NCBI GenBank assembly: GCA_029959295.1
Contig: JASCOH010000008.1
Span: 124,001 to 188,000 of the forward strand
Length of the DNA: 64,000 nucleotides
Direction of reading: 5' to 3'
Source of the DNA: Flavobacteriaceae bacterium PS02334
GTDB lineage: Bacteria; Bacteroidota; Bacteroidia; Flavobacteriales; Flavobacteriaceae
In this document: piece by piece, positions 1-64,000 of the stretch
Position numbering within the stretch: position 1 is the stretch's first letter
How the letters are laid out: the number at the start of each line of letters is the position of its first letter
Notes under the pieces: model-generated
Databases searched by the model: none
Told to the model about the DNA's origin: nothing
Seen by the model: the letters and a program-made list of their open reading frames with translations, nothing else
Translations under genes and position numbers: made by a program

Positions 1-606
1 TCAGAAGATCCGTCGTTTTTCTCGCACAGAGGTTTTATCAACGAAGCGTTCAAGCAATCGATTATTAAAAATATCCGAACAAAACGATTTTCAAGAGGCG
101 CGAGCACGATCAGCATGCAGTTGATTAAAAATGTTTTTCTTACTAGGGAAAAAACGCTTTCTAGAAAATTAGAAGAAATTTTATTGGTTTATATCTTAGA
201 AAATAATCGAATTTCTAGCAAGGAAAGAATGCTAGAAGTGTATTTCAATATTATCGAATGGGGGCCAAATGTGTATGGAATCGGCGAAGCAGCGTCTTTT
301 TATTTCGGTAAACATCCTTCACAATTGACTTTAAACGAATCGTTATTTTTGGCTAGCATTGTTCCGAGACCGAGAAGTTTTGCTTGGCAATTCGACGGGC
401 AGGCGATGCTGAAAGAGACTTACATGAAGCGAAACCATTATATCGCCAACCTGATGCTGCGACGCGGTTTGTTGGAGCCGATTGATACTTTGCAGAAGCA
501 ATTTCCGGTAGAAATCATTGGAAGGGCAAGATCACTGCTTCGATTAAAACCTGCCGATTCTACAGCGATTGACACCATGTCGGTTGATCAAGAATTTGAC
601 TTTTAA
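1..606 (+). CDS. GT51 transglycosylase, C-terminal part (gene enters from left)
   Basis: The open frame runs in from the window edge without a start codon, giving about 201 residues. All GT51 peptidoglycan glycosyltransferase motifs visible here are present: EDPSFFSHRGF (motif 1, catalytic Glu), RGASTISMQLIKN (motif 2), RKLEEILLVYILE (motif 3) and KERMLEVYFNIIEWG (motif 4). Such enzymes polymerise lipid II on the outer face of the inner membrane. The protein ends about 80 residues after motif 4, so no transpeptidase domain follows. It is therefore a monofunctional or GT51-only protein rather than a class A PBP. A terminator follows at 626-662. Confidence 0.9.
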   Translation, partial: SEDPSFFSHRGFINEAFKQSIIKNIRTKRFSRGASTISMQLIKNVFLTREKTLSRKLEEILLVYILENNRISSKERMLEVYFNIIEWGPNVYGIGEAASFYFGKHPSQLTLNESLFLASIVPRPRSFAWQFDGQAMLKETYMKRNHYIANLMLRRGLLEPIDTLQKQFPVEIIGRARSLLRLKPADSTAIDTMSVDQEFDF

Positions 607-625
607 GCAATTAAAATTTATACAA

Positions 626-662
626 AAAAAGCGTGTCCGGATTATTTCCAGACACGCTTTTT
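626..662. terminator. Bidirectional hairpin terminator
   Basis: AAAAAGCGTGTC pairs with GACACGCTTTTT around a small inner stem, with A- and T-tracts on the two sides. It lies between the convergent transglycosylase and DUF6249 genes and could serve both. Confidence 0.75.
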
Positions 663-679
663 AAATTTCAGACGCAGAT

Positions 680-1024
680 TTATTTGTCTAAATCTTTTGA
701 CTTATTGTAGCCAACAAGCAACCCGATTCCGGCCATTGTGATGATGATTGAAGGATAAACCGCTTCGTCGTTCAAGTCAGTATACGTTGTGATTAGTAAC
801 GCAATGAATGTGCCAACACCGCTTCCGATCAATAATAAGGCGAAATTCAGGATGAAAACTTTCCACATCGGCGTGCTTTCTCTTCTTCCTTTCATGAAAA
901 CCGAAGCATCGACGCCTTTTTCGATCAGTGCCAAGCGTTCTCTGTTTCTAGTAGAATACATTAGATAAAAAACTCCGAAGATCATAGAGAAAAAACTAAT
1001 TGGAATTAAGATGTCTGGACCCAT
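680..1024 (-). CDS. DUF6249-type small membrane protein
   Basis: A 114-residue protein with hydrophobic segments near residues 4-22, 55-78 and 88-106. A conserved-looking stretch (NRERLALIEKG) follows the first helix, as in DUF6249 proteins, which are often encoded next to ECF sigma factors in Flavobacteria. It is divergent from the sigma factor gene at 1152 across a 127-bp spacer holding an inverted repeat. The molecular function is unknown. A role in the same stress-response locus is inferred only from position. Confidence 0.75.
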   Translation of the reverse strand: MGPDILIPISFFSMIFGVFYLMYSTRNRERLALIEKGVDASVFMKGRRESTPMWKVFILNFALLLIGSGVGTFIALLITTYTDLNDEAVYPSIIITMAGIGLLVGYNKSKDLDK

Positions 1025-1076
1025 AACTGTATATTTTAATGATTGATATGCCCTTTTGACGACACCAAATTAATTT

Positions 1077-1123
1077 AGGTTACAGAATTATTGAAAAAAA
1101 ATAATTTACTTTTATTGTAACCT
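1077..1123. promoter_or_regulatory. Inverted repeat in divergent promoter region
   Basis: Perfect 8-bp arms AGGTTACA (1077-1084) and TGTAACCT (1116-1123) lie 31 nt apart in the spacer between the DUF6249 gene and the sigma factor gene. The right arm abuts the sigma factor translation start. It could be an operator or an RNA stem; no binding protein is known. Confidence 0.35.
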
Positions 1124-1151
1124 TTCAAAGATGACCGCCGTCTTATGCCAT

Positions 1152-1739
1152 ATGACTAAATTACCTGATCAGCATTATATCAATCAAATCATTGGCGGCA
1201 ATACCAATGCGTTTTCGGTTTTGGTTGACAGATATAAAGATCTGATTTTTTCTTTGGCGCTGAAAATGGTCAAAAATAGGGAAGAAGCGGAAGAAGTCGC
1301 GCAAGACACTTTTATCAAGGTTTTTAATTCTTTGGAGAAGTTCAAGGGCGATTCGAAGTTTTCAACCTGGATTTATAAGGTAGCTTACAACACTTGCCTT
1401 GACCGCATGAAAAAGAATAAAAAGGACGAAGGAAATATCAATATTGATGATTTTTCAGAACATTTGGTCAAGACCATGGAAAATGCCTTAAGCAAAATGA
1501 TGGATGAAGAACGAAAGAAATCTATTCAAGATTGCTTAAATTTGTTACCGAGCGACGAAGGATTCTTGCTGACTTTGTTTTATTTTGAAGACCAGAGTTT
1601 AGAAGAAATCGCCAAGATTATGGATATCACTGCCAATAATGCAAAGGTGAAATTGTTCAGGAGCAGGAAAAAGCTAGCTTCGATTTTAAAAGAAAAACTG
1701 GAACCAGAAATTATAAATTACTATGAAAGAGGAAGATAA
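1152..1739 (+). CDS. ECF-family RNA polymerase sigma factor
   Basis: Sigma-70 region 2 is clear (AFSVLVDRYKDLIF through EEAEEVAQDTFIKVF and FSTWIYKVAYNTCLD). Region 4 near the C-terminus has a helix-turn-helix (SLEEIAKIMDITANNAKVKLFRSRKKL, given here in parts: SLEEIAKIMD, NNAKVKLFRSRKKL). An in-frame ATG exists at 1131, but the second ATG at 1152 (MTKLPDQ) gives the usual ECF N-terminus and is preferred. The gene overlaps the next by 17 bp, which implies translational coupling with its membrane partner, a likely anti-sigma factor. It would direct core polymerase to stress or envelope promoters; the regulon is unknown. Confidence 0.9.
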   Translation: MTKLPDQHYINQIIGGNTNAFSVLVDRYKDLIFSLALKMVKNREEAEEVAQDTFIKVFNSLEKFKGDSKFSTWIYKVAYNTCLDRMKKNKKDEGNINIDDFSEHLVKTMENALSKMMDEERKKSIQDCLNLLPSDEGFLLTLFYFEDQSLEEIAKIMDITANNAKVKLFRSRKKLASILKEKLEPEIINYYERGR

Positions 1740-2112
1740 AAATATTGAAAAATTTATAGATAAGGTAATGGCGGAAACATCTTTGGAAACCCCGTCGTTT
1801 GATTTTACGTCTAAAATAATGGCGCAGGTTTCAGTCGCAAAACAGCCAAAAGTTATTGAATATAAACCGCTGATTTCAAAACCAGTCTGGTACTCCATTT
1901 TCGGGATTCTAGCTGCCATGATTGCCTATTCCTTTTTCAGCGGCAACAAAGAAAGTCAGTTGGATATTGATTTGAGTGCTGCAATTTCTAGCCTGATTCC
2001 GACTGTGCATTTTTCAGATGCAACGACTTATTCTGTTTTGATTGTCACTTTGATGGTTTTAATTCAGATTCCGCTATTGAAGAATTATTTTGATAAAAGG
2101 TTTGAGGTTTAG
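1723..2112 (+). CDS. Membrane protein, possible anti-sigma partner
   Basis: A 129-residue protein with an acidic N-terminal cytosolic part (about 50 residues) and two hydrophobic segments near residues 51-68 and 103-120. It starts inside the sigma factor gene (17-bp overlap), an arrangement typical of sigma/anti-sigma pairs. I see no zinc-binding HxxxCxxC motif of ZAS anti-sigma factors, so the assignment rests on gene context and topology only. Confidence 0.6.
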   Translation: MKEEDKNIEKFIDKVMAETSLETPSFDFTSKIMAQVSVAKQPKVIEYKPLISKPVWYSIFGILAAMIAYSFFSGNKESQLDIDLSAAISSLIPTVHFSDATTYSVLIVTLMVLIQIPLLKNYFDKRFEV

Positions 2113-2118
2113 ACAAAT

Positions 2119-2721
2119 TTATCCATTAAATAATTTGTTTCTCTTAATGTCTTTCCCTTGTCTTAATTTTAGGGCATGATAAAAACTCGGAACATCATTT
2201 GTCCAGTTTTTAAGAGTGAAAATTATGGCAATAATCTCTAATCTCGTCAAAATTCCCAACCAAAAGCAAATTGCAAAAAGCACTTGCGATTCACATTTTA
2301 AAATGACTTGGACCAATGTTGCAAAAAGCACCAAAGTCCAAATTTTTGCACCAATAGAATGCGTTGCAATTTCTTTTTTGAATTTTAAATAGCAAACAGC
2401 ATAAGTCAAAGCTTCAATTCCAATCAAGATAAAAAACTGCAAGGAATTTGTTTGAAAAAATTCTGGACATTGAATGTAAGTAGAAGCAATTACACAAACA
2501 AAGAAGACTTGGTCGATTGAGGAGTCAAGCCTTCTTAGTTTTTGCGTGGAAATATTTAATTTTCGAGCAATTATTCCGTCAAAAATATCTGTCAGTAAAC
2601 CGATAGTCAAGAGAAAGACAGTATAGAATTTTAAGTTTTCAATATTTAAAATACTTAAGATTACAATGATAAATCCAATTATCAATCTCGAATAAATTAA
2701 GCCAATCGGTATGTTTTTCAT
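2119..2721 (-). CDS. CDP-alcohol phosphatidyltransferase family protein
   Basis: A 200-residue integral membrane protein with about six hydrophobic segments. The family catalytic signature is at residues 45-70: D45xxD48G49xxA52R53, then 8 residues, then xxxD66xxxD70. The aspartates that bind metal and the CDP group are all present. The second glycine of the signature is replaced by Leu62, which is unusual and could mean altered activity. The substrate cannot be told from sequence. Its start lies 5 bp from the stop of the upstream DUF4272 gene, so the three genes 2119-4160 look like one operon. Confidence 0.8.
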   Translation of the reverse strand: MKNIPIGLIYSRLIIGFIIVILSILNIENLKFYTVFLLTIGLLTDIFDGIIARKLNISTQKLRRLDSSIDQVFFVCVIASTYIQCPEFFQTNSLQFFILIGIEALTYAVCYLKFKKEIATHSIGAKIWTLVLFATLVQVILKCESQVLFAICFWLGILTRLEIIAIIFTLKNWTNDVPSFYHALKLRQGKDIKRNKLFNG

Positions 2722-2726
2722 CTAAT

Positions 2727-3368
2727 TTAAGTACTCATTTCAACGTTATCCCAATCATTTTCTCGATTAAAAGCCCATTCTAGCGCTTTTCGTCTTTCAT
2801 AAATAATGCCTTCATTAAGCTTTGCTTCCCGGCCGTTGATTCTTTCGTCTACGCAATACCAGTGCAGCCTATAATAAAAATCCAGCATTTTATAAATTTC
2901 TAATTCAGGACGCAAAGCTTCTAGGCTTTCTAGCTTTTGATTGCTTTCGCCTTGTTCTAAATTAGGCAAAAGAGAAGCCATTTCATCGCCGACATTTTCT
3001 TCGGGCTCAAGGCTGTCAATCATTTTGGTCAGCCACATAAACGACCACAAAGCTTCGAGATACCAAAGTAATGAATTTACTTGAATCTGGCTTAAATCTT
3101 CGTTTTCAGTTTCAAGGATTTGTTTCTCTTCCTCTGAAAGATATTCAATCAAATTATGATTTTCAATCCAATCTTTCATCAGGTAAGTCGGTGCTTCAAA
3201 GGCAATATTGATCAGCGCATTCATCACCGCCATTCGGCTGCGAATTTCTTCAATAGACCGCATGGCCGGCGTCTCTAAAATCGGAAGCCATTGGTTAAAT
3301 TTATAGCCTTTTTCAGAAATTAGCTTGTCGTTTGCTGTCTTAATCTCGTGTTTTAATTCGTCTGTCAT
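2727..3368 (-). CDS. DUF4272 domain protein
   Basis: A 213-residue soluble acidic protein with the DUF4272 pattern: IRSRMAVMNALINIAFEAP, a central VNSLLWYLEALWSFMWL, and a C-terminal DFYYRLHWYCVDERING followed by ERRKALEWAF. The biochemical role of this family is unknown. It sits 6 bp downstream of a DUF4261 gene. These two families often co-occur, sometimes near polymorphic-toxin or immunity genes, but nothing here shows a toxin. Confidence 0.85.
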   Translation of the reverse strand: MTDELKHEIKTANDKLISEKGYKFNQWLPILETPAMRSIEEIRSRMAVMNALINIAFEAPTYLMKDWIENHNLIEYLSEEEKQILETENEDLSQIQVNSLLWYLEALWSFMWLTKMIDSLEPEENVGDEMASLLPNLEQGESNQKLESLEALRPELEIYKMLDFYYRLHWYCVDERINGREAKLNEGIIYERRKALEWAFNRENDWDNVEMST

Positions 3369-3374
3369 CTCGAT

Positions 3375-4160
3375 TTATGCTTTAAGTTTCAAGCTGTTTC
3401 CGTCTAAAAATTTTGCCTTTGATTCTGTAATCTGAATTTTTTGATCTGCCGTAAAGCCTATCGTTTCGCCATCGTTTAAAGTCACGTCAGATTCAATGAT
3501 ATAAGAAGCGATGGCAATGATGAAATCATACAAATCGCTTCGCTGCATTTCACTTTCGATGATTTCAATCTCGGTTTTGCCAAATTCTTTCAAGCCATAT
3601 GTGTAAGCGCTATTTGAATTCTCTTCGTCAACAAGGCCAATGTAAATCCACAACTGAATCGGAAGGATGTCTTCAAGCAGAAGATTTGCAAAATCGATAT
3701 AAAGTGCTTTTGGCAACAGCAAAGTCTGCATTCCCTGATAAATTCCGATAGCGTTTGAAGTTCTTAAAATAGAGGCGTTTAACTGCGTGAAAATAACGTG
3801 GCGTTCCACATTGTCCATATCGCCAGATAACACCGAAACTATGGCGTGTGTTGTGTGATTACTGCATTCTTCAAGAGCATTGTTCCACAAGTAAGTATAA
3901 CTGGCCGTCTCTTCAATTTCTTCTGCCGGAATCGGCGCGGGCATTTGCGCAACGGCAACCAACTGCCCGTTGATATTGAAAGTGGCGGTTTCATTATCAC
4001 CGCTGATTTCAGTGACTTCCAAGCCCCAAAATTCTCGCAGATCTAAAATGATTTCGTTCAAGTCATACGAATCATCGTTGTTGAACATTGGCATGGAAAG
4101 CAAGACAGAATTGTTTTTTGGCTCTTCTTCTTTCTTTTTAAAAAGGTCTAATAATCCCAT
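3375..4160 (-). CDS. DUF4261 domain protein
   Basis: A 261-residue protein beginning MGLLDLFKKKEEE. It matches the DUF4261 layout: an N-terminal MPMFNN region, the AVAQMPAPIP segment, a central TYLWNNALEECSNHTTHAIVSV, and a C-terminal LYDFIIAIASYIIESD. Function is unknown. It is the first gene of a tight three-gene minus-strand operon with the DUF4272 protein and the phosphatidyltransferase. Confidence 0.85.
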   Translation of the reverse strand: MGLLDLFKKKEEEPKNNSVLLSMPMFNNDDSYDLNEIILDLREFWGLEVTEISGDNETATFNINGQLVAVAQMPAPIPAEEIEETASYTYLWNNALEECSNHTTHAIVSVLSGDMDNVERHVIFTQLNASILRTSNAIGIYQGMQTLLLPKALYIDFANLLLEDILPIQLWIYIGLVDEENSNSAYTYGLKEFGKTEIEIIESEMQRSDLYDFIIAIASYIIESDVTLNDGETIGFTADQKIQITESKAKFLDGNSLKLKA

Positions 4161-4271
4161 AGGTTTTTGATTTTCTGTTTTAATAGTAATTTCAGAAATC
4201 TTGGGGGAGATTTTTATTTGGTAAGAAAATTACGAAAAATATTTCTTTTGGAAAATTTCTTTTGCAAGAAT

Positions 4272-4538
4272 TTAGCGCCATTGATAAGAAATTGCCCTTA
4301 CAATTGGCCCGATGGCATTATCGTGTAAATCATAATTGTTTCTGATAAAAGTATGCGCAATCTTGCACGCCAAAATCAGGTCATGTACTCTCCAGATTTC
4401 AGCATCGCTGGCTTTTTGCCAAATCTCTTGAAATAACGCCAACTCTTCACCTGAAAGTTTTTCAGAAACGTTTTTGAAGAATTCATAAGGTTTTGACCAG
4501 TCTTTAAAAGCGATGATTGTGGTTTCTAGATTGGTCAT
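4272..4538 (-). CDS. Small hypothetical protein
   Basis: An 88-residue, probably all-helical soluble protein with no signal peptide or membrane segment. Tryptophan and charged residues are frequent (FKDWSKPYEFF, EIWRVHDLILACKIAHTFIR). I do not recognise the family. It stands between the DUF4261 operon (111 bp) and the next minus-strand gene (35 bp), so it may be cotranscribed with the YcxB-like gene upstream of it. Confidence 0.6.
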   Translation of the reverse strand: MTNLETTIIAFKDWSKPYEFFKNVSEKLSGEELALFQEIWQKASDAEIWRVHDLILACKIAHTFIRNNYDLHDNAIGPIVRAISYQWR

Positions 4539-4573
4539 TTTTTCTAGATTGGTTTTTAACGTAAGTGCTGAGG

Positions 4574-5044
4574 TTATGCTTTAATCTTACTTATGATTTC
4601 CTGTTCAAACCAAATTTTGTCGGCTTCTGTTTTAAATGCATCTTTAGGAATGTAAACAAACTGAGTTTTTGATATATAAAGTAAAAACGAAGTTTTCAGT
4701 TTTATAACTTTTATAAAATGTTCAATCAAAATAGTACTAGACGTTCCATCACTAAGAGTGCCAATAATCTTATTATCAAAGATTTCATATTCTCTTTCTA
4801 TCAAGAAAACCTTATTGTCTTTAGAGCTTGCAAAGCGCCAATATTGAAATGCAATAACAAATGGATATGCGAAACTAAAAATCATAATAAATATTTCAGT
4901 TGATTCCCTTTTTTTACCTGTTGAAACAAGTATTCCAATAATCAATATCCAAATAATTAACCACCACCTTTTTTTAAAATATACATTTAATAAAGTTGAA
5001 AAAAGTGTGTTAGCTGTTAGCTGAATTTTTTGTGTTTTAATCAT
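4574..5044 (-). CDS. YcxB-like membrane protein
   Basis: About 156 residues from the chosen ATG (MIKTQKIQLT). A longer in-frame start at 5089 adds 15 residues of unlikely sequence. Two adjacent hydrophobic segments (WWLIIWILIIGILV and FIMIFSFAYPFVIAFQYW) are followed by a beta-rich soluble part ending in FVYIPKDAFKTEAD. This layout, with the Y-I-P-K-xAF motif, is that of YcxB-like proteins of unknown function. Confidence is in the family, not in any activity. Confidence 0.65.
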   Translation of the reverse strand: MIKTQKIQLTANTLFSTLLNVYFKKRWWLIIWILIIGILVSTGKKRESTEIFIMIFSFAYPFVIAFQYWRFASSKDNKVFLIEREYEIFDNKIIGTLSDGTSSTILIEHFIKVIKLKTSFLLYISKTQFVYIPKDAFKTEADKIWFEQEIISKIKA

Positions 5045-5135
5045 TTTGAAAGTTCGTGTTTTGTTTTGTCCTTTAGCTTGGGTATACAATCTTGCAGTGC
5101 CAAACGGCTTCGCAGTATATTTTCGCTTTTAGCTC

Positions 5136-5708
5136 TTATTTTTTTGCCTTCAAATTTTCGAAATGAACTTTAAATTCGTCCACATTTTTATAGGTTGAGT
5201 TTGTAACAGTAATATATGGGTTTCCCTTGTTGAAAAAATATTTTACTACATCCTGGCCCATATTTAAGGAGACATCTGAATTTCCGGCGGGAGTTTCAAA
5301 ATTTATCGAAGTTTTCCAAAAATTAATAAAAAAAGATAAAACCCTCTTTTTGTCACCAGTTATTTTTACAGACTGTATTGTGTAAACATCACTAACTTTT
5401 ACAACATCATAAGTTATAATTAAATGAGACGCTTCTCCTTGTGCTATTTTATCAACGTATGTTGTGGTCAGTTTTCCGCCATCATGCAATAATTTTGCAG
5501 CATCAGATTTTTCAACGTTCATAGCCATTTTATAATATAAAAATTCGCTAGTACGGGTATTCATAAAATTTAAATCAAAATAAGTCATCTGGCTCGTAAA
5601 TCTTGCAGGATTGTCCCCAATATATTTTGCCGGATAAAAAGGAGAAACTTCTTGAGATTTTGCTAGCAGCGAAGTCATTAAAAAAAATAAAAGTAAAATT
5701 TTGTTCAT
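5136..5708 (-). CDS. Secreted hypothetical protein
   Basis: 190 residues with a clear Sec signal peptide (MNKILLLFFLMTSLLAKSQE, cleavage probably after KSQ). The mature part is mixed alpha/beta with no cysteines or recognisable domain, and is probably periplasmic. It is followed on its 5' side by the REP-like element at 5791-5820 and the truncated DUF4238 gene, so it marks the left edge of the accessory region. Confidence 0.65.
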   Translation of the reverse strand: MNKILLLFFLMTSLLAKSQEVSPFYPAKYIGDNPARFTSQMTYFDLNFMNTRTSEFLYYKMAMNVEKSDAAKLLHDGGKLTTTYVDKIAQGEASHLIITYDVVKVSDVYTIQSVKITGDKKRVLSFFINFWKTSINFETPAGNSDVSLNMGQDVVKYFFNKGNPYITVTNSTYKNVDEFKVHFENLKAKK

Positions 5709-5790
5709 GGTTTAAAGGTTAGAAGTAAATGTAAATGCTTTATTAAGTGATAAGAATGGTATGACTTTTTATGTTTTATTTTACTTTGTT

Positions 5791-5820
5791 TGCGGGCACG
5801 GATTGCAAATCCGCGCTAAC
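5791..5820. repeat. REP-like hairpin element (copy 1)
   Basis: A 30-bp element with flanks GCGGGCACG and CGCGCTAAC and a GGATT/AATCC stem between them. The 30-bp element at 9366-9395 has the same flank pattern with a different stem. The form resembles REP palindromes mobilised by RAYT transposases. It overlaps the stop codon of the truncated DUF4238 gene. Confidence 0.55.
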
Positions 5821-6011
5821 TATTGTGGATATCCGCGCGGTCGGGGTAATGTGTAAATGTTTTTTTCAACACAAATATCTCTTGTACTTAAAGTTAAAAT
5901 TTTTTCACTTTCTTTATTTTTTGCAGATATAAAGTTTTTGTCATTTTCACTAATTGCAAAATTGTTCAAGTAACTTTTGGGAATAAAATGTTGATGTACT
6001 GGCTTACTCAT
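5820..6011 (-). pseudogene. Truncated DUF4238 gene
   Basis: Only 63 codons remain. The N-terminus (HQHFIPKSYLNNF, then CVEKNIYTLPRPRG) matches the start of DUF4238 proteins, which are normally about 250-350 residues long. The frame ends at a stop that overlaps the REP-like element at 5791-5820, so the 3' part has been lost, probably by insertion or deletion at that element. The ATG lies 17 nt past the GTTAGC box of the cassette-boundary element at 6029-6158, as expected of a cassette gene. Confidence 0.65.
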
Positions 6012-6028
6012 ATGTTCTTAAAATTATC

Positions 6029-6158
6029 GCTAACGTTTCGCAGCCAGGCTTAGTTGCGTAAATTGGAACTGAGTTTTTTCGGCGAGACAGAACGAAGTTA
6101 TGAAAAAGAAACGTTACGGCAACAACAAAAACAGCAATTAAGCCTGACTGCTGTTAGC
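6029..6158 (-). repeat. attC-like cassette boundary element S1
   Basis: A 130-bp element with outer arms GCTAAC (6029-6034) and GTTAGC (6153-6158) and inner arms 6040-6052 / 6139-6151 (12 of 13 paired, TAAGCC core). On the minus strand the right-hand arm carries four extra bases, AAAC, just before GTTAGC, giving an asymmetric bulge. The GTT/AAC boxes, inner stem and variable centre match attC architecture. The centre shares about 50 bp with S2, including AATTGGAACTGAGTT. Confidence 0.6.
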
Positions 6159-6166
6159 CGACGTTT

Positions 6167-6859
6167 TCACATTAAAATTAATATTTGATGACGATCTCTA
6201 ATTTGTCTTTTTTGTTTGAATGCCTCAACAATATAGTCCGACAATATTGTTCTCTCGATTTTGTCATTTTCTGATAAATAATCAACAAAAGATTCTTCAA
6301 AAGTTTCATCGTTATCTCCATATCCAACTTCATCGTACTCATTTTCAAATATTACTGCTTGCCAAGGTGTTTTTAAAATTTCGTTTCTGAAGTCATCAGG
6401 TACACCCCAAATTAATGACTCATCATTTAAATCTATTGGAAATTTACGATCATTTTTTGAATCATATCTTATAGCGTTACCGCCATTTTTTCTAAGAATT
6501 TTTTTCCACAAATTATAAGACCCAGGTAATGTATTGACATGATCAGAAACTAAACTTCCTGAATAAAAACCGAAACACAGATTATATAAAATTTCACCAT
6601 AACCTTTTCGTGGTTTGAGGGAAAATGATTTGGAAATTTGATAAAACTGTTTCCCATGAAATGCGACTTTAACCAAACGTATCAAAGCTAAATCATCGTC
6701 GTTATTATCAGTTAAAAGATAAAGATGCATATCACTACCTTCAAATTGTAGAAGTTTGAATTCGTCTAAATCAATTTCTAATTCAATGAAATCGTAATAT
6801 CGTCTAATATCCACATGATAGTATTCAGATGTATCTATGTAAGACGTGAGGTTTGGCAT
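6167..6859 (-). CDS. Hypothetical cassette protein, possibly GNAT-like
   Basis: About 230 residues from ATG 6859 (MPNLTSYIDTSEYYHVDI). A longer frame to 6913 would read through the boundary element S2 and is rejected. The middle region (RKGYGEILYNLCFG, then LVSDHVNTLPGSYNLWKKIL) resembles the acetyl-CoA-fold segment of phage-type GNAT-like proteins, but the match is weak. The C-terminal part is acidic. The stop codon is 8 nt from the AAC box of S1 and the start is 19 nt past the GTT box of S2, so the gene exactly fills one cassette. Confidence 0.65.
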   Translation of the reverse strand: MPNLTSYIDTSEYYHVDIRRYYDFIELEIDLDEFKLLQFEGSDMHLYLLTDNNDDDLALIRLVKVAFHGKQFYQISKSFSLKPRKGYGEILYNLCFGFYSGSLVSDHVNTLPGSYNLWKKILRKNGGNAIRYDSKNDRKFPIDLNDESLIWGVPDDFRNEILKTPWQAVIFENEYDEVGYGDNDETFEESFVDYLSENDKIERTILSDYIVEAFKQKRQIRDRHQILILM

Positions 6860-6878
6860 AAGTGTTCTAAAAATGACG

Positions 6879-7008
6879 GCTAACGTCCTGTGGCTTTGCG
6901 ACTGTTGCGACAATTGGAACTGAGTTCTCTCGGCTGGAGAAAGCGAAGTTAGGAAATTATAATTTAATTCTATAACTTATTGAGCAATAGCGCAAAACCG
7001 CTGTTAGC
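6879..7008 (-). repeat. attC-like cassette boundary element S2
   Basis: Also 130 bp. Outer arms GCTAAC (6879-6884) and GTTAGC (7003-7008) pair perfectly. Inner arms 6889-6900 and 6991-7002 match at 9 of 12 positions (TTTGCG/CGCAAA), with a 4-nt bulge GTCC on one side. The left half is homologous to S1, the right half is not. The 5' box (minus strand) begins 6 nt after the stop codon at 7015. Confidence 0.6.
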
Positions 7009-7014
7009 AGAAGT

Positions 7015-7788
7015 TCAAATTAAGCTGTCGTGGTGTTTAATTAGTCGATTTTCGTCGTTAATAATTGCTTCTGATATTTTCTCTACAATTATATCTTGAT
7101 TTTTTTGATTAGTTACAATAATGTACCGAATGTTATCTAAAATATTATCGCCTTTACGTGCTTTTATATTTAGTTTTCTTAACTTTAATTGAGTTAAAAA
7201 CACTTCGTTAATTATCCCATTGTTATGTGTTAAAATATTTCTATACAACGATGATAAATAAAGGGCATCTAGTTCCACTTTTGTAATTTTAAACTTGAAG
7301 GAAAATAATTTTTCCATTTTTGCAATTACATCGACAATATTATTACTTTGGACAATTTTTTTTACTTTATCAGTAATAACATAATCTTGAATATCGTCAA
7401 TAGTACTTGCTTGGTCAAAGACTTTCTCGTATGGAATATCGTTTCTATTTTCTGCATTATTAAGATATTTAGGAAAACTAGCAAAACAAGAGTAAATAGT
7501 TTCTGCCAAGCATTCTTCGAAAAATTGAAAATGCAACTTACAAACTAGTTCGTTATTTATTTTTTCGTAAGTTCTTTTCTGAGTTTTAGTTTCATTATTA
7601 ACTTTTTCAAACTCTTCATAAGAAAAAGGAATTTTTCCTTCTGGTATTTCCGAAATAACTTTTCTTATATCTATAGTTTCAATTAATAGATGCGTTTGAA
7701 GATTCCTAATTTGGAAATTAGAAATTTCAAGTCTTTTGACAACGTATGATTTTTGGATGTTTAATATACTTTTTTTAAATATGCTCAT
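7015..7788 (-). CDS. Hypothetical cassette protein with HEPN-like RX4H motif
   Basis: 257 residues, AT-rich coding, no signal peptide or membrane segment. The only suggestive motif is LYRNILTHNNG: Arg183 and His188 are separated by four residues inside a helix, the RX4-6H pattern of HEPN ribonuclease domains common in toxin and phage-defence proteins. The rest (basic N-terminus, helical middle, EKISEAIINDENRLIKHH tail) is unrecognised. It is a single gene between elements S2 and S3. HEPN membership is an inference. Confidence 0.65.
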   Translation of the reverse strand: MSIFKKSILNIQKSYVVKRLEISNFQIRNLQTHLLIETIDIRKVISEIPEGKIPFSYEEFEKVNNETKTQKRTYEKINNELVCKLHFQFFEECLAETIYSCFASFPKYLNNAENRNDIPYEKVFDQASTIDDIQDYVITDKVKKIVQSNNIVDVIAKMEKLFSFKFKITKVELDALYLSSLYRNILTHNNGIINEVFLTQLKLRKLNIKARKGDNILDNIRYIIVTNQKNQDIIVEKISEAIINDENRLIKHHDSLI

Positions 7789-7817
7789 ACTTTCGTGAAT
7801 TTTGGAGATGAATTTCT

Positions 7818-7890
7818 GCTAACTTATATATACCCGCTACTCAATAGCGCCAATCCAACACCCGTAAGTTGTATATGCGCTACAAATCAG
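7818..7890 (-). repeat. Degenerate cassette boundary element S3
   Basis: Minus-strand reading gives ACAACTTACGGG near one end and TATATAAGTTAGC (GTTAGC box at 7818-7823) near the other, with AACTTA/TAAGTT complementary and a CGCTA/TAGCG hairpin (7835-7849) inside. The inner stem of S1 and S2 is missing, and the 5' end is 57 nt from the stop codon at 7947. It is placed with the other elements because of its GTTAGC box 29 nt before a start codon. Confidence 0.35.
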
Positions 7891-7946
7891 CAAATTATTC
7901 CACTAAAGTAATAAATTATCCAACACCGTAAACTTTTCTTACAGAA

Positions 7947-8300
7947 TCACTTCCTCAAAACCACCAGCAACACCTCCTTCTCTGCCTTTAAAATCTCAAT
8001 CTCTTTTTCAAGACTGGCAATTTTAGCATCCTTTTCCATCCATTTGGTCTCGTCTTTTGAATACGACTCCGGCAAAAGGTCGGCCAGGTCGGCAAAGAAA
8101 TTGTGCTTCATCGCATGGCTGAGTTCTTCGATTATGGCAGACTGCAGTGAGGGTCGTTTTTGAAACGTTCCGATTGTGCTGTCGCTGCGGTTGATTTTTC
8201 GGGCAAGTGCGCTTTTATAGATTCGGTTTTTCTTAAAGTAAGCTCCGAGCAAGGCGCCAAAATTTATTAGGCCATCATTTTCAAGATAGATTTTATTCAT
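7947..8300 (-). CDS. HTH DNA-binding protein with C-terminal coiled coil
   Basis: 117 residues. Residues about 12-65 have an XRE/lambda-like helix-turn-helix look (FGALLGAYFKKNRIYKSALA, KINRSDSTIGTFQKRPSLQ). Residues about 82-117 form a heptad coiled coil (DAKIASLEKEIEILKAEKEV) likely to dimerise the protein. Immediately upstream lies the 21-bp tandem array (8327-8515), whose two-turn spacing suits cooperative binding along one helix face. Autoregulation through the array is an attractive inference. The DNA target has not been shown. Confidence 0.7.
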   Translation of the reverse strand: MNKIYLENDGLINFGALLGAYFKKNRIYKSALARKINRSDSTIGTFQKRPSLQSAIIEELSHAMKHNFFADLADLLPESYSKDETKWMEKDAKIASLEKEIEILKAEKEVLLVVLRK

Positions 8301-8326
8301 GTTTTATGCTGTTTTATTTGCGTAAA

Positions 8327-8515
8327 GGCTCATTTAATACCTTGTTAGGCTTATCTAATACACTTTTAAGCTGATTAAATATACGTTGTGACTGATTTTA
8401 TATATTTTAAGACTGATTTAATAAAAAATGTGACTGATTAAATACACTTTCAGGCTGATTAAATATATGTTTGGACTTATTTTATACAGTTTTAGACTTG
8501 TTTTTCTCTATTAAA
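8327..8515. repeat. Nine-copy 21-bp tandem repeat array
   Basis: Nine units start at 8327, 8348, 8369, 8390, 8411, 8432, 8453, 8474 and 8495, with no phase slip. The degenerate consensus is G-R-C-T-K-ATTTAATACACTTT. All frames across it contain stops, so it is not an intact peptide repeat. The period equals two helical turns, as in iterons or multi-operator regulatory regions. It fills the 275-bp spacer between the HTH gene and the terminator of the next gene. Confidence 0.8.
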
Positions 8516-8531
8516 TCTTTAGGCTTAGGCA

Positions 8532-8559
8532 CAAAAAAACTGCCAGATCCCTCTGGCAG
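8532..8559 (-). terminator. Rho-independent terminator
   Basis: On the minus strand CTGCCAGA-GGGA-TCTGGCAG is followed by TTTTTTT. It ends transcription of the gene at 8576-9064 before the 21-bp array. Confidence 0.9.
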
Positions 8560-8575
8560 TACTTCGGCCTTGCTT

Positions 8576-9064
8576 TTAAATCTCGGTTTTGGCAGGTCTC
8601 CCCGCATTTCCCTGCGCATTAAAACGCGTACTTAGTTTTTCATACGGCTGTTTGGCCTGGTTCAGTCCGGCGTTGTTGGCGCTTTCAAAAAGTTTGTACA
8701 CCGTCAGCCCGCCCGTGTAGGCTTCGTCGCCCGCAATGCGTTTTAGGTCGGCAATGCGCTGCAACAGCGTGTTGATGCCCGACTCGATGGCGTCAAGCTG
8801 GTCATAGAGCATGATGTCGTTTTGCAGGTGCGCGGCGTTTAAAAAAGCGGGCATGATTCCGGCGCCGTTCACCGTCATTTCTGTGATGGCATCTTCCACA
8901 AAAATCTTGTTGTCCACATTGATAGATTTTAAGTTCATGCGCTGTTCGTCAGTGAGGCTGCCTGCAGGAAGTTTTGAATTGATGGCAGCGATGCTCGCGT
9001 TAATGATGGCGATGTCTGCAGCAGTAATAACCGTGTTCAGCTTGTTTTCAGTGATGTTTCCCAT
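8576..9064 (-). CDS. Hypothetical protein with atypical composition
   Basis: 162 residues, probably all-helical and soluble, rich in Ala, Asn and Ile (TVITAADIAIINASIAAINS, GINTLLQRIADLKRIAGDEA). It uses GC-rich codons (GCG, GCC, CTG, CGC) much more than its neighbours, which suggests transfer. No family recognised. It has its own terminator (8532-8559). Its upstream region is copy 1 of a diverged 180-210-bp direct repeat whose second copy (12999-13212) has no such gene beside it. Confidence 0.65.
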   Translation of the reverse strand: MGNITENKLNTVITAADIAIINASIAAINSKLPAGSLTDEQRMNLKSINVDNKIFVEDAITEMTVNGAGIMPAFLNAAHLQNDIMLYDQLDAIESGINTLLQRIADLKRIAGDEAYTGGLTVYKLFESANNAGLNQAKQPYEKLSTRFNAQGNAGRPAKTEI

Positions 9065-9099
9065 TTTTTTGTCTTTTTTTAGTTAGTAATAGGCTTAAA

Positions 9100-9281
9100 C
9101 ATGCACGGAATTTAACAAAGTAATGACACATGTAAATTACTGAGGTGCAATAATTTACGATAAAACCCTCAATAGTCGTTGAAATGCTCTTTTCTCCGAC
9201 GAATAGCAATGATCTAGAAATTTTCTGTGGTTTTTTAGAGGACAAAAAAGAATAGTGGGGCAGAATGCCGATTGTTTTTAG
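9100..9281. repeat. Long diverged direct repeat, copy 1
   Basis: 182 bp that align with 12999-13212. Shared blocks include TTACTTC/TTACGAT-AAAACCCT, AATAGTCG, GCTCTTTTCT, AATTTTCTG, GGTTTTTTAGA, CAAAAAAGAATAG and CAGAATGCCGATTGTTTTTAG. The two copies bracket about 3.7 kb that holds five cassette-type genes. Copy 1 lies directly upstream of the gene at 8576-9064. Confidence 0.7.
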
Positions 9282-9305
9282 AATGGAACAGAAAAGGCAA
9301 CTTAT

Positions 9306-9395
9306 GCTAGCGCCAGCATCTTGCTCGTTTCAATTATCAAAAGTCAAGCTAAAGAATTTTTTTATCGCGGGCACGAGCAAGATGCTCGCACTAGC
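9306..9395. repeat. Inverted pair of REP-like arms
   Basis: Arm 9306-9327 and arm 9374-9395 are inverted repeats matching at 20 of 22 positions. The right arm belongs to a 30-bp element (9366-9395) with the GCGGGCACG...CGCACTAGC flanks of the element at 5791-5820. A REP/inverted-REP pair of this kind is typical of RAYT-mobilised palindromes. The 382-bp gap 9065-9446 holds this pair and the direct repeat, and no gene I can support. Confidence 0.6.
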
Positions 9396-9446
9396 ATGGG
9401 ACGATAACTCGCAAATTTCGCTTAGTGTTTTTTGTAAGCAATGCGG

Positions 9447-10085
9447 TTAATATATTTTCTTTATATAAAATTGCGGAAGATTTTTCATATAATCCTTGAA
9501 TCTCTCTTCATTAAAAATCCATTTTTCCCATTTCGATTTGCTTACGTATTCTTTCTCACGCGTATTATACATTGTATTAACTTCGATAAATTCCTGCATT
9601 ATTATTTCATAATCATCAGAAATTAGAAAAAGTTCGTATTGTTCTTTTTTGAACTCAATAAAACCTTCAAAGTCAAGGATTTTAAAATCATTGAGATTTC
9701 CATTTTTAATTTCCAGAATTTCGTAGAATTCATAATGATTTTGCTCTGGAAATTGTGATTCGCCTTTTTGTAAATTTTTGTAAAGTATGATAATGCAATT
9801 CAACCAGTCTAATTTCATTTTTGACCGATCTTTAAATAATCCATTTAAAAATATCTCTTTTTCGTCTCCTTTTTCAGAGTGTATTAAATCGACATCTTTT
9901 AACAGCAATTCGTAGTTGTCAGTTATTTCAAACTTAGCAACATACCCACGCCAGCATGCAGAAAAGCCACCTGAATATTTTGGAGCCAATTGAGGATTTT
10001 CCCTAATTCTATATTCAAGTATTTCATCTCTGAGAAAATGTTCCTCGTTTTCGTAAATTAATTTATCTTGTATTTGCCAAGTCAT
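9447..10085 (-). CDS. Hypothetical cassette protein
   Basis: 212 residues, soluble and acidic, rich in aromatic residues (YSGGFSACWRGYVAKFEITD near residues 38-57, then a tryptophan-rich C-terminal KSKWEKWIFNEERFKDYMKN). The N-terminal pattern with an xWRGYxAxFEI segment recurs in small bacterial hypothetical proteins, but I cannot name a family or function. Its start lies 29 nt after the GTT box of element S4. It is probably a standalone cassette gene. Confidence 0.65.
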   Translation of the reverse strand: MTWQIQDKLIYENEEHFLRDEILEYRIRENPQLAPKYSGGFSACWRGYVAKFEITDNYELLLKDVDLIHSEKGDEKEIFLNGLFKDRSKMKLDWLNCIIILYKNLQKGESQFPEQNHYEFYEILEIKNGNLNDFKILDFEGFIEFKKEQYELFLISDDYEIIMQEFIEVNTMYNTREKEYVSKSKWEKWIFNEERFKDYMKNLPQFYIKKIY

Positions 10086-10114
10086 TTAATAAGAAGGATT
10101 ATGGATGTATTGTT

Positions 10115-10166
10115 TATAACGGGTATGCTTTGCGCTAGGCTCATCTTGTGGAAAACCCTTGTTGGC
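10115..10166 (-). repeat. Short attC-like boundary element S4 with mismatched ends
   Basis: Minus-strand reading: GCCAACAAGGGTTTTCC at the 5' end, 7 nt after the stop at 10174, and CCCGTTATAAACA at the 3' end, 29 nt before the next start. The 5' half is nearly identical to that of S6 (AACAAGGGTTTT). The outer boxes pair only at AAC/GTT (GCCAAC against GTTATA), and no clear inner stem is seen. At 52 bp it is the shortest of the set. Confidence 0.45.
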
Positions 10167-10173
10167 GGGAGTT

Positions 10174-10958
10174 TTATTCGTCTGTAATTTGAATTGGCAT
10201 TATTAAAGTATATTTCTTTGAAATCGGCTTTCCATTTTCTTTTGCAGGTATCCATTTAGGCGAATTTAAGATTACACGTATAAATTCAAGTGATAGTTCG
10301 TTTGGTGTAAAATAATCTAAAATCGGGTTCGTTACTTTGCCTTGCTTATCGACAATAAACGAAATACTCGCTCGGTAGGAACCACTTGCTAAGTCTTTCA
10401 TTACAATGTTGGCATTAAGGTAAATTTCATTAGCCAAATAGTTTTTGAAAGTGGGATATAAATCAGAAACGAACTTCAGTCCCTGGTCATCTGTATCTTC
10501 TTGCTTAAGTACTGCGTTTTGAGCAGTTATGAGTCCAAAACCACTATAAGCATCTTGTATTCTCTCGGAATTGTAGGGTAAAAAATACTTTAAAGCTTCG
10601 GTAAAATCAATAACTTTTTGTAGTTTTCCTGCTTCAAATATCTTCCATTTGCCGATTGGTAAGTCGATATGATAATTCCCCTCACTTACCACTACACCAT
10701 CTGTGTAAAGCTTACAGAGACCTTCTTTCAACGAATATCTGAATAGGAAATGTAGCTTAAAATCTGCTTGAGTGTCAAATCATACTTCTCTATGGCATAT
10801 CCGTCAGAAAGTTTTGTCTTTGTTTCACGTAATACAGCATCTTTCTCACTAACAATTCGATGATTTTGGTCAAAATATTTGGTGGTTGTTTGTGCTGTTA
10901 CAGATGTTAAGCAAGCATTTAGGATAAAAAATAATAAAAATAAAGATTTCGTTTTCAT
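10174..10958 (-). pseudogene. TonB-like energy transducer, frameshifted
   Basis: Two adjacent frames together give one familiar protein. The first (10728-10958) has a signal peptide (MKTKSLFLLFFILNACLTSV) and KYFDQNHRIVSEKDAV. It ends in SYSDIR, then stop. The second (10174-10731) continues with KEGLCKLYTDGVVVSEGNY and GKWKIFE (MORN-like antigen repeats) and a TonB C-terminal-like domain ending SPKWIPAKENGKPISKKYTL. Bacteroidota proteins of this type are single chains. The downstream frame has only a TTG at its start, so a one-base shift near 10729-10735 is likely. It could be a real mutation or a sequencing error. Confidence 0.7.
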
Positions 10959-10978
10959 TTTTGGTTTTTAAAAGTGAC

Positions 10979-11030
10979 GCACAACGGTTTAGGGCTTGGC
11001 TCAGGCAGGGGATAGTAGCACTTCAGTTGA
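10979..11030 (-). repeat. Half boundary element S5
   Basis: Only the 3' half (minus strand) is seen: CCCTGCCTGAGCCAAGCCCT then AAACCGTTGTGCG, 21 nt before the start at 10958. It is clearly related to the 3' halves of S6 and S7. No matching 5' arm follows the stop codon at 11098. Confidence 0.45.
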
Positions 11031-11097
11031 ATTTTGCTGTGTAAGGATCAAAGGAGTGCTAAAAAGTATTGATAAACTATTTCTTAAAATTTACTAC

Positions 11098-11616
11098 TTA
11101 ATCATTAGTTGGTGGTCCTGTAGGGATTATCCTCTTTTGATAGTCGTGTGATAATGTGTCAGGGTCGATGTCTTCTTCTTTTTGAGAAACTGCAATAAGT
11201 TTACGAAACTTATCAGGCTTGTAGGTGGAAATTCCCATTTTTGGCGGAAAATGATAGTCAAAATACCGTGTGGTAATGATAAGTGCGTTGTCCGTTATAA
11301 TATAGCTTCCTTCTCTTGATATTTTTTTAGAATCATTTCTGATAAGTTTTGGAAAATACCCCTCTTTGGTTTTGCCGTTTTTTGTCACATTATAAATAAT
11401 ATAAGTTTCTCCTGTTTCTCCAACATTATACCCAAAATCAAAGTTGTCCATTCCTCCTTTTGATACTTGCGAATAAATGGCGTAATTAAAATTTTTAAGC
11501 TTAAAACTCACAACTAATTTTTCTTTAGATTGTGGTTTTGGCATTGTTTCTACTTTTACCTGTCCAAAGGAAAATATAGAACTCATTAGTAGAAAGGTGC
11601 AAATTATTATTTTCAT
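11098..11616 (-). CDS. Secreted hypothetical cassette protein
   Basis: 172 residues with a Sec signal peptide (MKIIICTFLLMSSIFSFGQ, cleavage after FGQ). The mature protein is beta-rich (VVSFKLKNFNYAIYSQVSKG, ETYIIYNVTKNGKTKEGYF) and ends in a proline-rich tail. No domain recognised; a periplasmic location is likely. The start codon lies 33 nt after the GTTAGC box of element S6. Confidence 0.65.
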   Translation of the reverse strand: MKIIICTFLLMSSIFSFGQVKVETMPKPQSKEKLVVSFKLKNFNYAIYSQVSKGGMDNFDFGYNVGETGETYIIYNVTKNGKTKEGYFPKLIRNDSKKISREGSYIITDNALIITTRYFDYHFPPKMGISTYKPDKFRKLIAVSQKEEDIDPDTLSHDYQKRIIPTGPPTND

Positions 11617-11649
11617 TTTTAATTATTTTAGGGTGTCAGAAAAATTACC

Positions 11650-11778
11650 GCTAACGTTTTGGGGCTTGGCGTTCGGCAGGAAATCGAAGCACAAAAGCCG
11701 ATATTATTACTAAAGTTCAATTGAAAAACTACTGTTGATTTTTGCAATCAGCCCGCCTGACGTAAAACCCTTGTTGTG
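11650..11778 (-). repeat. attC-like boundary element S6 with chimeric ends
   Basis: A 129-bp element. On the minus strand the 5' end reads CACAACAAGGGTTTTACGTC, 9 nt after the stop at 11788, and the 3' end reads AAGCCCCAAAACGTTAGCGG. The inner arms (11660-11680 / 11752-11772) match at 13 of 21 positions plus several G-T pairs. The outer boxes CACAAC and GTTAGC pair only at AAC/GTT. Its centre and 3' half are nearly identical to S7. Confidence 0.6.
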
Positions 11779-11787
11779 TGTAGTCCT

Positions 11788-12450
11788 TTATTTTAGCATT
11801 ATTGAGTTTTCTTTTAGTCCAAAATTATTGTTTATTTCAGGTAAACACTTTTCACTAATCCAAAAATCTGGGCTTGAATTAACGTCATCTCTTACTGCCT
11901 TTACTTTGTGGGCTTGTTTTTTTATTCTTTTAATTAACTCAACATATAATTTATATGTTGTGAGATTTTCGGTTTTAATGGTTTTATTATTCCGCAAAAT
12001 TTCTTTCGGATAAGTAAACTCAAGTCCAATATGTGAATTTCTTTTACTATCAAATAAGTTTACACGCAGTTGTTGTTTGTGGTCAACCATTAATGAAAAA
12101 GGACTAATGTTAATAACTGGTTCAATTTGAATAGAGCGTTTGAATTTCTTAAGTTGATTGTCTTCTTCTATTTCAAAAACTTCATACTTAATATATTTTG
12201 GATTGTCTGTTATTTGAGTATAAATGTCTAATTTCCATTCTTCTTTTTTCCATTCACTTCCAGAAGTTATTTTATTGTAATACAATTCATATTGTTCAAA
12301 TATTGAAGTTTTGTCCTCAATTTTATAATCTACTTCAACTCTTGTATTAGTTATTGCGATAAAGTATTCTATGTCATAAAAAATGCTCTCAAATTCTGAA
12401 GGGTGAAGAACAAATTTGAATTTATGCCATTTTAGTCCTGTGTAACTCAT
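11788..12450 (-). CDS. Hypothetical cassette protein
   Basis: 220 residues, soluble, no signal peptide. An N-terminal beta-rich part (WHKFKFVLHPSEFESIFYDI, VEVDYKIEDKTSIFEQYELY) is followed by a basic helical stretch (KLYVELIKRIKKQAHKVKAV) and a C-terminal tail ending NNFGLKENSIMLK. No family recognised. It lies between elements S6 and S7 and its stop is 9 nt from the AAC box of S6. Confidence 0.65.
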   Translation of the reverse strand: MSYTGLKWHKFKFVLHPSEFESIFYDIEYFIAITNTRVEVDYKIEDKTSIFEQYELYYNKITSGSEWKKEEWKLDIYTQITDNPKYIKYEVFEIEEDNQLKKFKRSIQIEPVINISPFSLMVDHKQQLRVNLFDSKRNSHIGLEFTYPKEILRNNKTIKTENLTTYKLYVELIKRIKKQAHKVKAVRDDVNSSPDFWISEKCLPEINNNFGLKENSIMLK

Positions 12451-12514
12451 CTTTTAATTTATTAGTAATTCTTTTAAGTTTTTTCTTCTTTGTGATGGTG
12501 TTGTTCGATAGGAT

Positions 12515-12583
12515 TACACACAACGTTTCGGGGCTTTGCGTTCGGGCGGGAAATCGAAGCACAAAAGCCGATATTATTACTAA
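12515..12583 (-). repeat. Half boundary element S7
   Basis: The minus strand reads TTAGTAATAATATCGGC directly at the stop codon (12584), then GCACAAAAGCC-type sequence in reverse and GCAAAGCCCCGAAACGTTGTGTG. This is the centre and 3' half of S6 with a GTTGTG box. The 5' arm is replaced by the coding end of the upstream gene. Confidence 0.5.
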
Positions 12584-12898
12584 TTATTTTAAGCGAGGCA
12601 GATACACCAAATAGCCCAAAAAAAGCCCTAACGGGATAAAAAAGCACAGCCCGCAGAAAAAACCATAGATTCGGCCAATTCTTCTCCCGTAGTTGTAGCT
12701 CACTTTTCGAGGATATCCCTTTCTTGCAGGATTGCCTGTCCATTGCGGATCGGGCTTATACAGCCAGTCCCAATCTCTGAAGGCGCCAATTATCATCAAA
12801 ATGCCATAGGTGATTAAAATGAGGGATATTCCTGCAAATAATAAGTTGGGGTTATTGTCAATCCATTTTTCAATAAAATCTTGTTCTTCTTTTTTCAA
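12584..12898 (-). CDS. Small membrane protein, possible Imm17-type immunity protein
   Basis: About 104 residues starting at TTG; no in-frame ATG precedes it before a stop. Two membrane segments (NLLFAGISLILITYGILMII and GFFCGLCFFIPLGLFLGYLV) flank a loop with DWDWLYKPDP and PRKVSYNYGRRIGR. Size, topology and the Trp-rich loop resemble Imm17-family immunity proteins, but I rate this match as tentative. No toxin gene is adjacent. It is the first gene of the minus-strand cassette series. Confidence 0.55.
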   Translation of the reverse strand: MKKEEQDFIEKWIDNNPNLLFAGISLILITYGILMIIGAFRDWDWLYKPDPQWTGNPARKGYPRKVSYNYGRRIGRIYGFFCGLCFFIPLGLFLGYLVYLPRLK

Positions 12899-12998
12899 CG
12901 GGTTTTAGTGTTGTTTTGTTAAACTAATAAGGTTCGCTTTTTAGGGCTATTGCTCCTTTTGGCTTACGGCTTTTAAATTTTAGACTTGCTTGAAAGCG

Positions 12999-13212
12999 CA
13001 TGCAATTTAAAGAAGTAACGATATATAAAACGGTTGCATTGCAATTATTTACTTCAAAACCCTTAATAGTCGATGAAGCGCTCTTTTCTTCGACCAATGG
13101 CAATAATTCAGCAATTTTCTGTATTTTTTCAAGCCTTTTTTTAATAAGGGTTTTCGATTGGTTTTTTAGATAGCAAAAAAGAATAGCTTGGCAGAATGCC
13201 GATTGTTTTTAG
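12999..13212. repeat. Long diverged direct repeat, copy 2
   Basis: Partner of 9100-9281, with about 34 extra bases after the shared AATTTTCTG block. It fills much of the 438-bp gap 12899-13336, together with the pfkB-type promoter; no gene is supported there. A GCCGAT/ATCGGC hairpin sits at its right end (about 13198-13226). Confidence 0.7.
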
Positions 13213-13283
13213 CGTTGATCGGCAAGCACAACTGCTTAAAATCCAATCAGATATATTAACAAAAACTTTGCACCGCCAAAGCC

Positions 13284-13313
13284 TTGCAACTCTAAAACTT
13301 ATAACTATCTTTG
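13284..13313 (+). promoter_or_regulatory. Bacteroidota-type promoter for PfkB kinase gene
   Basis: TTG at 13284-13286, a 19-nt spacer, then TATCTTTG at 13306-13313 fits the TTG-N19-TAnnTTTG consensus. It ends 23 nt before the start codon. Confidence 0.75.
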
Positions 13314-13336
13314 CGCCTTAATTCGAAAATCTAAAA

Positions 13337-14266
13337 ATGAACAAATTATTGATTGTCGGGACCGTTGCTTTCGACGCTATTGAGACTCCTTTCGGGAAAA
13401 CAGATAAAATTTTAGGCGGTGCCGCAACTTACATCGGTTTGTCAGCTTCTCATTTTAACGTAAAATCTGCAATAGTTTCTGTTGTCGGCGATGATTTTCC
13501 ACAAGAATATTTAGATTTATTGACCAGCAGAAATATCGATATTTCAGGTCTTGAAATCGTTCAAGGCGGCAAAACGTTTTTTTGGAGCGGTTTGTACCAC
13601 AACGACTTAAATTCAAGAGATACTTTAGATACGCAATTAAACGTTTTGGCAGATTTCCAACCAAAAGTACCTCAGGATTTTAAAGATGCTGACGTAGTGA
13701 TGCTAGGAAACTTGCATCCATTGGTTCAAAGCAGCGTTTTAGACCAAATGGAAAAACAGCCAAAATTAGTCGTTTTAGATACGATGAACTTTTGGATGGA
13801 TTGCGCTTTGCCAGAATTATTAGACGTGATTAAAAGAGTAGACGTGATTACGATTAACGATGAAGAAGCTCGCCAACTTTCGGGAGAATATTCTTTGGTA
13901 AAAGCGGCTGCTAAAATCCACACGATGGGACCAAAATACGTAGTGATCAAAAAAGGAGAACACGGCGCATTGCTTTTCCACCAAAAAGAAATTTTCTTCG
14001 CACCGGCATTGCCTTTGGAAGAAGTTTTTGACCCGACAGGCGCGGGAGATACTTTCGCAGGCGGATTCTCAGGATTCATCGCGCAAAGCGAAAACGTGTC
14101 ATTCGATAATATGAAGAATGCCATCATATACGGTTCAAACTTAGCGTCTTTCTGCGTAGAAAAATTTGGGACAGAAAGAATGGTCAAACTAGAAAAAGAA
14201 GAAGTGCAACAAAGACTGCAACAATTCAAAGCCTTGACCCAGTTCGACATCGTCTTAGAAAAATAA
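13337..14266 (+). CDS. PfkB-family carbohydrate/nucleoside kinase
   Basis: 309 residues with both family signatures: the N-terminal GG motif (KILGGAATYIGLSASHF, residues 25-40) and the C-terminal FDPTGAGDTFAGGF (residues 231-244), with Asp238 as catalytic base and GAG as the anion hole. It phosphorylates a sugar or nucleoside hydroxyl using ATP. The substrate (ribose, adenosine or another) cannot be decided here. A good promoter (13284-13313) and a terminator (14279-14304) make it a single-gene unit. Confidence 0.9.
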   Translation: MNKLLIVGTVAFDAIETPFGKTDKILGGAATYIGLSASHFNVKSAIVSVVGDDFPQEYLDLLTSRNIDISGLEIVQGGKTFFWSGLYHNDLNSRDTLDTQLNVLADFQPKVPQDFKDADVVMLGNLHPLVQSSVLDQMEKQPKLVVLDTMNFWMDCALPELLDVIKRVDVITINDEEARQLSGEYSLVKAAAKIHTMGPKYVVIKKGEHGALLFHQKEIFFAPALPLEEVFDPTGAGDTFAGGFSGFIAQSENVSFDNMKNAIIYGSNLASFCVEKFGTERMVKLEKEEVQQRLQQFKALTQFDIVLEK

Positions 14267-14278
14267 CGGATAACACCG

Positions 14279-14304
14279 AAGCCTCAGAAACGGGGCTTTT
14301 TTTT
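14279..14304 (+). terminator. Rho-independent terminator after PfkB gene
   Basis: AAGCCTC-AGAAAC-GGGGCTT (one G-T pair) followed by a T-tract, 13 nt after the stop codon. Confidence 0.8.
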
Positions 14305-14314
14305 GTTTGTATAT

Positions 14315-14345
14315 TAGGCAAGAGCGAATAGCCAAAAGGCAAAAG
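14315..14345. repeat. Dispersed GGCAAAAG-type repeat
   Basis: Starts TAGGCAAGAGC and ends AGGCAAAAG. It matches the element at 36530-36559 beside the four-helix-bundle gene at 27 of 31 positions. Related copies are at 21761-21786 and 37756-37790. Confidence 0.6.
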
Positions 14346-14356
14346 AAAAAAATTAC

Positions 14357-14393
14357 CGCCACCCAACTTATATTTTCCTATGTGCCTTATGTG
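14357..14393. repeat. Direct repeat flanking fic gene, left copy
   Basis: 37 bp, identical at 33 positions to 15008-15044 (shared core CCAACTTATATTTTC). The pair brackets the Fic gene closely, 20 bp before its start and right at its stop codon. Confidence 0.65.
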
Positions 14394-14413
14394 TCGTAAA
14401 TGGTTTTTTAATT

Positions 14414-15007
14414 ATGTACCAAGCAAGAAACGAGAACCAAGCTGTTGATTTATTTATGAAAAATATCGATAAAAATAGTTTAGAAAACGCCTACCGATTA
14501 TTTGAATCTAAGGATATTGATAAAATTGAAATCGGTACGACTAAAGGTCTGTTACAAATTCACAATTATTTGTTTAACGGATTGTATGATTTTGCAGGAA
14601 AGATTCGCACCAAAAACATATCAAAGGGAGGTTTTAGATTTGCCAATTCCTTGTATTTGAACGAGATTTTAGTAAAAATTGAACAAATGCCAGAAGGCGA
14701 TTTTGAGCAGATTATTGCTAAATATGTAGAAATGAACATCGCGCATCCTTTTATGGAAGGTAATGGAAGAACAATGCGAATTTGGTTAGATGTGATTTTA
14801 AAAAACAGGCTCAAAAAAGTTGTCAATTGGCAATTTGTAGATAAATCGCTTTATCTGCAATCGATGGAAAGAAGCCCGATTAATGATTTGGAACTAAGAA
14901 CATTGCTTGAGAAAAATTTGACAGATCAGATTGATGATAGAGAAATAATTTTCAAAGGAATAGAACAGTCTTATTACTATGAAGGTTATGAAAAAGAGGA
15001 AGAGTAA
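14414..15007 (+). CDS. Fic-domain AMP transferase, class III (autoinhibited)
   Basis: 197 residues. The Fic signature [12 protein letters not shown] lies at residues 111-122 with catalytic His111, Glu115 for metal, and Arg119/Arg122 for ATP phosphates. Class III Fic proteins carry the inhibitory (S/T)xxxE(G/N) helix at the C-terminus. Here S186-YYY-E190-G191 fits, close in position to Glu186 of the Neisseria enzyme. It probably AMPylates a cellular protein when the inhibitory Glu is displaced. No separate antitoxin is needed and none is seen. Flanking 37-bp direct repeats suggest it arrived as a unit. Confidence 0.9.
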
Positions 15008-15044
15008 CGCCATCCAACTTATATTTTCTTATATGCCTTATATG
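15008..15044. repeat. Direct repeat flanking fic gene, right copy
   Basis: Right partner of 14357-14393 (33 of 37 identical), beginning immediately after the fic stop codon. Confidence 0.65.
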
Positions 15045-15145
15045 GTAATAGTCAAGTCAACGAGAATCTAAAAATAAAACCATTAAGGTAGTAAGCTCCA
15101 TTAAGGCAGACTTAATTTTCTTAATATCTTAAGGGTTCAAAAACA

Positions 15146-15181
15146 AAGACATTAAAAATGTCTTAAAAAGTACTTCGGTAC
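15146..15181 (+). promoter_or_regulatory. Two-hairpin leader of amidophosphoribosyltransferase gene
   Basis: AAGACATT/AATGTCTT (15146-15164) is followed by GTAC-TTCG-GTAC (15170-15181), a C(UUCG)G tetraloop hairpin. An unstructured CAA-rich stretch then runs to the ATG. There is no T-tract, so this is not a simple terminator. It may stabilise or regulate the mRNA. Confidence 0.35.
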
Positions 15182-15223
15182 AAAAATTGCTTTTACAACA
15201 ACAACTACAACAACACAACAACA

Positions 15224-17122
15224 ATGAGCGACGCTTTAAAACACGAGTGTGGTATTGCCCTTTTAAGATTAAAGAAACCGTTAGAATTCTACAAAGAAAA
15301 GTACGGTTCGGCATTTTACGGAGTACAGAAAATGTACCTGTTGATGGAAAAACAGCACAACAGAGGCCAAGATGGAGCCGGTTTTGCAAGCATCAAATTG
15401 GATGTAGAAGCCGGAGAAAGATACATCAGCCGCGTGCGTTCAAACGACCCACAGCCAATTCAAGATGTTTTTGCGCAGATCAATGCCAGAATCAATGAAG
15501 AATTGGCAGAGCACCCAGAATATGCTGACAGCGTGGAACTTCAAAAGAAACACATTCCGTATATCGGAGAATTGTTTTTAGGCCACGTTCGCTACGGAAC
15601 TTTCGGAAAAAACAGCATCGAAAGCGTTCACCCTTTCTTGCGCCAAAACAACTGGATGCACAGAAACCTGATCGTTGCCGGAAACTTCAACATGACCAAT
15701 GTCAAGGAACTTTTTGACAGCTTGATCGAATTAGGACAGCATCCAAAAGAAATGGCGGATACCGTTACCGTAATGGAAAAAATCGGACATTTCCTTGATG
15801 ATGAGGTTACTGATTTGTACCAAGATTGCAAAAACGAAGGACTTTCAAAAAGAGAAGCTTCGCCTGTAATCGCAGAACGTTTAGACGTTGGCAAGATCTT
15901 ACGCAGAGCGGCAAAAGGCTGGGACGGAGGTTATGCCATGGCAGGACTTTTTGGCCACGGAGACGCTTTTGTTTTCAGAGATCCAGCAGGAATTCGCCCA
16001 GCTTATTTTTATGAGGATGATGAAATCACGGTAGTTGCTTCAGAAAGACCGGTTATCCAGACGGTTTTCAATGTTCCTTTTGAAAAAGTACAAGAATTAG
16101 ATCCAGGCCACGCCTTGATTATAAAGAAAAACGGAACAGTGACTAAAGAAGAAATTCTGACTCCAACCGTAAAAAAAGCCTGTTCCTTCGAAAGAATTTA
16201 TTTCTCAAGAGGAAGTGACGCAGAAATCTACCAAGAAAGAAAAGATCTAGGAAAATTGATACTTCCAGCAGTTTTGGATGCAATCGACCAAGATACTGAC
16301 AATACCGTTTTCTCTTATATTCCAAACACGGCAGAAACTTCTTTCTACGGAATGGTGGAAGCAGCGCAGGATTTCTTGAACCAGAGAAAAAACGATTATA
16401 TTTTAGCCAATAAAGACACGCTGACGGTTGAAACGCTGCACAAATTATTGGAAGTAAAAATCCGTACAGAAAAAGTAGCGATAAAAGATGCCAAACTTCG
16501 TACGTTTATTACAGAAGACAGCAGCCGTGATGATTTGGTAGCACACGTTTATGACGTGACTTATGGAGTGATCAAGCCGGAAGATAATTTGGTAATCATT
16601 GATGACAGTATTGTTCGTGGTACGACTTTAAAGAAAAGTATCATCAAGATGATGGATCGATTGAATCCTAAAAAGATTGTCGTGGTTTCATCAGCACCGC
16701 AAATTCGCTATCCAGATTGTTACGGAATCGATATGGCAAAACTAGAAGGTCTGGTCGCATTTCAAGCTGCTTTAGAGCTTTTGAAAGAAAGAAATCTTTA
16801 CCATATTGTGGATGAGGTTTATGCAAAATGCAAAGCACAAGAAGATTTCAAAGATGCTGACGTCATTAATTATGTAACTGAAATTTATGCGCCATTCGAG
16901 CCACAAGAAGTTTCAGATAAAATCGCAGTGATGCTGAGCTCAGAAGATATCAAAGCAGAAGTAAAAATTATTTTCCAAACGGTAGAAAATTTACATACGG
17001 CTTGTCCGAAAAACTTAGGGGATTGGTATTTCACAGGAGATTATCCAACACCAGGAGGAAATCGCGTAGTAAACCGTGCTTTCATGAATTTTTATGAAGG
17101 AAAAGATTCCAGAGCTTATTAA
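15224..17122 (+). CDS. Amidophosphoribosyltransferase-family enzyme (PurF-like, long form)
   Basis: 632 residues. The N-terminal class II glutamine amidotransferase domain begins HECGIALLRL. Cys9 would be the nucleophile after removal of a short propeptide, and NRGQDGAGF and GHVRYGT follow. The C-terminal phosphoribosyltransferase domain has the PRPP loop VIIDDSIVRGTTLKKS (about residues 457-472). The reaction would be PRPP + glutamine to phosphoribosylamine, the first step of purine synthesis. It is about 120 residues longer than standard PurF, with extra central and C-terminal sequence, so it may be a second paralogue. No other pur gene is adjacent. Confidence 0.85.
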   Translation: MSDALKHECGIALLRLKKPLEFYKEKYGSAFYGVQKMYLLMEKQHNRGQDGAGFASIKLDVEAGERYISRVRSNDPQPIQDVFAQINARINEELAEHPEYADSVELQKKHIPYIGELFLGHVRYGTFGKNSIESVHPFLRQNNWMHRNLIVAGNFNMTNVKELFDSLIELGQHPKEMADTVTVMEKIGHFLDDEVTDLYQDCKNEGLSKREASPVIAERLDVGKILRRAAKGWDGGYAMAGLFGHGDAFVFRDPAGIRPAYFYEDDEITVVASERPVIQTVFNVPFEKVQELDPGHALIIKKNGTVTKEEILTPTVKKACSFERIYFSRGSDAEIYQERKDLGKLILPAVLDAIDQDTDNTVFSYIPNTAETSFYGMVEAAQDFLNQRKNDYILANKDTLTVETLHKLLEVKIRTEKVAIKDAKLRTFITEDSSRDDLVAHVYDVTYGVIKPEDNLVIIDDSIVRGTTLKKSIIKMMDRLNPKKIVVVSSAPQIRYPDCYGIDMAKLEGLVAFQAALELLKERNLYHIVDEVYAKCKAQEDFKDADVINYVTEIYAPFEPQEVSDKIAVMLSSEDIKAEVKIIFQTVENLHTACPKNLGDWYFTGDYPTPGGNRVVNRAFMNFYEGKDSRAY

Positions 17123-17173
17123 TACAAAAAGCTGAATTTGAATAATTTATTACAAAGTTTTCTTAAAAGAGTT

Positions 17174-17280
17174 TTGAGTGAATAAGTAATTTACTTACAT
17201 TTGTTTTACCATAGCATTAAGTAGGTTAAGTTTATGGTAGATTTGGGGCAAAAAGGGTGGAAGAAATTCCGCTCTTTTTA
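17174..17280 (+). ncRNA. Putative small RNA gene, copy 1 of 3
   Basis: The promoter is TTG (17174-17176), a 19-nt spacer and TACATTTG (17196-17203). The predicted transcript starts near 17207 with hairpin TACCATA/TATGGTA (17207-17239), a linker TTTGGGGCAAAAA, then terminator stem GGGTGGAA-GAAA-TTCCGCTC (17255-17274) and a T-tract. No open frame is conserved among the copies. The terminator stem changes by compensatory substitutions between copies, which supports RNA function. Confidence 0.7.
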
Positions 17281-17381
17281 TTTTTATATACTTTCCTGAT
17301 TGCCAAAAACGATTAGTAAAACGCTCAAAAGCAATCAATTTCTGCATTTCATCGACTATTTTTCCCGTTCAACGATTAAAG

Positions 17382-17489
17382 TTGCACAATACAATCGACT
17401 CACATACATTTGTCCTACCATAACATTTAGTAGGTTAAGTTTATGGTAGATTTGGGGCAAAAAGGGTGGAAGAAATTCCACTCTTTTTA
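17382..17489 (+). ncRNA. Putative small RNA gene, copy 2 of 3
   Basis: The -7 box TACATTTG (17405-17412) lies exactly 209 bp after that of copy 1, with TTG at 17382-17384 (20-nt spacer). Hairpin from 17416, terminator stem 17464-17483 with GAAA loop, T-tract to 17488. Pair T-G of copy 1 is T-A here. The spacer upstream (CATTTCATCGACTATTTTTC region) is also shared with copy 3. Confidence 0.7.
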
Positions 17490-17590
17490 TTTTTATATCC
17501 TTCCCAAATTCTAAAAAAGGATTCAAAAATTCCTTAAAAACAATCAATTTCTGCATTTCATCGACTATTTTTCCCGTTCAACGATTAAAG

Positions 17591-17698
17591 TTGCACAGTA
17601 CAATCCACTCGCATACATTTGCCCTACCATAACATTTAGTAGGTTAAGTTTATGGTAGATTTGGGGCAAAAAGGGTGGAAGCAATTCCACCTTTTTTA
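17591..17698 (+). ncRNA. Putative small RNA gene, copy 3 of 3
   Basis: TTG (17591-17593), a 20-nt spacer and TACATTTG (17614-17621), again 209 bp from copy 2. Hairpin from 17625, terminator stem 17673-17692 with GCAA loop. A G-T pair of copies 1 and 2 becomes G-C. Together the three copies fill the 644-bp gap between the amidophosphoribosyltransferase and superoxide dismutase genes. Confidence 0.7.
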
Positions 17699-17720
17699 TT
17701 TTTTAGTAGTAATGAAAAAA

Positions 17721-17750
17721 AAGGCGTTCAGTTTAACTGAACGCCTTTTT
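17721..17750. terminator. Terminator of superoxide dismutase gene
   Basis: AAGGCGTTCAG pairs with CTGAACGCCTT, with A-tract and T-tract on the two sides. It serves the minus-strand sod gene and backs up the small RNA terminator on the plus strand. Confidence 0.85.
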
Positions 17751-17766
17751 CATGTAAAAGAAAATA

Positions 17767-18375
17767 TTATTTCTCTAAAGCATATCTTCTTGAAACTTCT
17801 TCCCAATTGATTACATTGAAAAAAGCCTCGATATAATCAGGTCTTCTGTTTTGGTAGTTTAAGTAATAAGCGTGCTCCCAAACATCCATTCCTAAGATTG
17901 GAGTCCCGCCACAGCCCACATCTGGCATCAATGGATTGTCTTGGTTTGGAGTCCCGCAAACATCTAATTTTCCACCTTTTTGAACACAAAGCCAAGCCCA
18001 TCCTGAACCGAATTGTGTAGCTCCAGCTTTTGCAAACTTCGCTTTAAACTCTTCAAAAGTTCCGAAATCTCTTTCGATTGCGTCAAGCAATTCTCCTTTT
18101 GGAAGCCCGCCGCCATTCGGAGACATTACTTTCCAAAACAAGTTATGATTATAAAAACCGCCACCGTTATTTCTAACCGCAGCATTCTTTTTGTCAAGAT
18201 TGATTAAGATATTTTCGATTGTCAAACCCGCCAAATCAGTGCCTTCAATAGCAGCGTTTAAGTTTGTAGTGTACGCATTATGATGCTTAGTATGGTGAAT
18301 TTCCATAGTTTTAGCATCAATATGTGGTTCCAATGCATCATAAGCATACGGTAATTTTGGTAATTCAAAAGCCAT
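17767..18375 (-). CDS. sodA: Superoxide dismutase (Mn/Fe family)
   Basis: 202 residues, full length for the family. Metal ligands are His27, His77, Asp164 and His168 (in [15 protein letters not shown]). FGSGWAWL is at 122-129. Gln145 in PNQDNPLM is the second-sphere Gln position used by Mn-type enzymes, where Fe types have it near residue 69, so Mn or cambialistic use is likely. There is no signal peptide, so the enzyme is cytoplasmic. It detoxifies superoxide to peroxide. Single-gene unit with its own terminator. Confidence 0.95.
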
Positions 18376-18579
18376 GATATGTTTGTTTTAAATTTATAAA
18401 TATTTATTTCAAAATTAAACATTTAACTTTGGAATTGGAAATACTATTTTGTTATAATTGTATTTATGTAAATGATAATGTCGTAAATTTTGAGGCAAAT
18501 TGTGAAGATTTTTCACGATTGGCTATTTCTGCTTTCTGTTGAAATGCTATTTATAGCTAAGAAGAATACAAATAAAATT

Positions 18580-21500
18580 ATGCAAACACCCGCTTTCTCC
18601 TTATACGATGCTTCGGCAGGTTCTGGAAAAACCTTCACTTTGGTAAAAGAATACCTGAAAATTCTCTTGACATCATCAAAAAATGATGCCTACAGAAATA
18701 TTTTGGCGATCACTTTCACCAATAAAGCCGTGGGCGAAATGAAAAGCAGGATTGTGACCAGCCTTTCTGAATTTACCAAAGACGAACCGCACAAAAAAGC
18801 GCTGGAATTGATGGAAGCCATCAGCCTTGAAACAAGTTTGAAACCTTTTCAAATCAAGACAAAATCACAGCAGATTATCAAAAATATCATCCACAATTAT
18901 GCGTCGTTTGATATTTCCACGATTGACAAATTTACGCACAAGGTGATTCGGGCCTTTGCACATGATTTGGGCCTTCCGATTACTTTTGACGTTTCTTTGG
19001 AAACCGACAATCTTTTGATGGAAGCAGTCGACGCGATAATTGCGCAAGCGGGCGAAGAAGAAACGCTGACCAAACTGCTCATCGATTTCACTATGGAAAA
19101 AACCGATGATGATAAAAGTTGGGACATTACCAGAGAAATTTTAGACACCGGAAGATTGCTTCTGAATGAAAATAACCGAAACGAAATTGTTCATTTTCAA
19201 GACAAGACGATAGAAGAATTTGTTGCTATCAAGAAAAAAATCATTGAAGCGAGCAAGAATTTGGACGGCGAATGTGTTGATTTGTCTGAGCAAATTCTAA
19301 GTCAAATTGTTTCCAATGGAATTGATGAAAAATCTTTTTCAGGAAGTTATTTTCCAAAACATTTGTACAGCATAAAAGAAGGAAAGTTCAATCCTAAAAA
19401 TAAAATGTATCATGAATTTGATGATATAAAAATCAATAAAACGGCAAAAGACAAAGCCATAATTGAATCGGTAATTCCAGAGATGCTTTCAGTTTTGGCC
19501 TGCGTTTATAAAAATCAAGAGAAGAAAAGTTTTTACAATGCTTTCTTGAAAAATATTACGCCGCTTTCGTTGTTGAATACCGTAAGCCAGGAACTTTCAA
19601 AGATTCAGAAAGAGCAAAATATTCTGTCAATTTCAGAATTCAATGCAATCATCCACAGAGAAATACAGAATCAGCCGGCGCCTTTTATTTATGAAAGATT
19701 AGGCGAAAAATACAAGCATTTTTTCATTGATGAATTCCAGGATACGTCAGAAATGCAATGGCAGAACCTGATTCCGTTGATTGACAACGCACTTTCGAGC
19801 GAAGATCTTTCTGGAGAAAGAGGCACTTTGATGCTAGTCGGCGACCCAAAACAGTCGATTTATCGCTGGCGTGGCGGAAAAGCGGAGCAATTTATTGAAT
19901 TGAGCAAAGAGCATAATCCGTTCAATAATCCAGATAAGAAAATTACGCATTTGGATACCAATTATAGAAGTTATTCTGAAGTAATTCAGTTCAATAATGA
20001 CTTTTTCAAAATGCTTTCCAATGAATTTACGAATCTGGATTACAAAGATTTGTATGAAAATCACAGCCACCAAAAATCGAATTCCAAAACAGGCGGCTAT
20101 GTGAATATTTCTTTTATTCCGGAAGTCGAAAAAAATGATCCCGAAGCTTCGGGAGAAGAAGTTTTAGATAAAACCGAACTCTTCGTTTTAGCAACTTTAA
20201 ACACGATCCAAAAAGTAAAAAGCAAAGGTTTTGACTATAAAGATATCGTAATTCTTACGCGAAAGCGCGACCAGGGAATTGCGATTGCGAATTATTTAAC
20301 CGAACAAAGAATTCCGCTTTTGTCATCTGAAACGCTGATGATTGCCAATTCTACGGAGGTGATTTTTATCTTAAACGTACTCCATTATTTAAAAAACAAC
20401 AATAATCTGGAAGCAAAGGCAGGTCTTTTGCAATACATTGCTCAAAATGGTCAAGAAGAACTTGCGATTCATGATTTCATCGCTTTGGGAATGGAAAAAC
20501 GCGATGAAAAAGAATTTGAAGCTTGGCTGGAAGGTTTCAGCGTAGAAAATTCAGGAACTTTGTCGTTTCAAAATCTACGAAGAAAATCACTTTATGAAGC
20601 GGTGGAAATTATTGTTTCCAAGTTTTTGAATTTAAGGGAAAACAATGCTTACGTTCAGTTTTTCTTAGATTTGGTTCTAGAAAGAGATATAAAAAACCAA
20701 GCCGGAATCACCGATTTTCTTTTGTATTGGGAGAAAAACGGACATAAATTCAGCATTCCGTCGCCTGATGAGAAAAATGCGGTCAGAATTATGACGATTC
20801 ACAAGTCGAAAGGTTTGGAATTTCCAGTCGTAATTTTTCCTTTTGCGGAAGAAGATTATTCCCGAAAACCAAAGGACAAATTGTGGCTCGATAATGACGA
20901 AGAAGTTTTAGAACTGCCCAAAGTTTTGATTGACAATAGCAGTGCTGTTGAAGGTTATGGCGAAGAAGCTTCGTTAGTTTACCAGCAAAAAAAGCAGGAA
21001 GATTTATTGGATAATATCAATGTTTTGTATGTGGCCTTGACACGAGCCGAAGAGCAATTGTACATAATTTCTAACATGAATTTATCTTCAAAAGGCGAGC
21101 TTCCGAAGAATAATATGGCGCTGTTTTTTATTAATTTCTTAGAAAAATTATCTGATTTTAATGTGGATAAATATGAATATGAATTTGGAAATTCAGAAAA
21201 ATTATCAGCAAAAAGAGACGCGATTGAAGAAGCTACAAAAGTGCCGTTTGTGCAGGAAGTTTTAGATCCAAAAGCGATAAAAATTGCGCAGCGCGAAGTT
21301 TTGATGTGGGGAACGCACCAGCAAAAAGCGATTGAATATGGAAACATCGTGCATGAGATTTTATCGTATGTAAAAACGAATTCTGATGTGGATTTGGCCT
21401 TGTCAAAAGCGATTGAAAACGGACTGATTACGTTTGCACAACAGGAAGAAGTGGCAAAAACAATTGCTTCCATTTTAAATCATCCCGAGCTTTCTGATTA

Positions 21501-21753
21501 TTTTTTAGACGGAAATAAAGTATTAAACGAGCAGACAATTATCCAGAAAGAAAGCACGCCAATCAAGCCAGACCGGATGGTTTTGACGCCAAACAAAGAA
21601 GTGTATTTATTGGATTATAAAACGGGAGTCCACAATCAAAAATATCAAAAACAGCTAGAAACTTATGAATTCGCCATCGAAAAAATGGGCTTCAAAGTGA
21701 CCAAAAAAGCGCTGGTTTATATCGGAGAAGAAGTAAATGTAGTAAATTTGTAA
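18580..21753 (+). CDS. AddA/RecB-like helicase-nuclease (UvrD family)
   Basis: 1057 residues from ATG 18580 (MQTPAFSLYDASAGSGKT). A longer frame from 18490 adds 30 residues outside the family and is rejected. Helicase motifs in order: Walker A GSGKT (14-18), ITFTNKAVGEMKSRI, DEFQDTSEMQW, VGDPKQSIYRWRGG, MTIHKSKGLEFPVV, YVALTRAEEQLY. The C-terminal PD-(D/E)XK nuclease has GNIVHEIL, PDRM and LLDYKTG. With the AddB-like gene at 24605 it should form the double-strand-break processing complex that feeds RecA and degrades foreign linear DNA. The two genes are separated by kbl and an ompA-type gene. Confidence 0.9.
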   Translation: MQTPAFSLYDASAGSGKTFTLVKEYLKILLTSSKNDAYRNILAITFTNKAVGEMKSRIVTSLSEFTKDEPHKKALELMEAISLETSLKPFQIKTKSQQIIKNIIHNYASFDISTIDKFTHKVIRAFAHDLGLPITFDVSLETDNLLMEAVDAIIAQAGEEETLTKLLIDFTMEKTDDDKSWDITREILDTGRLLLNENNRNEIVHFQDKTIEEFVAIKKKIIEASKNLDGECVDLSEQILSQIVSNGIDEKSFSGSYFPKHLYSIKEGKFNPKNKMYHEFDDIKINKTAKDKAIIESVIPEMLSVLACVYKNQEKKSFYNAFLKNITPLSLLNTVSQELSKIQKEQNILSISEFNAIIHREIQNQPAPFIYERLGEKYKHFFIDEFQDTSEMQWQNLIPLIDNALSSEDLSGERGTLMLVGDPKQSIYRWRGGKAEQFIELSKEHNPFNNPDKKITHLDTNYRSYSEVIQFNNDFFKMLSNEFTNLDYKDLYENHSHQKSNSKTGGYVNISFIPEVEKNDPEASGEEVLDKTELFVLATLNTIQKVKSKGFDYKDIVILTRKRDQGIAIANYLTEQRIPLLSSETLMIANSTEVIFILNVLHYLKNNNNLEAKAGLLQYIAQNGQEELAIHDFIALGMEKRDEKEFEAWLEGFSVENSGTLSFQNLRRKSLYEAVEIIVSKFLNLRENNAYVQFFLDLVLERDIKNQAGITDFLLYWEKNGHKFSIPSPDEKNAVRIMTIHKSKGLEFPVVIFPFAEEDYSRKPKDKLWLDNDEEVLELPKVLIDNSSAVEGYGEEASLVYQQKKQEDLLDNINVLYVALTRAEEQLYIISNMNLSSKGELPKNNMALFFINFLEKLSDFNVDKYEYEFGNSEKLSAKRDAIEEATKVPFVQEVLDPKAIKIAQREVLMWGTHQQKAIEYGNIVHEILSYVKTNSDVDLALSKAIENGLITFAQQEEVAKTIASILNHPELSDYFLDGNKVLNEQTIIQKESTPIKPDRMVLTPNKEVYLLDYKTGVHNQKYQKQLETYEFAIEKMGFKVTKKALVYIGEEVNVVNL

Positions 21754-21760
21754 AATAGTA

Positions 21761-21786
21761 ATTAGGGAAAAGCCAATAGGCAAAAG
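21761..21786. repeat. Dispersed GGCAAAAG-type repeat
   Basis: Contains AAAAGCCAATAGGCAAAAG; related to 14315-14345 and to the inverted arms at 36537 and 36967. It occupies the gap between the addA-like gene and kbl. Confidence 0.5.
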
Positions 21787-21827
21787 TCAGCCCTGAACCA
21801 TAAACCCAAAACCTTATACCTTAAAAA

Positions 21828-23021
21828 ATGTACGGAAAAATAAAAGAACATCTTCAGTCAGAATTGCAGGCCATTGAAGACAACGGAATTTTCAAAAAAG
21901 AAAGAATTATCACGTCGCCACAAGGTGCGGAAATCACGATTTCAACAGGTGAAAAAGTATTGAATTTTTGCGCCAATAATTACCTCGGATTGTCTTCGCA
22001 TCCAGAAGTAGTTCAAGCCGCAAAAGACGCTTTAGATACACATGGTTTCGGAATGTCATCGGTTCGTTTTATCTGCGGAACTCAAGACATTCACAAAACT
22101 TTGGAACAAAAAATTGCAGATTTTTATGGCACGGAAGACACGATTTTGTATGCCGCCGCTTTTGATGCAAACGGAGGTGTTTTTGAACCTTTGTTAGGGG
22201 AAAATGACGCAATAATTTCTGATTCTTTAAACCACGCTTCGATCATCGATGGCGTTCGTCTTTGCAAGGCAGCCCGTTATCGTTATGAAAACAGCAACAT
22301 GGAAGATTTGGAACAGCAATTGATCAAGGCAAATGAAGCGGGACATCGTTTCAAAATCATCGTGACTGACGGCGTTTTTTCTATGGATGGCGTTGTCGCT
22401 CCGTTGGATAAAATCTGTGATTTGGCTGATAAATATGATGCTTTGGTTATGGTTGACGAATGTCATGCAGCAGGATTTATCGGTGCGACAGGAAAAGGGA
22501 CTTTGGAGGCAAAAGGCGTTATGGGCCGTGTCGATATCATCACCGGAACGCTTGGAAAAGCTTTGGGCGGTGCCATGGGCGGTTATACGACAGCTAAAAA
22601 AGAAATCATCGAATTGCTTCGCCAGCGTTCAAGACCTTATTTGTTTTCAAACTCTTTGGCGCCGTCAATTGTTGGTGCTTCGATTAAAGTTTTCGAGCTT
22701 TTAGAAAAAGATACTACGCTGCGAGATAAGCTGGAATGGAACACGAATTATTTCAAAAAAGGAATGAAAGAAGCGGGCTTTGATATCATCGATGGCGACT
22801 CTGCAATAGTTCCCGTGATGCTTTATGATGCGAAATTATCGCAAGATATGGCTAATGAGCTCTTAAAAGAAGGCGTTTATGTAATAGGATTTTTCTTCCC
22901 AGTGGTTCCAAAAGACAAAGCAAGAATAAGAGTACAGCTATCGGCAGGGCACACAAAAGAACATTTAGATGTTGCAATTCAGGCTTTTACGAAAGTTGGG
23001 AAGAAGTTAAATGTGATTTAG
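21828..23021 (+). CDS. kbl: Glycine C-acetyltransferase (2-amino-3-ketobutyrate CoA ligase)
   Basis: 397 residues, the same length as the E. coli enzyme. It is a fold-type I PLP enzyme: the PLP lysine is Lys244 in [14 protein letters not shown], the same number as in E. coli. [10 protein letters not shown] and [11 protein letters not shown] give the PLP-ring and Asp contacts. It converts 2-amino-3-ketobutyrate plus CoA to glycine and acetyl-CoA in threonine catabolism. No threonine dehydrogenase gene is adjacent. Confidence 0.93.
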
Positions 23022-23064
23022 CATAATATTTAACTAAATTTGAGTTAATTTTTTAACATAAATC

Positions 23065-23095
23065 TTTGTAGTTAAGTTTTAACATATTACTTTTG
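23065..23095 (+). promoter_or_regulatory. Strong promoter of OmpA-family gene
   Basis: TTTG at 23065-23068, 19-nt spacer, TACTTTTG at 23088-23095: a full match to the Bacteroidota consensus, 37 nt before the start codon. Confidence 0.8.
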
Positions 23096-23132
23096 TCTGT
23101 AATTAACGTATTGTAATCTAATAAAATTAAGT

Positions 23133-24539
23133 ATGAAACATCTAAACAAAATTCTTGCTGCTACCTTGTTAGCTGTTGGCTTGAACGCCAATGCACAAGA
23201 TAGCGACAATCCATGGGCTATTTCCTTTGGAGCTAACGCGGTAGATACTAAGTTCAGTGCTGCATCTAAAGTAGAAGATCAGTTTTCAGGATTTTTTAAC
23301 GCAAAAGATCACTGGAATATCTTGCCTTCAGTATCTTATCTTAACGTTTCTAGAAGCGTAGGATCAGGATTCTCTGTAGGAGTAACTGGATCTGTTAACA
23401 AAATTGATAAATTTGTAACAAGAACTCCTGGTACACTAAACACTTATGAAGCTAACAATCCTGGTGATTTGACTTACTACGGAGTTGATGGTTTGATCAA
23501 ATATAGCTTTGCTAACCTAATCGGTTCTAAAGTTATTGATCCATCTATCCACGTTGGTGGAGGTTATACTTTCTTGGGCGATGCTAGCGCAGGAACTGTT
23601 AACGGAGGTTTAGGATTAACTTTCTGGTTTACAGAAACTGTTGGTCTTTCTCTTCAATCAACTTACAAACATTCATTTGACGATACAAGAACTCCAGATG
23701 TAGATGTTGCTTCTCACATGCAGCACTTCGCAGGTCTTACTTTCAAATTTGGAGGTAAAGATACAGACGGAGACGGAATCTATGATAAAGATGACGCTTG
23801 TCCAGATGTTGCTGGTTTAAAACAATTCCAAGGTTGTCCTGATACTGACGGAGACGGAATTCCAGACAAAGATGACGCTTGTCCAGAAGTTGCTGGTTTA
23901 GCTGCTTTCCAAGGTTGTCCTGATACAGACGGAGACGGAATCGCTGATAAAGACGATGCTTGTCCAAACGAAGCTGGTACTAAAGCTATGAACGGATGTC
24001 CTGACAGAGACGGTGACGGTGTTGCTGACAATGTTGACAAATGTCCAGATACTAAAGGACCAAAAGAAAATGGTGGTTGTCCTTGGCCAGACAGAGACGG
24101 AGATGGAGTTTATGACAAAGATGATAGATGTCCAGACGTTAAAGGTACTGTTGCTAACAACGGATGTCCAGAAATCACTGAAGAGCAAGTTAGCAAATTG
24201 AATGCTTACGCTAAAACTATCTTGTTTAACAGCGGAAAAGCGACTTTCAAACCAGAAACTATGCCAGTATTGGAAGCTATCAACGCTATCCTTAAAGAAT
24301 ACCCAACTTCAAGATTCTCTATCGAAGGTCACACTGATAGCGATGGTTCAAATGCGTTAAACCAAACGCTTTCTGAAAACAGAGCTGCAGCAGTTAAAAA
24401 CTTCTTGATTGAAAACGGAATCGAATCTTCAAGATTAAGATCTACAGGATTTGGTGAAACTAAACCAATCGATACTAACAAAACTGCTAAAGGTAAAGCT
24501 AACAACAGAAGAGTTGAAGTGAAATTGATCAAAGATTAA
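23133..24539 (+). CDS. OmpA-family outer membrane protein with thrombospondin type-3 repeats
   Basis: 468 residues. Signal peptide (cleavage after NANA). Residues about 20-205 look like an eight-stranded OmpA-type barrel. Residues about 210-346 hold five calcium-binding repeats of the DxDGDGxxDxxDxCPD kind. The rest is an OmpA/MotB peptidoglycan-binding domain ([31 protein letters not shown] given in part, NNRRVEVKL). It anchors the outer membrane to the wall. Codon use is strongly biased (AAC, GGA, CCA), as in highly expressed genes. It has its own promoter and a terminator at 24562-24592. Confidence 0.93.
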
Positions 24540-24561
24540 TTACAACCTAAAATAAGTTTTA

Positions 24562-24592
24562 AAAACGCCTCGATTTATCGGGGCGTTTTTTT
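24562..24592 (+). terminator. Rho-independent terminator
   Basis: AAAACGCCTCGA-TTTA-TCGGGGCGTTTT with one G-T pair, followed by T8, after the OmpA-family gene. Confidence 0.9.
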
Positions 24593-24604
24593 TATTTTTA
24601 TAAA

Positions 24605-27367
24605 ATGAATGAAACTACTTTTTTAGATAAAATAGCAATGGTAATCCTTGAAACAAGCAAGGAAAATTTATCAGATTTAGTAGTAGTTCTGCCCAATAAG
24701 AGAGCTAAAGTTTTTCTTATTGAAGCATTGCGAAACAAAGTGGAAGACACCATTTTTTCTCCAGAAATCATCAGCATTGAAGATTTTGTGCAAGACATTG
24801 CCGGAATTCGTTCGGTGGATAATATTGAATTGTTGTTTGAATTTTATCAGGTTTACTTAAATGTTACTGATCAAAAACTGCAGCAATCCTTTGAATTATT
24901 CGCCAACTGGGCAAAAACGTTATTGCAGGATTTTAATGAAATCGACAGATATTTATTAGATCCAATATATGTCTTGTCTTACTTAAAAGATATTGAAGAC
25001 ATCAAAAAATGGGGAATTGAAGTCGAAAACAAAACCCAGTTATTAGAAAATTATATTGATTTTTGGAAACTCCTTCCAAACTATTATCAATCACTTTATA
25101 CACATTTGTTAAACAAAGGAATCGGATATCAAGGCCTGATTTACCGTCAAGCTGTGGAAAATCTGAATCATTTCTCAAATTCAATTACCAATAAAAAATT
25201 CCTTTTTGCAGGATTCAACGCTTTAAATGCTTCCGAAGAAAAAATTGTACAGCATTTGATGGCTTCCGACTTGGCCAAAATTTATTGGGATGCTGATCTT
25301 GCTTTTCTAAATGATCCTTTTCACGATGCGGGATTGTTTTTGCGAAGATTTAAAGAATCTTGGAAACACTACAAATCAAATCCGTTTGAATGGATCGTGG
25401 AGGATTTCAAGCTGTCAAAAAACATAAAGATTATCGGAACTCCGAAAACAATCGGGCAGGCCAAAATCGCTGGAGATATTATCAAACAGACCATCGAAGA
25501 AGATAAAGTTTCGCTGAATAAAACGGCTATTGTTTTAGGGGAAGAAAATCTTTTGGTGCCGCTTTTATATTCTTTGCCAAACACTGTCGGCGCTTTAAAT
25601 ATCACGATGGGTTATTCCGGAAAGAATAATCCGGCGCAGATTTTAATCGCCAAATTGTTCAAAATGCACACGAATGCTTTGAGCAGAAGTGGAGAAAGCT
25701 ATGTGTTTTATTACAAAGATGTTTTGGATATTTTGACGCATCCTTTGGTAGAACCTTACGCCAATACTTATAAATTGGTGAATATCATCAACCAAAATAA
25801 TTACACTTTTATCACCCACAAAAAAGTCATAGAACTCAATGAAACGCCAAGTGATCTGTTTCTTTTGCTTTTTCATAAGTGGGAAAATGGTTCCATGGAA
25901 GTGTTAGAAACGCTATCCAATTTATTGCTTTCAATCAAATCAAATTTGAGCAACGATAGCGACGAAGAAAAGATTACGAAGGCTTTTGTGTATTCTATTT
26001 TTAAAGTAATCAACCAGCTCATAAATTACTATTCAAAACACGAACACATCAACAAAATCGATACGTTGTATGCGATTTACAAACAGATAATTGATCTCGC
26101 TGAAGTTTCTTTTGAAGGAGAACCATTGAACGGATTGCAGATTATGGGAGTTCTAGAAAGCCGTGTTCTAGATTTTGAAACCGTTATTGTAACTTCTATG
26201 AATGAAGGAAAGTTTCCTGCTGGCAAGAGCCAGAATTCTTTTATTCCGTATGATGTGAAACGAGAATTGGGTCTGCCTACTTACAAGGAAAAAGACGCGA
26301 TTTATACCTATCACTTCTATCATTTATTACAAAGAGCTAAAAATATCTACCTGCTTTACAACACCGAAAGCGACGGTTTAGACGGTGGTGAAAAAAGCCG
26401 TTTTATCACACAATTGGAAGTAGAAAAACAGTCGGCGCATAATCTTACACATGAAATTTACAACACAGAAGTTCCTGGAGTTGCTTACCGACCGATTGTG
26501 ATTCCAAAGTCAGAAAAAGTCATGGTTCGATTGAGGGAAATTGCTGAAAAAGGGTTTTCTCCTTCGGCATTGACGAGTTATATTCGTAATCCGATTCAGT
26601 TTTATATGCAAAAAATCTTGCGCATCAGCGAAGTCGAAGAAGTCGAAGAAAATATTGCCTTGAATACGTTAGGAACAATTATTCACGGAACTTTAGAAGC
26701 TTTGTATACGCCATTGATCGATAAATTTCTTTCCGCAGAAGATATTAAAAACTGCATCAAATTAATCGACGAAGAAGTTTTAAAACAGTTCAAGGAAGTT
26801 TACAAAGAAGGCGAAATCAAAAAAGGGAGAAACCTTTTGGCCTTTGAAGTTGCCAAAAGAAACGTGCTAAATTTTTTAAGATTAGAACTGCAGGAAATTG
26901 AAAGTGGCGACGCTGTGAAAATCATCGCTTTAGAAAAAACTTACGAAAGAATATTAGAACATCCAAGTTTGCCTTTCCCAGTTTTAATCAAAGGAAATGT
27001 CGACAGAATCGAATATCGCAATGGAAAAATTAGAATTATAGATTACAAAACAGGAAAAGTTGAAGCCAGAGATGTTTCCTTAAAACAATGGAATAAGCTG
27101 ACTTCTGATATAAAATCGGATAAGATTATTCAGGTTTTGGCGTATGCTTTTATGTATGAACCGCATCTTCAAAACCAAGAAATGGAAGTGGGGATTATTT
27201 CTTTCAAAAACTTAAAATCTGGATTTCTGCCTTTTAATTTTAAAGTAGAAAAAACCGAGATTTCTATAATTAACGAAGATATTGCTTCAAATTATATTGA
27301 GCAATTAGTAATTCTTTTGAATGAAATTTTAGATGTAACTATTCCTTTCGAAGAAAAAGTAAATTAA
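24605..27367 (+). CDS. AddB-like PD-(D/E)XK nuclease/inactive helicase
   Basis: 920 residues. The N-terminus (DLVVVLPNKRAKVFLIEALR) and a helicase-like body lacking a Walker A motif fit AddB, the partner of AddA. The C-terminal nuclease has GTIIHGTLEALY, GNVDRIEYRNGKIRIIDYKTG (in parts: GNVDRIEYRNG, IIDYKTG) and a following QVLAYAFMYE. In well-known AddB proteins cysteines around this domain bind an Fe-S cluster. Here the segment that usually contains CP reads SYIRNPIQFYM, so the cluster is probably absent. Only 13 bp lie between the upstream terminator region and the start. Confidence 0.85.
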   Translation: MNETTFLDKIAMVILETSKENLSDLVVVLPNKRAKVFLIEALRNKVEDTIFSPEIISIEDFVQDIAGIRSVDNIELLFEFYQVYLNVTDQKLQQSFELFANWAKTLLQDFNEIDRYLLDPIYVLSYLKDIEDIKKWGIEVENKTQLLENYIDFWKLLPNYYQSLYTHLLNKGIGYQGLIYRQAVENLNHFSNSITNKKFLFAGFNALNASEEKIVQHLMASDLAKIYWDADLAFLNDPFHDAGLFLRRFKESWKHYKSNPFEWIVEDFKLSKNIKIIGTPKTIGQAKIAGDIIKQTIEEDKVSLNKTAIVLGEENLLVPLLYSLPNTVGALNITMGYSGKNNPAQILIAKLFKMHTNALSRSGESYVFYYKDVLDILTHPLVEPYANTYKLVNIINQNNYTFITHKKVIELNETPSDLFLLLFHKWENGSMEVLETLSNLLLSIKSNLSNDSDEEKITKAFVYSIFKVINQLINYYSKHEHINKIDTLYAIYKQIIDLAEVSFEGEPLNGLQIMGVLESRVLDFETVIVTSMNEGKFPAGKSQNSFIPYDVKRELGLPTYKEKDAIYTYHFYHLLQRAKNIYLLYNTESDGLDGGEKSRFITQLEVEKQSAHNLTHEIYNTEVPGVAYRPIVIPKSEKVMVRLREIAEKGFSPSALTSYIRNPIQFYMQKILRISEVEEVEENIALNTLGTIIHGTLEALYTPLIDKFLSAEDIKNCIKLIDEEVLKQFKEVYKEGEIKKGRNLLAFEVAKRNVLNFLRLELQEIESGDAVKIIALEKTYERILEHPSLPFPVLIKGNVDRIEYRNGKIRIIDYKTGKVEARDVSLKQWNKLTSDIKSDKIIQVLAYAFMYEPHLQNQEMEVGIISFKNLKSGFLPFNFKVEKTEISIINEDIASNYIEQLVILLNEILDVTIPFEEKVN

Positions 27368-27409
27368 TTAAACGCAAGATTTTAAAGGTTTTGCAAAATA
27401 TGCAAATGT

Positions 27410-28192
27410 TTACAAGGTCTTAAAAAAATCCAATAGTTCTTTCTTTAACTCCTCTCTATTTTCAATCGGACTCATGTGCCCATCAGCAAAAGAAAGCAAT
27501 TTTACAGCAGTGTTTTCAAGTTGCTCAATACTTTCTTCATAATTTAAAACAGGATCATTTTTGCCCAAAACCAACAGTATCGGATAGTTTGCAAAATGCA
27601 AAATAACTTCTCGGTCTTTGCGAGTTTTCATGCCTTCCAAAGAAGCCACAATTCCCTGCAAAGGCGTTTTTAAAGCTTCTGTTTTTACGTTTTCAATTTC
27701 AGATTCTAATCTTTCACGATTGTTTTCGCTGAATAAATTTGCAATTGAAAGTCTTACGAAGTTGGTGTAATTTTGTTTTACAGCTTTAATCGCACGGTCG
27801 CGATTTGCTTTTCTTTCGTCAGAATCTGCCCTTGAAGTGGAGTTTAAAAGCACGATTCCTTTGACATTATCAGCGTATAATTCGGCGAAGGCCAAAGCTA
27901 CGTAACCGCCCATCGAATGCCCGATAAAAACCGCTTTCCTGATTTTTAATTCTGATAAAACGGCATGAACCGCATCGGCATTGTCTTCCATAGAATGGAT
28001 GTAGCCCATCGGTTCGGTGTTTCCATGGCCTAATAAATCGATGGAAATCACTCGAAATTTCTTAGAAAAATCCGGAGTAAAATAATCCCACATTTTACTG
28101 TTTTCTAGAAAGCCGTGGAGGAAAACTAAAGCTGTTCCTTTTCCAGAATCAGAGAAGGAAATTTTTGTGTTTTTATAGATTATTTGTTTCAA
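27410..28192 (-). CDS. Alpha/beta hydrolase
   Basis: 260 residues. Complete catalytic machinery: oxyanion-hole HGF (26-28), nucleophile Ser93 in GHSMGGYVAL, acid in LGKNDPVLN and His in FADGHMSPIENRE. It belongs to the MenH/BioH/epoxide-hydrolase-like group. The substrate is not predictable. Convergent with the addB-like gene (42 bp apart), divergent from abiH. Confidence 0.9.
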   Translation of the reverse strand: MKQIIYKNTKISFSDSGKGTALVFLHGFLENSKMWDYFTPDFSKKFRVISIDLLGHGNTEPMGYIHSMEDNADAVHAVLSELKIRKAVFIGHSMGGYVALAFAELYADNVKGIVLLNSTSRADSDERKANRDRAIKAVKQNYTNFVRLSIANLFSENNRERLESEIENVKTEALKTPLQGIVASLEGMKTRKDREVILHFANYPILLVLGKNDPVLNYEESIEQLENTAVKLLSFADGHMSPIENREELKKELLDFFKTL

Positions 28193-28245
28193 GGAAATTT
28201 ATTTGGATGTTGAGAGCAAAAATAAATTTTAAATTTCAAAAATGC

Positions 28246-28253
28246 TATATTTG
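28246..28253 (+). promoter_or_regulatory. -7 promoter box of abiH gene
   Basis: TATATTTG fits TAnnTTTG 16 nt before the ATG. No good -33 TTG is seen, so strength is uncertain. Confidence 0.4.
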
Positions 28254-28269
28254 ACAAAATCATTTTAAT

Positions 28270-29487
28270 ATGAATAGACTTATAATAATAGGGAACGGTT
28301 TTGATTTGGCTCATGGTTTGCCTACGAGTTATTGTGATTTTATAAATAATTTTTGGGAGCGGGTTTCTTCAAATTATTTATCTGAACTATTCAAAAATAT
28401 TATATATATAGATGAGAGTTATGATGGAATGATAAATTATGAAAAGGTAACTCAAAATTATAATGATTTTAAATTAAATCTTAAGTCTTATTCTGAAGAA
28501 TATAATTATATATATTCCGAAAAAAAAGAAACATGTCATGTTCCCCAATATTCAGGAAGTAAAATAATTTTTGAATTTAAAAATAATTTTTTTAAAATTA
28601 TTACGAATAAAAGCTCCATACAAAATTGGGTTGATGTCGAAAATGAATATTACAAATTATTGAAGGAGAGTCTACATGAAGATGATAATTCAAGAGTAAA
28701 ATTGCTTAATCGAGAATTCGAAGATGTAAAAATGCTTTTAGAATTATATTTAAAAGAATGTGTCGATAATAAATTCATATTAGATTATGAATCGGCAAAA
28801 GAAATGCTTGATATTTTTCAATCAGTCCCAATACGGGGACTTAGGCTTGAAAATTTTTATAAAGAGCTTTCAAAAAAAGATTCTGAGTTTTTCAAGAAAG
28901 AAATTTTGCAAATCAGGAGAAATTTGTCAGTAGAAGAAAAGAAGAATTATGTGCAGGAAATTAATTTTGAGAATCACTTTTTAAGTTTTAACTATACATT
29001 TACTTGTAAAACTTATATGCAATTGTTAGGAATTAATCCACTTAATTTAAATGAAATCCACGGAAGTTTATTTGATGATAAAAATCATATTAATTTTGGA
29101 TTTGGTGACGAAATGGATCGACACTACCAAGAAATTGAAGAGAAAGACGATAATGAATATTTAAAAAACATAAAATCTTTTCAATATCTACATACTCAGA
29201 ATTACAAGCGTCTTCTAGATTTAATTGATAGCGAGAAATTTCAAGTTTATATAATGGGACATTCTTGTGGATTATCTGATAGAATTTTGTTGAATACAAT
29301 TTTTGAGCATGAGAATTGTATATCAATAAAAGTGTTTTACCATCAAAGGAATGATGGCTCAAATAACTATACAGAAATAACTCAAAATATATCAAGACAC
29401 TTTAATAAGAAAAAATTAATGAGAGAGAAAATTGTAAATAGAACTTTATGTCAGCCATTGCCTCAAACCACATTAACTGAAAAATAA
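28270..29487 (+). CDS. AbiH-family phage abortive infection protein
   Basis: 405 residues. The N-terminal signature IIGNGFDLAHGLPTSYCDF is diagnostic of AbiH. The C-terminal half has FLSFNYTFTC, NEIHGSLFDD, FGFGDEMD and YIMGHSCGLSDRILLN, as in the family. AbiH proteins stop phage propagation at the cost of the infected cell; the mechanism is not well established. Coding sequence is markedly more AT-rich than the flanking housekeeping genes, which fits horizontal gain. It stands alone between an alpha/beta hydrolase and a peptidase gene and ends in a hairpin terminator. Confidence 0.93.
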   Translation: MNRLIIIGNGFDLAHGLPTSYCDFINNFWERVSSNYLSELFKNIIYIDESYDGMINYEKVTQNYNDFKLNLKSYSEEYNYIYSEKKETCHVPQYSGSKIIFEFKNNFFKIITNKSSIQNWVDVENEYYKLLKESLHEDDNSRVKLLNREFEDVKMLLELYLKECVDNKFILDYESAKEMLDIFQSVPIRGLRLENFYKELSKKDSEFFKKEILQIRRNLSVEEKKNYVQEINFENHFLSFNYTFTCKTYMQLLGINPLNLNEIHGSLFDDKNHINFGFGDEMDRHYQEIEEKDDNEYLKNIKSFQYLHTQNYKRLLDLIDSEKFQVYIMGHSCGLSDRILLNTIFEHENCISIKVFYHQRNDGSNNYTEITQNISRHFNKKKLMREKIVNRTLCQPLPQTTLTEK

Positions 29488-29488
29488 A

Positions 29489-29514
29489 AAACGGCTTGTT
29501 TTCACAAACCGTTT
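29489..29514. terminator. Bidirectional hairpin terminator
   Basis: AAACGGCTTGT pairs with ACAAACCGTTT (one bulged mismatch), between the convergent abiH and aminopeptidase genes. Confidence 0.7.
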
Positions 29515-29541
29515 CATAAATCTTAAATCAAAAATCTTACA

Positions 29542-30834
29542 TTAAGAATTCATCAAATCTTCAATCTCGTCAGCTTCCACAGGAATATTGCGCATCAAGT
29601 TAAACGGTTCTCCAGATTTTTGAACCACAACATTATCTTCAATTCTGATTCCAAAACCTTCTGCCGGAATATAAATTCCAGGTTCTACAGTGAAAACCAT
29701 ATTCGCCTGCATTGGTTCGTGTAATAATCCGTAATCGTGCGTGTCCAATCCCATATGGTGCGAAGTTCCGTGCATGAAATATTTTTTATAAGCTGGCCAA
29801 TCCTGATTTTCGTTTTGAACATCCGCTTTGTCTAAAAGTCCAAGGCCTAATAATTCAGAAGTCATTAGTTTTCCAACTTCCAAATGATATTGTTTCCAAA
29901 GCGTTCCTGGCGTAAGCATTTTTGTGGCTTCGTTTTTTACTCTCAAAACGGCATTGTAAACCGCTTTTTGTCTTTCAGAATAGCGTCCAGAAACCGGAAT
30001 TGTTCTTGATAAATCGCTTGAATAATTAGCATATTCTGCCGCAACATCCAATAAAATCAAATCGCCGGCTTTACATTGCTGGTTGTTTTCGATGTAATGC
30101 AAAACGTTTGCGTTATTTCCAGAAGCGATAATCGGCGTGTAAGCAAAGCCTTTTGAACGGTTTCTCACGAATTCGTGAATCAATTCGGCCTCAATTTCAT
30201 ATTCAGTCACATTTGGCTTTACAAAAGACAATAATCTTCTGAAACCTTTTTCGGTGATATTGCAAGCGTTTTGGATCAAATCAATTTCTTCGCTTTCTTT
30301 CACAGAACGCAAACGCTGTAAAATTGGATTTGATTTCTCTACTTTATGCGCTGGATAATTTTCTTTCCACCATTTTACAAAACGCGCTTCACGAGTTTCA
30401 GTTTCGATTGACGCGCGGTAATGTTCGTTTGTATTGATGTAAATCGTTTCAGAATAAGCCATGATTTCTTTCAAAGTTTTGTGGAAATCTTGAAGCCATA
30501 TTACAGTTTTTATGCCAGAAGTTTCAAAAGCGCGTTCTTTTGTCAGCTTTTCTCCTTCCCAAATCGCTATGTGCTCGTTGGTTTCTTTCAAGAAAAGAAT
30601 CTCCTTTAAATTTTCATAAGGCGCATCCGGAAAAAGCAATAAAATACTTTCTTCTTGGTCAACACCGCTTAAATAAAAGATGTCACGGTGCTGTGCAAAA
30701 GGCAAAGTGCTGTCTGCAGAAACTGGGTAAATATCGTTAGAATTGAAAATGGCAACACTATTTGGCTTCATTTGCGCCGTAAACTTTTCACGATTTTTGA
30801 TAAAAAGCTGACGGTCGATTTGATGGTATTTCAT
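29542..30834 (-). CDS. pepP: Xaa-Pro aminopeptidase (aminopeptidase P, M24B)
   Basis: 430 residues from MKYHQIDRQLF. An ATG 11 codons upstream is possible but gives a non-family tail. The N-terminal creatinase-like domain is followed by the pita-bread catalytic domain. Metal ligands lie in LLDVAAEYANYSSDLSRT (two Asp), HGTSHHMGLDTHD (His), FTVEPGIYIP (Glu) and GIRIEDNVVV (Glu). It removes N-terminal residues preceding proline using two Mn ions. Cytoplasmic; single gene. Confidence 0.93.
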   Translation of the reverse strand: MKYHQIDRQLFIKNREKFTAQMKPNSVAIFNSNDIYPVSADSTLPFAQHRDIFYLSGVDQEESILLLFPDAPYENLKEILFLKETNEHIAIWEGEKLTKERAFETSGIKTVIWLQDFHKTLKEIMAYSETIYINTNEHYRASIETETREARFVKWWKENYPAHKVEKSNPILQRLRSVKESEEIDLIQNACNITEKGFRRLLSFVKPNVTEYEIEAELIHEFVRNRSKGFAYTPIIASGNNANVLHYIENNQQCKAGDLILLDVAAEYANYSSDLSRTIPVSGRYSERQKAVYNAVLRVKNEATKMLTPGTLWKQYHLEVGKLMTSELLGLGLLDKADVQNENQDWPAYKKYFMHGTSHHMGLDTHDYGLLHEPMQANMVFTVEPGIYIPAEGFGIRIEDNVVVQKSGEPFNLMRNIPVEADEIEDLMNS

Positions 30835-30962
30835 AGGAAATAATTTAAATTGATAATTTTTGGCCACGAATTCACGAATTAAGTATTTCTTTTTCGTGAA
30901 TTGGTCACAAATTTAATCAATCCTTATTTATTAATTGTTTTGAAAAGCTTAAAATAAAAAAA

Positions 30963-31004
30963 CGCAGATTCGCAGATTAAAAAAATAAAATCTGCGAATC
31001 TGCG
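30963..31004. repeat. CGCAGATT palindrome, terminator-like
   Basis: A perfect 16-bp stem (CGCAGATTCGCAGATT and its complement) with a 10-nt A-rich loop, between the HMG-CoA synthase gene end and the aminopeptidase gene. The same palindrome occurs at 56372-56468 with a longer loop. Confidence 0.7.
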
Positions 31005-31013
31005 GTAAAATAT

Positions 31014-32375
31014 TTAATCAATCCATTTATAATACCTCGCGCCGATTAAATTCGGAATTTCTTTTTCGATTCGGTCTAAAACCCACTCGTTTTTAGGATT
31101 TCTGACAATTGTTTTCTGCTCTTTTTTATGGAGTTTTTCATAGGTTTCAAAATCAATTTCTTGGCTTTCTGCTAAAGTTTCAAAGAGTTTTACTTTTGAA
31201 ATTTGGTCTTTCCAATTTTCTTGAATTTCTCCTTCAAAAACTTTTGATTTTGAACCGCTTCCGTAGGCTAAAAAGCCGAAATTTTTTCCAGTAACTTCTT
31301 TTTTGGAATCATAGAAATGTGCCAAAGTTGAAAGCAATCCCATAAAAATGGAACCGGTATATAAATTGCCAATCAATGACGAAGCTAATTCTGCGGGAAG
31401 CAACTTCTGGTTCACAAAATTCATGTACTCCTCAGATTTGCTGACTTCTTTTAATTTGTTTTGATATTCGGAAGCATCTTCATTTCCTGATAAAATCTTG
31501 GTTTTTGAATCTAAAGTATAAATTTCCGAAAGCATTCGTCTTCCTTGAAAAGAGTAGGGCAAATGCATAATGATACTTTCCCAAGAATCATAAATTGTTT
31601 TTTCAGTATTTTTTAATTTTTTGAAAGAAAAATATGCATTTCGAGTTCGATCCATATAACATTGGTTGGAATATTGTCCGTCAAAAACAGGCTGTTCTTT
31701 ATGGATTTCAATCTCGCTTTCTAAGTTTTCAAACCAAGGTTCGTTTTGGGAACTTCTAGTGATTTCTGATTTTGAAATCATTCGGTAAGGCTTGAAAAAG
31801 TCAAAAAGACCTTTGGTATTTGTCGCCCAATTGTTGTCGAAAGCTATTATTCTCGGATTTGAAGTCACCAACATTGCCAAAGCTCCGGCGCCTTGCGTGT
31901 ATTCTCCGGTGGAATTCAAGTCATATTTTGCAATGTCTGTCGTAACCACAATCGCTTTTTTCTCAGGATTTAATCTGATGAAATCCAGGCAGTTTTGCAA
32001 CGCATCAACGCCTCCGATGCAAGCAAAAGTAAAATCTACTGCGTCACATTCGGATAAAGAATCAGTTCCGAATTTTTCTTCCATTAAAGATAAAAGGAAG
32101 GATGCGATTGGTTTTGAAGAATCAATGCCGCTTTCTGTTCCGACATAAATTCTTGAAATTTCGGATAAGTTTATGTCATTGTCTTGAATTAATTTTGTTA
32201 CCGCATTGGCTCCAAAAACCACAGCGTCTTGGTTAATATCTGGCAAAGTCATTTTGATCAAACCCAAACCTTTTTCTAATTTTTCAGGCTCAATATTTCG
32301 GGCATTGGCCAAGGTTTTTATTGGTAAATGTATTTTTGCAATGTCAAAAGCGATGGCGTCAATTCCTGTTTTCAT
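31014..32375 (-). CDS. Hydroxymethylglutaryl-CoA synthase
   Basis: 453 residues. The thiolase-fold catalytic residues of HMG-CoA synthase are present: Glu81 in VGTESGIDSS, nucleophile Cys119 in FTFACIGGVDAL, and a conserved His in IIMHLPYSFQGRRM. It condenses acetyl-CoA with acetoacetyl-CoA, the second step of the mevalonate route to isoprenoids used by Flavobacteria. No other mevalonate gene is adjacent. Divergent from chaN. Confidence 0.93.
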   Translation of the reverse strand: MKTGIDAIAFDIAKIHLPIKTLANARNIEPEKLEKGLGLIKMTLPDINQDAVVFGANAVTKLIQDNDINLSEISRIYVGTESGIDSSKPIASFLLSLMEEKFGTDSLSECDAVDFTFACIGGVDALQNCLDFIRLNPEKKAIVVTTDIAKYDLNSTGEYTQGAGALAMLVTSNPRIIAFDNNWATNTKGLFDFFKPYRMISKSEITRSSQNEPWFENLESEIEIHKEQPVFDGQYSNQCYMDRTRNAYFSFKKLKNTEKTIYDSWESIIMHLPYSFQGRRMLSEIYTLDSKTKILSGNEDASEYQNKLKEVSKSEEYMNFVNQKLLPAELASSLIGNLYTGSIFMGLLSTLAHFYDSKKEVTGKNFGFLAYGSGSKSKVFEGEIQENWKDQISKVKLFETLAESQEIDFETYEKLHKKEQKTIVRNPKNEWVLDRIEKEIPNLIGARYYKWID

Positions 32376-32578
32376 TCTGTTTTTAATCTAAAAATTTTGA
32401 ATGCTAAAATTAGGATTCTGAATCTTAAAAAAACTTGTTTTTCATTTATAAAACGGTCTGATTTTTCACTTTTATCGATTTAAAAACAAACGCCGTGATA
32501 AATTAGCAAATCAATAATTTTAGTTTTGACAACCGTGGATTTATGGCTATTTTAGCACAAGATTTTAAAATTCACAAA

Positions 32579-33430
32579 ATGAAATATTTTTTCTACATAA
32601 TTGCTTTTCTGTTTTCTTTAAATAGTGTTGCTCAAGACAAGCTTTCATACCAATTGTATGACAAAAACGGAAAGAAAACTACATATAAAAAAATGCTGAA
32701 ACAGGCTGAAAACGCTGAAGTTGTTTTGTTTGGAGAACACCACGATAACTCGATTGTGCATTGGTTGCAATTGGAATTTACTAAAGATTTATTCGAAAAA
32801 AAGCAACTGGTTTTGGGCGCGGAAATGATTGAAGCCGATAATCAAAAACAGTTGAATCAATATTTGGCAGGAGAAATTAATCAAAAAGCGTTTGATACTT
32901 TGGCAAGGCTTTGGAACAACCACAAAACCGATTACAAGCCGTTGGTGGATTTTGCAAAAGAAAATAAACTGACTTTTGTGGCTGCAAATATTCCAAGAAG
33001 ATATGCAAGCTTGGTTTATAAGCAAGATTTTCAAGCGTTAGATAAATTATCAGCCGAAGAAAAAACTTGGATTGCGCCTTTGCCGATAAAATATGACAAA
33101 AATCTTCCGGGTTATGTAAAAATGCTGGAAATGATGGGCGATCACGCTAGCGAAACAATGCCAAAAGCGCAAGCAATCAAAGATGCAACGATGGCTTATT
33201 TTATTTTACAAAACTTGAAACCAAATACAACATTTGTTCATTATAACGGAAGTTTCCACAGCGATAATTTTGACGGAATTAATTGGTATTTAAAACAAGA
33301 AAAACCAGATTTGAAAATTATGACAATCGCAACAGTTTCTCAAAAAAATATCTCGAAAATCGAGAAAGAAAACCTAAAGCTTGCGGATTTTATAATTGTC
33401 GTGGACGAAGATGTTACTAAAACTTTTTAA
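32579..33430 (+). CDS. ChaN-family haem-binding protein
   Basis: 283 residues from ATG 32579 (MKYFFYIIAFLFSLNSVAQ), which begins directly with a signal peptide. The longer frame from 32543 puts 12 residues before the signal and is rejected. VVLFGEHHDNSIVHWLQ near residue 45 and GAEMIE are the ChaN hallmarks. The pair of His residues binds haem iron in the Campylobacter homologue. Probably periplasmic or outer-membrane associated in iron uptake, though no iron transport genes adjoin. Confidence 0.88.
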   Translation: MKYFFYIIAFLFSLNSVAQDKLSYQLYDKNGKKTTYKKMLKQAENAEVVLFGEHHDNSIVHWLQLEFTKDLFEKKQLVLGAEMIEADNQKQLNQYLAGEINQKAFDTLARLWNNHKTDYKPLVDFAKENKLTFVAANIPRRYASLVYKQDFQALDKLSAEEKTWIAPLPIKYDKNLPGYVKMLEMMGDHASETMPKAQAIKDATMAYFILQNLKPNTTFVHYNGSFHSDNFDGINWYLKQEKPDLKIMTIATVSQKNISKIEKENLKLADFIIVVDEDVTKTF

Positions 33431-33597
33431 AATTCCGCAATTTTAAAATGCTTTTAAAGTAATTTAAGGCGGTTTTTTTATTAATTCTTTGCTGTTTAAA
33501 ATACGAATCAAGAATAAAATTATTTATAACGAAATTTTGTGCTTGATTTACTGCGAAATACATCCACTTTATACTGATTATAAATAAACCGAAAAGG

Positions 33598-33628
33598 TTG
33601 TAGTTAATTTGAATATGCCTTATTTTTG
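33598..33628 (+). promoter_or_regulatory. Promoter of succinate dehydrogenase operon
   Basis: TTG (33598-33600), 20-nt spacer, TATTTTTG (33621-33628). A TTGTGTG/CACACAA hairpin (about 33626-33650) overlaps the start region and would sit at the 5' end of the mRNA, just before the sdhC ATG. Confidence 0.75.
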
Positions 33629-33657
33629 TGTGATTTTTTAAAACACACAAAACTCTT

Positions 33658-34515
33658 ATGGCAAAATCTGCAATCTTAAAGTCATCGCTTGCAAAAAAGT
33701 ATTGGATGTCTCTAACAGGTTTATTTTTATGCTTGTTTTTAGTAGGGCATTTAGCTGGAAACCTGCAATTGATTTTTAGCGATGCGTCGCACTTCAACGA
33801 ATATGCATTGTTTATGACTACGAACCCAGTGGTCAAAATTTTATCTTATGTTACTTATATCTCGATTCTTTTCCACGCTGTGGACGGAATTTTATTGACT
33901 ATCCAAAACAGAAAAGCAAGGCCGATCAGGTATGCAAAAGAAAATCAAGCTGCAAATACGGTTTGGGCTTCAAGAAACATGGCGGTTTTAGGAACTTTGA
34001 TTTTAGTTTTCATCGTTACGCACATGGTTAACTTTTGGGCTGTAATGCATTTTGACGAAAAAATGCCTTTGCAAACAGCACAAGTAGATTACCAAGGTCA
34101 GAAATATGATTTTTATATCACTACTTCTTCTGGGAAAGATAAATATATCCCAACCAACTTAGAGCAAGCAGGTCTTGAAATCAGACACCGTACTGAATTT
34201 TGGGATAAGACTGGCAACTTAAAAATTGCTGAAGGTTACAAAGATTTGCATAAAGTTACTTTTGCTTTCTTCAAGGATCCAAAATTCGGATTGATTGCTA
34301 CAATATTGTATGTAATTTCAATGATTGTTTTGGCTTTCCACTTGTCGCACGGTTTTGCTAGCGCATTCCAATCTATCGGAGCAAATAACCCAAAATATAA
34401 CGGATTGATTAAAGGTTTCGGAAAAGGATTTTCAATAATTGTACCTTTCTTGTTTGCAATTATCCCAGTTTACATTCACTTTTCAGACCAAATTAATTCA
34501 CTTTTTGCTAAATAA
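33658..34515 (+). CDS. sdhC: Succinate dehydrogenase cytochrome b subunit
   Basis: 285 residues with five hydrophobic segments (for example SLTGLFLCLFLVGHLAGNL, WASRNMAVLGTLILVFIVTH in part). It belongs to the single-subunit dihaem b558 class of Bacillus, Wolinella and Bacteroidota. His residues in HLAGN, FHAVDG, THMVNFW and FHLSHG are haem-ligand candidates. An insert of about 55 residues between helices 3 and 4 makes it longer than usual. It anchors SdhA and SdhB and reduces menaquinone. First gene of the operon, 15 bp before sdhA. Confidence 0.93.
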   Translation: MAKSAILKSSLAKKYWMSLTGLFLCLFLVGHLAGNLQLIFSDASHFNEYALFMTTNPVVKILSYVTYISILFHAVDGILLTIQNRKARPIRYAKENQAANTVWASRNMAVLGTLILVFIVTHMVNFWAVMHFDEKMPLQTAQVDYQGQKYDFYITTSSGKDKYIPTNLEQAGLEIRHRTEFWDKTGNLKIAEGYKDLHKVTFAFFKDPKFGLIATILYVISMIVLAFHLSHGFASAFQSIGANNPKYNGLIKGFGKGFSIIVPFLFAIIPVYIHFSDQINSLFAK

Positions 34516-34530
34516 TATACTTGTAAAATT

Positions 34531-36531
34531 ATGAGCTTAGATTCAAAAATACCAAATGGCCCAATTTCGGACAAATGGACAAATTATAAAGACCATATTA
34601 ATTTAGTAAACCCGGCTAACAAACGTAATATTGATATTATCGTTGTTGGAACTGGACTTGCTGGCGGTTCTGCTGCTGCAACTTTAGCTGAATTAGGTTA
34701 TAACGTAAAAGCATTTTGTTTTCAAGATTCACCTCGTAGAGCACATTCGATTGCGGCTCAAGGAGGTATCAATGCTGCAAAAAACTATCAAGGTGACGGA
34801 GATTCCACTTTCCGTTTATTTTATGATACAGTAAAAGGTGGTGACTACCGTGCTCGTGAAGCAAACGTTCACCGTCTAGCGGAAGTTTCTGCTAATATTA
34901 TTGACCAATGCGTGGCACAAGGTGTTCCGTTGGCTCGTGAATATGGCGGACTTTTGGACAACCGTTCTTTTGGAGGAACTTTGGTTTCAAGAACTTTCTA
35001 TGCAAAAGGACAAACAGGACAGCAATTATTATTAGGAGCTTATTCTGCAATGAACCGTCAAATCGGTCGTGGAAAAATCAAAATGCACAACCGTCACGAA
35101 ATGCTAGATTTAGTTATCGTAAACGGAAAAGCAAGAGGAATTATCGCTCGTAATTTGGTTACTGGAGAAATTGAAAGACATTCAGCGCATGCCGTTGTTA
35201 TTGCTTCTGGAGGATATGGAAACGTATTTTTCCTTTCTACAAATGCAATGGGAAGCAACGCGACTGCAGCTTGGAAAATACATAAAAAAGGAGCGTTTTT
35301 CGCAAATCCTTGTTATACGCAAATTCACCCAACTTGTATTCCGGTTTCAGGAGATCACCAGTCAAAACTGACTTTGATGTCTGAATCGTTGCGTAATGAC
35401 GGTAGAATTTGGGTTCCAAAATCACTGGAAGATGCAAAAGCAATCCGTGAAGGAAAAAAGAAACCGACAGATTTATCGGAAGAAGAAAGAGATTATTACT
35501 TGGAAAGAAGATATCCATCTTTTGGTAACTTGGTGCCACGTGACGTGGCTTCTCGTGCTGCAAAAGAAAGATGTGATGCCGGATATGGCGTGAACAAAAC
35601 AGGTGAAGCAGTTTACTTGGATTTCGCAGCGGCGATTCAGCGTTATGGAACAGAACAGGCTTACATTAAAGGTCTTGATGCTGACGACAAGAAATTAATC
35701 ATCAAATTAGGAACTGAAGTTGTATCTAACAAATATGGTAACTTGTTCCAGATGTATGAGAAAATTGTTGACGAAAATCCATACGTTACACCAATGATGA
35801 TTTATCCAGCGGTTCATTACACCATGGGTGGAACTTGGGTTGATTATAACTTGATGACTACAATTCCGGGTTGTTTCTCAATCGGAGAATCAAATTTCTC
35901 TGACCACGGAGCAAACCGATTAGGAGCTTCTGCTTTGATGCAAGGTCTGGCTGACGGATATTTCGTATTGCCTTATACTATTGGAGATTATTTGGCTCCG
36001 GATATCAAAACTGGAAAAATTTCTACGGATTTACCAGAATTCGTTGAAGCTGAAAATAACGTTAGAGAGCAATTAAACAAATTCATAAACAATAACGGAG
36101 CACATTCTGTTGACCATTTCCATAAGAAATTAGGTAAGATTATGTGGGACAAAGTTGGAATGGCGCGTAATGCTCAAGGTTTGACGGAAGCAATTGATGA
36201 AATCGCTGCTTTGCGTGAAGAATTTTACAGAGATGTAAAAGTTCCTGGAACAATCGACAGTTTCAACCAAGAGTTAGAAAAAGCAATGCGTGTTGCCGAT
36301 TTCCTTGAACTAGGAGAGCTTTTCGCAAAAGATGCTTTACACAGAAGAGAATCTTGCGGTGGTCACTTCCGAGAAGAATACCAAACAGAAGAAGGAGAAG
36401 CGCTTCGTGATGACGAAAATTTCGCCTACGTTGCTGCTTGGGAATACAAAGGAAAACCTAGCGAAGCTGTATTGCACAAAGAACCTTTGGTTTACGAAAA
36501 TATTAAACTGGTTCAAAGAAGTTACAAGTAG
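34531..36531 (+). CDS. sdhA: Succinate dehydrogenase flavoprotein subunit
   Basis: 666 residues. FAD fold [20 protein letters not shown], covalent FAD His in [11 protein letters not shown], substrate site HPTCIPVSG, and [20 protein letters not shown] near the C-terminal third. It oxidises succinate to fumarate in the TCA cycle and as complex II. The operon order C-A-B is that of Bacteroidota. The partner sdhB does not follow directly: a four-helix-bundle gene lies between. Confidence 0.96.
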
Positions 36532-36536
36532 GCAAG

Positions 36537-36563
36537 AGCCAAAAGCCATTAGGCAAAAGTTAG
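36537..36563. repeat. 27-bp inverted repeat, left arm
   Basis: Pairs with 36967-36993 at 24 of 27 positions. Starts 6 nt after the sdhA stop and contains AGGCAAAAG. The two arms bracket exactly the four-helix-bundle gene. Confidence 0.75.
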
Positions 36564-36592
36564 CAGGAAATCGAAAAGTAAAAGCCAAAAGA

Positions 36593-36952
36593 ATGAGTGT
36601 CCAAACGTATAAAGATTTGCTGATTTGGCAGAAAGGCATTGCAATTGTAAAAATAGTTTACAATAATTTAGAAAGTTTTCCAAAAGATGAAATTTTTGGA
36701 TTACAAAATCAAATAAAAAGGGCTTCAGTATCAATTCCTTCAAATATAGCCGAAGGATGGGGCAGAGATTCAACACAAAGCTACATTCAGTTTTTAAGAA
36801 TTTCAAGAGGTTCGTTGTTTGAATTAGAAACACAAATAATTATCGCAAAAGAATTAAATTTTCTGAGCGAATTAAAGTTCGATGAAATAATAGGATTAAT
36901 TACTGAAGAAAGTAAAATGTTAAATGCCTTCATAAAGTCTTTAAGCAAATAA
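36593..36952 (+). CDS. Four-helix-bundle protein (23S rRNA intervening-sequence family)
   Basis: 119 residues from ATG 36593 (MSVQTYKDLLIWQKG). Frames reaching further upstream read through the inverted repeat and sdhA. Family hallmarks are LxxWQKxxxL at the start, LQNQIKRASVSIPSNIAEGW (in part) and SYIQFLRISRGSLFELETQ. In some bacteria this family is encoded in intervening sequences within 23S rRNA; here it sits between sdhA and sdhB. Its function is unknown. The bracketing 27-bp inverted repeats indicate insertion as a unit. Confidence 0.88.
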   Translation: MSVQTYKDLLIWQKGIAIVKIVYNNLESFPKDEIFGLQNQIKRASVSIPSNIAEGWGRDSTQSYIQFLRISRGSLFELETQIIIAKELNFLSELKFDEIIGLITEESKMLNAFIKSLSK

Positions 36953-36966
36953 TTTAGATAACACAA

Positions 36967-36993
36967 CTAGCTTTTGCCTATTGCCTTTTGGCT
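36967..36993. repeat. 27-bp inverted repeat, right arm
   Basis: Right partner of 36537-36563, ending 15 nt before the sdhB start. Reads CTAGCTTTTGCC...CCTTTTGGCT on the plus strand. Confidence 0.75.
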
Positions 36994-37008
36994 AATAAAC
37001 TAAAAAAA

Positions 37009-37752
37009 ATGAAACTTACATTAAAAATATGGCGTCAAAAAAACGCTAAAGAAACTGGAAAAATCGTGGATTACCCAATCGACGGAATTGAACCAGATAT
37101 GTCTTTCCTTGAAATGCTTGACGTTTTAAACGAAGGCTTGATCAACAAAGGCGAAGATCCTGTAGCTTTTGACCACGATTGTCGCGAAGGAATCTGCGGA
37201 ATGTGTTCGCTTTTCATCAACGGAGAAGCTCACGGGCCAGACAGAGGCGTGACGACTTGTCAATTGCACATGAGAATGTTCAAGGACGGAGACACGATTT
37301 TTATTGAGCCTTTCCGCGCAAAAGCGTTCCCAGTAATCAGAGATTTAGTGGTAGACAGAAGTTCTTTCGACAGAATCCAGCATGCTGGTGGATTTGTTTC
37401 TGTAAATACTTCAGGAAATACAATTGATGCCAATACAATTCCAATTCCTAAGCATGATGCTGACCGCGCTTTTGACGCTGCAGCTTGTATTGGATGCGGT
37501 GCTTGCGTAGCAACTTGTAAAAACTCTTCAGCAATGTTATTCGTGGCTGCAAAAGTTTCGCAATACGCTTTATTGCCACAAGGGAAAGTAGAAGCGCACG
37601 ACCGTGTATTGAATATGGTAAACCAAATGGACCACGAAGGTTTTGGTAACTGTACCAATACTGGAGCTTGCGAAGTAGAATGTCCAAAAGGAATTTCTCT
37701 TGAAAACATCGCAAGAATGAACAGAGAATATTTGGTTGCAAGTATGAAATAA
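37009..37752 (+). CDS. sdhB: Succinate dehydrogenase iron-sulfur subunit
   Basis: 247 residues from [10 protein letters not shown]. An upstream in-frame ATG at 36988 lies in the repeat and is rejected. Cysteine sets: [15 protein letters not shown] (2Fe-2S), [11 protein letters not shown] (4Fe-4S) and [13 protein letters not shown] (3Fe-4S/4Fe-4S). It passes electrons from SdhA flavin to the haem/quinone subunit SdhC. It is still the last gene of the sdh operon despite the inserted gene; the terminator follows at 37794-37826. Confidence 0.96.
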
Positions 37753-37755
37753 TAA

Positions 37756-37790
37756 GCAAAAGCCAAGAGAAAATAGCCGAAAGGCAAAAG
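37756..37790. repeat. Dispersed GGCAAAAG-type repeat
   Basis: GCAAAAGCC and GAAAGGCAAAAG blocks directly after sdhB; degenerate relative of the arms around the four-helix-bundle gene. Confidence 0.45.
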
Positions 37791-37793
37791 TAA

Positions 37794-37826
37794 AACGCAT
37801 CTGTTAATTCAGGTGCGTTTTTTTTT
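37794..37826 (+). terminator. Terminator of sdh operon
   Basis: AACGCATCTG-TTAATT-CAGGTGCGTT (10-bp stem, one G-T pair) followed by T8. Confidence 0.9.
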
Positions 37827-37987
37827 ATTCATTTTTGTCATTCCGACGGAGGAGGAATCTCATCAATACTAACAAAATATATTTTTTTTAAAGTAAAATC
37901 GGTTTCAATTTTTCAAAAAATCTCCACGAAAACCTTTGCGAATCTCAGTAGAATAATTCATTATATTTGAGCAACAAAACAAACAAA

Positions 37988-40783
37988 ATGAAATATTTCT
38001 CACTACTATTGCTTATTTCAACTTTCACTTTTGCACAAAATTACCAGCAATATGTAAATCCGATGATCGGAACCGGTGGCCACGGACATACTTTTCCTGG
38101 TGCAACAGTTCCTTTTGGGATGGTACAGCTTTCGCCTGATACCCGAATTGACGGAAGCTGGGACGGCTGTTCAGGCTATCATTATTCAGATGAAATTATC
38201 TACGGATTTTCACACACACATTTAAATGGAACTGGAGTTTCTGATTTTGGAGATATTATGCTGATGCCGACAATGGGCGAACCGAGTCTGGATAACAAAA
38301 ACTATTCTTCAAAATTCTCCCATAAAAACGAAAAAGCATCTGCCGGATTTTATTCTGTAAAATTAGACGACGACAATATTGACGTGGCTTTGACAGCTTC
38401 TCCAAGAGTCGGTTTTCATGAATATACTTTCAATAAAACGGGCCAGGCTAATATTATTCTAGACCTAAATCACCGTGATCTTTTGATGATGGGGGAAGTA
38501 AGAATCATTGACAGCAAAACAATCGAAGTAATACGAAACAGTAGTGCTTGGGCGAAAGACCAGCATGTTTTTGCAAGAATTGAATTTAATCAGCCAATGG
38601 AAATTACGAAAGTGAATAACAATGCTTTCGCTCCGGCAAAAGTTACCGACAAGTTTTTTGCAGGAAGTTTATTAGCTATAAGTTTCTCCAAACAAGTTAA
38701 AAAAGGAGAAAAATTATTAGTAAAAGTTTCACTTTCGCCAACATCAGTCGAAGGCGCCAAACTAAATATGTCTGAAATTAAAGATTGGGATTTTAAGCAA
38801 GCGAAAGCCGATGCCGAAAAACTTTGGAATAAAGAACTATCTAAAATCGAAGTCACTTCTTCGGATAAAAATAAGCTGGCGATTTTCTACACGGCTTTAT
38901 ATCACACGATGATGCAACCGAATATCGCTCAAGATTTAGATGGAAAATACCGCGGAAGAGACAATGAAATCCATACTGCGGAAGGTTTCGACTACTACTC
39001 GGTTTTCTCGCTTTGGGATACTTTTCGAGGCGCGCATCCGCTTTATACTTTGATTGATAAAAAACGCACTGCCGATTTTATAAATACCTTTTTAAAACAA
39101 TACGAACAAGGTGGAAGATTGCCGGTTTGGGAATTAGCTTCTAATGAAACCGACTGTATGATCGGCTACCATTCGGTTTCTGTAATTGCCGATGCGATGG
39201 CAAAGGGAATTCAAGGCTTTGATTATAAAAAAGCTTTTGAAGCTTCAAAACATTCGGCAATGCTCGATCATTTGGGATTGGATGCTTACAAAAAGAATGG
39301 TTTTATAAGTATCGACGACGAACATGAAAGCGTTTCAAAAACTTTAGAATATGCGTATGACGATTGGTGTATTGCACAGATGGCGATGATTTTGGACAAA
39401 AAAGAAGATTACGAATACTTTATGAAACGCTCCCAAAACTGGAAAAATGTCTTTGATTGGGAAACGAAATTCATGCGTCCGAAGAAAAATGGCGGTTGGG
39501 ACAAACCTTTCGATCCAAGGGAAGTTAATAATAATTTTACAGAAGGAAACTCGTGGCAATATTCGTTTTTTGTGCCTCAAGATATTCCGGGAATGATTGA
39601 AGCTTATGGCGGCGGTGCTAAATTTGAAGCCAAATTAGATGAAATGTTCAACAGCGAAAGTAAAACTACAGGACGAGAACAGGTTGATGTGACTGGTTTA
39701 ATTGGCCAATATGCGCACGGAAATGAGCCGAGTCATCACATGGCTTACTTATATAATTATGTTGGAAAACCAGAAAAAACTACGGAGAAAGTAAATTACA
39801 TTTTAAATAATTTCTATAAAAATTCTCCCGACGGATTGATTGGAAATGAAGACTGCGGACAAATGAGTGCTTGGTATGTTTTAAGCTCCATGGGAATTTA
39901 TGCTGTGACGCCTGGAAGTGGAGAATGGACAAAAACAACGCCTTATTTTGAAAATGTAAAAATTAATTTTGAAAATGGCGAACAATTAGACATTTCTAAA
40001 AAAGGAATGAAAGGTTATTTAAAAGAAATTTGGGCAAAAGCGAAAGAGCAAAGTTTTGAAAAAATTATTCCAATTCCTGTAATTAAAGCAGAAAGCAAAT
40101 CTTTTAAAGATAAATTAAAGGTTGAAATTGTTTCAAACAATCCAAGTGATCAAATTTTTTATTATGTATTTGATAAAGAAGAGAGTTTTACAGTGATTCG
40201 TTATAAAAAATATAATAGTACGATTTCTATTGATAAAACGGTGATGATTAATTTCTACTCTGAAAATAACGATCAGAAAAGTAGCATTGTTTCATCATCT
40301 TTTATCAAAAAGCCAAATGATTATTCTATCCAAACCAAATCAAAATACAATCCACAATACCACGCAGGCGGTGAAGAAGGTTTAATCGACGGAATCTTTG
40401 GAAGCGAAAACTGGCGAAAAGGAGATTGGCAAGGTTATCAAGGACAGGATTTTGAAGCGGTAATTGATTTGCAAGAAACTAAAAAAGTCACTTCGTTATC
40501 TGCAAGATTTCTGCAAGATTCACGAGCTTGGATTCTGATGCCGACAAAAGTGGAATTTTATATTTCAGAAGATAATGTCAATTTCAAATTGGTAAAAACT
40601 ATCGACAATAAACTTGATGCGCAAAACACAGACGTGCAAATTGCAAACTTTGAAACGGCGATTCCTGAAACCAAAGCAAAATTCATAAAAGTTAAAGCTT
40701 ATAATTTCGGAAAACTTCCAGTTTGGCATCAAGGTGCTGGCGGTGACGCTTTTATTTTCATAGATGAAGTAACAGTGAAATAA
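37988..40783 (+). CDS. GH92 alpha-mannosidase with C-terminal sugar-binding-like domain
   Basis: 931 residues from MKYFSLLLLISTFTFAQ, a signal peptide. GH92 hallmarks: VNPMIGTGGHGHTFPGATVP, GFSHTHLNGTGVSDFGDI, SLWDTFRGAHPLYTL, GNEPSHHMAYLYN and GNEDCGQMSAWYVLSSMGIY. These calcium-dependent exo-enzymes trim alpha-mannose from glycans. After about residue 690 come a short chitobiase-C-like segment and a discoidin (F5/8C)-like domain. Location periplasmic or surface. No SusCD pair adjoins, so it is a solitary glycosidase. Its 3' end is partly duplicated downstream (40874-40956). Confidence 0.92.
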   Translation: MKYFSLLLLISTFTFAQNYQQYVNPMIGTGGHGHTFPGATVPFGMVQLSPDTRIDGSWDGCSGYHYSDEIIYGFSHTHLNGTGVSDFGDIMLMPTMGEPSLDNKNYSSKFSHKNEKASAGFYSVKLDDDNIDVALTASPRVGFHEYTFNKTGQANIILDLNHRDLLMMGEVRIIDSKTIEVIRNSSAWAKDQHVFARIEFNQPMEITKVNNNAFAPAKVTDKFFAGSLLAISFSKQVKKGEKLLVKVSLSPTSVEGAKLNMSEIKDWDFKQAKADAEKLWNKELSKIEVTSSDKNKLAIFYTALYHTMMQPNIAQDLDGKYRGRDNEIHTAEGFDYYSVFSLWDTFRGAHPLYTLIDKKRTADFINTFLKQYEQGGRLPVWELASNETDCMIGYHSVSVIADAMAKGIQGFDYKKAFEASKHSAMLDHLGLDAYKKNGFISIDDEHESVSKTLEYAYDDWCIAQMAMILDKKEDYEYFMKRSQNWKNVFDWETKFMRPKKNGGWDKPFDPREVNNNFTEGNSWQYSFFVPQDIPGMIEAYGGGAKFEAKLDEMFNSESKTTGREQVDVTGLIGQYAHGNEPSHHMAYLYNYVGKPEKTTEKVNYILNNFYKNSPDGLIGNEDCGQMSAWYVLSSMGIYAVTPGSGEWTKTTPYFENVKINFENGEQLDISKKGMKGYLKEIWAKAKEQSFEKIIPIPVIKAESKSFKDKLKVEIVSNNPSDQIFYYVFDKEESFTVIRYKKYNSTISIDKTVMINFYSENNDQKSSIVSSSFIKKPNDYSIQTKSKYNPQYHAGGEEGLIDGIFGSENWRKGDWQGYQGQDFEAVIDLQETKKVTSLSARFLQDSRAWILMPTKVEFYISEDNVNFKLVKTIDNKLDAQNTDVQIANFETAIPETKAKFIKVKAYNFGKLPVWHQGAGGDAFIFIDEVTVK

Positions 40784-40822
40784 ATTAAAAGTAACACAGA
40801 TTTTTATAATTTTAAAAATTTC
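40742..40822. repeat. Tandem duplication at 3' end of GH92 gene, copy 1
   Basis: Contains the last 14 codons of the GH92 gene (TTTATTTTCATAGATGAA block) and the first trailer hairpin. Copy 2 lies 132 bp downstream at 40874-40956. The 325-bp gap 40784-41108 holds this duplication and two ACACAGATT-type hairpins, and no gene. Confidence 0.7.
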
Positions 40823-40873
40823 TCAAAAATCTCTGTTCCAATAAATTTTCGAGAATGGCATTAAGTTTATCAC

Positions 40874-40956
40874 GGAGATGCGTTTATTTTCATAGATGAA
40901 ATCATAGTGAAGTAGAGTAAAAGCAACACGGATTTTTAAAATTTTAAAAAATTTCT
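40874..40956. repeat. Tandem duplication at 3' end of GH92 gene, copy 2 (gene remnant)
   Basis: Diverged copy of 40742-40822: TTTATTTTCATAGATGAA is identical and the stop codon position is kept as TAG. It then repeats the AACACGGATTTTT hairpin region. Untranslated remnant. Confidence 0.7.
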
Positions 40957-41108
40957 AAAATCTGTGTTACACTAAGTTTAAAGTTTTCAGAAAAAGATCA
41001 GAGGAATTGAAATGAGATTACCGTAAAATAATTCTTAAATCTACGAAAACGATATATTTTGGATAAGTAAATTTTATATCTTTATGAGAATTCAATTCTT
41101 ATAATCCG

Positions 41109-42527
41109 ATGGAAATTTATCATATCAGCGCCGAATGTTATCCTGTTGCAAAAGTAGGCGGTTTGGCCGACGTCGTTGGAGCGCTTCCGAAATATCAGAA
41201 TCTCTTGGGACACCGGGCGATGGTTGTCTTGCCGAAATATGACACTAAGTTTACCCAGGAAAATGAATTTGAAACGGTGCATTCTGGAGATCTGAAAATG
41301 GGCATCTTTGAATTCTCCTATGAAATTCAAAAAGAAAAAACAGATAAGCTTGGTTTTGAGCTTTTTTTAGTTTCGATTCCAGACCTTTTTGACCGGCCGA
41401 ATATTTATTCTTATGAAGACGATACCGAGCGTTTTCTAGCGTTTCAAGTCGCTTTTTTGAATTGGCTAGTTGAGACAAAACAACAGCCGGATATTTTAAA
41501 TTGCCACGATTACCATGCGGGATTGATTCCGTTTTTGGTGCAATTTGGCTATGATTACCATAGTTTAAAATCGGTTCCGACGGTTTTGACAATTCACAAC
41601 GGACAATATCAAGGCTGGTTTGACTTCGATAAGATCAATTATATTCCAGAATTTGACAAGTCAAAAATTGGCTTTTTAGAATGGAACAGTGTCATTAATC
41701 CTTTGGCGACAGCCATAAAATGTGCTTGGAAGGTAACCACGGTTTCGCCAAGTTATCTCGATGAAATCAGCATTGAAATGAACGGATTAGAAAGTCTTCT
41801 CCGACATGAAAGGCCAAAATCAATCGGAATCCTAAACGGAATCGACACCGAAGTCTGGAACTCAAAAACAGACGCGATGCTTTATTCTCATTATGATTTG
41901 CAAGATTTCATAAAAGGAAAAAACGCAAATAAAGAACAGCTTTGCAAAGAATTTAATCTCGATAGTTCAAAACCGCTTTTCACTTTTATTGGAAGATTGG
42001 TCGGAGAAAAAGGTGCTGATCTACTGCCAGAAATCTGTGAAATTGCCTTAGAAAAATATCCGAAGGAAATAAATATTCTGATTTTAGGTTCAGGAAATCC
42101 AGAAGTGGAGAGCGAACTTGAAAGCTTAAAAGAAAAATATTCAGGAAATTATAATGTCTATATCGGCTACAACGAAAAACTCGCGCACAATGTTTACGCA
42201 GGCGCTGATTTCTTGCTCATGCCTTCCAGAGTCGAGCCTTGCGGACTGAATCAAATGTACGCTCTTCGTTATGGAACTACGCCAATTGTCAGAAGAACAG
42301 GCGGTTTAAAAGACACGGTCATTGATTTTGGCGACGGCGGTTTCGGAATTTGCCATGACCAAACCAGCGTTTCTGACGTGACTTATTCTATTTCAAGAGC
42401 AGTAGAATTATATAAAAATCAAGAAAAATTTGACCAAATAAGAACTACTTCCATGCAAATTGACCATTCTTGGGACAAAGCTGCGGGAGAATATATTAAC
42501 GTTTATCAATCATTACAAAACCAATAA
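41109..42527 (+). CDS. glgA: Glycogen synthase (ADP-glucose, GT5)
   Basis: 472 residues. The N-terminal KVGGLADVVGALP motif binds ADP-glucose. FIGRLVGEKGADLLPEI and PSRVEPCGLNQMYALRYG with TPIVRRTGGLKDTV form the C-terminal GT-B half. It elongates alpha-1,4-glucan from ADP-glucose. glgC follows after 10 bp, so precursor and polymer synthesis are cotranscribed. Confidence 0.95.
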   Translation: MEIYHISAECYPVAKVGGLADVVGALPKYQNLLGHRAMVVLPKYDTKFTQENEFETVHSGDLKMGIFEFSYEIQKEKTDKLGFELFLVSIPDLFDRPNIYSYEDDTERFLAFQVAFLNWLVETKQQPDILNCHDYHAGLIPFLVQFGYDYHSLKSVPTVLTIHNGQYQGWFDFDKINYIPEFDKSKIGFLEWNSVINPLATAIKCAWKVTTVSPSYLDEISIEMNGLESLLRHERPKSIGILNGIDTEVWNSKTDAMLYSHYDLQDFIKGKNANKEQLCKEFNLDSSKPLFTFIGRLVGEKGADLLPEICEIALEKYPKEINILILGSGNPEVESELESLKEKYSGNYNVYIGYNEKLAHNVYAGADFLLMPSRVEPCGLNQMYALRYGTTPIVRRTGGLKDTVIDFGDGGFGICHDQTSVSDVTYSISRAVELYKNQEKFDQIRTTSMQIDHSWDKAAGEYINVYQSLQNQ

Positions 42528-42537
42528 AAACCACGAA

Positions 42538-43812
42538 ATGAACAAAAATACACTAGCCATCATTTTGGGTGGCGGACAAGGTTCCCGTTTAGCGCCATTG
42601 ACTGAAAACCGTTCAAAGCCTGCCGTTCCCATTGCCGGAAAATACCGTTTGGTAGATATTCCGATTTCAAATTGCATCAATTCTGATATAAAAAGGATGT
42701 TCGTCTTGACGCAGTTCAATTCTGCTTCTTTAAATCAGCATATAAAAAATACGTACCAATTCAGCCATTTCAGCAATGCTTTCGTAGATATTTTGGCCGC
42801 TGAGCAGACGCCAGATAATCCGACTTGGTTTCAAGGAACAGCCGATGCGGTGCGCCAGTGTATGCAATATTTCATGAACCACAATTTTGATTATGCGTTG
42901 ATTCTTTCCGGCGATCAATTGTACCAGATGGATTTTAACGAAATGATTGAAGCGCATGAGAAAGCGGGAGCTTCATTGACAATTGCAACTTTGCCGGTAA
43001 ATGCTAAAGATGCACCAGAATTTGGGATTTTAAAAACAGATGACAATAGTTTTATAACTTCTTTTATAGAAAAGCCAAAAGTAGATTTGTTGCCAGAATG
43101 GACTTCAGAAGTTAGTGAAGAAATGAACGAAGAAGGCCGTCATTATTTGGCTTCCATGGGTATTTATATCTTCAACAGAGATTTGCTGATTCGATTGATG
43201 GCAGATCCAAATACAAAGGATTTTGGAAAAGAAATTATTCCAGAAGCGATTGAAAAAGAAAAAGTCTTGAGCTATCAATATGAAGGATATTGGACAGATA
43301 TTGGTAATATCGATTCGTTTTTCGAAGCTAATTTAGGCCTGACAGATGATATTCCGAAGTTTAATCTTTTTCATAATTCGAGCAAGATTTATACGAGAGC
43401 CAGAACCTTGCCACCATCAAAAATTACGGATGGAACTTCTCTGGACAAATCAGTCGTTTCAGAAGGCTGTATTATCAACGGAGCCAAAATCGAACATTCG
43501 GTAATCGGAATCAGAAGCAGAATCGGCAAAGGTTCGACGATTTCAAATACCTACTTGATGGGAAATGACTATTATCAAAATTTAGACGAAATCAGTCATA
43601 ACATCGAGCATAACATTACGAATCTCGGCATCGGGGAAAACTGTTTTATAGACAATACAATTATAGATAAAAACTGTAAAATCGGTCACAATGTTACTTT
43701 GAAAGGAGGCAAGCATTTGGAAGACGCCAACACAAAACTGTTCACGATTAAAGACGGAATCATCATTGTTAAAAAAGGATCTATTCTTCCGGATGGATTT
43801 GTAATTGAATAA
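42538..43812 (+). CDS. glgC: Glucose-1-phosphate adenylyltransferase
   Basis: 424 residues from MNKNTLAIILGGGQGSRLAP. The longer frame from 42460 overlaps glgA and is rejected. GGGQGSRLAPLTENRSKPAVP is the nucleotidyltransferase signature (quoted in part as GGGQGSRL and RSKPAVP). A C-terminal left-handed beta-helix follows from about residue 300. It makes ADP-glucose, the committed and usually allosteric step of glycogen synthesis. Confidence 0.95.
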   Translation: MNKNTLAIILGGGQGSRLAPLTENRSKPAVPIAGKYRLVDIPISNCINSDIKRMFVLTQFNSASLNQHIKNTYQFSHFSNAFVDILAAEQTPDNPTWFQGTADAVRQCMQYFMNHNFDYALILSGDQLYQMDFNEMIEAHEKAGASLTIATLPVNAKDAPEFGILKTDDNSFITSFIEKPKVDLLPEWTSEVSEEMNEEGRHYLASMGIYIFNRDLLIRLMADPNTKDFGKEIIPEAIEKEKVLSYQYEGYWTDIGNIDSFFEANLGLTDDIPKFNLFHNSSKIYTRARTLPPSKITDGTSLDKSVVSEGCIINGAKIEHSVIGIRSRIGKGSTISNTYLMGNDYYQNLDEISHNIEHNITNLGIGENCFIDNTIIDKNCKIGHNVTLKGGKHLEDANTKLFTIKDGIIIVKKGSILPDGFVIE

Positions 43813-43818
43813 AAACGT

Positions 43819-44583
43819 ATGAAAATTGCCTTGATTCAAGCGCCACTTATTTGGGAAAATCGGGAAGAGAATCGGAACTATTTCAAAGACAAAATCAATT
43901 CGATTCAAGAAGAAATTGACTTGGTTGTCTTGCCAGAAATGTTCTTGACAGGTTTCACGATGCATCCAGAAAATGTTGCAGAAATAATGGACGGCGAAAC
44001 CATTTTGATGCTAAAATCATTGGCAAAATCAAAAAATACCGCAATAGCCGGAAGCTTGATCATCCGTGAGAACGGAAAATTTTACAATCGTTTAGTTTTT
44101 ATTTTTCCTTCGGGAGAAATTCGCAACTATGATAAAAGACATCTGTTTTCTTTAGCTGGAGAAGAAAAAATCTATACTTCAGGAAATGAAAAATTAATAG
44201 TAGAATATAAAGGCTGGAAAATCTGCCCGCTCATTTGTTATGACTTGCGGTTTCCAGTCTTTTCTAGAAATGTGGAAGATTATGACCTCTTAATTTACGT
44301 TGCAAACTGGCCAACACAGCGCATTCAGGCTTGGGATATTTTGCTAAAAGCGCGTGCAGTTGAAAACATGTGTTACACTGTCGGAGTCAATAGAATTGGG
44401 GAAGATGGCAACAACCATCCTTATTCTGGACATTCACAGGTTGTAGATTTTCTAGGAAATTATATCATAGAACCACAAACTTCAGAAGAAATATTCATAG
44501 TTGATTTAGATAAGAATCAAATGCTCGAAACTAGGCAAAAATTAGGATTTTTAAATGATAAAGATGATTTTTCGTTACTCTAA
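43819..44583 (+). CDS. Nitrilase-family omega-amidase (YafV/Nit2-like)
   Basis: 254 residues. The catalytic triad is Glu40 (VLPEMFLTGF), Lys106 (YDKRHLFSLAGE) and Cys140 (PLICYDLRFPVFSR). MFLTGF and the CYDLRFP context point to omega-amidases that hydrolyse 2-oxoglutaramate and similar transamination by-products. It starts 6 bp after glgC, so it is cotranscribed with the glycogen genes without an obvious metabolic link. Its end overlaps the convergent lipoprotein gene by 9 bp. Confidence 0.88.
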   Translation: MKIALIQAPLIWENREENRNYFKDKINSIQEEIDLVVLPEMFLTGFTMHPENVAEIMDGETILMLKSLAKSKNTAIAGSLIIRENGKFYNRLVFIFPSGEIRNYDKRHLFSLAGEEKIYTSGNEKLIVEYKGWKICPLICYDLRFPVFSRNVEDYDLLIYVANWPTQRIQAWDILLKARAVENMCYTVGVNRIGEDGNNHPYSGHSQVVDFLGNYIIEPQTSEEIFIVDLDKNQMLETRQKLGFLNDKDDFSLL

Positions 44584-46179
44584 AGCTTTGAGATCAATGG
44601 TTTCATCAACATCCCAATTAGAGCCGGCATGAATTAGCGTTGGGTAATAAAGTACTTGTTCCGCTTGACGTTTTTCTAGATAATCTCCTGGATCCCATGT
44701 CTTATTTTTGTTTTCATCATAAATTATGCGAAGCGTAAAGTCGTTTGGCAACAAGCCTATGAAGTCGATAACCGGATTTCCGTCAGAATAATCAGAGGCC
44801 AGAACGTCGCCCTTGTCATTCGTCAATTCCACAATAACGGGAAACTGTTTTACATTTTTCAGCGTGAGTTTTACATTTGCATATTCCGAGGAATTTTGCG
44901 TAGTTAAGCGATATTGCAACGAATCATTCGTCTGTTCAAAAAGGTCAACAAGCGCGCCAGGAAAAGCTTCGAAGGTGTATTTTTCTAAAGGTTCTTTTGT
45001 GAAATCAATTTTTACTTCTTGATTAAATTCGTCATAAATAGTTTTAAAAGGTACAGTAACAGAGTCTTTATTGATCAATTTCATTTTTGAATTGTCAATG
45101 GTAACCAAAGGTGTTGTCGCTTTTAAGGTCAAAAAGTCCCTTGGATTAAGTGTTCCAGAAGGTGTCGAACTGATATTTAATGAGTCTTTTTTCTGGGTTT
45201 TATAGCGAATTGTGAAATCTTTCTCAAACTTATTTTTACGTAACATTACGTTCAAAGAATCAGTTTTAATCGGCTTGAACCAAACTTGAAGCGAATCTTT
45301 TTCTGGAAACTTAGTCACTTTTGTATCTAAAACAGCACTGCCATTTTTTAACGTAACAGCCACATTTTTATAATCGCCTTCATACGGAACAACAATTCTA
45401 TTTCCTGAAGCTTGATAAGGTTTTGTCGCTTTGAAAGGCAATACTTCCTTGAAAAGCTCCATTTCATAAATCGTGTCGTTCGGGATTTTTATATATTCTT
45501 TGTGGAACGCAATTTTTTCACTCTTCGAATTAAAGCGATTATTGTTATTCAAGTCTTTCATCGCCACTAAAAGATAAGTTCCTTCCTTCAAATTTTCTAG
45601 GTTAAAGGTCTTCAAGCTGTCCAAAGTGTTGGTAATGTATCTCGGATTTTCATTGAAAACAATCGAATCGTTGAACTTGTCGTTTATTTCATAAAGCATT
45701 ACCGAAACAAAATTATCAACGTCTTTTTTATAAGAATCTTTTATGATTCCCTGAAGCGAAAGCGAATCGATGTAAGTTCCGGTTGAAAAAACATACTTAA
45801 ATTGCTGGTAAGGATTTCCTTCATTATTGTCTTGAATACTGCTTCCGAAGTTGAAACTGTAAGTCGTATTTGGCTGTAAAGTGTCTTTAATTCTGATGTT
45901 TATAAATTTGCTCGCATTAGTGGGAGTAACCACTGGCGGATATTTCATCGGAGGCGAAACGATCAATTGTTTGTTAACGTCCTTAATTTTTATATACTCG
46001 TCAAACGTAATCCTGATTTCTTTTGCATTGAAATTCGTGCTGAAGTTTTCAGGCGAACTTGAACGCAGCACAGGCGGAATGGTGTCTTTCAAACCTCCCG
46101 TAATGCTTCCTCTTTTGGCACATCCGACCATTATTACGGCCAAAATCAAAAATAAATATCTAAAGCGGATCTTAAGCAT
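44575..46179 (-). CDS. Ig-like-domain lipoprotein
   Basis: 534 residues. A lipobox (ILAVIMVGC, Cys20) predicts a lipid anchor. Residues about 33-135 form a bacterial Ig-like domain (DTIPPVLRSSSPENFST, IRITFDEYIKIKD, TYSFNFGSSIQDNNEGNP), the SbsA-type Ig fold common in Bacteroidota envelope proteins. The rest is beta-rich with an EF-hand-like YDENKNKTWDPGDYL near the end. Role unknown, probably outer-membrane or periplasmic. Overlaps the nitrilase gene tail to tail by 9 bp. Confidence 0.85.
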   Translation of the reverse strand: MLKIRFRYLFLILAVIMVGCAKRGSITGGLKDTIPPVLRSSSPENFSTNFNAKEIRITFDEYIKIKDVNKQLIVSPPMKYPPVVTPTNASKFINIRIKDTLQPNTTYSFNFGSSIQDNNEGNPYQQFKYVFSTGTYIDSLSLQGIIKDSYKKDVDNFVSVMLYEINDKFNDSIVFNENPRYITNTLDSLKTFNLENLKEGTYLLVAMKDLNNNNRFNSKSEKIAFHKEYIKIPNDTIYEMELFKEVLPFKATKPYQASGNRIVVPYEGDYKNVAVTLKNGSAVLDTKVTKFPEKDSLQVWFKPIKTDSLNVMLRKNKFEKDFTIRYKTQKKDSLNISSTPSGTLNPRDFLTLKATTPLVTIDNSKMKLINKDSVTVPFKTIYDEFNQEVKIDFTKEPLEKYTFEAFPGALVDLFEQTNDSLQYRLTTQNSSEYANVKLTLKNVKQFPVIVELTNDKGDVLASDYSDGNPVIDFIGLLPNDFTLRIIYDENKNKTWDPGDYLEKRQAEQVLYYPTLIHAGSNWDVDETIDLKALE

Positions 46180-46277
46180 CTAAAAAATAATTTAAGCACA
46201 AAATAACAATTATATTCACTGGAAATGAAATCTTTTAAGAAAATATATTTTATCAGGAAATTTGCTTAAAGAAATCC

Positions 46278-46970
46278 TTAAAAACCCATATTGTGCGTGT
46301 CGGCAATTGAAATAATGCTCAATTTTGAACCTGGAATTTTTTGCAAAGCTCGCGCGCAGGCTTCCAAAGTAGAACCGGTCGTAATCACGTCATCAATCAA
46401 TAGAAAATGTTTTCCATGGTTTTTTTCTGTAAAATTCACTCCAAAAATAGCTGTATTTACGTCAGTTCTTCCTAAAAAATTCTTTTGAGTTTGTGTTTTT
46501 GAATAAATATTTCGGACCAAAATCGTGTCGTCATAAGCAATTTTCAGGCTATCAGAAAGTGCCTTACCGAAAGTTTCCACTTGATTATAACCGCGTTCCC
46601 TGAGCCGTTTCTTATGCAAAGGAACTGGAATTATTGCGTCAAAAGTAGTAACAATTGGCAGCGTTTTCAAGTCTTCAGCATACCAATTCCCTAAGAATGT
46701 TCCGATTTCTTGATGTTTGTAATACTTCAAATTGTGGATCAATTCGTGGACAATTCCTCTTTTGTGGTAATAAACCATTGCGGCGCCAAACTGCAATTCA
46801 ATTCGCCCATAGAATTTTTTCATAAGCTCGTTTTCTGGCTCCAAATGATAATTAGTCAGCGGCAATTCATGGCGGCATTTTGTGCAAAGCACCTCTTCAT
46901 TTGATTCTAGAAATGACTCGCATCCAAGGCATACCTTGGGAAAGAGAAGGTTTTTTAGGCTTGTAAACAT
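46278..46970 (-). CDS. ComF-family phosphoribosyltransferase-like protein
   Basis: 230 residues. An N-terminal zinc knuckle with Cys14, Cys17, Cys29 and Cys32 is followed by RERGYNQVETFGKAL and the PRPP-binding loop FLLIDDVITTGSTLEACA. This is the ComF/GntX layout. ComF acts in single-stranded DNA handling during natural transformation, with PriA and DprA partners in other bacteria. Separate gene, 38 bp from the acyltransferase gene upstream. Confidence 0.92.
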   Translation of the reverse strand: MFTSLKNLLFPKVCLGCESFLESNEEVLCTKCRHELPLTNYHLEPENELMKKFYGRIELQFGAAMVYYHKRGIVHELIHNLKYYKHQEIGTFLGNWYAEDLKTLPIVTTFDAIIPVPLHKKRLRERGYNQVETFGKALSDSLKIAYDDTILVRNIYSKTQTQKNFLGRTDVNTAIFGVNFTEKNHGKHFLLIDDVITTGSTLEACARALQKIPGSKLSIISIADTHNMGF

Positions 46971-47007
46971 TGTTGGGCTTTTATTAAATGGTAAATAAAT
47001 TCGGATA

Positions 47008-48069
47008 TTACCTTCCGCCGGTAATTATTTCATAAAAAGGGCGCGTGAATTTCTTAAGTAAATATCCTATGAAAATACTGATAAGGATTACGATTATGGG
47101 AGCGATTAAATAAATTGAAAAAGAAATCAATTCTGAATTTCCGAACTTGAAAAGTATCTTTTTGACAAAAGTGATTAAAGGAAGGTGAAAGACAAAAATG
47201 AAAAATGAAAAAGAATAGATTTCAGAAACTTGGTCACTCTCAACATTTTTCTTTTTCAGGAAATCATATAAAATCCAAATTGCTATGATTCCGACTAGAA
47301 TTCCAGTTTTGTGAAGAATATTTCTGACTTCCGCATTTTCGAAAATCATATAATACAATATCGAATTTACAAGTGCAATTGCAAGCCACAAAAAAATAAA
47401 CACAGTATGTTTTGGACTGAAATTTAGTTCCAATATTTTGTTTTTAACCAAACTTATCGTAGCTCCAGCTGTAAAAAACAATAAAGCTTCATTAACAATA
47501 AAGTAATAATTTACATTCAAATACCATCCAAATAAAAGAAGCAAAAAAGGAAAGTATTTGAAATATTTAATCAATAAATAAAGCAAAGGCGAAATTAAAA
47601 CAAGAATAATCAAGTCGCGCAGAAACCACAATTGAAACGGAATCGGATTGATAAATAGCGTATTCAAAAATTCTAATATTGTAAAATTTCTAACTGGCTT
47701 TCCTGCAAAAAAGGCTTGCGTTTGCGGAAAAGCTTGAAAGCAAAAATAAATCAATATCCAGATGGAAGACCAAAATAGGTAAGGAACAAGAAGTGATTTT
47801 GCCCTCTTCTTAAATTTTGCAAGAAATTCTTCTTTCGTGCCTTTTAAGTTGAAAAAGAATAAAAATCCTGAAATCAAAAAAAATAACGGAACTGCAATTC
47901 GAGTAATTTCTTCGCTTAAAAAATGCTGTAGAAAAGAATTATATCCTCTCGTGGCCAATTTTTCAGAAAAAGAATTTGTGGAAGAAATACTGTAAGAATG
48001 GAGAAAAACCACCATTATAATCAATACAAAAGAAAGAATTTTTAATTTTAGAGTGTTGTGTTTATTCAT
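47008..48069 (-). CDS. Acyltransferase family 3 membrane protein
   Basis: 353 residues with about ten hydrophobic segments. The N-terminal LVIIMVVFLHSYS carries the His of the AT3 family, followed by ITRIAVPLFFLISGFLFFFN and WFLRDLIILVLISPLLYLL. AT3 enzymes acetylate or acylate surface sugars in the inner membrane. The substrate cannot be told and no glycan operon adjoins. Confidence 0.88.
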   Translation of the reverse strand: MNKHNTLKLKILSFVLIIMVVFLHSYSISSTNSFSEKLATRGYNSFLQHFLSEEITRIAVPLFFLISGFLFFFNLKGTKEEFLAKFKKRAKSLLVPYLFWSSIWILIYFCFQAFPQTQAFFAGKPVRNFTILEFLNTLFINPIPFQLWFLRDLIILVLISPLLYLLIKYFKYFPFLLLLFGWYLNVNYYFIVNEALLFFTAGATISLVKNKILELNFSPKHTVFIFLWLAIALVNSILYYMIFENAEVRNILHKTGILVGIIAIWILYDFLKKKNVESDQVSEIYSFSFFIFVFHLPLITFVKKILFKFGNSELISFSIYLIAPIIVILISIFIGYLLKKFTRPFYEIITGGR

Positions 48070-48272
48070 CGTTATGGCTTACATCAAAATAAATTAGTAG
48101 TCAAATATAGCTTTTTAGAGATTATTCGCTAAAATTTCGCAGAATAAAATGAATTATTCTTACTTTTCTGTGTCTAATTAATTCAGTAAATTAAAATATA
48201 GCATATCGGTTTGCCAAACAATTACAAATCAAACCTCTCTGAAATTTTATTCGAAAATACAATCTCTTTTTA

Positions 48273-48280
48273 TATTTTTG
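48273..48280 (+). promoter_or_regulatory. -7 promoter box of glyS
   Basis: TATTTTTG fits TAnnTTTG, 7 nt before the ATG, which would give a very short or leaderless transcript. No clear -33 TTG. Confidence 0.35.
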
Positions 48281-48287
48281 CATCATT

Positions 48288-49829
48288 ATGGCAAAACAAG
48301 AAGATTTATTCAAGAATGTAGTTTCGCATGCAAAAGAGTACGGATTTATTTTTCCGTCAAGCGAAATTTACGATGGTTTGAGCGCAGTGTATGACTATGC
48401 GCAAAACGGTGCGGAATTAAAGAAAAACATCCGTGAATATTGGTGGAAATCCATGGTTCAGATGAACGAAAATATTGTCGGCATTGATGCGGCAATCTTG
48501 ATGCATCCAACCACTTGGAAGGCTTCCGGTCACGTTGATGCTTTTAACGACCCGTTAATTGACAACAAAGATTCAAAGAAAAGATACCGTGCAGACGTTT
48601 TAATTGAGGATTATGCCGAAAAATTAAACCAAAAAGCACAAAAAGAAATCGAAAAAGCAAAAGCCCGTTTCGGCGAAGCTTTCAACGAGCAAGAATTTGT
48701 AACGACCAACGCAAGAGTTGTTGAATACAAAGCAAAACAACGTGAAATTCTGGAAAGAATGGCACGTTCTCTTGAAAAAGAAGATTTGGCTGACGTAAAA
48801 GCTTTGATCGAAGAACTGGAAATTGCAGATCCGGAAACGGGTTCAAGAAACTGGACAGACGTGAAGCAATTCAACTTAATGTTCGGAACAAAATTAGGAG
48901 CTTCAGCTGAAAACGCAATGGATTTGTACTTGCGTCCCGAAACGGCTCAGGGAATTTTCGTGAATTTCTTAAACGTACAAAAATCAGGGCGGCTAAAAAT
49001 TCCTTTCGGAATTGCACAAACCGGAAAAGCCTTCAGAAATGAAATCGTGGCAAGACAATTTATTTTCCGTATGCGCGAATTCGAACAAATGGAAATGCAA
49101 TTTTTCGTGAAGCCAGGCGAAGAAATGAAATGGTATGAATACTGGAAAACAACTCGCTTGAACTGGCATTTGTCTTTAGGTTTGGGCGAAAAAAATTATC
49201 GTTTCCACGATCATGAAAAGTTGGCGCACTATGCAAATGCTGCGGCTGACATTGAATTTAATTTCCCATTCGGATTTAAAGAATTGGAAGGAATTCACTC
49301 TAGAACTGATTTTGACTTGAAAGCGCACGAAGAATTTTCAGGTAGAAAATTGCAATATTTTGATACAGATGAAAACAAAAATTATACGCCTTACGTAGTA
49401 GAAACTTCGGTTGGTTTAGACAGAATGTTCTTGGCCGTTTTTGCAACTTCTTTGAAAGAAGAAACTTTAGAAGACGGTTCGACAAGAACAGTTTTGCAAT
49501 TGCCAAGCGTTTTAGCGCCAACAAAAGCAGCGATTTTGCCATTGGTTAAAAAAGACGGTTTGCCAGATGTTGCCAAAGAAATCATTGAAGATTTGAAATG
49601 GGAATTCAACGTTTCTTATGACGAAAAAGATGCTGTCGGAAGACGTTACAGAAGACAAGATGCTTTGGGAACTCCTTTCTGCATCACGGTGGATCACCAA
49701 ACTTTAGAAGATCAAACGGTGACAATCCGCCACAGAGATTCTATGAAACAAGACCGCGTGAAAATTTCAGAATTGAAAGACATTATCAACAGAGAAGTTT
49801 CGATGAAACATTGGCTGATGAAAATGTAA
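48288..49829 (+). CDS. glyS: Glycine--tRNA ligase (alpha2 type)
   Basis: 513 residues, single-chain class II synthetase. Motif regions: RPETAQGIFVNFLNVQKSGR (in part), FRNEIVARQFIFRMREFEQMEMQFFVKPGEE (quoted as FRNEIVARQF, REFEQMEMQFF), and ETSVGLDRMFLAVF. An anticodon-binding domain lies at the end (LAPTKAAILPLVKK). It charges tRNA-Gly. Monocistronic, followed by a bidirectional terminator. Confidence 0.96.
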   Translation: MAKQEDLFKNVVSHAKEYGFIFPSSEIYDGLSAVYDYAQNGAELKKNIREYWWKSMVQMNENIVGIDAAILMHPTTWKASGHVDAFNDPLIDNKDSKKRYRADVLIEDYAEKLNQKAQKEIEKAKARFGEAFNEQEFVTTNARVVEYKAKQREILERMARSLEKEDLADVKALIEELEIADPETGSRNWTDVKQFNLMFGTKLGASAENAMDLYLRPETAQGIFVNFLNVQKSGRLKIPFGIAQTGKAFRNEIVARQFIFRMREFEQMEMQFFVKPGEEMKWYEYWKTTRLNWHLSLGLGEKNYRFHDHEKLAHYANAAADIEFNFPFGFKELEGIHSRTDFDLKAHEEFSGRKLQYFDTDENKNYTPYVVETSVGLDRMFLAVFATSLKEETLEDGSTRTVLQLPSVLAPTKAAILPLVKKDGLPDVAKEIIEDLKWEFNVSYDEKDAVGRRYRRQDALGTPFCITVDHQTLEDQTVTIRHRDSMKQDRVKISELKDIINREVSMKHWLMKM

Positions 49830-49846
49830 TTTATATAGATTCAAAT

Positions 49847-49880
49847 AAAAAAGGCTTTCCATTATGGAGAGCCTTTTTTT
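49847..49880. terminator. Bidirectional hairpin terminator
   Basis: AAAAGGCTTTCC-ATTAT-GGAGAGCCTTTT with A- and T-tracts, between convergent glyS and thiL. Confidence 0.85.
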
Positions 49881-49887
49881 ATATAAT

Positions 49888-50934
49888 TTATTCTTCCAAA
49901 GCATTCCAGCCTCGAGCTTTCAACGGAATCTTCGTGTTTGCACGCGTAATCAAATGAATTCCTTCGCTTTCCTGAGTCATGTGGCCGATAATAGTGAAAT
50001 TCGGATTTCCTTTTATCTTGTCAAAATCTTCCATCGGAATGGTGAACAACAGTTCATAATCTTCGCCTCCGTTAATCGCAACCGTCGTGCTGTCAATATT
50101 AAATTCCTCGCAAACCGAAATCAACTGCGGGTCAAGCGGCAATTTGTCTTCGTATAAATTACAGCCGACGCCAGATTGCGTGCACAAATGAATAATTTCT
50201 GAAGATAATCCGTCAGAAATATCAATCATCGAAGTCGGTTTTATATCCAAAGCAAAAAGCAAAGTTCGTACGTCTTTTCGAGCTTCTGGTTTTAATTGTC
50301 TTTCAATAATATATGTATAAGCGTCTAAATCAGGCTGATTATTTGGATTTACCTGAAAGACTTGTTTTTCTCTTTCCAAAACTTGCAATCCCATGTAAGC
50401 CGCGCCGATATCTCCGGTTACGACAAGCAAATCGTTTGATTTTGCTCCGTTTCTATAAACCAATTCGCTTTCGTCAGCTTCGCCGATTGCCGTGATGCTG
50501 ATGATCAATCCTTTTTGAGAAGATGTTGTGTCACCGCCAATTACATCGACGTTGTATTCTTTTGCAGCGAGCGTGATTCCGTCAAAAAGTTCTTCCAAAG
50601 CTTCCAGTGGAAAACGGTTTGAAACGGCAACAGAAACCGTGATTTGAGTCGGCTTCGCATTCATTGCAAAAATATCGGAAACATTCACAACTACAGCTTT
50701 GTAACCCAAATGACGCAAAGGCATGTAGGCCAAGTCAAAATGAACGCCTTCGATCAACAAATCTGTTGAAATAACAGCTTTTTTATCTTTAAAATCTAAA
50801 ACTGCGCCGTCATCCCCAATTCCTTTCAAGGTTGAAGGATTGTTGATTTCGAAGTTTTTGGTAAGGTGTTTTATCAATCCGAATTCGCCCAAATTTGATA
50901 AACTTGTTCGTTGCGGCGTTTTATCTTCTATCAT
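49888..50934 (-). CDS. thiL: Thiamine-monophosphate kinase
   Basis: 348 residues from MIEDKTPQRTSL; the longer frame from 50982 is unlikely. Motifs: GIGDDGAVLDF, STDLLIEGVHFDL, VNVSDIFAMNAKPTQI, DVIGGDTTSSQKGL and MIDISDGLSSEI with NGGEDYELLFTI. These are the metal- and nucleotide-binding loops of the PurM/ThiL fold. It phosphorylates thiamine monophosphate to the pyrophosphate cofactor. Single gene; no other thi genes nearby. Confidence 0.94.
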   Translation of the reverse strand: MIEDKTPQRTSLSNLGEFGLIKHLTKNFEINNPSTLKGIGDDGAVLDFKDKKAVISTDLLIEGVHFDLAYMPLRHLGYKAVVVNVSDIFAMNAKPTQITVSVAVSNRFPLEALEELFDGITLAAKEYNVDVIGGDTTSSQKGLIISITAIGEADESELVYRNGAKSNDLLVVTGDIGAAYMGLQVLEREKQVFQVNPNNQPDLDAYTYIIERQLKPEARKDVRTLLFALDIKPTSMIDISDGLSSEIIHLCTQSGVGCNLYEDKLPLDPQLISVCEEFNIDSTTVAINGGEDYELLFTIPMEDFDKIKGNPNFTIIGHMTQESEGIHLITRANTKIPLKARGWNALEE

Positions 50935-51000
50935 TTTCTTTTGTTTGTAAGCTGCAAAGGTACAAAGTTTAAAACAAGGCATTTTAGAAAATCAAAGATG

Positions 51001-51101
51001 TTTTAACGCAAAGTAAAAAAGAAATCGCAAAGTTACGCAAAGAACATTAAAGTAAAAATCTTTCAAGTCTTTGTGAAACCTTCCTCCCTTTGCGTTTAAA
51101 A
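51001..51101. repeat. Inverted ACGCAAAG repeat in intergenic region
   Basis: TTTTAACGCAAAG (51001-51013) and its near-complement CTTTGCGTTTAAAA (51088-51101) face each other about 75 nt apart, with further CGCAAAG copies between, upstream of the ABC transporter genes. Confidence 0.5.
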
Positions 51102-51215
51102 TTTAGGTGTAAAATTTTGCTTTAAAGCTTCCTTTGTAAAATATGTTAAAAAAACTGTAACATTTTTCTGTATCTTCCGTCTACTTACATATAATCAACC
51201 ATAACATTCATAATT

Positions 51216-52091
51216 ATGAAGCTTAAAATAAATAACTTAAGTAAAACTTACAAGAATGGCGTAAAAGCGCTTGATAATTTAAATTTAGAAATTGGTTCAG
51301 GAATGTTCGGACTTTTAGGCCCAAACGGTGCTGGAAAATCTTCTTTGATGAGAACCATCGCCACTTTGCAGAAACCAGATTCTGGAACTATTGAATTTGA
51401 CGGAATCAATGTTTTGGAAGATAATATTTCGCTTCGAAAAGTTTTAGGTTATTTACCGCAAGAATTTGGAGTTTATCCAAATATGTCAGCCGAAAATCTA
51501 TTGGATTATTTTGCAAGATTAAAAGGAATTTCTTCAAGTTCAGAGCGAAAAAATATCGTAAAAAAAGTGTTGGAAGTAACCAATTTATACGACCAAAGAA
51601 ATAAATATGTAAGCGGTTATTCAGGCGGCATGAAACAGCGTTTCGGAATTGCGCAATTGCTTTTGAACAATCCAAAATTAATCATCGTTGACGAACCGAC
51701 TGCAGGTTTGGATCCCGCAGAACGCCACCGTTTCTTGAATGTTTTGAGAGAGATTGGTACAAATCACACCGTTATTTTTTCTACGCATATTGTGGATGAC
51801 GTGAAAGAATTGTGTCATGAAATGGCCATTTTAAACGGTGGAAAAATTTTGGCGCAAGGAACTCCTGAGCAAGCAGAAGAAAGATTGAAAGGCCAAATTT
51901 GGACAAAGATTATTACTCGCGAGGAATTAGAAGCTTATGAAAAAGAGTTCAACGTAATTTCTTCAAAATACAACCAAGACAATACTTTAAATATAAAAGT
52001 CCACAGCATTGAAAAGCCAAACGAAACCTTTATCAATGCGACGCCACAGTTGGAAGATGTATATTTTGTAGCACTTAAATCTGATCAATAA
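51216..52091 (+). CDS. ABC transporter ATP-binding protein
   Basis: 291 residues. Walker A GPNGAGKSSL, Q-loop GYLPQEFGVYPNMS, signature SGYSGGMKQRFGIAQ, Walker B LIIVDEPTAGLDP and switch FSTHIVDD. It energises the permease encoded one base after its stop codon. The cargo is unknown. The partner is fused to a peptidase, so the pair may handle peptides. Confidence 0.95.
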   Translation: MKLKINNLSKTYKNGVKALDNLNLEIGSGMFGLLGPNGAGKSSLMRTIATLQKPDSGTIEFDGINVLEDNISLRKVLGYLPQEFGVYPNMSAENLLDYFARLKGISSSSERKNIVKKVLEVTNLYDQRNKYVSGYSGGMKQRFGIAQLLLNNPKLIIVDEPTAGLDPAERHRFLNVLREIGTNHTVIFSTHIVDDVKELCHEMAILNGGKILAQGTPEQAEERLKGQIWTKIITREELEAYEKEFNVISSKYNQDNTLNIKVHSIEKPNETFINATPQLEDVYFVALKSDQ

Positions 52092-52092
52092 T

Positions 52093-55000
52093 ATGTTTTC
52101 AACGATATTTAATTTCGAATTAAAACGATGGTTCAAGAACTGGACGTTTTATATTTTTCTGATACTTTTCTTCGGAATGTCGCTGCTTTTTGCGGCAGTG
52201 AGTTTTGGGGCTTTTGACAGCGTGACTGCAGTTAGAAACACGAATGCTTATGCAAATTCGCCAATGGCGCTGAATAATTTTATAAACGGAATGAATATTC
52301 TGATTTATTTCTTATTGCCCATTATTGTTGGAACTTCTGTTTACAGAGACTTCCGTTTTAACATGCACACGATCTTATTTTCTTATCCTTTTTCCAAGCT
52401 GGATTACATCGGGGGAAAATTCTTGAGTTCGCTTTTTGTAGTAATTCTGATCACGCTTTCTATTGTTTTGGGCATCGAGATGGCAAAACTGATTCCGTGG
52501 GTAAATCACGATCTGCTCTTGCCTTTTAATGGAATCGCCTACTTGCAGATTTATTTGATTTACATAATTCCGAATCTTTTCTTTTTTGGAGTCTTGATTT
52601 TTGCCGTAGTAACAATTTCCAGAAATATTTCAGTCGGATTTATTGCCGTAATCGTTTTGTTGCTGGGCCAAGTCTTGCTTGAAAACTTTACGCGAGATAC
52701 TGACAATCGTTATATTGTAGCGCTTTGGGAACCTTTTGGAAGCGAAGCAGCAGTTTATTACACGCGTTATTGGACGGTTTCTGAACAGAATGAAAACCTG
52801 CTTCCTTTTGAAGGCGTGATTATTTATAATCGCTTGATTTGGCTCGGAATTTCGACACTGATCTTAGGATTATTATATTACTTTTTCTCTTTCAGCCAAA
52901 CGGCGCTTACGATTGGAAAAAGCAAAAAGAACGATCGCGTCACCAAAAATAACTTTGGCGGAATCACGAGAATTGAGCTTCCGGTTGTGAAATTTGACTA
53001 TTCCTTTTTGCAAAATCTGAAAACCTCTTGGAGTCTTTCTCGTTTCGATTTTAGATTTATTGTCAAAAACTGGGCGTTTATAGTAATTTCTATTGTCGGA
53101 TTGCTCGTTTTGCTATTAATGGCTACGGTTTCGGGCCAATTGTATGGCACAGAAACATTTCCTGTGACTTGGAAAATGCTTTTGATTCCGGGCACTTTCT
53201 TCAGTTTGTTCATCAACGTTCTTACGTTTTTATTTGCAGGAATGCTGATCCATCGAGGAGACACGGCAAGAATGGGGAATCTGATTGATGTGACACCGAT
53301 TCCAAACTGGACACTTTTGCTGTCAAAATTCTTTGCATTGATTAAAATGCAGATCGTTTTGTTGCTTTTGATAGTTATTTCTGGCGTGCTGATTCAGTCT
53401 TTCAGCGGTTATTACAATTTTGAAATCGGACATTATCTGTTTGAATTGTACGGAATTAAGCTGATTAACTTTGTAATTTGGGCTTTCTTCGCCATTTTAA
53501 TTCAAACACTTTTCAAAAATTATCTGCTCGGATTTTTCGTGCTTTTGCTTCTGTCAATCGCATTGCAATTTCTTCCGATGGTTGGTGTGGAACAATCAAT
53601 TTTTATATACAATTCTGACTTAGGATACCAATATTCTGATATGAACGGCTATGGAAATGGCTTGAAACTTTATTATTTGTATAAAACGTATTGGGCATTA
53701 TTAGGAATCGTATTTTTCTGCATTGCTTTGTTATTCTGGAAAAGAGGAATTCCGATGTCTGCAAAAGAGAAATTCGGAATTGCAAAAAGACGCTTGAAAA
53801 CACAATTGGCACTTCCGATGTTGCTTGCCTTTGTTGGCTTTTTTGCTATCGGATTTAAAATCTACTATGAAAACAACATCGCCAATCCGAATTATTCTCA
53901 AAAAGAAACGGAAAAGCAAAGTGTCGATTGGGAAAAGAAATATAAGAAATTCGAGCATTATGCACAACCTAGAATTACGGATATCAATGTCAATTTAGAT
54001 TTATATCCACAAACTAGAGATTTCAAGGCAAACGGTTTTTATTACCTTAAAAATAAATCTAAAGAAAGTATCGATTCTTTATTTGTAAATTATAATGACT
54101 ATGAAAATGCTTTCACTTTCAACAAAGAAGCAATTTTGGTTTCAAAGGATACGCTTTTCAATTTCAATATTTATAGGCTGAAAACACCTTTAGTTCCTGG
54201 AGATTCGATCAAATTGAGTTTTGAAGTTCACAATAAGCCGAACACTTTGGTGAGAGATAATTCTCCGGTTTTGGCCAACGGAACTTTCGTGAACAATTTC
54301 CAGCTATTTCCTTCTATTGGATATTCTGCTGACGGCGAATTGTTTGACAACGATACCAGAAAAAGATATGGCTTGAAACCAAAAGACAGAATGGCAAAAG
54401 CGACAGATTCTATTGCAAGAAAGAATACTTACATTTCAAGCGATTCTGACTGGGTGAATTTTGAAACGACTGTCAGTACTTCTGGCGACCAAATTGCAAT
54501 CGCTCCGGGTTATTTGAGCAAGGAATGGAAAGCTGACGGAAGAAATTATTTCCACTATAAAATGGATCAGAAAATGCTTAATTTCTATGCTTACAATTCG
54601 GCAAGATATCAAGTAAAAAAAGACAAATGGAAAGACGTCAATATAGAAGTTTATTACCAAAAAGGACATGAATATAATGTAGGCAGAATGATCAGCGGTG
54701 TGAAAAAATCGCTAGATTATTATACAGAAAACTTTAGTCCTTATCAGCACAGACAAGCGAGAATCATTGAGTTCCCAAGAACTGAAGGAACGTTTGCGCA
54801 GTCTTTTGCCAACACGATTCCGTTTTCTGAAGCCATTGGTTTTATTGCCGATGTTGATGATGAAAATGACGAAGCTGTTGATTATCCGTTTTCGGTGACT
54901 TCGCATGAAATGGCACATCAATGGTGGGCGCACCAAGTAATTGGAGCGAATGTTCAAGGCGCAACTTTGATGTCTGAAGGTCTTTCTGAATACAGTTCTT

Positions 55001-55746
55001 TGAAAGTTTTAGAAAAGCAATATGGAAAATCACAGATGCGTAAATTCCTGAAAGATGCCTTGGATGGTTATTTAACAGGAAGGACAATGGAAAGCCAAAA
55101 AGAACAGCCGTTGATGTTCAATGAAAATCAGCAATACATTCATTACAACAAAGGTTCGCTCGTTCTTTATGCTTTAAGCGATTATATCGGAGAGAAAAAC
55201 ATGAATAATGCGCTGAAAGAATACATAAAAAATGTAGCTTATCAGGAAGCGCCTTACACTAATTCAATTGAATTTGTATCGTATTTAGACAAAGCGACAC
55301 CAGATTCTTTGAAGTATGTAATTGATGATATGTTCCGAAATATTACGCTTTATGACAACAGAATTAAGAATTTTACATCTAAAAAATTGCCTAGCGGGAA
55401 ATATGAAGTAACGATTGACGCAAGCGTAAGCAAATATAGATCTGGGCTAAAAGGGAAGCGCGAGTTCAAAGATAAATTGGGCAAGACGCTTACTTTTAAA
55501 GGTAAAGACGATAAATATGCTGTCAATTCTTATCCGTTAAATGACTATGTTGAGGTTGGAATCTTCGGAGAAAAAACTGTGAAAGGAAAAACTAAAGAGA
55601 AAGAATTGTATTTGAAAAAGCATAAGATTACCAAAATCGATAACAAATTCGTCATTATTGTAGATGAAAAACCTATCGAAGCTGGAATCGATCCGTATAA
55701 CAAATTGATTGACACCGATTCAAATGACAATCGAAGAAAGCTTTAA
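52093..55746 (+). CDS. ABC permease fused to M1-family aminopeptidase
   Basis: 1217 residues. Residues about 1-590 contain two sets of membrane segments of the ABC-2 kind (for example FLILFFGMSLLFAAVSFGAF, LLLIVISGVLIQSF). A final segment near 570 leads to a long exported part. This carries the gluzincin motif HEMAHQWWAHQ at 938-948 and the following Glu in SEGLSEYSSL (Glu962), as in M1 aminopeptidases. A peptidase on the periplasmic side of a permease suggests coupled peptide processing and transport. The fusion is known in Bacteroidota; the cargo is not. Confidence 0.92.
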   Translation: MFSTIFNFELKRWFKNWTFYIFLILFFGMSLLFAAVSFGAFDSVTAVRNTNAYANSPMALNNFINGMNILIYFLLPIIVGTSVYRDFRFNMHTILFSYPFSKLDYIGGKFLSSLFVVILITLSIVLGIEMAKLIPWVNHDLLLPFNGIAYLQIYLIYIIPNLFFFGVLIFAVVTISRNISVGFIAVIVLLLGQVLLENFTRDTDNRYIVALWEPFGSEAAVYYTRYWTVSEQNENLLPFEGVIIYNRLIWLGISTLILGLLYYFFSFSQTALTIGKSKKNDRVTKNNFGGITRIELPVVKFDYSFLQNLKTSWSLSRFDFRFIVKNWAFIVISIVGLLVLLLMATVSGQLYGTETFPVTWKMLLIPGTFFSLFINVLTFLFAGMLIHRGDTARMGNLIDVTPIPNWTLLLSKFFALIKMQIVLLLLIVISGVLIQSFSGYYNFEIGHYLFELYGIKLINFVIWAFFAILIQTLFKNYLLGFFVLLLLSIALQFLPMVGVEQSIFIYNSDLGYQYSDMNGYGNGLKLYYLYKTYWALLGIVFFCIALLFWKRGIPMSAKEKFGIAKRRLKTQLALPMLLAFVGFFAIGFKIYYENNIANPNYSQKETEKQSVDWEKKYKKFEHYAQPRITDINVNLDLYPQTRDFKANGFYYLKNKSKESIDSLFVNYNDYENAFTFNKEAILVSKDTLFNFNIYRLKTPLVPGDSIKLSFEVHNKPNTLVRDNSPVLANGTFVNNFQLFPSIGYSADGELFDNDTRKRYGLKPKDRMAKATDSIARKNTYISSDSDWVNFETTVSTSGDQIAIAPGYLSKEWKADGRNYFHYKMDQKMLNFYAYNSARYQVKKDKWKDVNIEVYYQKGHEYNVGRMISGVKKSLDYYTENFSPYQHRQARIIEFPRTEGTFAQSFANTIPFSEAIGFIADVDDENDEAVDYPFSVTSHEMAHQWWAHQVIGANVQGATLMSEGLSEYSSLKVLEKQYGKSQMRKFLKDALDGYLTGRTMESQKEQPLMFNENQQYIHYNKGSLVLYALSDYIGEKNMNNALKEYIKNVAYQEAPYTNSIEFVSYLDKATPDSLKYVIDDMFRNITLYDNRIKNFTSKKLPSGKYEVTIDASVSKYRSGLKGKREFKDKLGKTLTFKGKDDKYAVNSYPLNDYVEVGIFGEKTVKGKTKEKELYLKKHKITKIDNKFVIIVDEKPIEAGIDPYNKLIDTDSNDNRRKL

Positions 55747-55766
55747 AGAGGCTTAAATTATTACTT

Positions 55767-55799
55767 AAAAAACCTGCGATTCATGTCGCAGGTTTTTTT
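55767..55799 (+). terminator. Rho-independent terminator
   Basis: AAAACCTGCGA-TTCATG-TCGCAGGTTTT with T-tract after the ABC transporter operon. Confidence 0.9.
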
Positions 55800-55891
55800 A
55801 TGGAAAAAGTAAAAATTCTAAAATACTACTGACAAACTGTTGTCACCAACCGTTTTTAAATTTGTCGTATAAACAATTAAAAGATAAAAAT

Positions 55892-56368
55892 ATGTTCGCA
55901 ACAGCCCAAGTAATCAGTCAAGAAGATTTATTAAAACACTGGCAAGGCCATAGAAATCTGACTCGCCGAGTAATCGAGTTATTTCCAGAAAAAGACTTTT
56001 TTGAGTTTTCAATCGGAGGGATGAGAACCTTTGCACAATTAACTTCAGAACTATTGGCAATCGGAGCTCCAGGCTTAAAAGGAATCGTAACCCGCCAAGT
56101 AGAACCTTTCTACGAAGAAGCAGAAAAGTTCACGACAAAAGCAGAATTTCTTAAAAAATGGGATGATTCAACTGCAGCAATCAACGATTTGTGGGAGCAA
56201 TTAAGCATGGAAGATTTTAATGATACCTTCAATCTTTTCGGCCAATATGAATTTCCGATAATCCAGAATATTCTATATTTTATTGACAATGAAATTCATC
56301 ACCGCGGTCAAGGTTATGTGTATTTAAGAGCTTTGGGAATTCAGCCTCCATTTTTTTGGGAGAGATAA
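55892..56368 (+). CDS. DinB-family protein
   Basis: 158 residues from ATG 55892 (MFATAQVISQEDLLKHW). A TTG start at 55862 would add 10 doubtful residues. It is a four-helix bundle with His residues at HWQGHRNL and EIHHRGQGYVYLRALG, the usual metal triad of DinB/YfiT-like enzymes. Some members are thiol-dependent transferases; the activity here is unknown. Convergent with a WYL regulator that may control it. Confidence 0.88.
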   Translation: MFATAQVISQEDLLKHWQGHRNLTRRVIELFPEKDFFEFSIGGMRTFAQLTSELLAIGAPGLKGIVTRQVEPFYEEAEKFTTKAEFLKKWDDSTAAINDLWEQLSMEDFNDTFNLFGQYEFPIIQNILYFIDNEIHHRGQGYVYLRALGIQPPFFWER

Positions 56369-56371
56369 CCA

Positions 56372-56468
56372 CCACAGATTCGCAGATTTAAAACCAACAT
56401 TAAGTCATAGATTTTAAAATAATTTAAGCCGTAGATTTTCAGATAAATTTAAATCTGCGAATCTGCGG
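56372..56468. repeat. CGCAGATT inverted repeat between convergent genes
   Basis: Arms 56372-56390 and 56450-56468 pair at 18 of 19 positions (core GATTCGCAGATTTA). The same core as 30963-31004, but the arms are about 60 nt apart. It lies exactly between the DinB and WYL genes. Confidence 0.65.
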
Positions 56469-57431
56469 TTACTTTTTCAATCGGAGCAAAGATTTTTCAA
56501 CTAATTCCAATACTCTTTCTTTTAAACTTTCAGGTTCTAAAATCGTAGCATAATCACCAAACATCAGAAACCATCTCGGGAAATATTCTTCCACATTTGG
56601 ACTCATAAAAGTCATTTCAATATTATCGCCGACAGATTTCTGAGAAACAAAACCATGGTGTTTCTTTTCATAATCCAAATGTTTTGCCACTTTTTTGTCA
56701 ATCAAAATCCTGACTTTTGTTGTCGGATATTTGTTCTTGTCTTTTTCCAAATACGTTTCCAGAGGTTCGTGTTCTAATGAAAATTCCTTTTCAGTAGCTT
56801 TTATATCGTGAATTCTATCCGTTCTAAATTGCCTGTAATCTTTTCGCAAATGGCAATATCCCAACGTGTACCAATTGTCGTTATCATGAAAAATTCCGAC
56901 AGGTTCTATGGTTCTTTCAGTCGCTTCTTCCGCTTCTGCAGTTTGGTAAAATAAGATGATTTGCGTTTTTTCGGCAATACTTTTAAAAAGACAAGCTAAG
57001 GTATTTGGAGATTTTTCGTTAAATAAATTTCCTGTCGGTTGCATCAAAATGTTAGATTCGATGTTGGAAACCCAATCTTTATCAGAAGTTTGCAAAACCG
57101 CTTTCAATTTAAATGCCGCTGAAGCGTAATGGCTTCCTAATTCCTTGTCGGTAAATTTCTGCATCAGTTTTTCCGCAGCAATAAAACTACTGGCTTCCTC
57201 ACGCGTGAACATCACCGGAGGCAAACGATAGCCTTCCATCAAAGAATACCCAATTCCGGCTTCACTATAAATCGGAACCCCAGAAGCTTCCAAAGTCCTA
57301 ATGTCACGATAAATTGTGCGCAAGCTGACCTCGAATCTTTCGGCTAATTCATGTGCTTTTACAATTTTTTTGGATTGTAATTGAATTAAGATAGCGACAA
57401 TTCTGTCAAAGCGTTTTGGAGTTTCGTCCAT
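56469..57431 (-). CDS. YafY-type HTH/WYL transcriptional regulator
   Basis: 320 residues. An N-terminal winged HTH (RIVAILIQLQSKKIVKAHEL, FEVSLRTIYRDIRTLEASGV) is followed by a WYL domain and WCX-like C-terminus (NWYTLGYCHLRKDYRQFRTD, GDYATILEPESLKERV). WYL proteins sense nucleic-acid-related or small ligands and often regulate stress or defence genes. The target is likely the neighbouring dinB-type gene, by context only. Confidence 0.92.
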   Translation of the reverse strand: MDETPKRFDRIVAILIQLQSKKIVKAHELAERFEVSLRTIYRDIRTLEASGVPIYSEAGIGYSLMEGYRLPPVMFTREEASSFIAAEKLMQKFTDKELGSHYASAAFKLKAVLQTSDKDWVSNIESNILMQPTGNLFNEKSPNTLACLFKSIAEKTQIILFYQTAEAEEATERTIEPVGIFHDNDNWYTLGYCHLRKDYRQFRTDRIHDIKATEKEFSLEHEPLETYLEKDKNKYPTTKVRILIDKKVAKHLDYEKKHHGFVSQKSVGDNIEMTFMSPNVEEYFPRWFLMFGDYATILEPESLKERVLELVEKSLLRLKK

Positions 57432-57456
57432 TTTTGGAAGATGAAGTTGCAGGAAC

Positions 57457-57774
57457 TTATTTGGTTTTGCCTATTTTTTTAGGATTTTGTCTTGAATCAA
57501 AAACGTTTGCAATTTTTATTAAAGATTGTTTTTGATCAACGGAGTAAATGATTTTGTAATTATCACAAATTAAAGTGCGATAATCTTCAGTTCTGTCTTT
57601 TAAAAGTTCTTCTTTTTGGCAGATTTCTGGGTCAAAAAGAAGTTTGTTAGGCTCATTGATTATCTTTTCAATAATTGTTTTTGCAATTTTATAATTTGCA
57701 TTTTCAAGATAGTATTCAAAAATTTTATCGAGTTGGCTTTCTGCATAATCAGACCAGATGATTTTTAATTTCAT
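57457..57774 (-). CDS. RelE/ParE-family toxin
   Basis: 105 residues. The N-terminal IIWSDYAESQLDKIFEYYLE and C-terminal RTEDYRTLICDNYKIIYSVD with KIANVFDSRQNP are characteristic of the RelE/ParE fold. ParE members poison gyrase and RelE members cut mRNA. The helix-rich start and lack of obvious catalytic residues favour ParE-like action, but this is inference. The ATG overlaps the antitoxin stop (ATGA), so the genes are translationally coupled. Confidence 0.9.
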   Translation of the reverse strand: MKLKIIWSDYAESQLDKIFEYYLENANYKIAKTIIEKIINEPNKLLFDPEICQKEELLKDRTEDYRTLICDNYKIIYSVDQKQSLIKIANVFDSRQNPKKIGKTK

Positions 57775-58007
57775 CTGCTGTATTTAGATAAAAGTTGAGT
57801 GCTGGTTTTAAATTTATTATTTTTAAAATCATCTTCAGATCTGTCAATTGCTCCATTAAATTCTTCAATTGACATTGGCTTAAAGTGCTCTTCTTCAGCT
57901 GTTTTTATTTTTTTCTTTAATAAATTTTCAAGCTGAGAAATAACATCTTCACTCTGAAGTTTCAGGAATTCTTGAATAAATTCTATTTTTCTAGTCTGTA
58001 AATCCAT
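57771..58007 (-). CDS. Antitoxin of the RelE/ParE pair
   Basis: 78 residues, helical and charged (TRKIEFIQEFLKLQSEDVIS, PMSIEEFNGAIDRSEDDFKN). Its length, acidic tail and position directly before the toxin fit the antitoxins of Bacteroidota ParE-type pairs. The N-terminus would bind DNA or dimerise and the C-terminus would mask the toxin. Autoregulation of the operon is expected. Confidence 0.85.
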   Translation of the reverse strand: MDLQTRKIEFIQEFLKLQSEDVISQLENLLKKKIKTAEEEHFKPMSIEEFNGAIDRSEDDFKNNKFKTSTQLLSKYSR

Positions 58008-58081
58008 CTACTAAGAGTTTAAATTCAAAATTACAAAATAAATTTTAAAAGCATCCGCAGATAACATTTTTTTACAAAATC

Positions 58082-58112
58082 AAAAAACCCGACAACTTTC
58101 GCCATCGGGTTT
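58082..58112 (-). terminator. Terminator of lepA
   Basis: On the minus strand AACCCGA...TCGGGTT followed by TTTTTTG, 21 nt after the lepA stop. Confidence 0.8.
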
Positions 58113-58132
58113 GTCTCAATTCTCAATACTAA

Positions 58133-59929
58133 TTAATCATTTAATTTTAAAACAGCCATAAACGCTTCCTGTGGAATTTCAACATTTCCAACCTGTCTCA
58201 TGCGTTTTTTACCTTTTTTCTGTTTCTCCAAAAGCTTACGTTTACGAGAAATATCTCCTCCATAACATTTTGCAGTAACGTCTTTTCTCAACGCTTTAAT
58301 CGTTTCACGAGCAATAATTTTGGCTCCAATTGCTGCCTGAATCGGAATATCAAATTGCTGTCTCGGAATCAATTCGCGTAATTTTTCGGTCATTTTCTTT
58401 CCGATATTATACGCATTGTCTTCGTGAATCAAAGCAGAAAGCGCATCAACTCCTTGAGCATTTAAAAGGATATCTAATTTTACCAATTTCGAAGTTCGCA
58501 TTCCTATCGGAGAATAATCGAACGACGCATAACCTTTTGAAACGGTTTTTAATCTATCGTAAAAGTCAAATACAATTTCCGCCAGAGGCATGTCAAAAGT
58601 CAATTCAACTCGGTCAGTTGTCAAATAAGTCTGGTTTGTGATTACGCCACGTTTTTCAATACAAAGCGACATTACATTTCCAACGAAGTCTGATTTTGTA
58701 ATGATTGTAGCTTTGATATAAGGCTCTTCAACGCGGTCCAAACGAGATGGTTCTGGCAAGTCAGAAGGATTGTTTACAATAAAAGCATCTTCTGGATCTT
58801 TTTTGGTGTAAGCCAAATAAGAAACGTTGGGAACCGTAGTAATTACAGTCATGTCAAACTCTCTTTCCAGTCTTTCTTGGATGATTTCCATGTGCAACAT
58901 TCCCAAGAAACCGCAACGGAAACCAAAGCCCAAGGCAGCAGAACTTTCTGGTGTAAATACAAGTGAAGCGTCGTTCAGTTGCAATTTTTCCATCGAAGCT
59001 CTTAAATCTTCATAATCTTCGGTGTCAACAGGATAAATTCCGGCGAAAACCATTGGTTTTACATCCTCAAAACCTGTAATCATATTGGTTGTTGGCACTT
59101 TTGCATCGGTCAAAGTATCACCAACTTTTACTTCTTTTGCTTCTTTAATTCCAGAAATCAAATAACCAACATCTCCAGCAGAAATCATCTGTTTCGGAAC
59201 TTGGTTTAATTTCAAAGTACCAATTTCATCCGCAAAATATTCATTTCCGGTAGCCATAAATTTAATTTTCTGGCCTTTTTTAATCTGTCCGTTGATCACT
59301 CTAAAAATTACCTCAATTCCTCTAAACGGATTGTAAACCGAGTCAAAGATCAAAGCTTGAAGCGGTTCATTCGGATCACCTTTTGGAGGCGGAATTTTTT
59401 CAATAACGGCTGCCAAAATATTTTCAACGCCAAAACCAGTTTTACCCGAAGCGTGAATAATATCTTCTAATTTGCAACCTAATAAATCAATAATGTCGTC
59501 GCTAACTTCTTCAGGATTAGCACTTGGCAAATCTACTTTGTTTAAAACTGGAATAATTTCCAAGTCGTTTTCTAAAGCCAAATACAAGTTAGAAATTGTT
59601 TGTGCCTGAATACTTTGTGCCGCATCAACAATCAAAAGCGCGCCTTCGCAAGCTGCAATCGAACGAGAAACTTCATAAGAAAAATCCACGTGTCCCGGAG
59701 TGTCAATCAAATTCAAGATGTAATCTTCACCTTTATATTTGTATTCCATTTGAATGGCGTGGCTCTTGATCGTGATACCGCGTTCTCTTTCAAGATCCAT
59801 GTTGTCAAGCAATTGGGCTTTTTCTTCACGAGCCGTCACGGTTTGCGTAGCGCCAAGCAAACGGTCAGCCAATGTGCTTTTTCCGTGGTCAATATGTGCA
59901 ATAATGCAAAAATTTCTAATATGTTTCAT
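58133..59929 (-). CDS. lepA: Elongation factor 4 (LepA)
   Basis: 598 residues. GTPase motifs [16 protein letters not shown] (G1), RGITIKSH (G2), [12 protein letters not shown] (G3) and NKVDLPSA (G4) are followed by EF-G-like domains III and V. The LepA-specific C-terminal domain ends [20 protein letters not shown]. It acts on ribosomes during initiation or stalled translocation. The adjacent 323-bp gap 59930-60252 holds only a weak CGCAGATCCACAGATT repeat; no gene was seen. Confidence 0.97.
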
Positions 59930-60252
59930 GTACAGTTTTGTGTCAAATTTTACGCGTTCACAAAGAAACTTTCGATTATTTCTCCGCTTTCCTCATTATC
60001 TCCTTAAAGGTAAGGATTTAATCCGCAAATATAGTTTTTTAGTTGGTAAGTTGAAAGAGGAATTTTTGATAGAATTAGTAATGAAATTTGACCGCAGATC
60101 CACAGATTTTTTTCAATATTATTAGTGGTTGAAATTGTAAAATTTGTGAATCTCTATTGTAAAATTTCGTAGTAATTTATGTTAAAATCAAACTAATGAA
60201 TTTTCCATCCGAATAAATTTTAGCTACATTTATTGAAAACAAAGTTAACCCT

Positions 60253-61824
60253 ATGAAAAAAGTATTTTTAAATATAATTATTGCTTTTATGTGTTCGATG
60301 GCCGTTGTTTCCTGCAAGAAAAAGGAAAATGACCTGTCAGATATTAAAGTCGATCCTGAAGACAGAGTGATTCAGTTTGACAGTACAAAAGTGGCTGGAT
60401 TTTTCACGAAATATCCTGATTACAAAGAGTATGAATCTGAAATCAGACAGCTTTATAAAAAGCATGATTATCATTATTTGTGGTTTGATAAAAAAGGCGT
60501 GATCGAATTTGCCGAAGCAGTTTTCAACCAAGTAAATCAAATTAGTGCAGAAGGTGTTCCGGCAAAACTTCCTTATAAAGAACAGATCGACAATCTTTTT
60601 TATGAAAACGAAAATAAAGATCCCGACGTAAATTCAGAATTGCTGGTTTCGGCCATGTATTTTTTCTACGCTAAAAATGTTTATCAAGGCTTAGATGCCA
60701 ATAAAAGCAAGGAAACGGGCTGGTATTTGCCACGCGAAAAAACTTCTTATGTCGCTTATTTAGATACTTTGATGAAAGATCCAACGCTTCTGAAAAAGGA
60801 TGAAAAAGAAATGATTCCACTGTATTATAACCTGAAAAAAGGCCTGCAAAAATACCGCGAGATAGAGAAAAAAGGAGGTTGGGAAAAAATTACCATGCAA
60901 GAAGGCGTAAAATCTTTGAAAGTAGGCGATAGTTCGGCTACGGTTTTGCAAGTTAGAAAAAGATTGGCCTTGACGGGAGATTTAAAATCTGCTTCACAAA
61001 GTACTGTTTTTGATGAAGAATTGGCGAATGCCATCGGCGCTTATGAAAAAAGAAATTATCAAAATGAGGATAAATTGATAACGCCATCTTTGGTAAAAGA
61101 TTTAAATGTTTCTGTAGAAGACAGAATCAAGACAATTGTTGTAAACATGGAACGTTGCCGCTGGATTTCTCCAAAATTTATCAAAAGTGGGAACTATATT
61201 GCCGTGAATATTCCTTCCTATAAAGTGCGTTATTTTAAAGATGGAAAATTGCGTTTGGAATCAAATGTAGTCGTTGGAAAAGCGTTGAACAAAACTGTGG
61301 TTTTCAGCGGACAGATGAGCTATTTGGTATTCAGTCCGTATTGGAATGTGCCGAAAAGCATCTTGGAAAAAGAAATTAAGCCAGGAATTGCCAAAAACAA
61401 GAATTATCTCGCACAGCATAATATGGAATGGAACGGAAATTCAGTGCGCCAAAAACCCGGACCGACAAATTCTCTAGGCTTGGTGAAATTTATGTTCCCA
61501 AATTCTAACAATATTTACCTGCACGATTCGCCTGCAAAAAGCCTTTTCAATAAAGAAAGCAGGGCTTTCAGCCACGGTTGCGTTCGTGTTCAGAAAGCAA
61601 AAGAATTGGCGAATGCCATCTTAGAAGACGATCAAAACTGGAATGCCTCAAAAATCGACAAAGCCATGAGCGCTGGGAAAGAACAAAGCTATTCGCTGAA
61701 GAAAAAGATTCCAGTTTACATCGCTTATTTTACGTCAGGCGCTGATGAAAATGGAAACGTGAGTTTCTTCGAAGATGTTTACAGCAGAGACGGAAGATTG
61801 GCTTCTTTGCTTTATAATAAGTAG
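60253..61824 (+). CDS. L,D-transpeptidase lipoprotein
   Basis: 523 residues. Lipobox AVVSC with Cys21 predicts a lipid anchor. A long N-terminal domain is followed by a peptidoglycan-binding-like segment (KVGDSSATVLQVRKRLALTG, about 225-244) and the YkuD catalytic domain. Its HDSPAKSLFNKE and SHGCVRVQKAKELA give the His and Cys nucleophile. This is the YcbB-like layout, so it probably makes 3-3 cross-links or attaches proteins in the periplasm. Confidence 0.92.
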   Translation: MKKVFLNIIIAFMCSMAVVSCKKKENDLSDIKVDPEDRVIQFDSTKVAGFFTKYPDYKEYESEIRQLYKKHDYHYLWFDKKGVIEFAEAVFNQVNQISAEGVPAKLPYKEQIDNLFYENENKDPDVNSELLVSAMYFFYAKNVYQGLDANKSKETGWYLPREKTSYVAYLDTLMKDPTLLKKDEKEMIPLYYNLKKGLQKYREIEKKGGWEKITMQEGVKSLKVGDSSATVLQVRKRLALTGDLKSASQSTVFDEELANAIGAYEKRNYQNEDKLITPSLVKDLNVSVEDRIKTIVVNMERCRWISPKFIKSGNYIAVNIPSYKVRYFKDGKLRLESNVVVGKALNKTVVFSGQMSYLVFSPYWNVPKSILEKEIKPGIAKNKNYLAQHNMEWNGNSVRQKPGPTNSLGLVKFMFPNSNNIYLHDSPAKSLFNKESRAFSHGCVRVQKAKELANAILEDDQNWNASKIDKAMSAGKEQSYSLKKKIPVYIAYFTSGADENGNVSFFEDVYSRDGRLASLLYNK

Positions 61825-61865
61825 ATGCTAAGGTTTTAGGTGCTGAGACACTAGGCTGTTATAAA

Positions 61866-61902
61866 TAAAAAAGGCGCTAAGAATCAACTTAGCGCCTTTT
61901 TT
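61866..61902. terminator. Bidirectional hairpin terminator
   Basis: AAAAGGCGCTAAG-AATCAA-CTTAGCGCCTTTT between the convergent transpeptidase and NlpC/P60 genes; a further GGCGCT block lies at 61905-61920. Confidence 0.85.
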
Positions 61903-61926
61903 GCTTAGCGCCTCAGCGCCCTTATT

Positions 61927-62427
61927 TTACAATACCGAAATACATTTATAAAATCGTTTCGTGTACATTTTTGAGTTCAAATCGCTGATGGTTACTGCAT
62001 ATTCTTTTCCGGAAGAGGCGTGGATGAACTTAGAATTCATGCCGTCTGCTTCACAGATAATTCCGACGTGGCCGATGGATTTTGTGTCTTTATAGCCGTA
62101 AAAAACTAAGATGTCACCTTTTTGGAAAGCTTCTGGTTTTACGGTTTTTCCGATGTTCTTGAATTGGCTCGAACTTCTTGGTACTTCAATGTCAAAATGC
62201 TTGAAAACATAATTCACAAAACCCGAACAGTCAAACCCTTTTGAAGGACTGCTGCTGGCGTATTTGTAGTTGATTCCGAGGTATTCTTTGGCGTAAGAAA
62301 TTAATTTTTCTCTTTCAGATACTTTTGGAACTTCCGTTTTTATTATTGGTTCCGTAATTTTTACTTCTGTTTTGCTTGTAGCTAAAATTCCTATAAATAA
62401 GAAGGGAATAAGTGTCTTGTAAATCAT
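61927..62427 (-). CDS. NlpC/P60 (C40) cell-wall peptidase
   Basis: 166 residues. A signal-like N-terminus (MIYKTLIPFLFIGILATS) is followed by the C40 domain: Cys67 in GFDCSGFVNYVFKHF, His119 in IGHVGII and His135 in FIHASSG. QKGDILVFYG is also typical. It cleaves stem peptides of peptidoglycan in the periplasm. Neighbouring an L,D-transpeptidase, it may share a wall-remodelling theme, though the genes are convergent. Confidence 0.93.
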   Translation of the reverse strand: MIYKTLIPFLFIGILATSKTEVKITEPIIKTEVPKVSEREKLISYAKEYLGINYKYASSSPSKGFDCSGFVNYVFKHFDIEVPRSSSQFKNIGKTVKPEAFQKGDILVFYGYKDTKSIGHVGIICEADGMNSKFIHASSGKEYAVTISDLNSKMYTKRFYKCISVL

Positions 62428-62612
62428 TTAAAAATTTTTGATGGTGAAGATGAATTTTATAAACGCAAAAATAGGCTTTATATTTTGTTGATTAGCAGGA
62501 TATTGAAAATTTAATATTTTGCTATGGCCTAATTCTTACAAATCTATTCCGTAAACGCAAAACAGTACATTTCTTCAAAAAAGTCGTAATTTTGCAAAAA
62601 ATTTGCAAGAAG

Positions 62613-63608
62613 ATGGTCAAGATTGGCAACATAGAATTACCTGATTTCCCTTTACTTTTAGCTCCGATGGAAGACGTCAGCGATCCGCCTTTTCGCAGGT
62701 TGTGCAAACTTCACGGCGCCGATATGATGTATAGTGAATTTATTTCTTCGGAAGGTTTGATTCGTGATGCCATGAAAAGCCGCCAGAAACTAGACATTTT
62801 TGATTACGAAAGACCAGTCGGAATCCAGATTTTTGGAGGCGATGAAGAAGCGATGGCGCTGTCTGCAAAAATTGTGGAAACGGTTCGTCCTGATTTGGTC
62901 GATATCAATTACGGCTGTCCGGTTAAAAAAGTGGTCTGCAAAGGAGCAGGAGCGGGTGTTTTAAAAGATGTGGATTTGATGGTTCGCTTGACGAAAGCTG
63001 TGATTAAAAGCACGCATCTTCCGGTGACGGTGAAAACAAGATTAGGTTGGGACGAAGATTCTATAAATATCGATGAAGTTGCAGAAAGATTGCAAGATAT
63101 CGGAGTGCAAGCTTTGACGGTTCACGCTAGAACGCGAGCGCAGATGTACAAAGGCCATTCTGACTGGACACACATCGAGAGAGTAAAAAATAATCCGAGA
63201 ATTACGATGCCGATTTTTGGAAACGGAGATATTGATTCGCCAGAAAAAGCATTGGAATATAAAAACCGCTTTGGCCTTGACGGAATGATGATTGGTCGTG
63301 CGGCAATCGGCTATCCATGGATTTTTAACGAAATCAAGCATTTTTTCAAAACCGGAGAAAAATTAGCACCGCCAACAATGGAAGACCGAGTAGAAGCCGT
63401 GAGAAATCACCTGACTTGGTCAATGGAATGGAAAGGCGAGCGCGTGGGAATCGTGGAAATGAGAAGGCATTATACCAATTATTTCAAGGGAATTCCAGGT
63501 TTTAAAGAATACAAACAAAGATTGGTCACTACAGATGCGCCGGAAGAACTTTACCAGACTTTGAATGAAATTCAAGAAGTTTTTGGGAGTTTTCAGTTTG
63601 TGCAGTAG
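62613..63608 (+). CDS. dusB: tRNA-dihydrouridine synthase B
   Basis: 331 residues from ATG 62613 (MVKIGNIELPDFPLLLAPM); the frame from 62592 begins at TTG and is rejected. FMN-binding TIM barrel: LLLAPMEDVSDPPFRRLC, catalytic Cys in DINYGCPVKKV, VKTRLGWD, VHARTRAQMYKG, and GRAAIGYPWIF. It reduces uridine in the tRNA D-loop with NADPH. Confidence 0.95.
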   Translation: MVKIGNIELPDFPLLLAPMEDVSDPPFRRLCKLHGADMMYSEFISSEGLIRDAMKSRQKLDIFDYERPVGIQIFGGDEEAMALSAKIVETVRPDLVDINYGCPVKKVVCKGAGAGVLKDVDLMVRLTKAVIKSTHLPVTVKTRLGWDEDSINIDEVAERLQDIGVQALTVHARTRAQMYKGHSDWTHIERVKNNPRITMPIFGNGDIDSPEKALEYKNRFGLDGMMIGRAAIGYPWIFNEIKHFFKTGEKLAPPTMEDRVEAVRNHLTWSMEWKGERVGIVEMRRHYTNYFKGIPGFKEYKQRLVTTDAPEELYQTLNEIQEVFGSFQFVQ

Positions 63609-63673
63609 TAGATTAATAAGTTACTTTGCTTAATTGTGATATAAAAGCTAATTATTATGAATCAAAATTAACT

Positions 63674-64000
63674 ATGCTAATGAACATTTCGAGTCGAACA
63701 ACATACCTGTTGCCTATTATTTTACTTCTAATACCATGTTACTATATCAGTTTCATTTCATTTGAAGATGTTGTATTTTCCTTTATTTCATCGAATATCA
63801 ATATGTATTTTATTTTTCCTATAGTGTTATCGGTAATATTGTTCTTCTTTTTTAAACTGCTTGTAAAAAGTAGTTTTTTGAAGTATTTAAAATATACAAT
63901 ATTGTTCATACCGCTTGTATTGACAAAAATTCTAATTTACTTCACACAGAGTTATTATGATTTAGGAGCTATTTTTGCGATTATTATCGGAGGTATTCTC
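63674..64000 (+). CDS. Membrane protein, 5' part (gene runs off right edge)
   Basis: An open frame starts at ATG 63674 (or the ATG two codons later) and continues without a stop to the window end: 109 codons. Three to four hydrophobic segments are visible (YLLPIILLLIPCYYISFISF, NMYFIFPIVLSVILFFFFKL, YTILFIPLVLTKILIYF). It resembles a Yip1/YIP-like or other small polytopic protein in topology only; no family is assigned. Confidence 0.6.
   Translation, partial: MLMNISSRTTYLLPIILLLIPCYYISFISFEDVVFSFISSNINMYFIFPIVLSVILFFFFKLLVKSSFLKYLKYTILFIPLVLTKILIYFTQSYYDLGAIFAIIIGGIL

Follow-up and report, generated by a model that had tools for sequence, protein, structure and literature searches.

Folded intergenic elements of a Flavobacteriaceae genome point to an integron-type gene-capture system in Bacteroidota

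What are the folded elements that separate unrelated minus-strand genes on a contig of Flavobacteriaceae bacterium PS02334? Integrons are natural platforms for gene capture, and an earlier note on this DNA took seven such elements (S1 to S7) for the attC-like sites of one integron cassette array spanning 5820..12898 of the window, the whole stretch of 64,000 nucleotides analysed here. From sequence analysis we consider it very probable that the elements are the sites at which an integron-type system for gene capture in Bacteroidota recombines; of this system the window would keep an orphan, partly decayed array.

Three of the elements are intact, namely S1 (6025..6162, AAC 6155-6153, GTT 6034-6032), S2 (6875..7012, AAC 7005-7003, GTT 6884-6882) and S6 (11646..11782, AAC 11775-11773, GTT 11655-11653), all on the minus strand, as are the other elements and the cassette genes given below. 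They fold into long imperfect hairpins with AAC and GTT at their ends on the gene strand. The covariance model R1 was trained on 12 elements including these three, whose scores (107.7, 108.9 and 72.3 bits, respectively) are therefore not independent; both sides have changed in 19 of 25 pairs among the 12 elements, a count reached by 0 of 500 shuffles. Within the window R1 recovers three of the seven noted elements, and it is for these three that the attC-like assignment stands. S3 (7821..7893, GTT 7823-7821), as aligned with 31 attI-type sites, matches the kind that in related genomes follows a recombinase gene at a distance of about 100 bp; it is an attI-type site whose gene is missing here, at the head of an S3-S2-S1 array piece. 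The remaining three are partial: S4 (10118..10163) is a short degenerate site, which shows no cassette-end pairing with the start of the S5 cassette, while S5 (10983..11065) and S7 (12522..12590), both with approximate limits, are by reading the 3' halves of sites, the GTT of S7 opening the cassette that ends in S6.

The cassette genes of the S3-S2 (7015..7788, 257 aa), S2-S1 (6167..6859, 230 aa) and S7-S6 (11788..12450, 220 aa) intervals match no Pfam family at E<=0.01. Behind S1 lies the last open frame of that piece (5820..6011, 63 aa), which by reading looks truncated. The gene behind S6 (11098..11616, 172 aa) has its own site reduced to the S5 half, and for the gene behind S4 (9447..10085, 212 aa) no site of its own was seen. 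The genes at 7947-9064 and 12584-12898 likewise show no such site at their ends, so the span is not the single array first proposed; it breaks up into one array piece at about 5.8-7.9 kb, another at 11.1-12.5 kb and remnants around 10.1-11.0 kb. The absence of a nearby integrase was noted correctly: tblastn with 81 proteins of the recombinase family linked to such arrays gave 0 matches in the window at E<=1e-3. The locus thus appears to be an orphan, partly decayed array with its attI-type site in place and no integrase gene. C22 and other arrays of the source genome are likewise without an adjacent integrase. In the genome of a related species (G129), R1 finds 0 matches in the stretch adjoining the flanking sugar-kinase gene.

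A cassette of this system consists of one short gene or a few, with GTT at its start and the folded site at its end. In 179 of 185 cassettes the nucleotides ahead of AAC pair with those that follow the GTT opening that cassette, a gene away, against 26 of 185 when the site's own 3' flank is used; the shuffle maximum was 34 (2000 shuffles), or 49 (2000 shuffles within arrays). Before this count 7 of 233 R1 matches were removed (5 that read counted sites in antisense, 1 cut by a stretch end and 1 partial), and 14 of the 226 sites, having no AAC or GTT in place, were left out. The pairing was replicated in 73/77 cassettes (9 for the own flank) and again in 52/57 (8 for the own flank), and a canonical IntI array, taken as positive control, gave 11/11 against 0. 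At the locus itself, S1 pairs with the GTT flank of S2 at 10 of 12 positions, and S2 and S6 pair with the GTT flanks of S3 and S7, respectively, at 11 of 12, the eighth being the mismatch in both. Since pairing of the outer arms joins one end of a cassette to the other, the complete site exists only on the circular cassette.

In this complete site 4 bp are followed by a fixed unpaired A and a further 6-7 bp; then come AAC/GTT, an asymmetric loop of 1x5 nt and a long stem. The A mismatch is fixed at +8 and is followed by four more pairs, both features being absent from the canonical IntI control. The inverted repeats of the two cassette ends reach up to 15 positions, and their words vary between cassettes. 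Loop asymmetry is 1 nt versus 5 nt in 252/326 sites, with an excess of 4 in 304/326; the control loops are 2/6 or 1/5 in 12/12 sites, where the search pattern itself demanded an excess of 4. The consensus of the attC R box, GTTRRRY, occurs in 3/179 sites here and in 3/11 sites of the control, and hence does not discriminate. The median distance over 225 cassettes is 13 nt between stop codon and AAC, and 33 nt between GTT and start codon, and the longest open frame is on the site strand in 225 of the 231 cassettes that have a frame of at least 60 aa; the uniform orientation and the short gaps described for the minus-strand genes of the window hold.

Two checks suggested by the earlier note were carried out. 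A custom model, R1, run over related genomes detects long one-strand arrays, such as that of genome G073 with its roughly 250 sites, most of them next to unknown genes. The search for linked tyrosine recombinases yielded a single family in tight linkage, placed at the array head in 4/4 genomes whose heads were covered. Around 40 recombinase loci of the genus, 124 same-strand sites lie downstream and 1 upstream; at 80 named loci there are 96 downstream, 2 upstream and 15 divergent. Between the recombinase gene and the first cassette stands an attI-type site; at 26/34 loci it follows the gene by 92-106 bp. A downstream site is absent at 32/80 named loci and at 10/40 loci of the genus, the latter comprising 2 divergent loci, 6 with contig ends within 3 kb and 2 unexplained. 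The array stretches of G010, G061 and G112, whose heads were not covered, contain no such recombinase. Furthermore, 67 of 150 genomes of the genus are without the recombinase at E<=1e-70 and many of these carry sites, so that it is common for an array to have no recognised recombinase.

At their N-terminus the linked recombinases carry an additional domain of about 75 residues. They do not have the IntI insertion of the catalytic domain, a part regarded as defining integron integrases and held to be essential for reading folded attC sites: it is lacking in 79/79 measurable recombinases, the distance from the lysine to the HxxRH motif being 64-68 residues in 79/81 measurable recombinases versus 106 in 12/12 IntI, and the phmmer alignment breaks at the same place. 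Five array recombinases were scanned against profiles; all five score 178-210.6 bits with TIGR02249, below its curated cut-off of 265, and NF040815 is the best profile for four (194.1-230.8 bits), two of the five exceeding its 220-bit cut-off. The best solved-structure match is IntI4. The recombinases group with IntI and not with Xer; in the tree (7 of the 80 named recombinases, short or interrupted, were left out) the 81 proteins form one clade (99/93), sister to and outside that of 13 IntI (100/99), at a depth that is unsure, given the midpoint root and long branches.

Probable traces of movement were found in 33 near-identical repeats. In both copies 27/33 end at GTT, where 2.4% of positions lie; 19/33 begin at GTT in at least one copy and 12/33 at the start of the preceding site, and those that run through this site may stem from homologous recombination. 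Near-identical cassettes occupy different array positions, twice at attI, and their identity stops at GTT; the attI copies have no flanking sequence in common with the internal copies. Moreover, a plasmid of Chryseobacterium carries such cassettes with matching ends. Cassette-end pairing, recombinase linkage and GTT-ended repeats together support the integron-cassette reading of the locus.

Other origins must be weighed against this evidence. Strong hairpin folds just behind stop codons would suit elements that serve merely as transcription terminators or RNA hairpins, or REP-like palindromes lying in the gaps between unrelated genes, an explanation we regard as highly improbable. The inner stem pairs within the element and the outer arms do not, which is not the form of a terminator; these arms pair with the far cassette end, hundreds of bases off, and the terminator explanation fails because this pairing spans the gene instead of lying within the site. 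The linked recombinase, the attI-type site and the repeats that stop at GTT also speak against it. Small transposable elements, moved by a transposase, would account for the inverted repeats at the cassette ends, yet the repeat words change from cassette to cassette, the large hairpin lies outside one end only, and the units abut, sharing the GTT, in arrays that start at a fixed attI-type site by a tyrosine recombinase, which makes this origin hardly credible. It is equally hard to believe that repeated sites gave rise to the repeated cassettes through homologous recombination or duplication, without site-specific recombination: sites are alike within one genome and twelve repeats do begin where the preceding site starts, but more of them have a GTT start in one copy or both, attI and internal copies share no flanks, and the pairing rule and the recombinase linkage would be left unexplained.

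A more serious rival, though in our view an unlikely one, is an ordinary IntI integron whose recombinase has merely lost the insertion, with nothing functionally new. The structural match to IntI4, the grouping with IntI rather than Xer, the same cassette-end pairing and similar 4-nt loop asymmetry in the canonical array, and the weak reach of R1 to sites beside canonical IntI all agree with it, and the insertion is not fully conserved in an integron-like subgroup, according to the part of PMC8138268 consulted. Against it stand the separate clade of 81 recombinases, none of the 79 measurable ones with the insertion, the five sub-threshold TIGR02249 scores and the extra N-terminal domain, as well as the fixed +8 mismatch and the four further pairs. 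We think it likely, with less assurance than for the integron-type reading itself, that Bacteroidota hold a second great integron lineage, whose recombinase never had, or lost, the insertion and reads a closely related site, perhaps via its N-terminal domain. If so, either recombination by integrons is older than the IntI insertion, or something else has taken the place of that insertion.

In the integron-type system favoured here, the recombinase would exchange strands at the GTT core. Recombination of site with site would excise circular cassettes, and that of attI with a site would insert them, mainly at attI. attC sites recombine as a folded single (bottom) strand; by analogy the substrate is probably one folded strand, which the asymmetric loop would mark. 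The N-terminal domain may assume part of the substrate reading of the missing insertion. The cassettes of the window would move only with a recombinase supplied from elsewhere.

With chromosomal IntI integrons the system shares an integrase at the array head, an attI-type site, one-strand arrays of short genes, the GTT core, pairing of both ends of one cassette, the 4-nt loop asymmetry, a divergent layout in one clade and its sister position in the tree; a same-orientation 'inverted' IntI is mentioned in the part of PMC8352920 consulted. It differs in the insertion-free recombinase with its additional domain and separate clade, and in the A mismatch and further pairs of its sites. By the definition built on IntI, the system appears integron-like in behaviour (one-orientation arrays of short cassettes, complementary cassette ends, GTT boundaries, an integrase with attI at the array, of which nothing but the attI-type site is left in the window), yet outside membership as judged by insertion, TIGR02249 cut-off and IntI clade. 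A CALIN is given as two or more attC sites that IntegronFinder calls, with no integrase (PMC9024848, in the part seen); the window, C22 and the other source-genome arrays are similar in having no adjacent integrase, and unlike in that an attI-type site is retained. XerA-type recombinases (NF040815, 'site-specific tyrosine recombinase/integron integrase') share the best profile of four array recombinases, which the tree nevertheless places with IntI, apart from two XerA chains, and which head cassette arrays.

A description of the system was not found in the portions consulted of the open-access literature, a scope that excludes preprints and most subscription journals; this applies to the parts seen of PMC9024848, PMC9668308, PMC8618304, PMC8138268, PMC8352920, PMC3478194, PMC2426708 and PMC8565304. 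The sites are not specific to one lineage, as had been supposed: R1-type sites match in 238/395 genomes of the class and in 127/196 of its sampled genera (within the genus, 17/150 genomes are without a match). This contrasts with the sparse integrons of Bacteroidetes in a standard-software survey, where the part consulted gives integrase-only elements as the sole earlier finding and later one complete integron, in Salinibacter (PMC9024848). The system would be a very common kind of integron, apparently undescribed. It gives access to a large pool of mobile cassettes, those of the Chryseobacterium plasmid included, makes directly testable the question of which integrase part reads the folded site, and is relevant to whether the IntI insertion preceded or followed cassette capture. 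The source genome itself carries a related recombinase in a complete divergent system, on contig C44, where attI looks different.

The source genome (69 contigs, 4.59 Mb) groups with Flavobacterium according to its named relatives. On folding, S1, S2 and S6 form long hairpins on the gene strand, with AAC and GTT as their limits; the clearest recurrence of such elements lies at about 53-61 kb of contig C22, where they alternate with short minus-strand genes. A structure of 25 pairs is backed by twelve elements, these three among them (83.2% of cells paired, changes on both sides in 19 of 25 pairs), with a covariation score of 0.545; shuffling gave a mean of 0.193, and sliding a best value of 0.130. 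The covariance model made from them, R1, finds 26 sites in the source genome at E≤0.1, clustered on C22 (9 and 5), C44 (3), C67 (3) and C68, the window's contig (3), each cluster on one strand, with three singles; within the 64-kb window its matches are S1, S2 and S6. The window also carries two 75-90-nt stretches repeated in the same order at 9146-9302 and 13040-13233 (80-81% identity, ~3.9 kb apart), a degenerate A+T-rich tandem repeat of 21-nt period at 8312-8479, upstream of gene 7947-8300, and, unrelated to the R1 sites, a 25-nt inverted repeat at 9304-9397 (arms 92% complementary, 44 nt between).

The earlier note had proposed a custom model for related genomes. R1 derives from one genome, yet it matches at E≤0.01 in 133 of the 150 genomes of the genus sample, match numbers for many being lower bounds, and at E≤1e-4 in 238/395 genomes and 127/196 genera of the class sample. 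The complete genome G073 has at least 150 matches, those listed lying on one strand within ~170 kb; ten stretches covering its array region gave 255 at E≤0.01, two cut at stretch ends, and all 255 on one strand. No match was present in the one stretch of G129 searched. A contrast set of 27 stretches (319 kb), each surrounding an IntI, an Xer or another recombinase, yielded three matches at E≤0.01. These adjoin canonical IntI genes, two in number, on their divergent side and resemble canonical attC sites in sequence, so that R1 reaches true attC weakly. In G073 we also observed sites every 241 bp, three consecutive and with almost no gene space, as tandem mini-cassettes (L066:11130-11750, L229:4825-5445).

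None of the 14 tyrosine-recombinase matches in the source genome exceeds the cut-off of TIGR02249, the IntI profile, the best being on C44. In each of the four complete genomes for which the array head was retrieved (G073, G045, G139, G119), a relative of the C44 protein immediately precedes the array and shares its orientation; no C44-type recombinase was found in the array stretches of G010, G061 and G112, whose heads fall outside them. Of the 150 genus genomes, 83 have a match at E≤1e-70 to a profile of these relatives, A3. Flanks were retrieved for 40 of the 91 matches listed, selected because the recombinase is full-length and the contig leaves room around it, and the link between recombinases and arrays that the earlier note wished to see examined is borne out there: same-strand sites number 124 downstream and 1 upstream, and opposite-strand sites 2 downstream, both antisense readings of counted sites, and 9 upstream. 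At least one downstream site occurs at 30 of these loci; of the other ten, six lie close to a contig end (within 1.2 kb in five cases, within 2.9 kb in the sixth), two are divergent, and two have no site within ~9.3 kb. Among the best 80 of 563 named relatives, sites were 96 same-strand downstream, 2 same-strand upstream, 0 opposite downstream and 15 opposite upstream, with an array downstream at 36 loci, divergent at 12 and none at 32; they include Runella, Pedobacter, Parapedobacter, Kaistella, Maribacter, Chitinophagaceae and an Ignavibacteria MAG, and the 15 divergent rows all sit within one clade (100/93). In 14 of the 40 loci the contig stops within 3 kb past the recombinase, and in none does it stop that close upstream, with a locus choice that favoured room on the contig; this is expected if repeated sites defeat assembly, and draft genomes may understate the arrays. 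The A3 search also returned a variant recombinase with a frame of ~590-610 aa (G142:C29:41448-42365, G113:C26:182342-183259, G047:C46:24911-25828 and others), having the same catalytic part at its C-terminus and a long N-terminal part of no assigned kind.

For a cassette that moves as a circle opened at GTT, the bases around AAC and GTT are expected to pair between its own two ends, and pairing across the site in the linear array is not required. From 226 elements, 212 with AAC and GTT in place, we obtained 185 cassettes (gap 60-2500 nt) and compared the bases preceding AAC, reverse-complemented, with those after GTT at the cassette start. Positions 1-6 match in 95.7-97.8%, position 7 in 62.2%, position 8 in 2.2% and positions 9-12 in 82.2-85.4%, with chance levels from 13, whereas the site's own 3' flank matches at positions 1-6 in 27.6-73.0% and shuffled starts in 25.1-73.1%. 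At least five of six positions match in 179/185 cassettes at the cassette start against 26/185 in the own flank, the shuffle maxima being 34 in 2000 shuffles and 49 within arrays; position 8 at the start, almost never paired, is A in 178 of the 179 pairing cassettes. Since R1 presumes own-flank pairing, its sampling is biased against this result, which was replicated at 40 other loci (73/77 cassettes, own flank 9) and at the named loci (52/57, own flank 8; outside Flavobacterium 10/14 against 0). In the window, the pairs S3-S2, S2-S1 and S7-S6 agree at 11, 10 and 11 of 12 positions, each with a mismatch at 8. The earlier claim of seven elements thus stands only in part: S1, S2 and S6 fold and match R1, but the cassette ends of S5-S4 do not match.

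The control was a canonical array beside an IntI over the cut-off (G591, L223), with 12 sites on the divergent side found by a simple pattern; in none of the other 10 IntI stretches did the same pattern reveal an array of at least three sites. Its ends pair in 11/11 cassettes (own flank 0), with 100% at positions 1-6, 91% at 7, 82% at 8 and none beyond. Cassette-end pairing is therefore an integron trait, whereas the constant A mismatch at +8 and the four pairs that follow it belong to the present system alone; the loop asymmetry of the control is close to that of the system, 1 nt versus 5 nt in 252/326 sites.

All-against-all comparison of array DNA gave 33 repeats of 350-1300 bp at ≥95% identity, and in 27 of them both copies end within a 25-nt window at GTT, such windows making up 2.4% of positions. 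G045 has a 1230-bp cassette at attI with a 100% identical copy ~28 kb away; the left flanks diverge up to GTT (attI versus internal type) and the right flanks right after GTT. A 1170-bp copy at attI in G061 is 99.6% identical to one more than 400 kb away on the same contig.

Measured from the recombinase stop codon, the start that pairs best with the first site is 92-106 bp downstream at 26 of 34 loci and 151-156 bp downstream at three; at the others the distance was 204, 225, 694 or 843 bp, or no such start was found. These attI-type sites mostly read TATATACAA or similar before GTT, after a variable inverted word, unlike internal sites, which read VRRAC. At the divergent C44 locus, the attI-type GTT stands 79 bp before the recombinase gene and is paired 6/6 with the first site, which follows a cassette whose genes are Crp-, alkylhydroperoxidase- and DoxX-like (named by reading). 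First cassettes behind attI in two systems (L025:6760-8517, L234:17359-18393) hold a Crp/Fnr-type regulator and small partner genes. Both S3 and the head of the C22 array are members of the attI-type set, and tblastn found no adjoining recombinase of the array-linked family at either, the 74 hits lying at another recombinase ~16 kb on. The window array is thus an orphan, in agreement with the earlier statement that no integrase is nearby.

The insertion of IntI is absent from the recombinases, with 64-68 residues between motifs in 79/81 against 106 in 12 IntI, and they score 178-210.6 bits against the cut-off of 265. A midpoint-rooted tree with long branches places the 81 (8 from the sampled genomes, 73 named) in a single clade next to IntI and apart from Xer. 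Across the phylum, 105/395 genomes have an IntI above the cut-off, only one of them in the window's class. According to a passage of PMC8138268, the insertion is essential to how integrons work, yet not conserved throughout that paper's subgroup; passages of PMC9668308 take it as defining. Lacking it and scoring under the cut-off, the system falls outside integrons as defined by IntI, yet displays their working features. Cassette nature, attI and the link to the recombinase are indicated by sequence statistics replicated in separate sets; strand exchange would occur at GTT, presumably with a folded strand as substrate and a role for the N-terminal domain. No description of the system was found in the open-access papers searched, and its novelty stands on that scope.

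Five window genes scanned as cassette genes gave no Pfam family at E≤0.01. Five genomes supplied 95 cassette proteins out of 104 candidates, with matches to 34 Pfam families, 20 of the 25 listed having one member; those listed include GNAT acetyltransferases, HepT-like, Mrr_cat and Cass2, the last described as integron-associated, and PADLOC assigned 19 models with one member each. Plasmid NZ_CP041688.1 of Chryseobacterium sp. SNU WT5 carries a recombinase with 46% identity to that of Flavobacterium cellulosilyticum (L123), an attI-type site and cassettes whose ends match by reading. The plasmid array contains a transposase of the IS110 family, the reverse transcriptase of a group II intron and a second transposase (L234:20299-21300, 22765-24081, 26212-27749); elements of these kinds target attC sites. 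Units of ~2.5 kb that combine an IS91-type transposase with a short tyrosine recombinase recur inside the arrays of G139 (L072:5057-19224, L071:1990-2853; six recombinase copies fetched) and of plasmid NZ_CP094530.1 (L235:19821-21763, 29682-31624; two units), as if a transposon targeted the sites.
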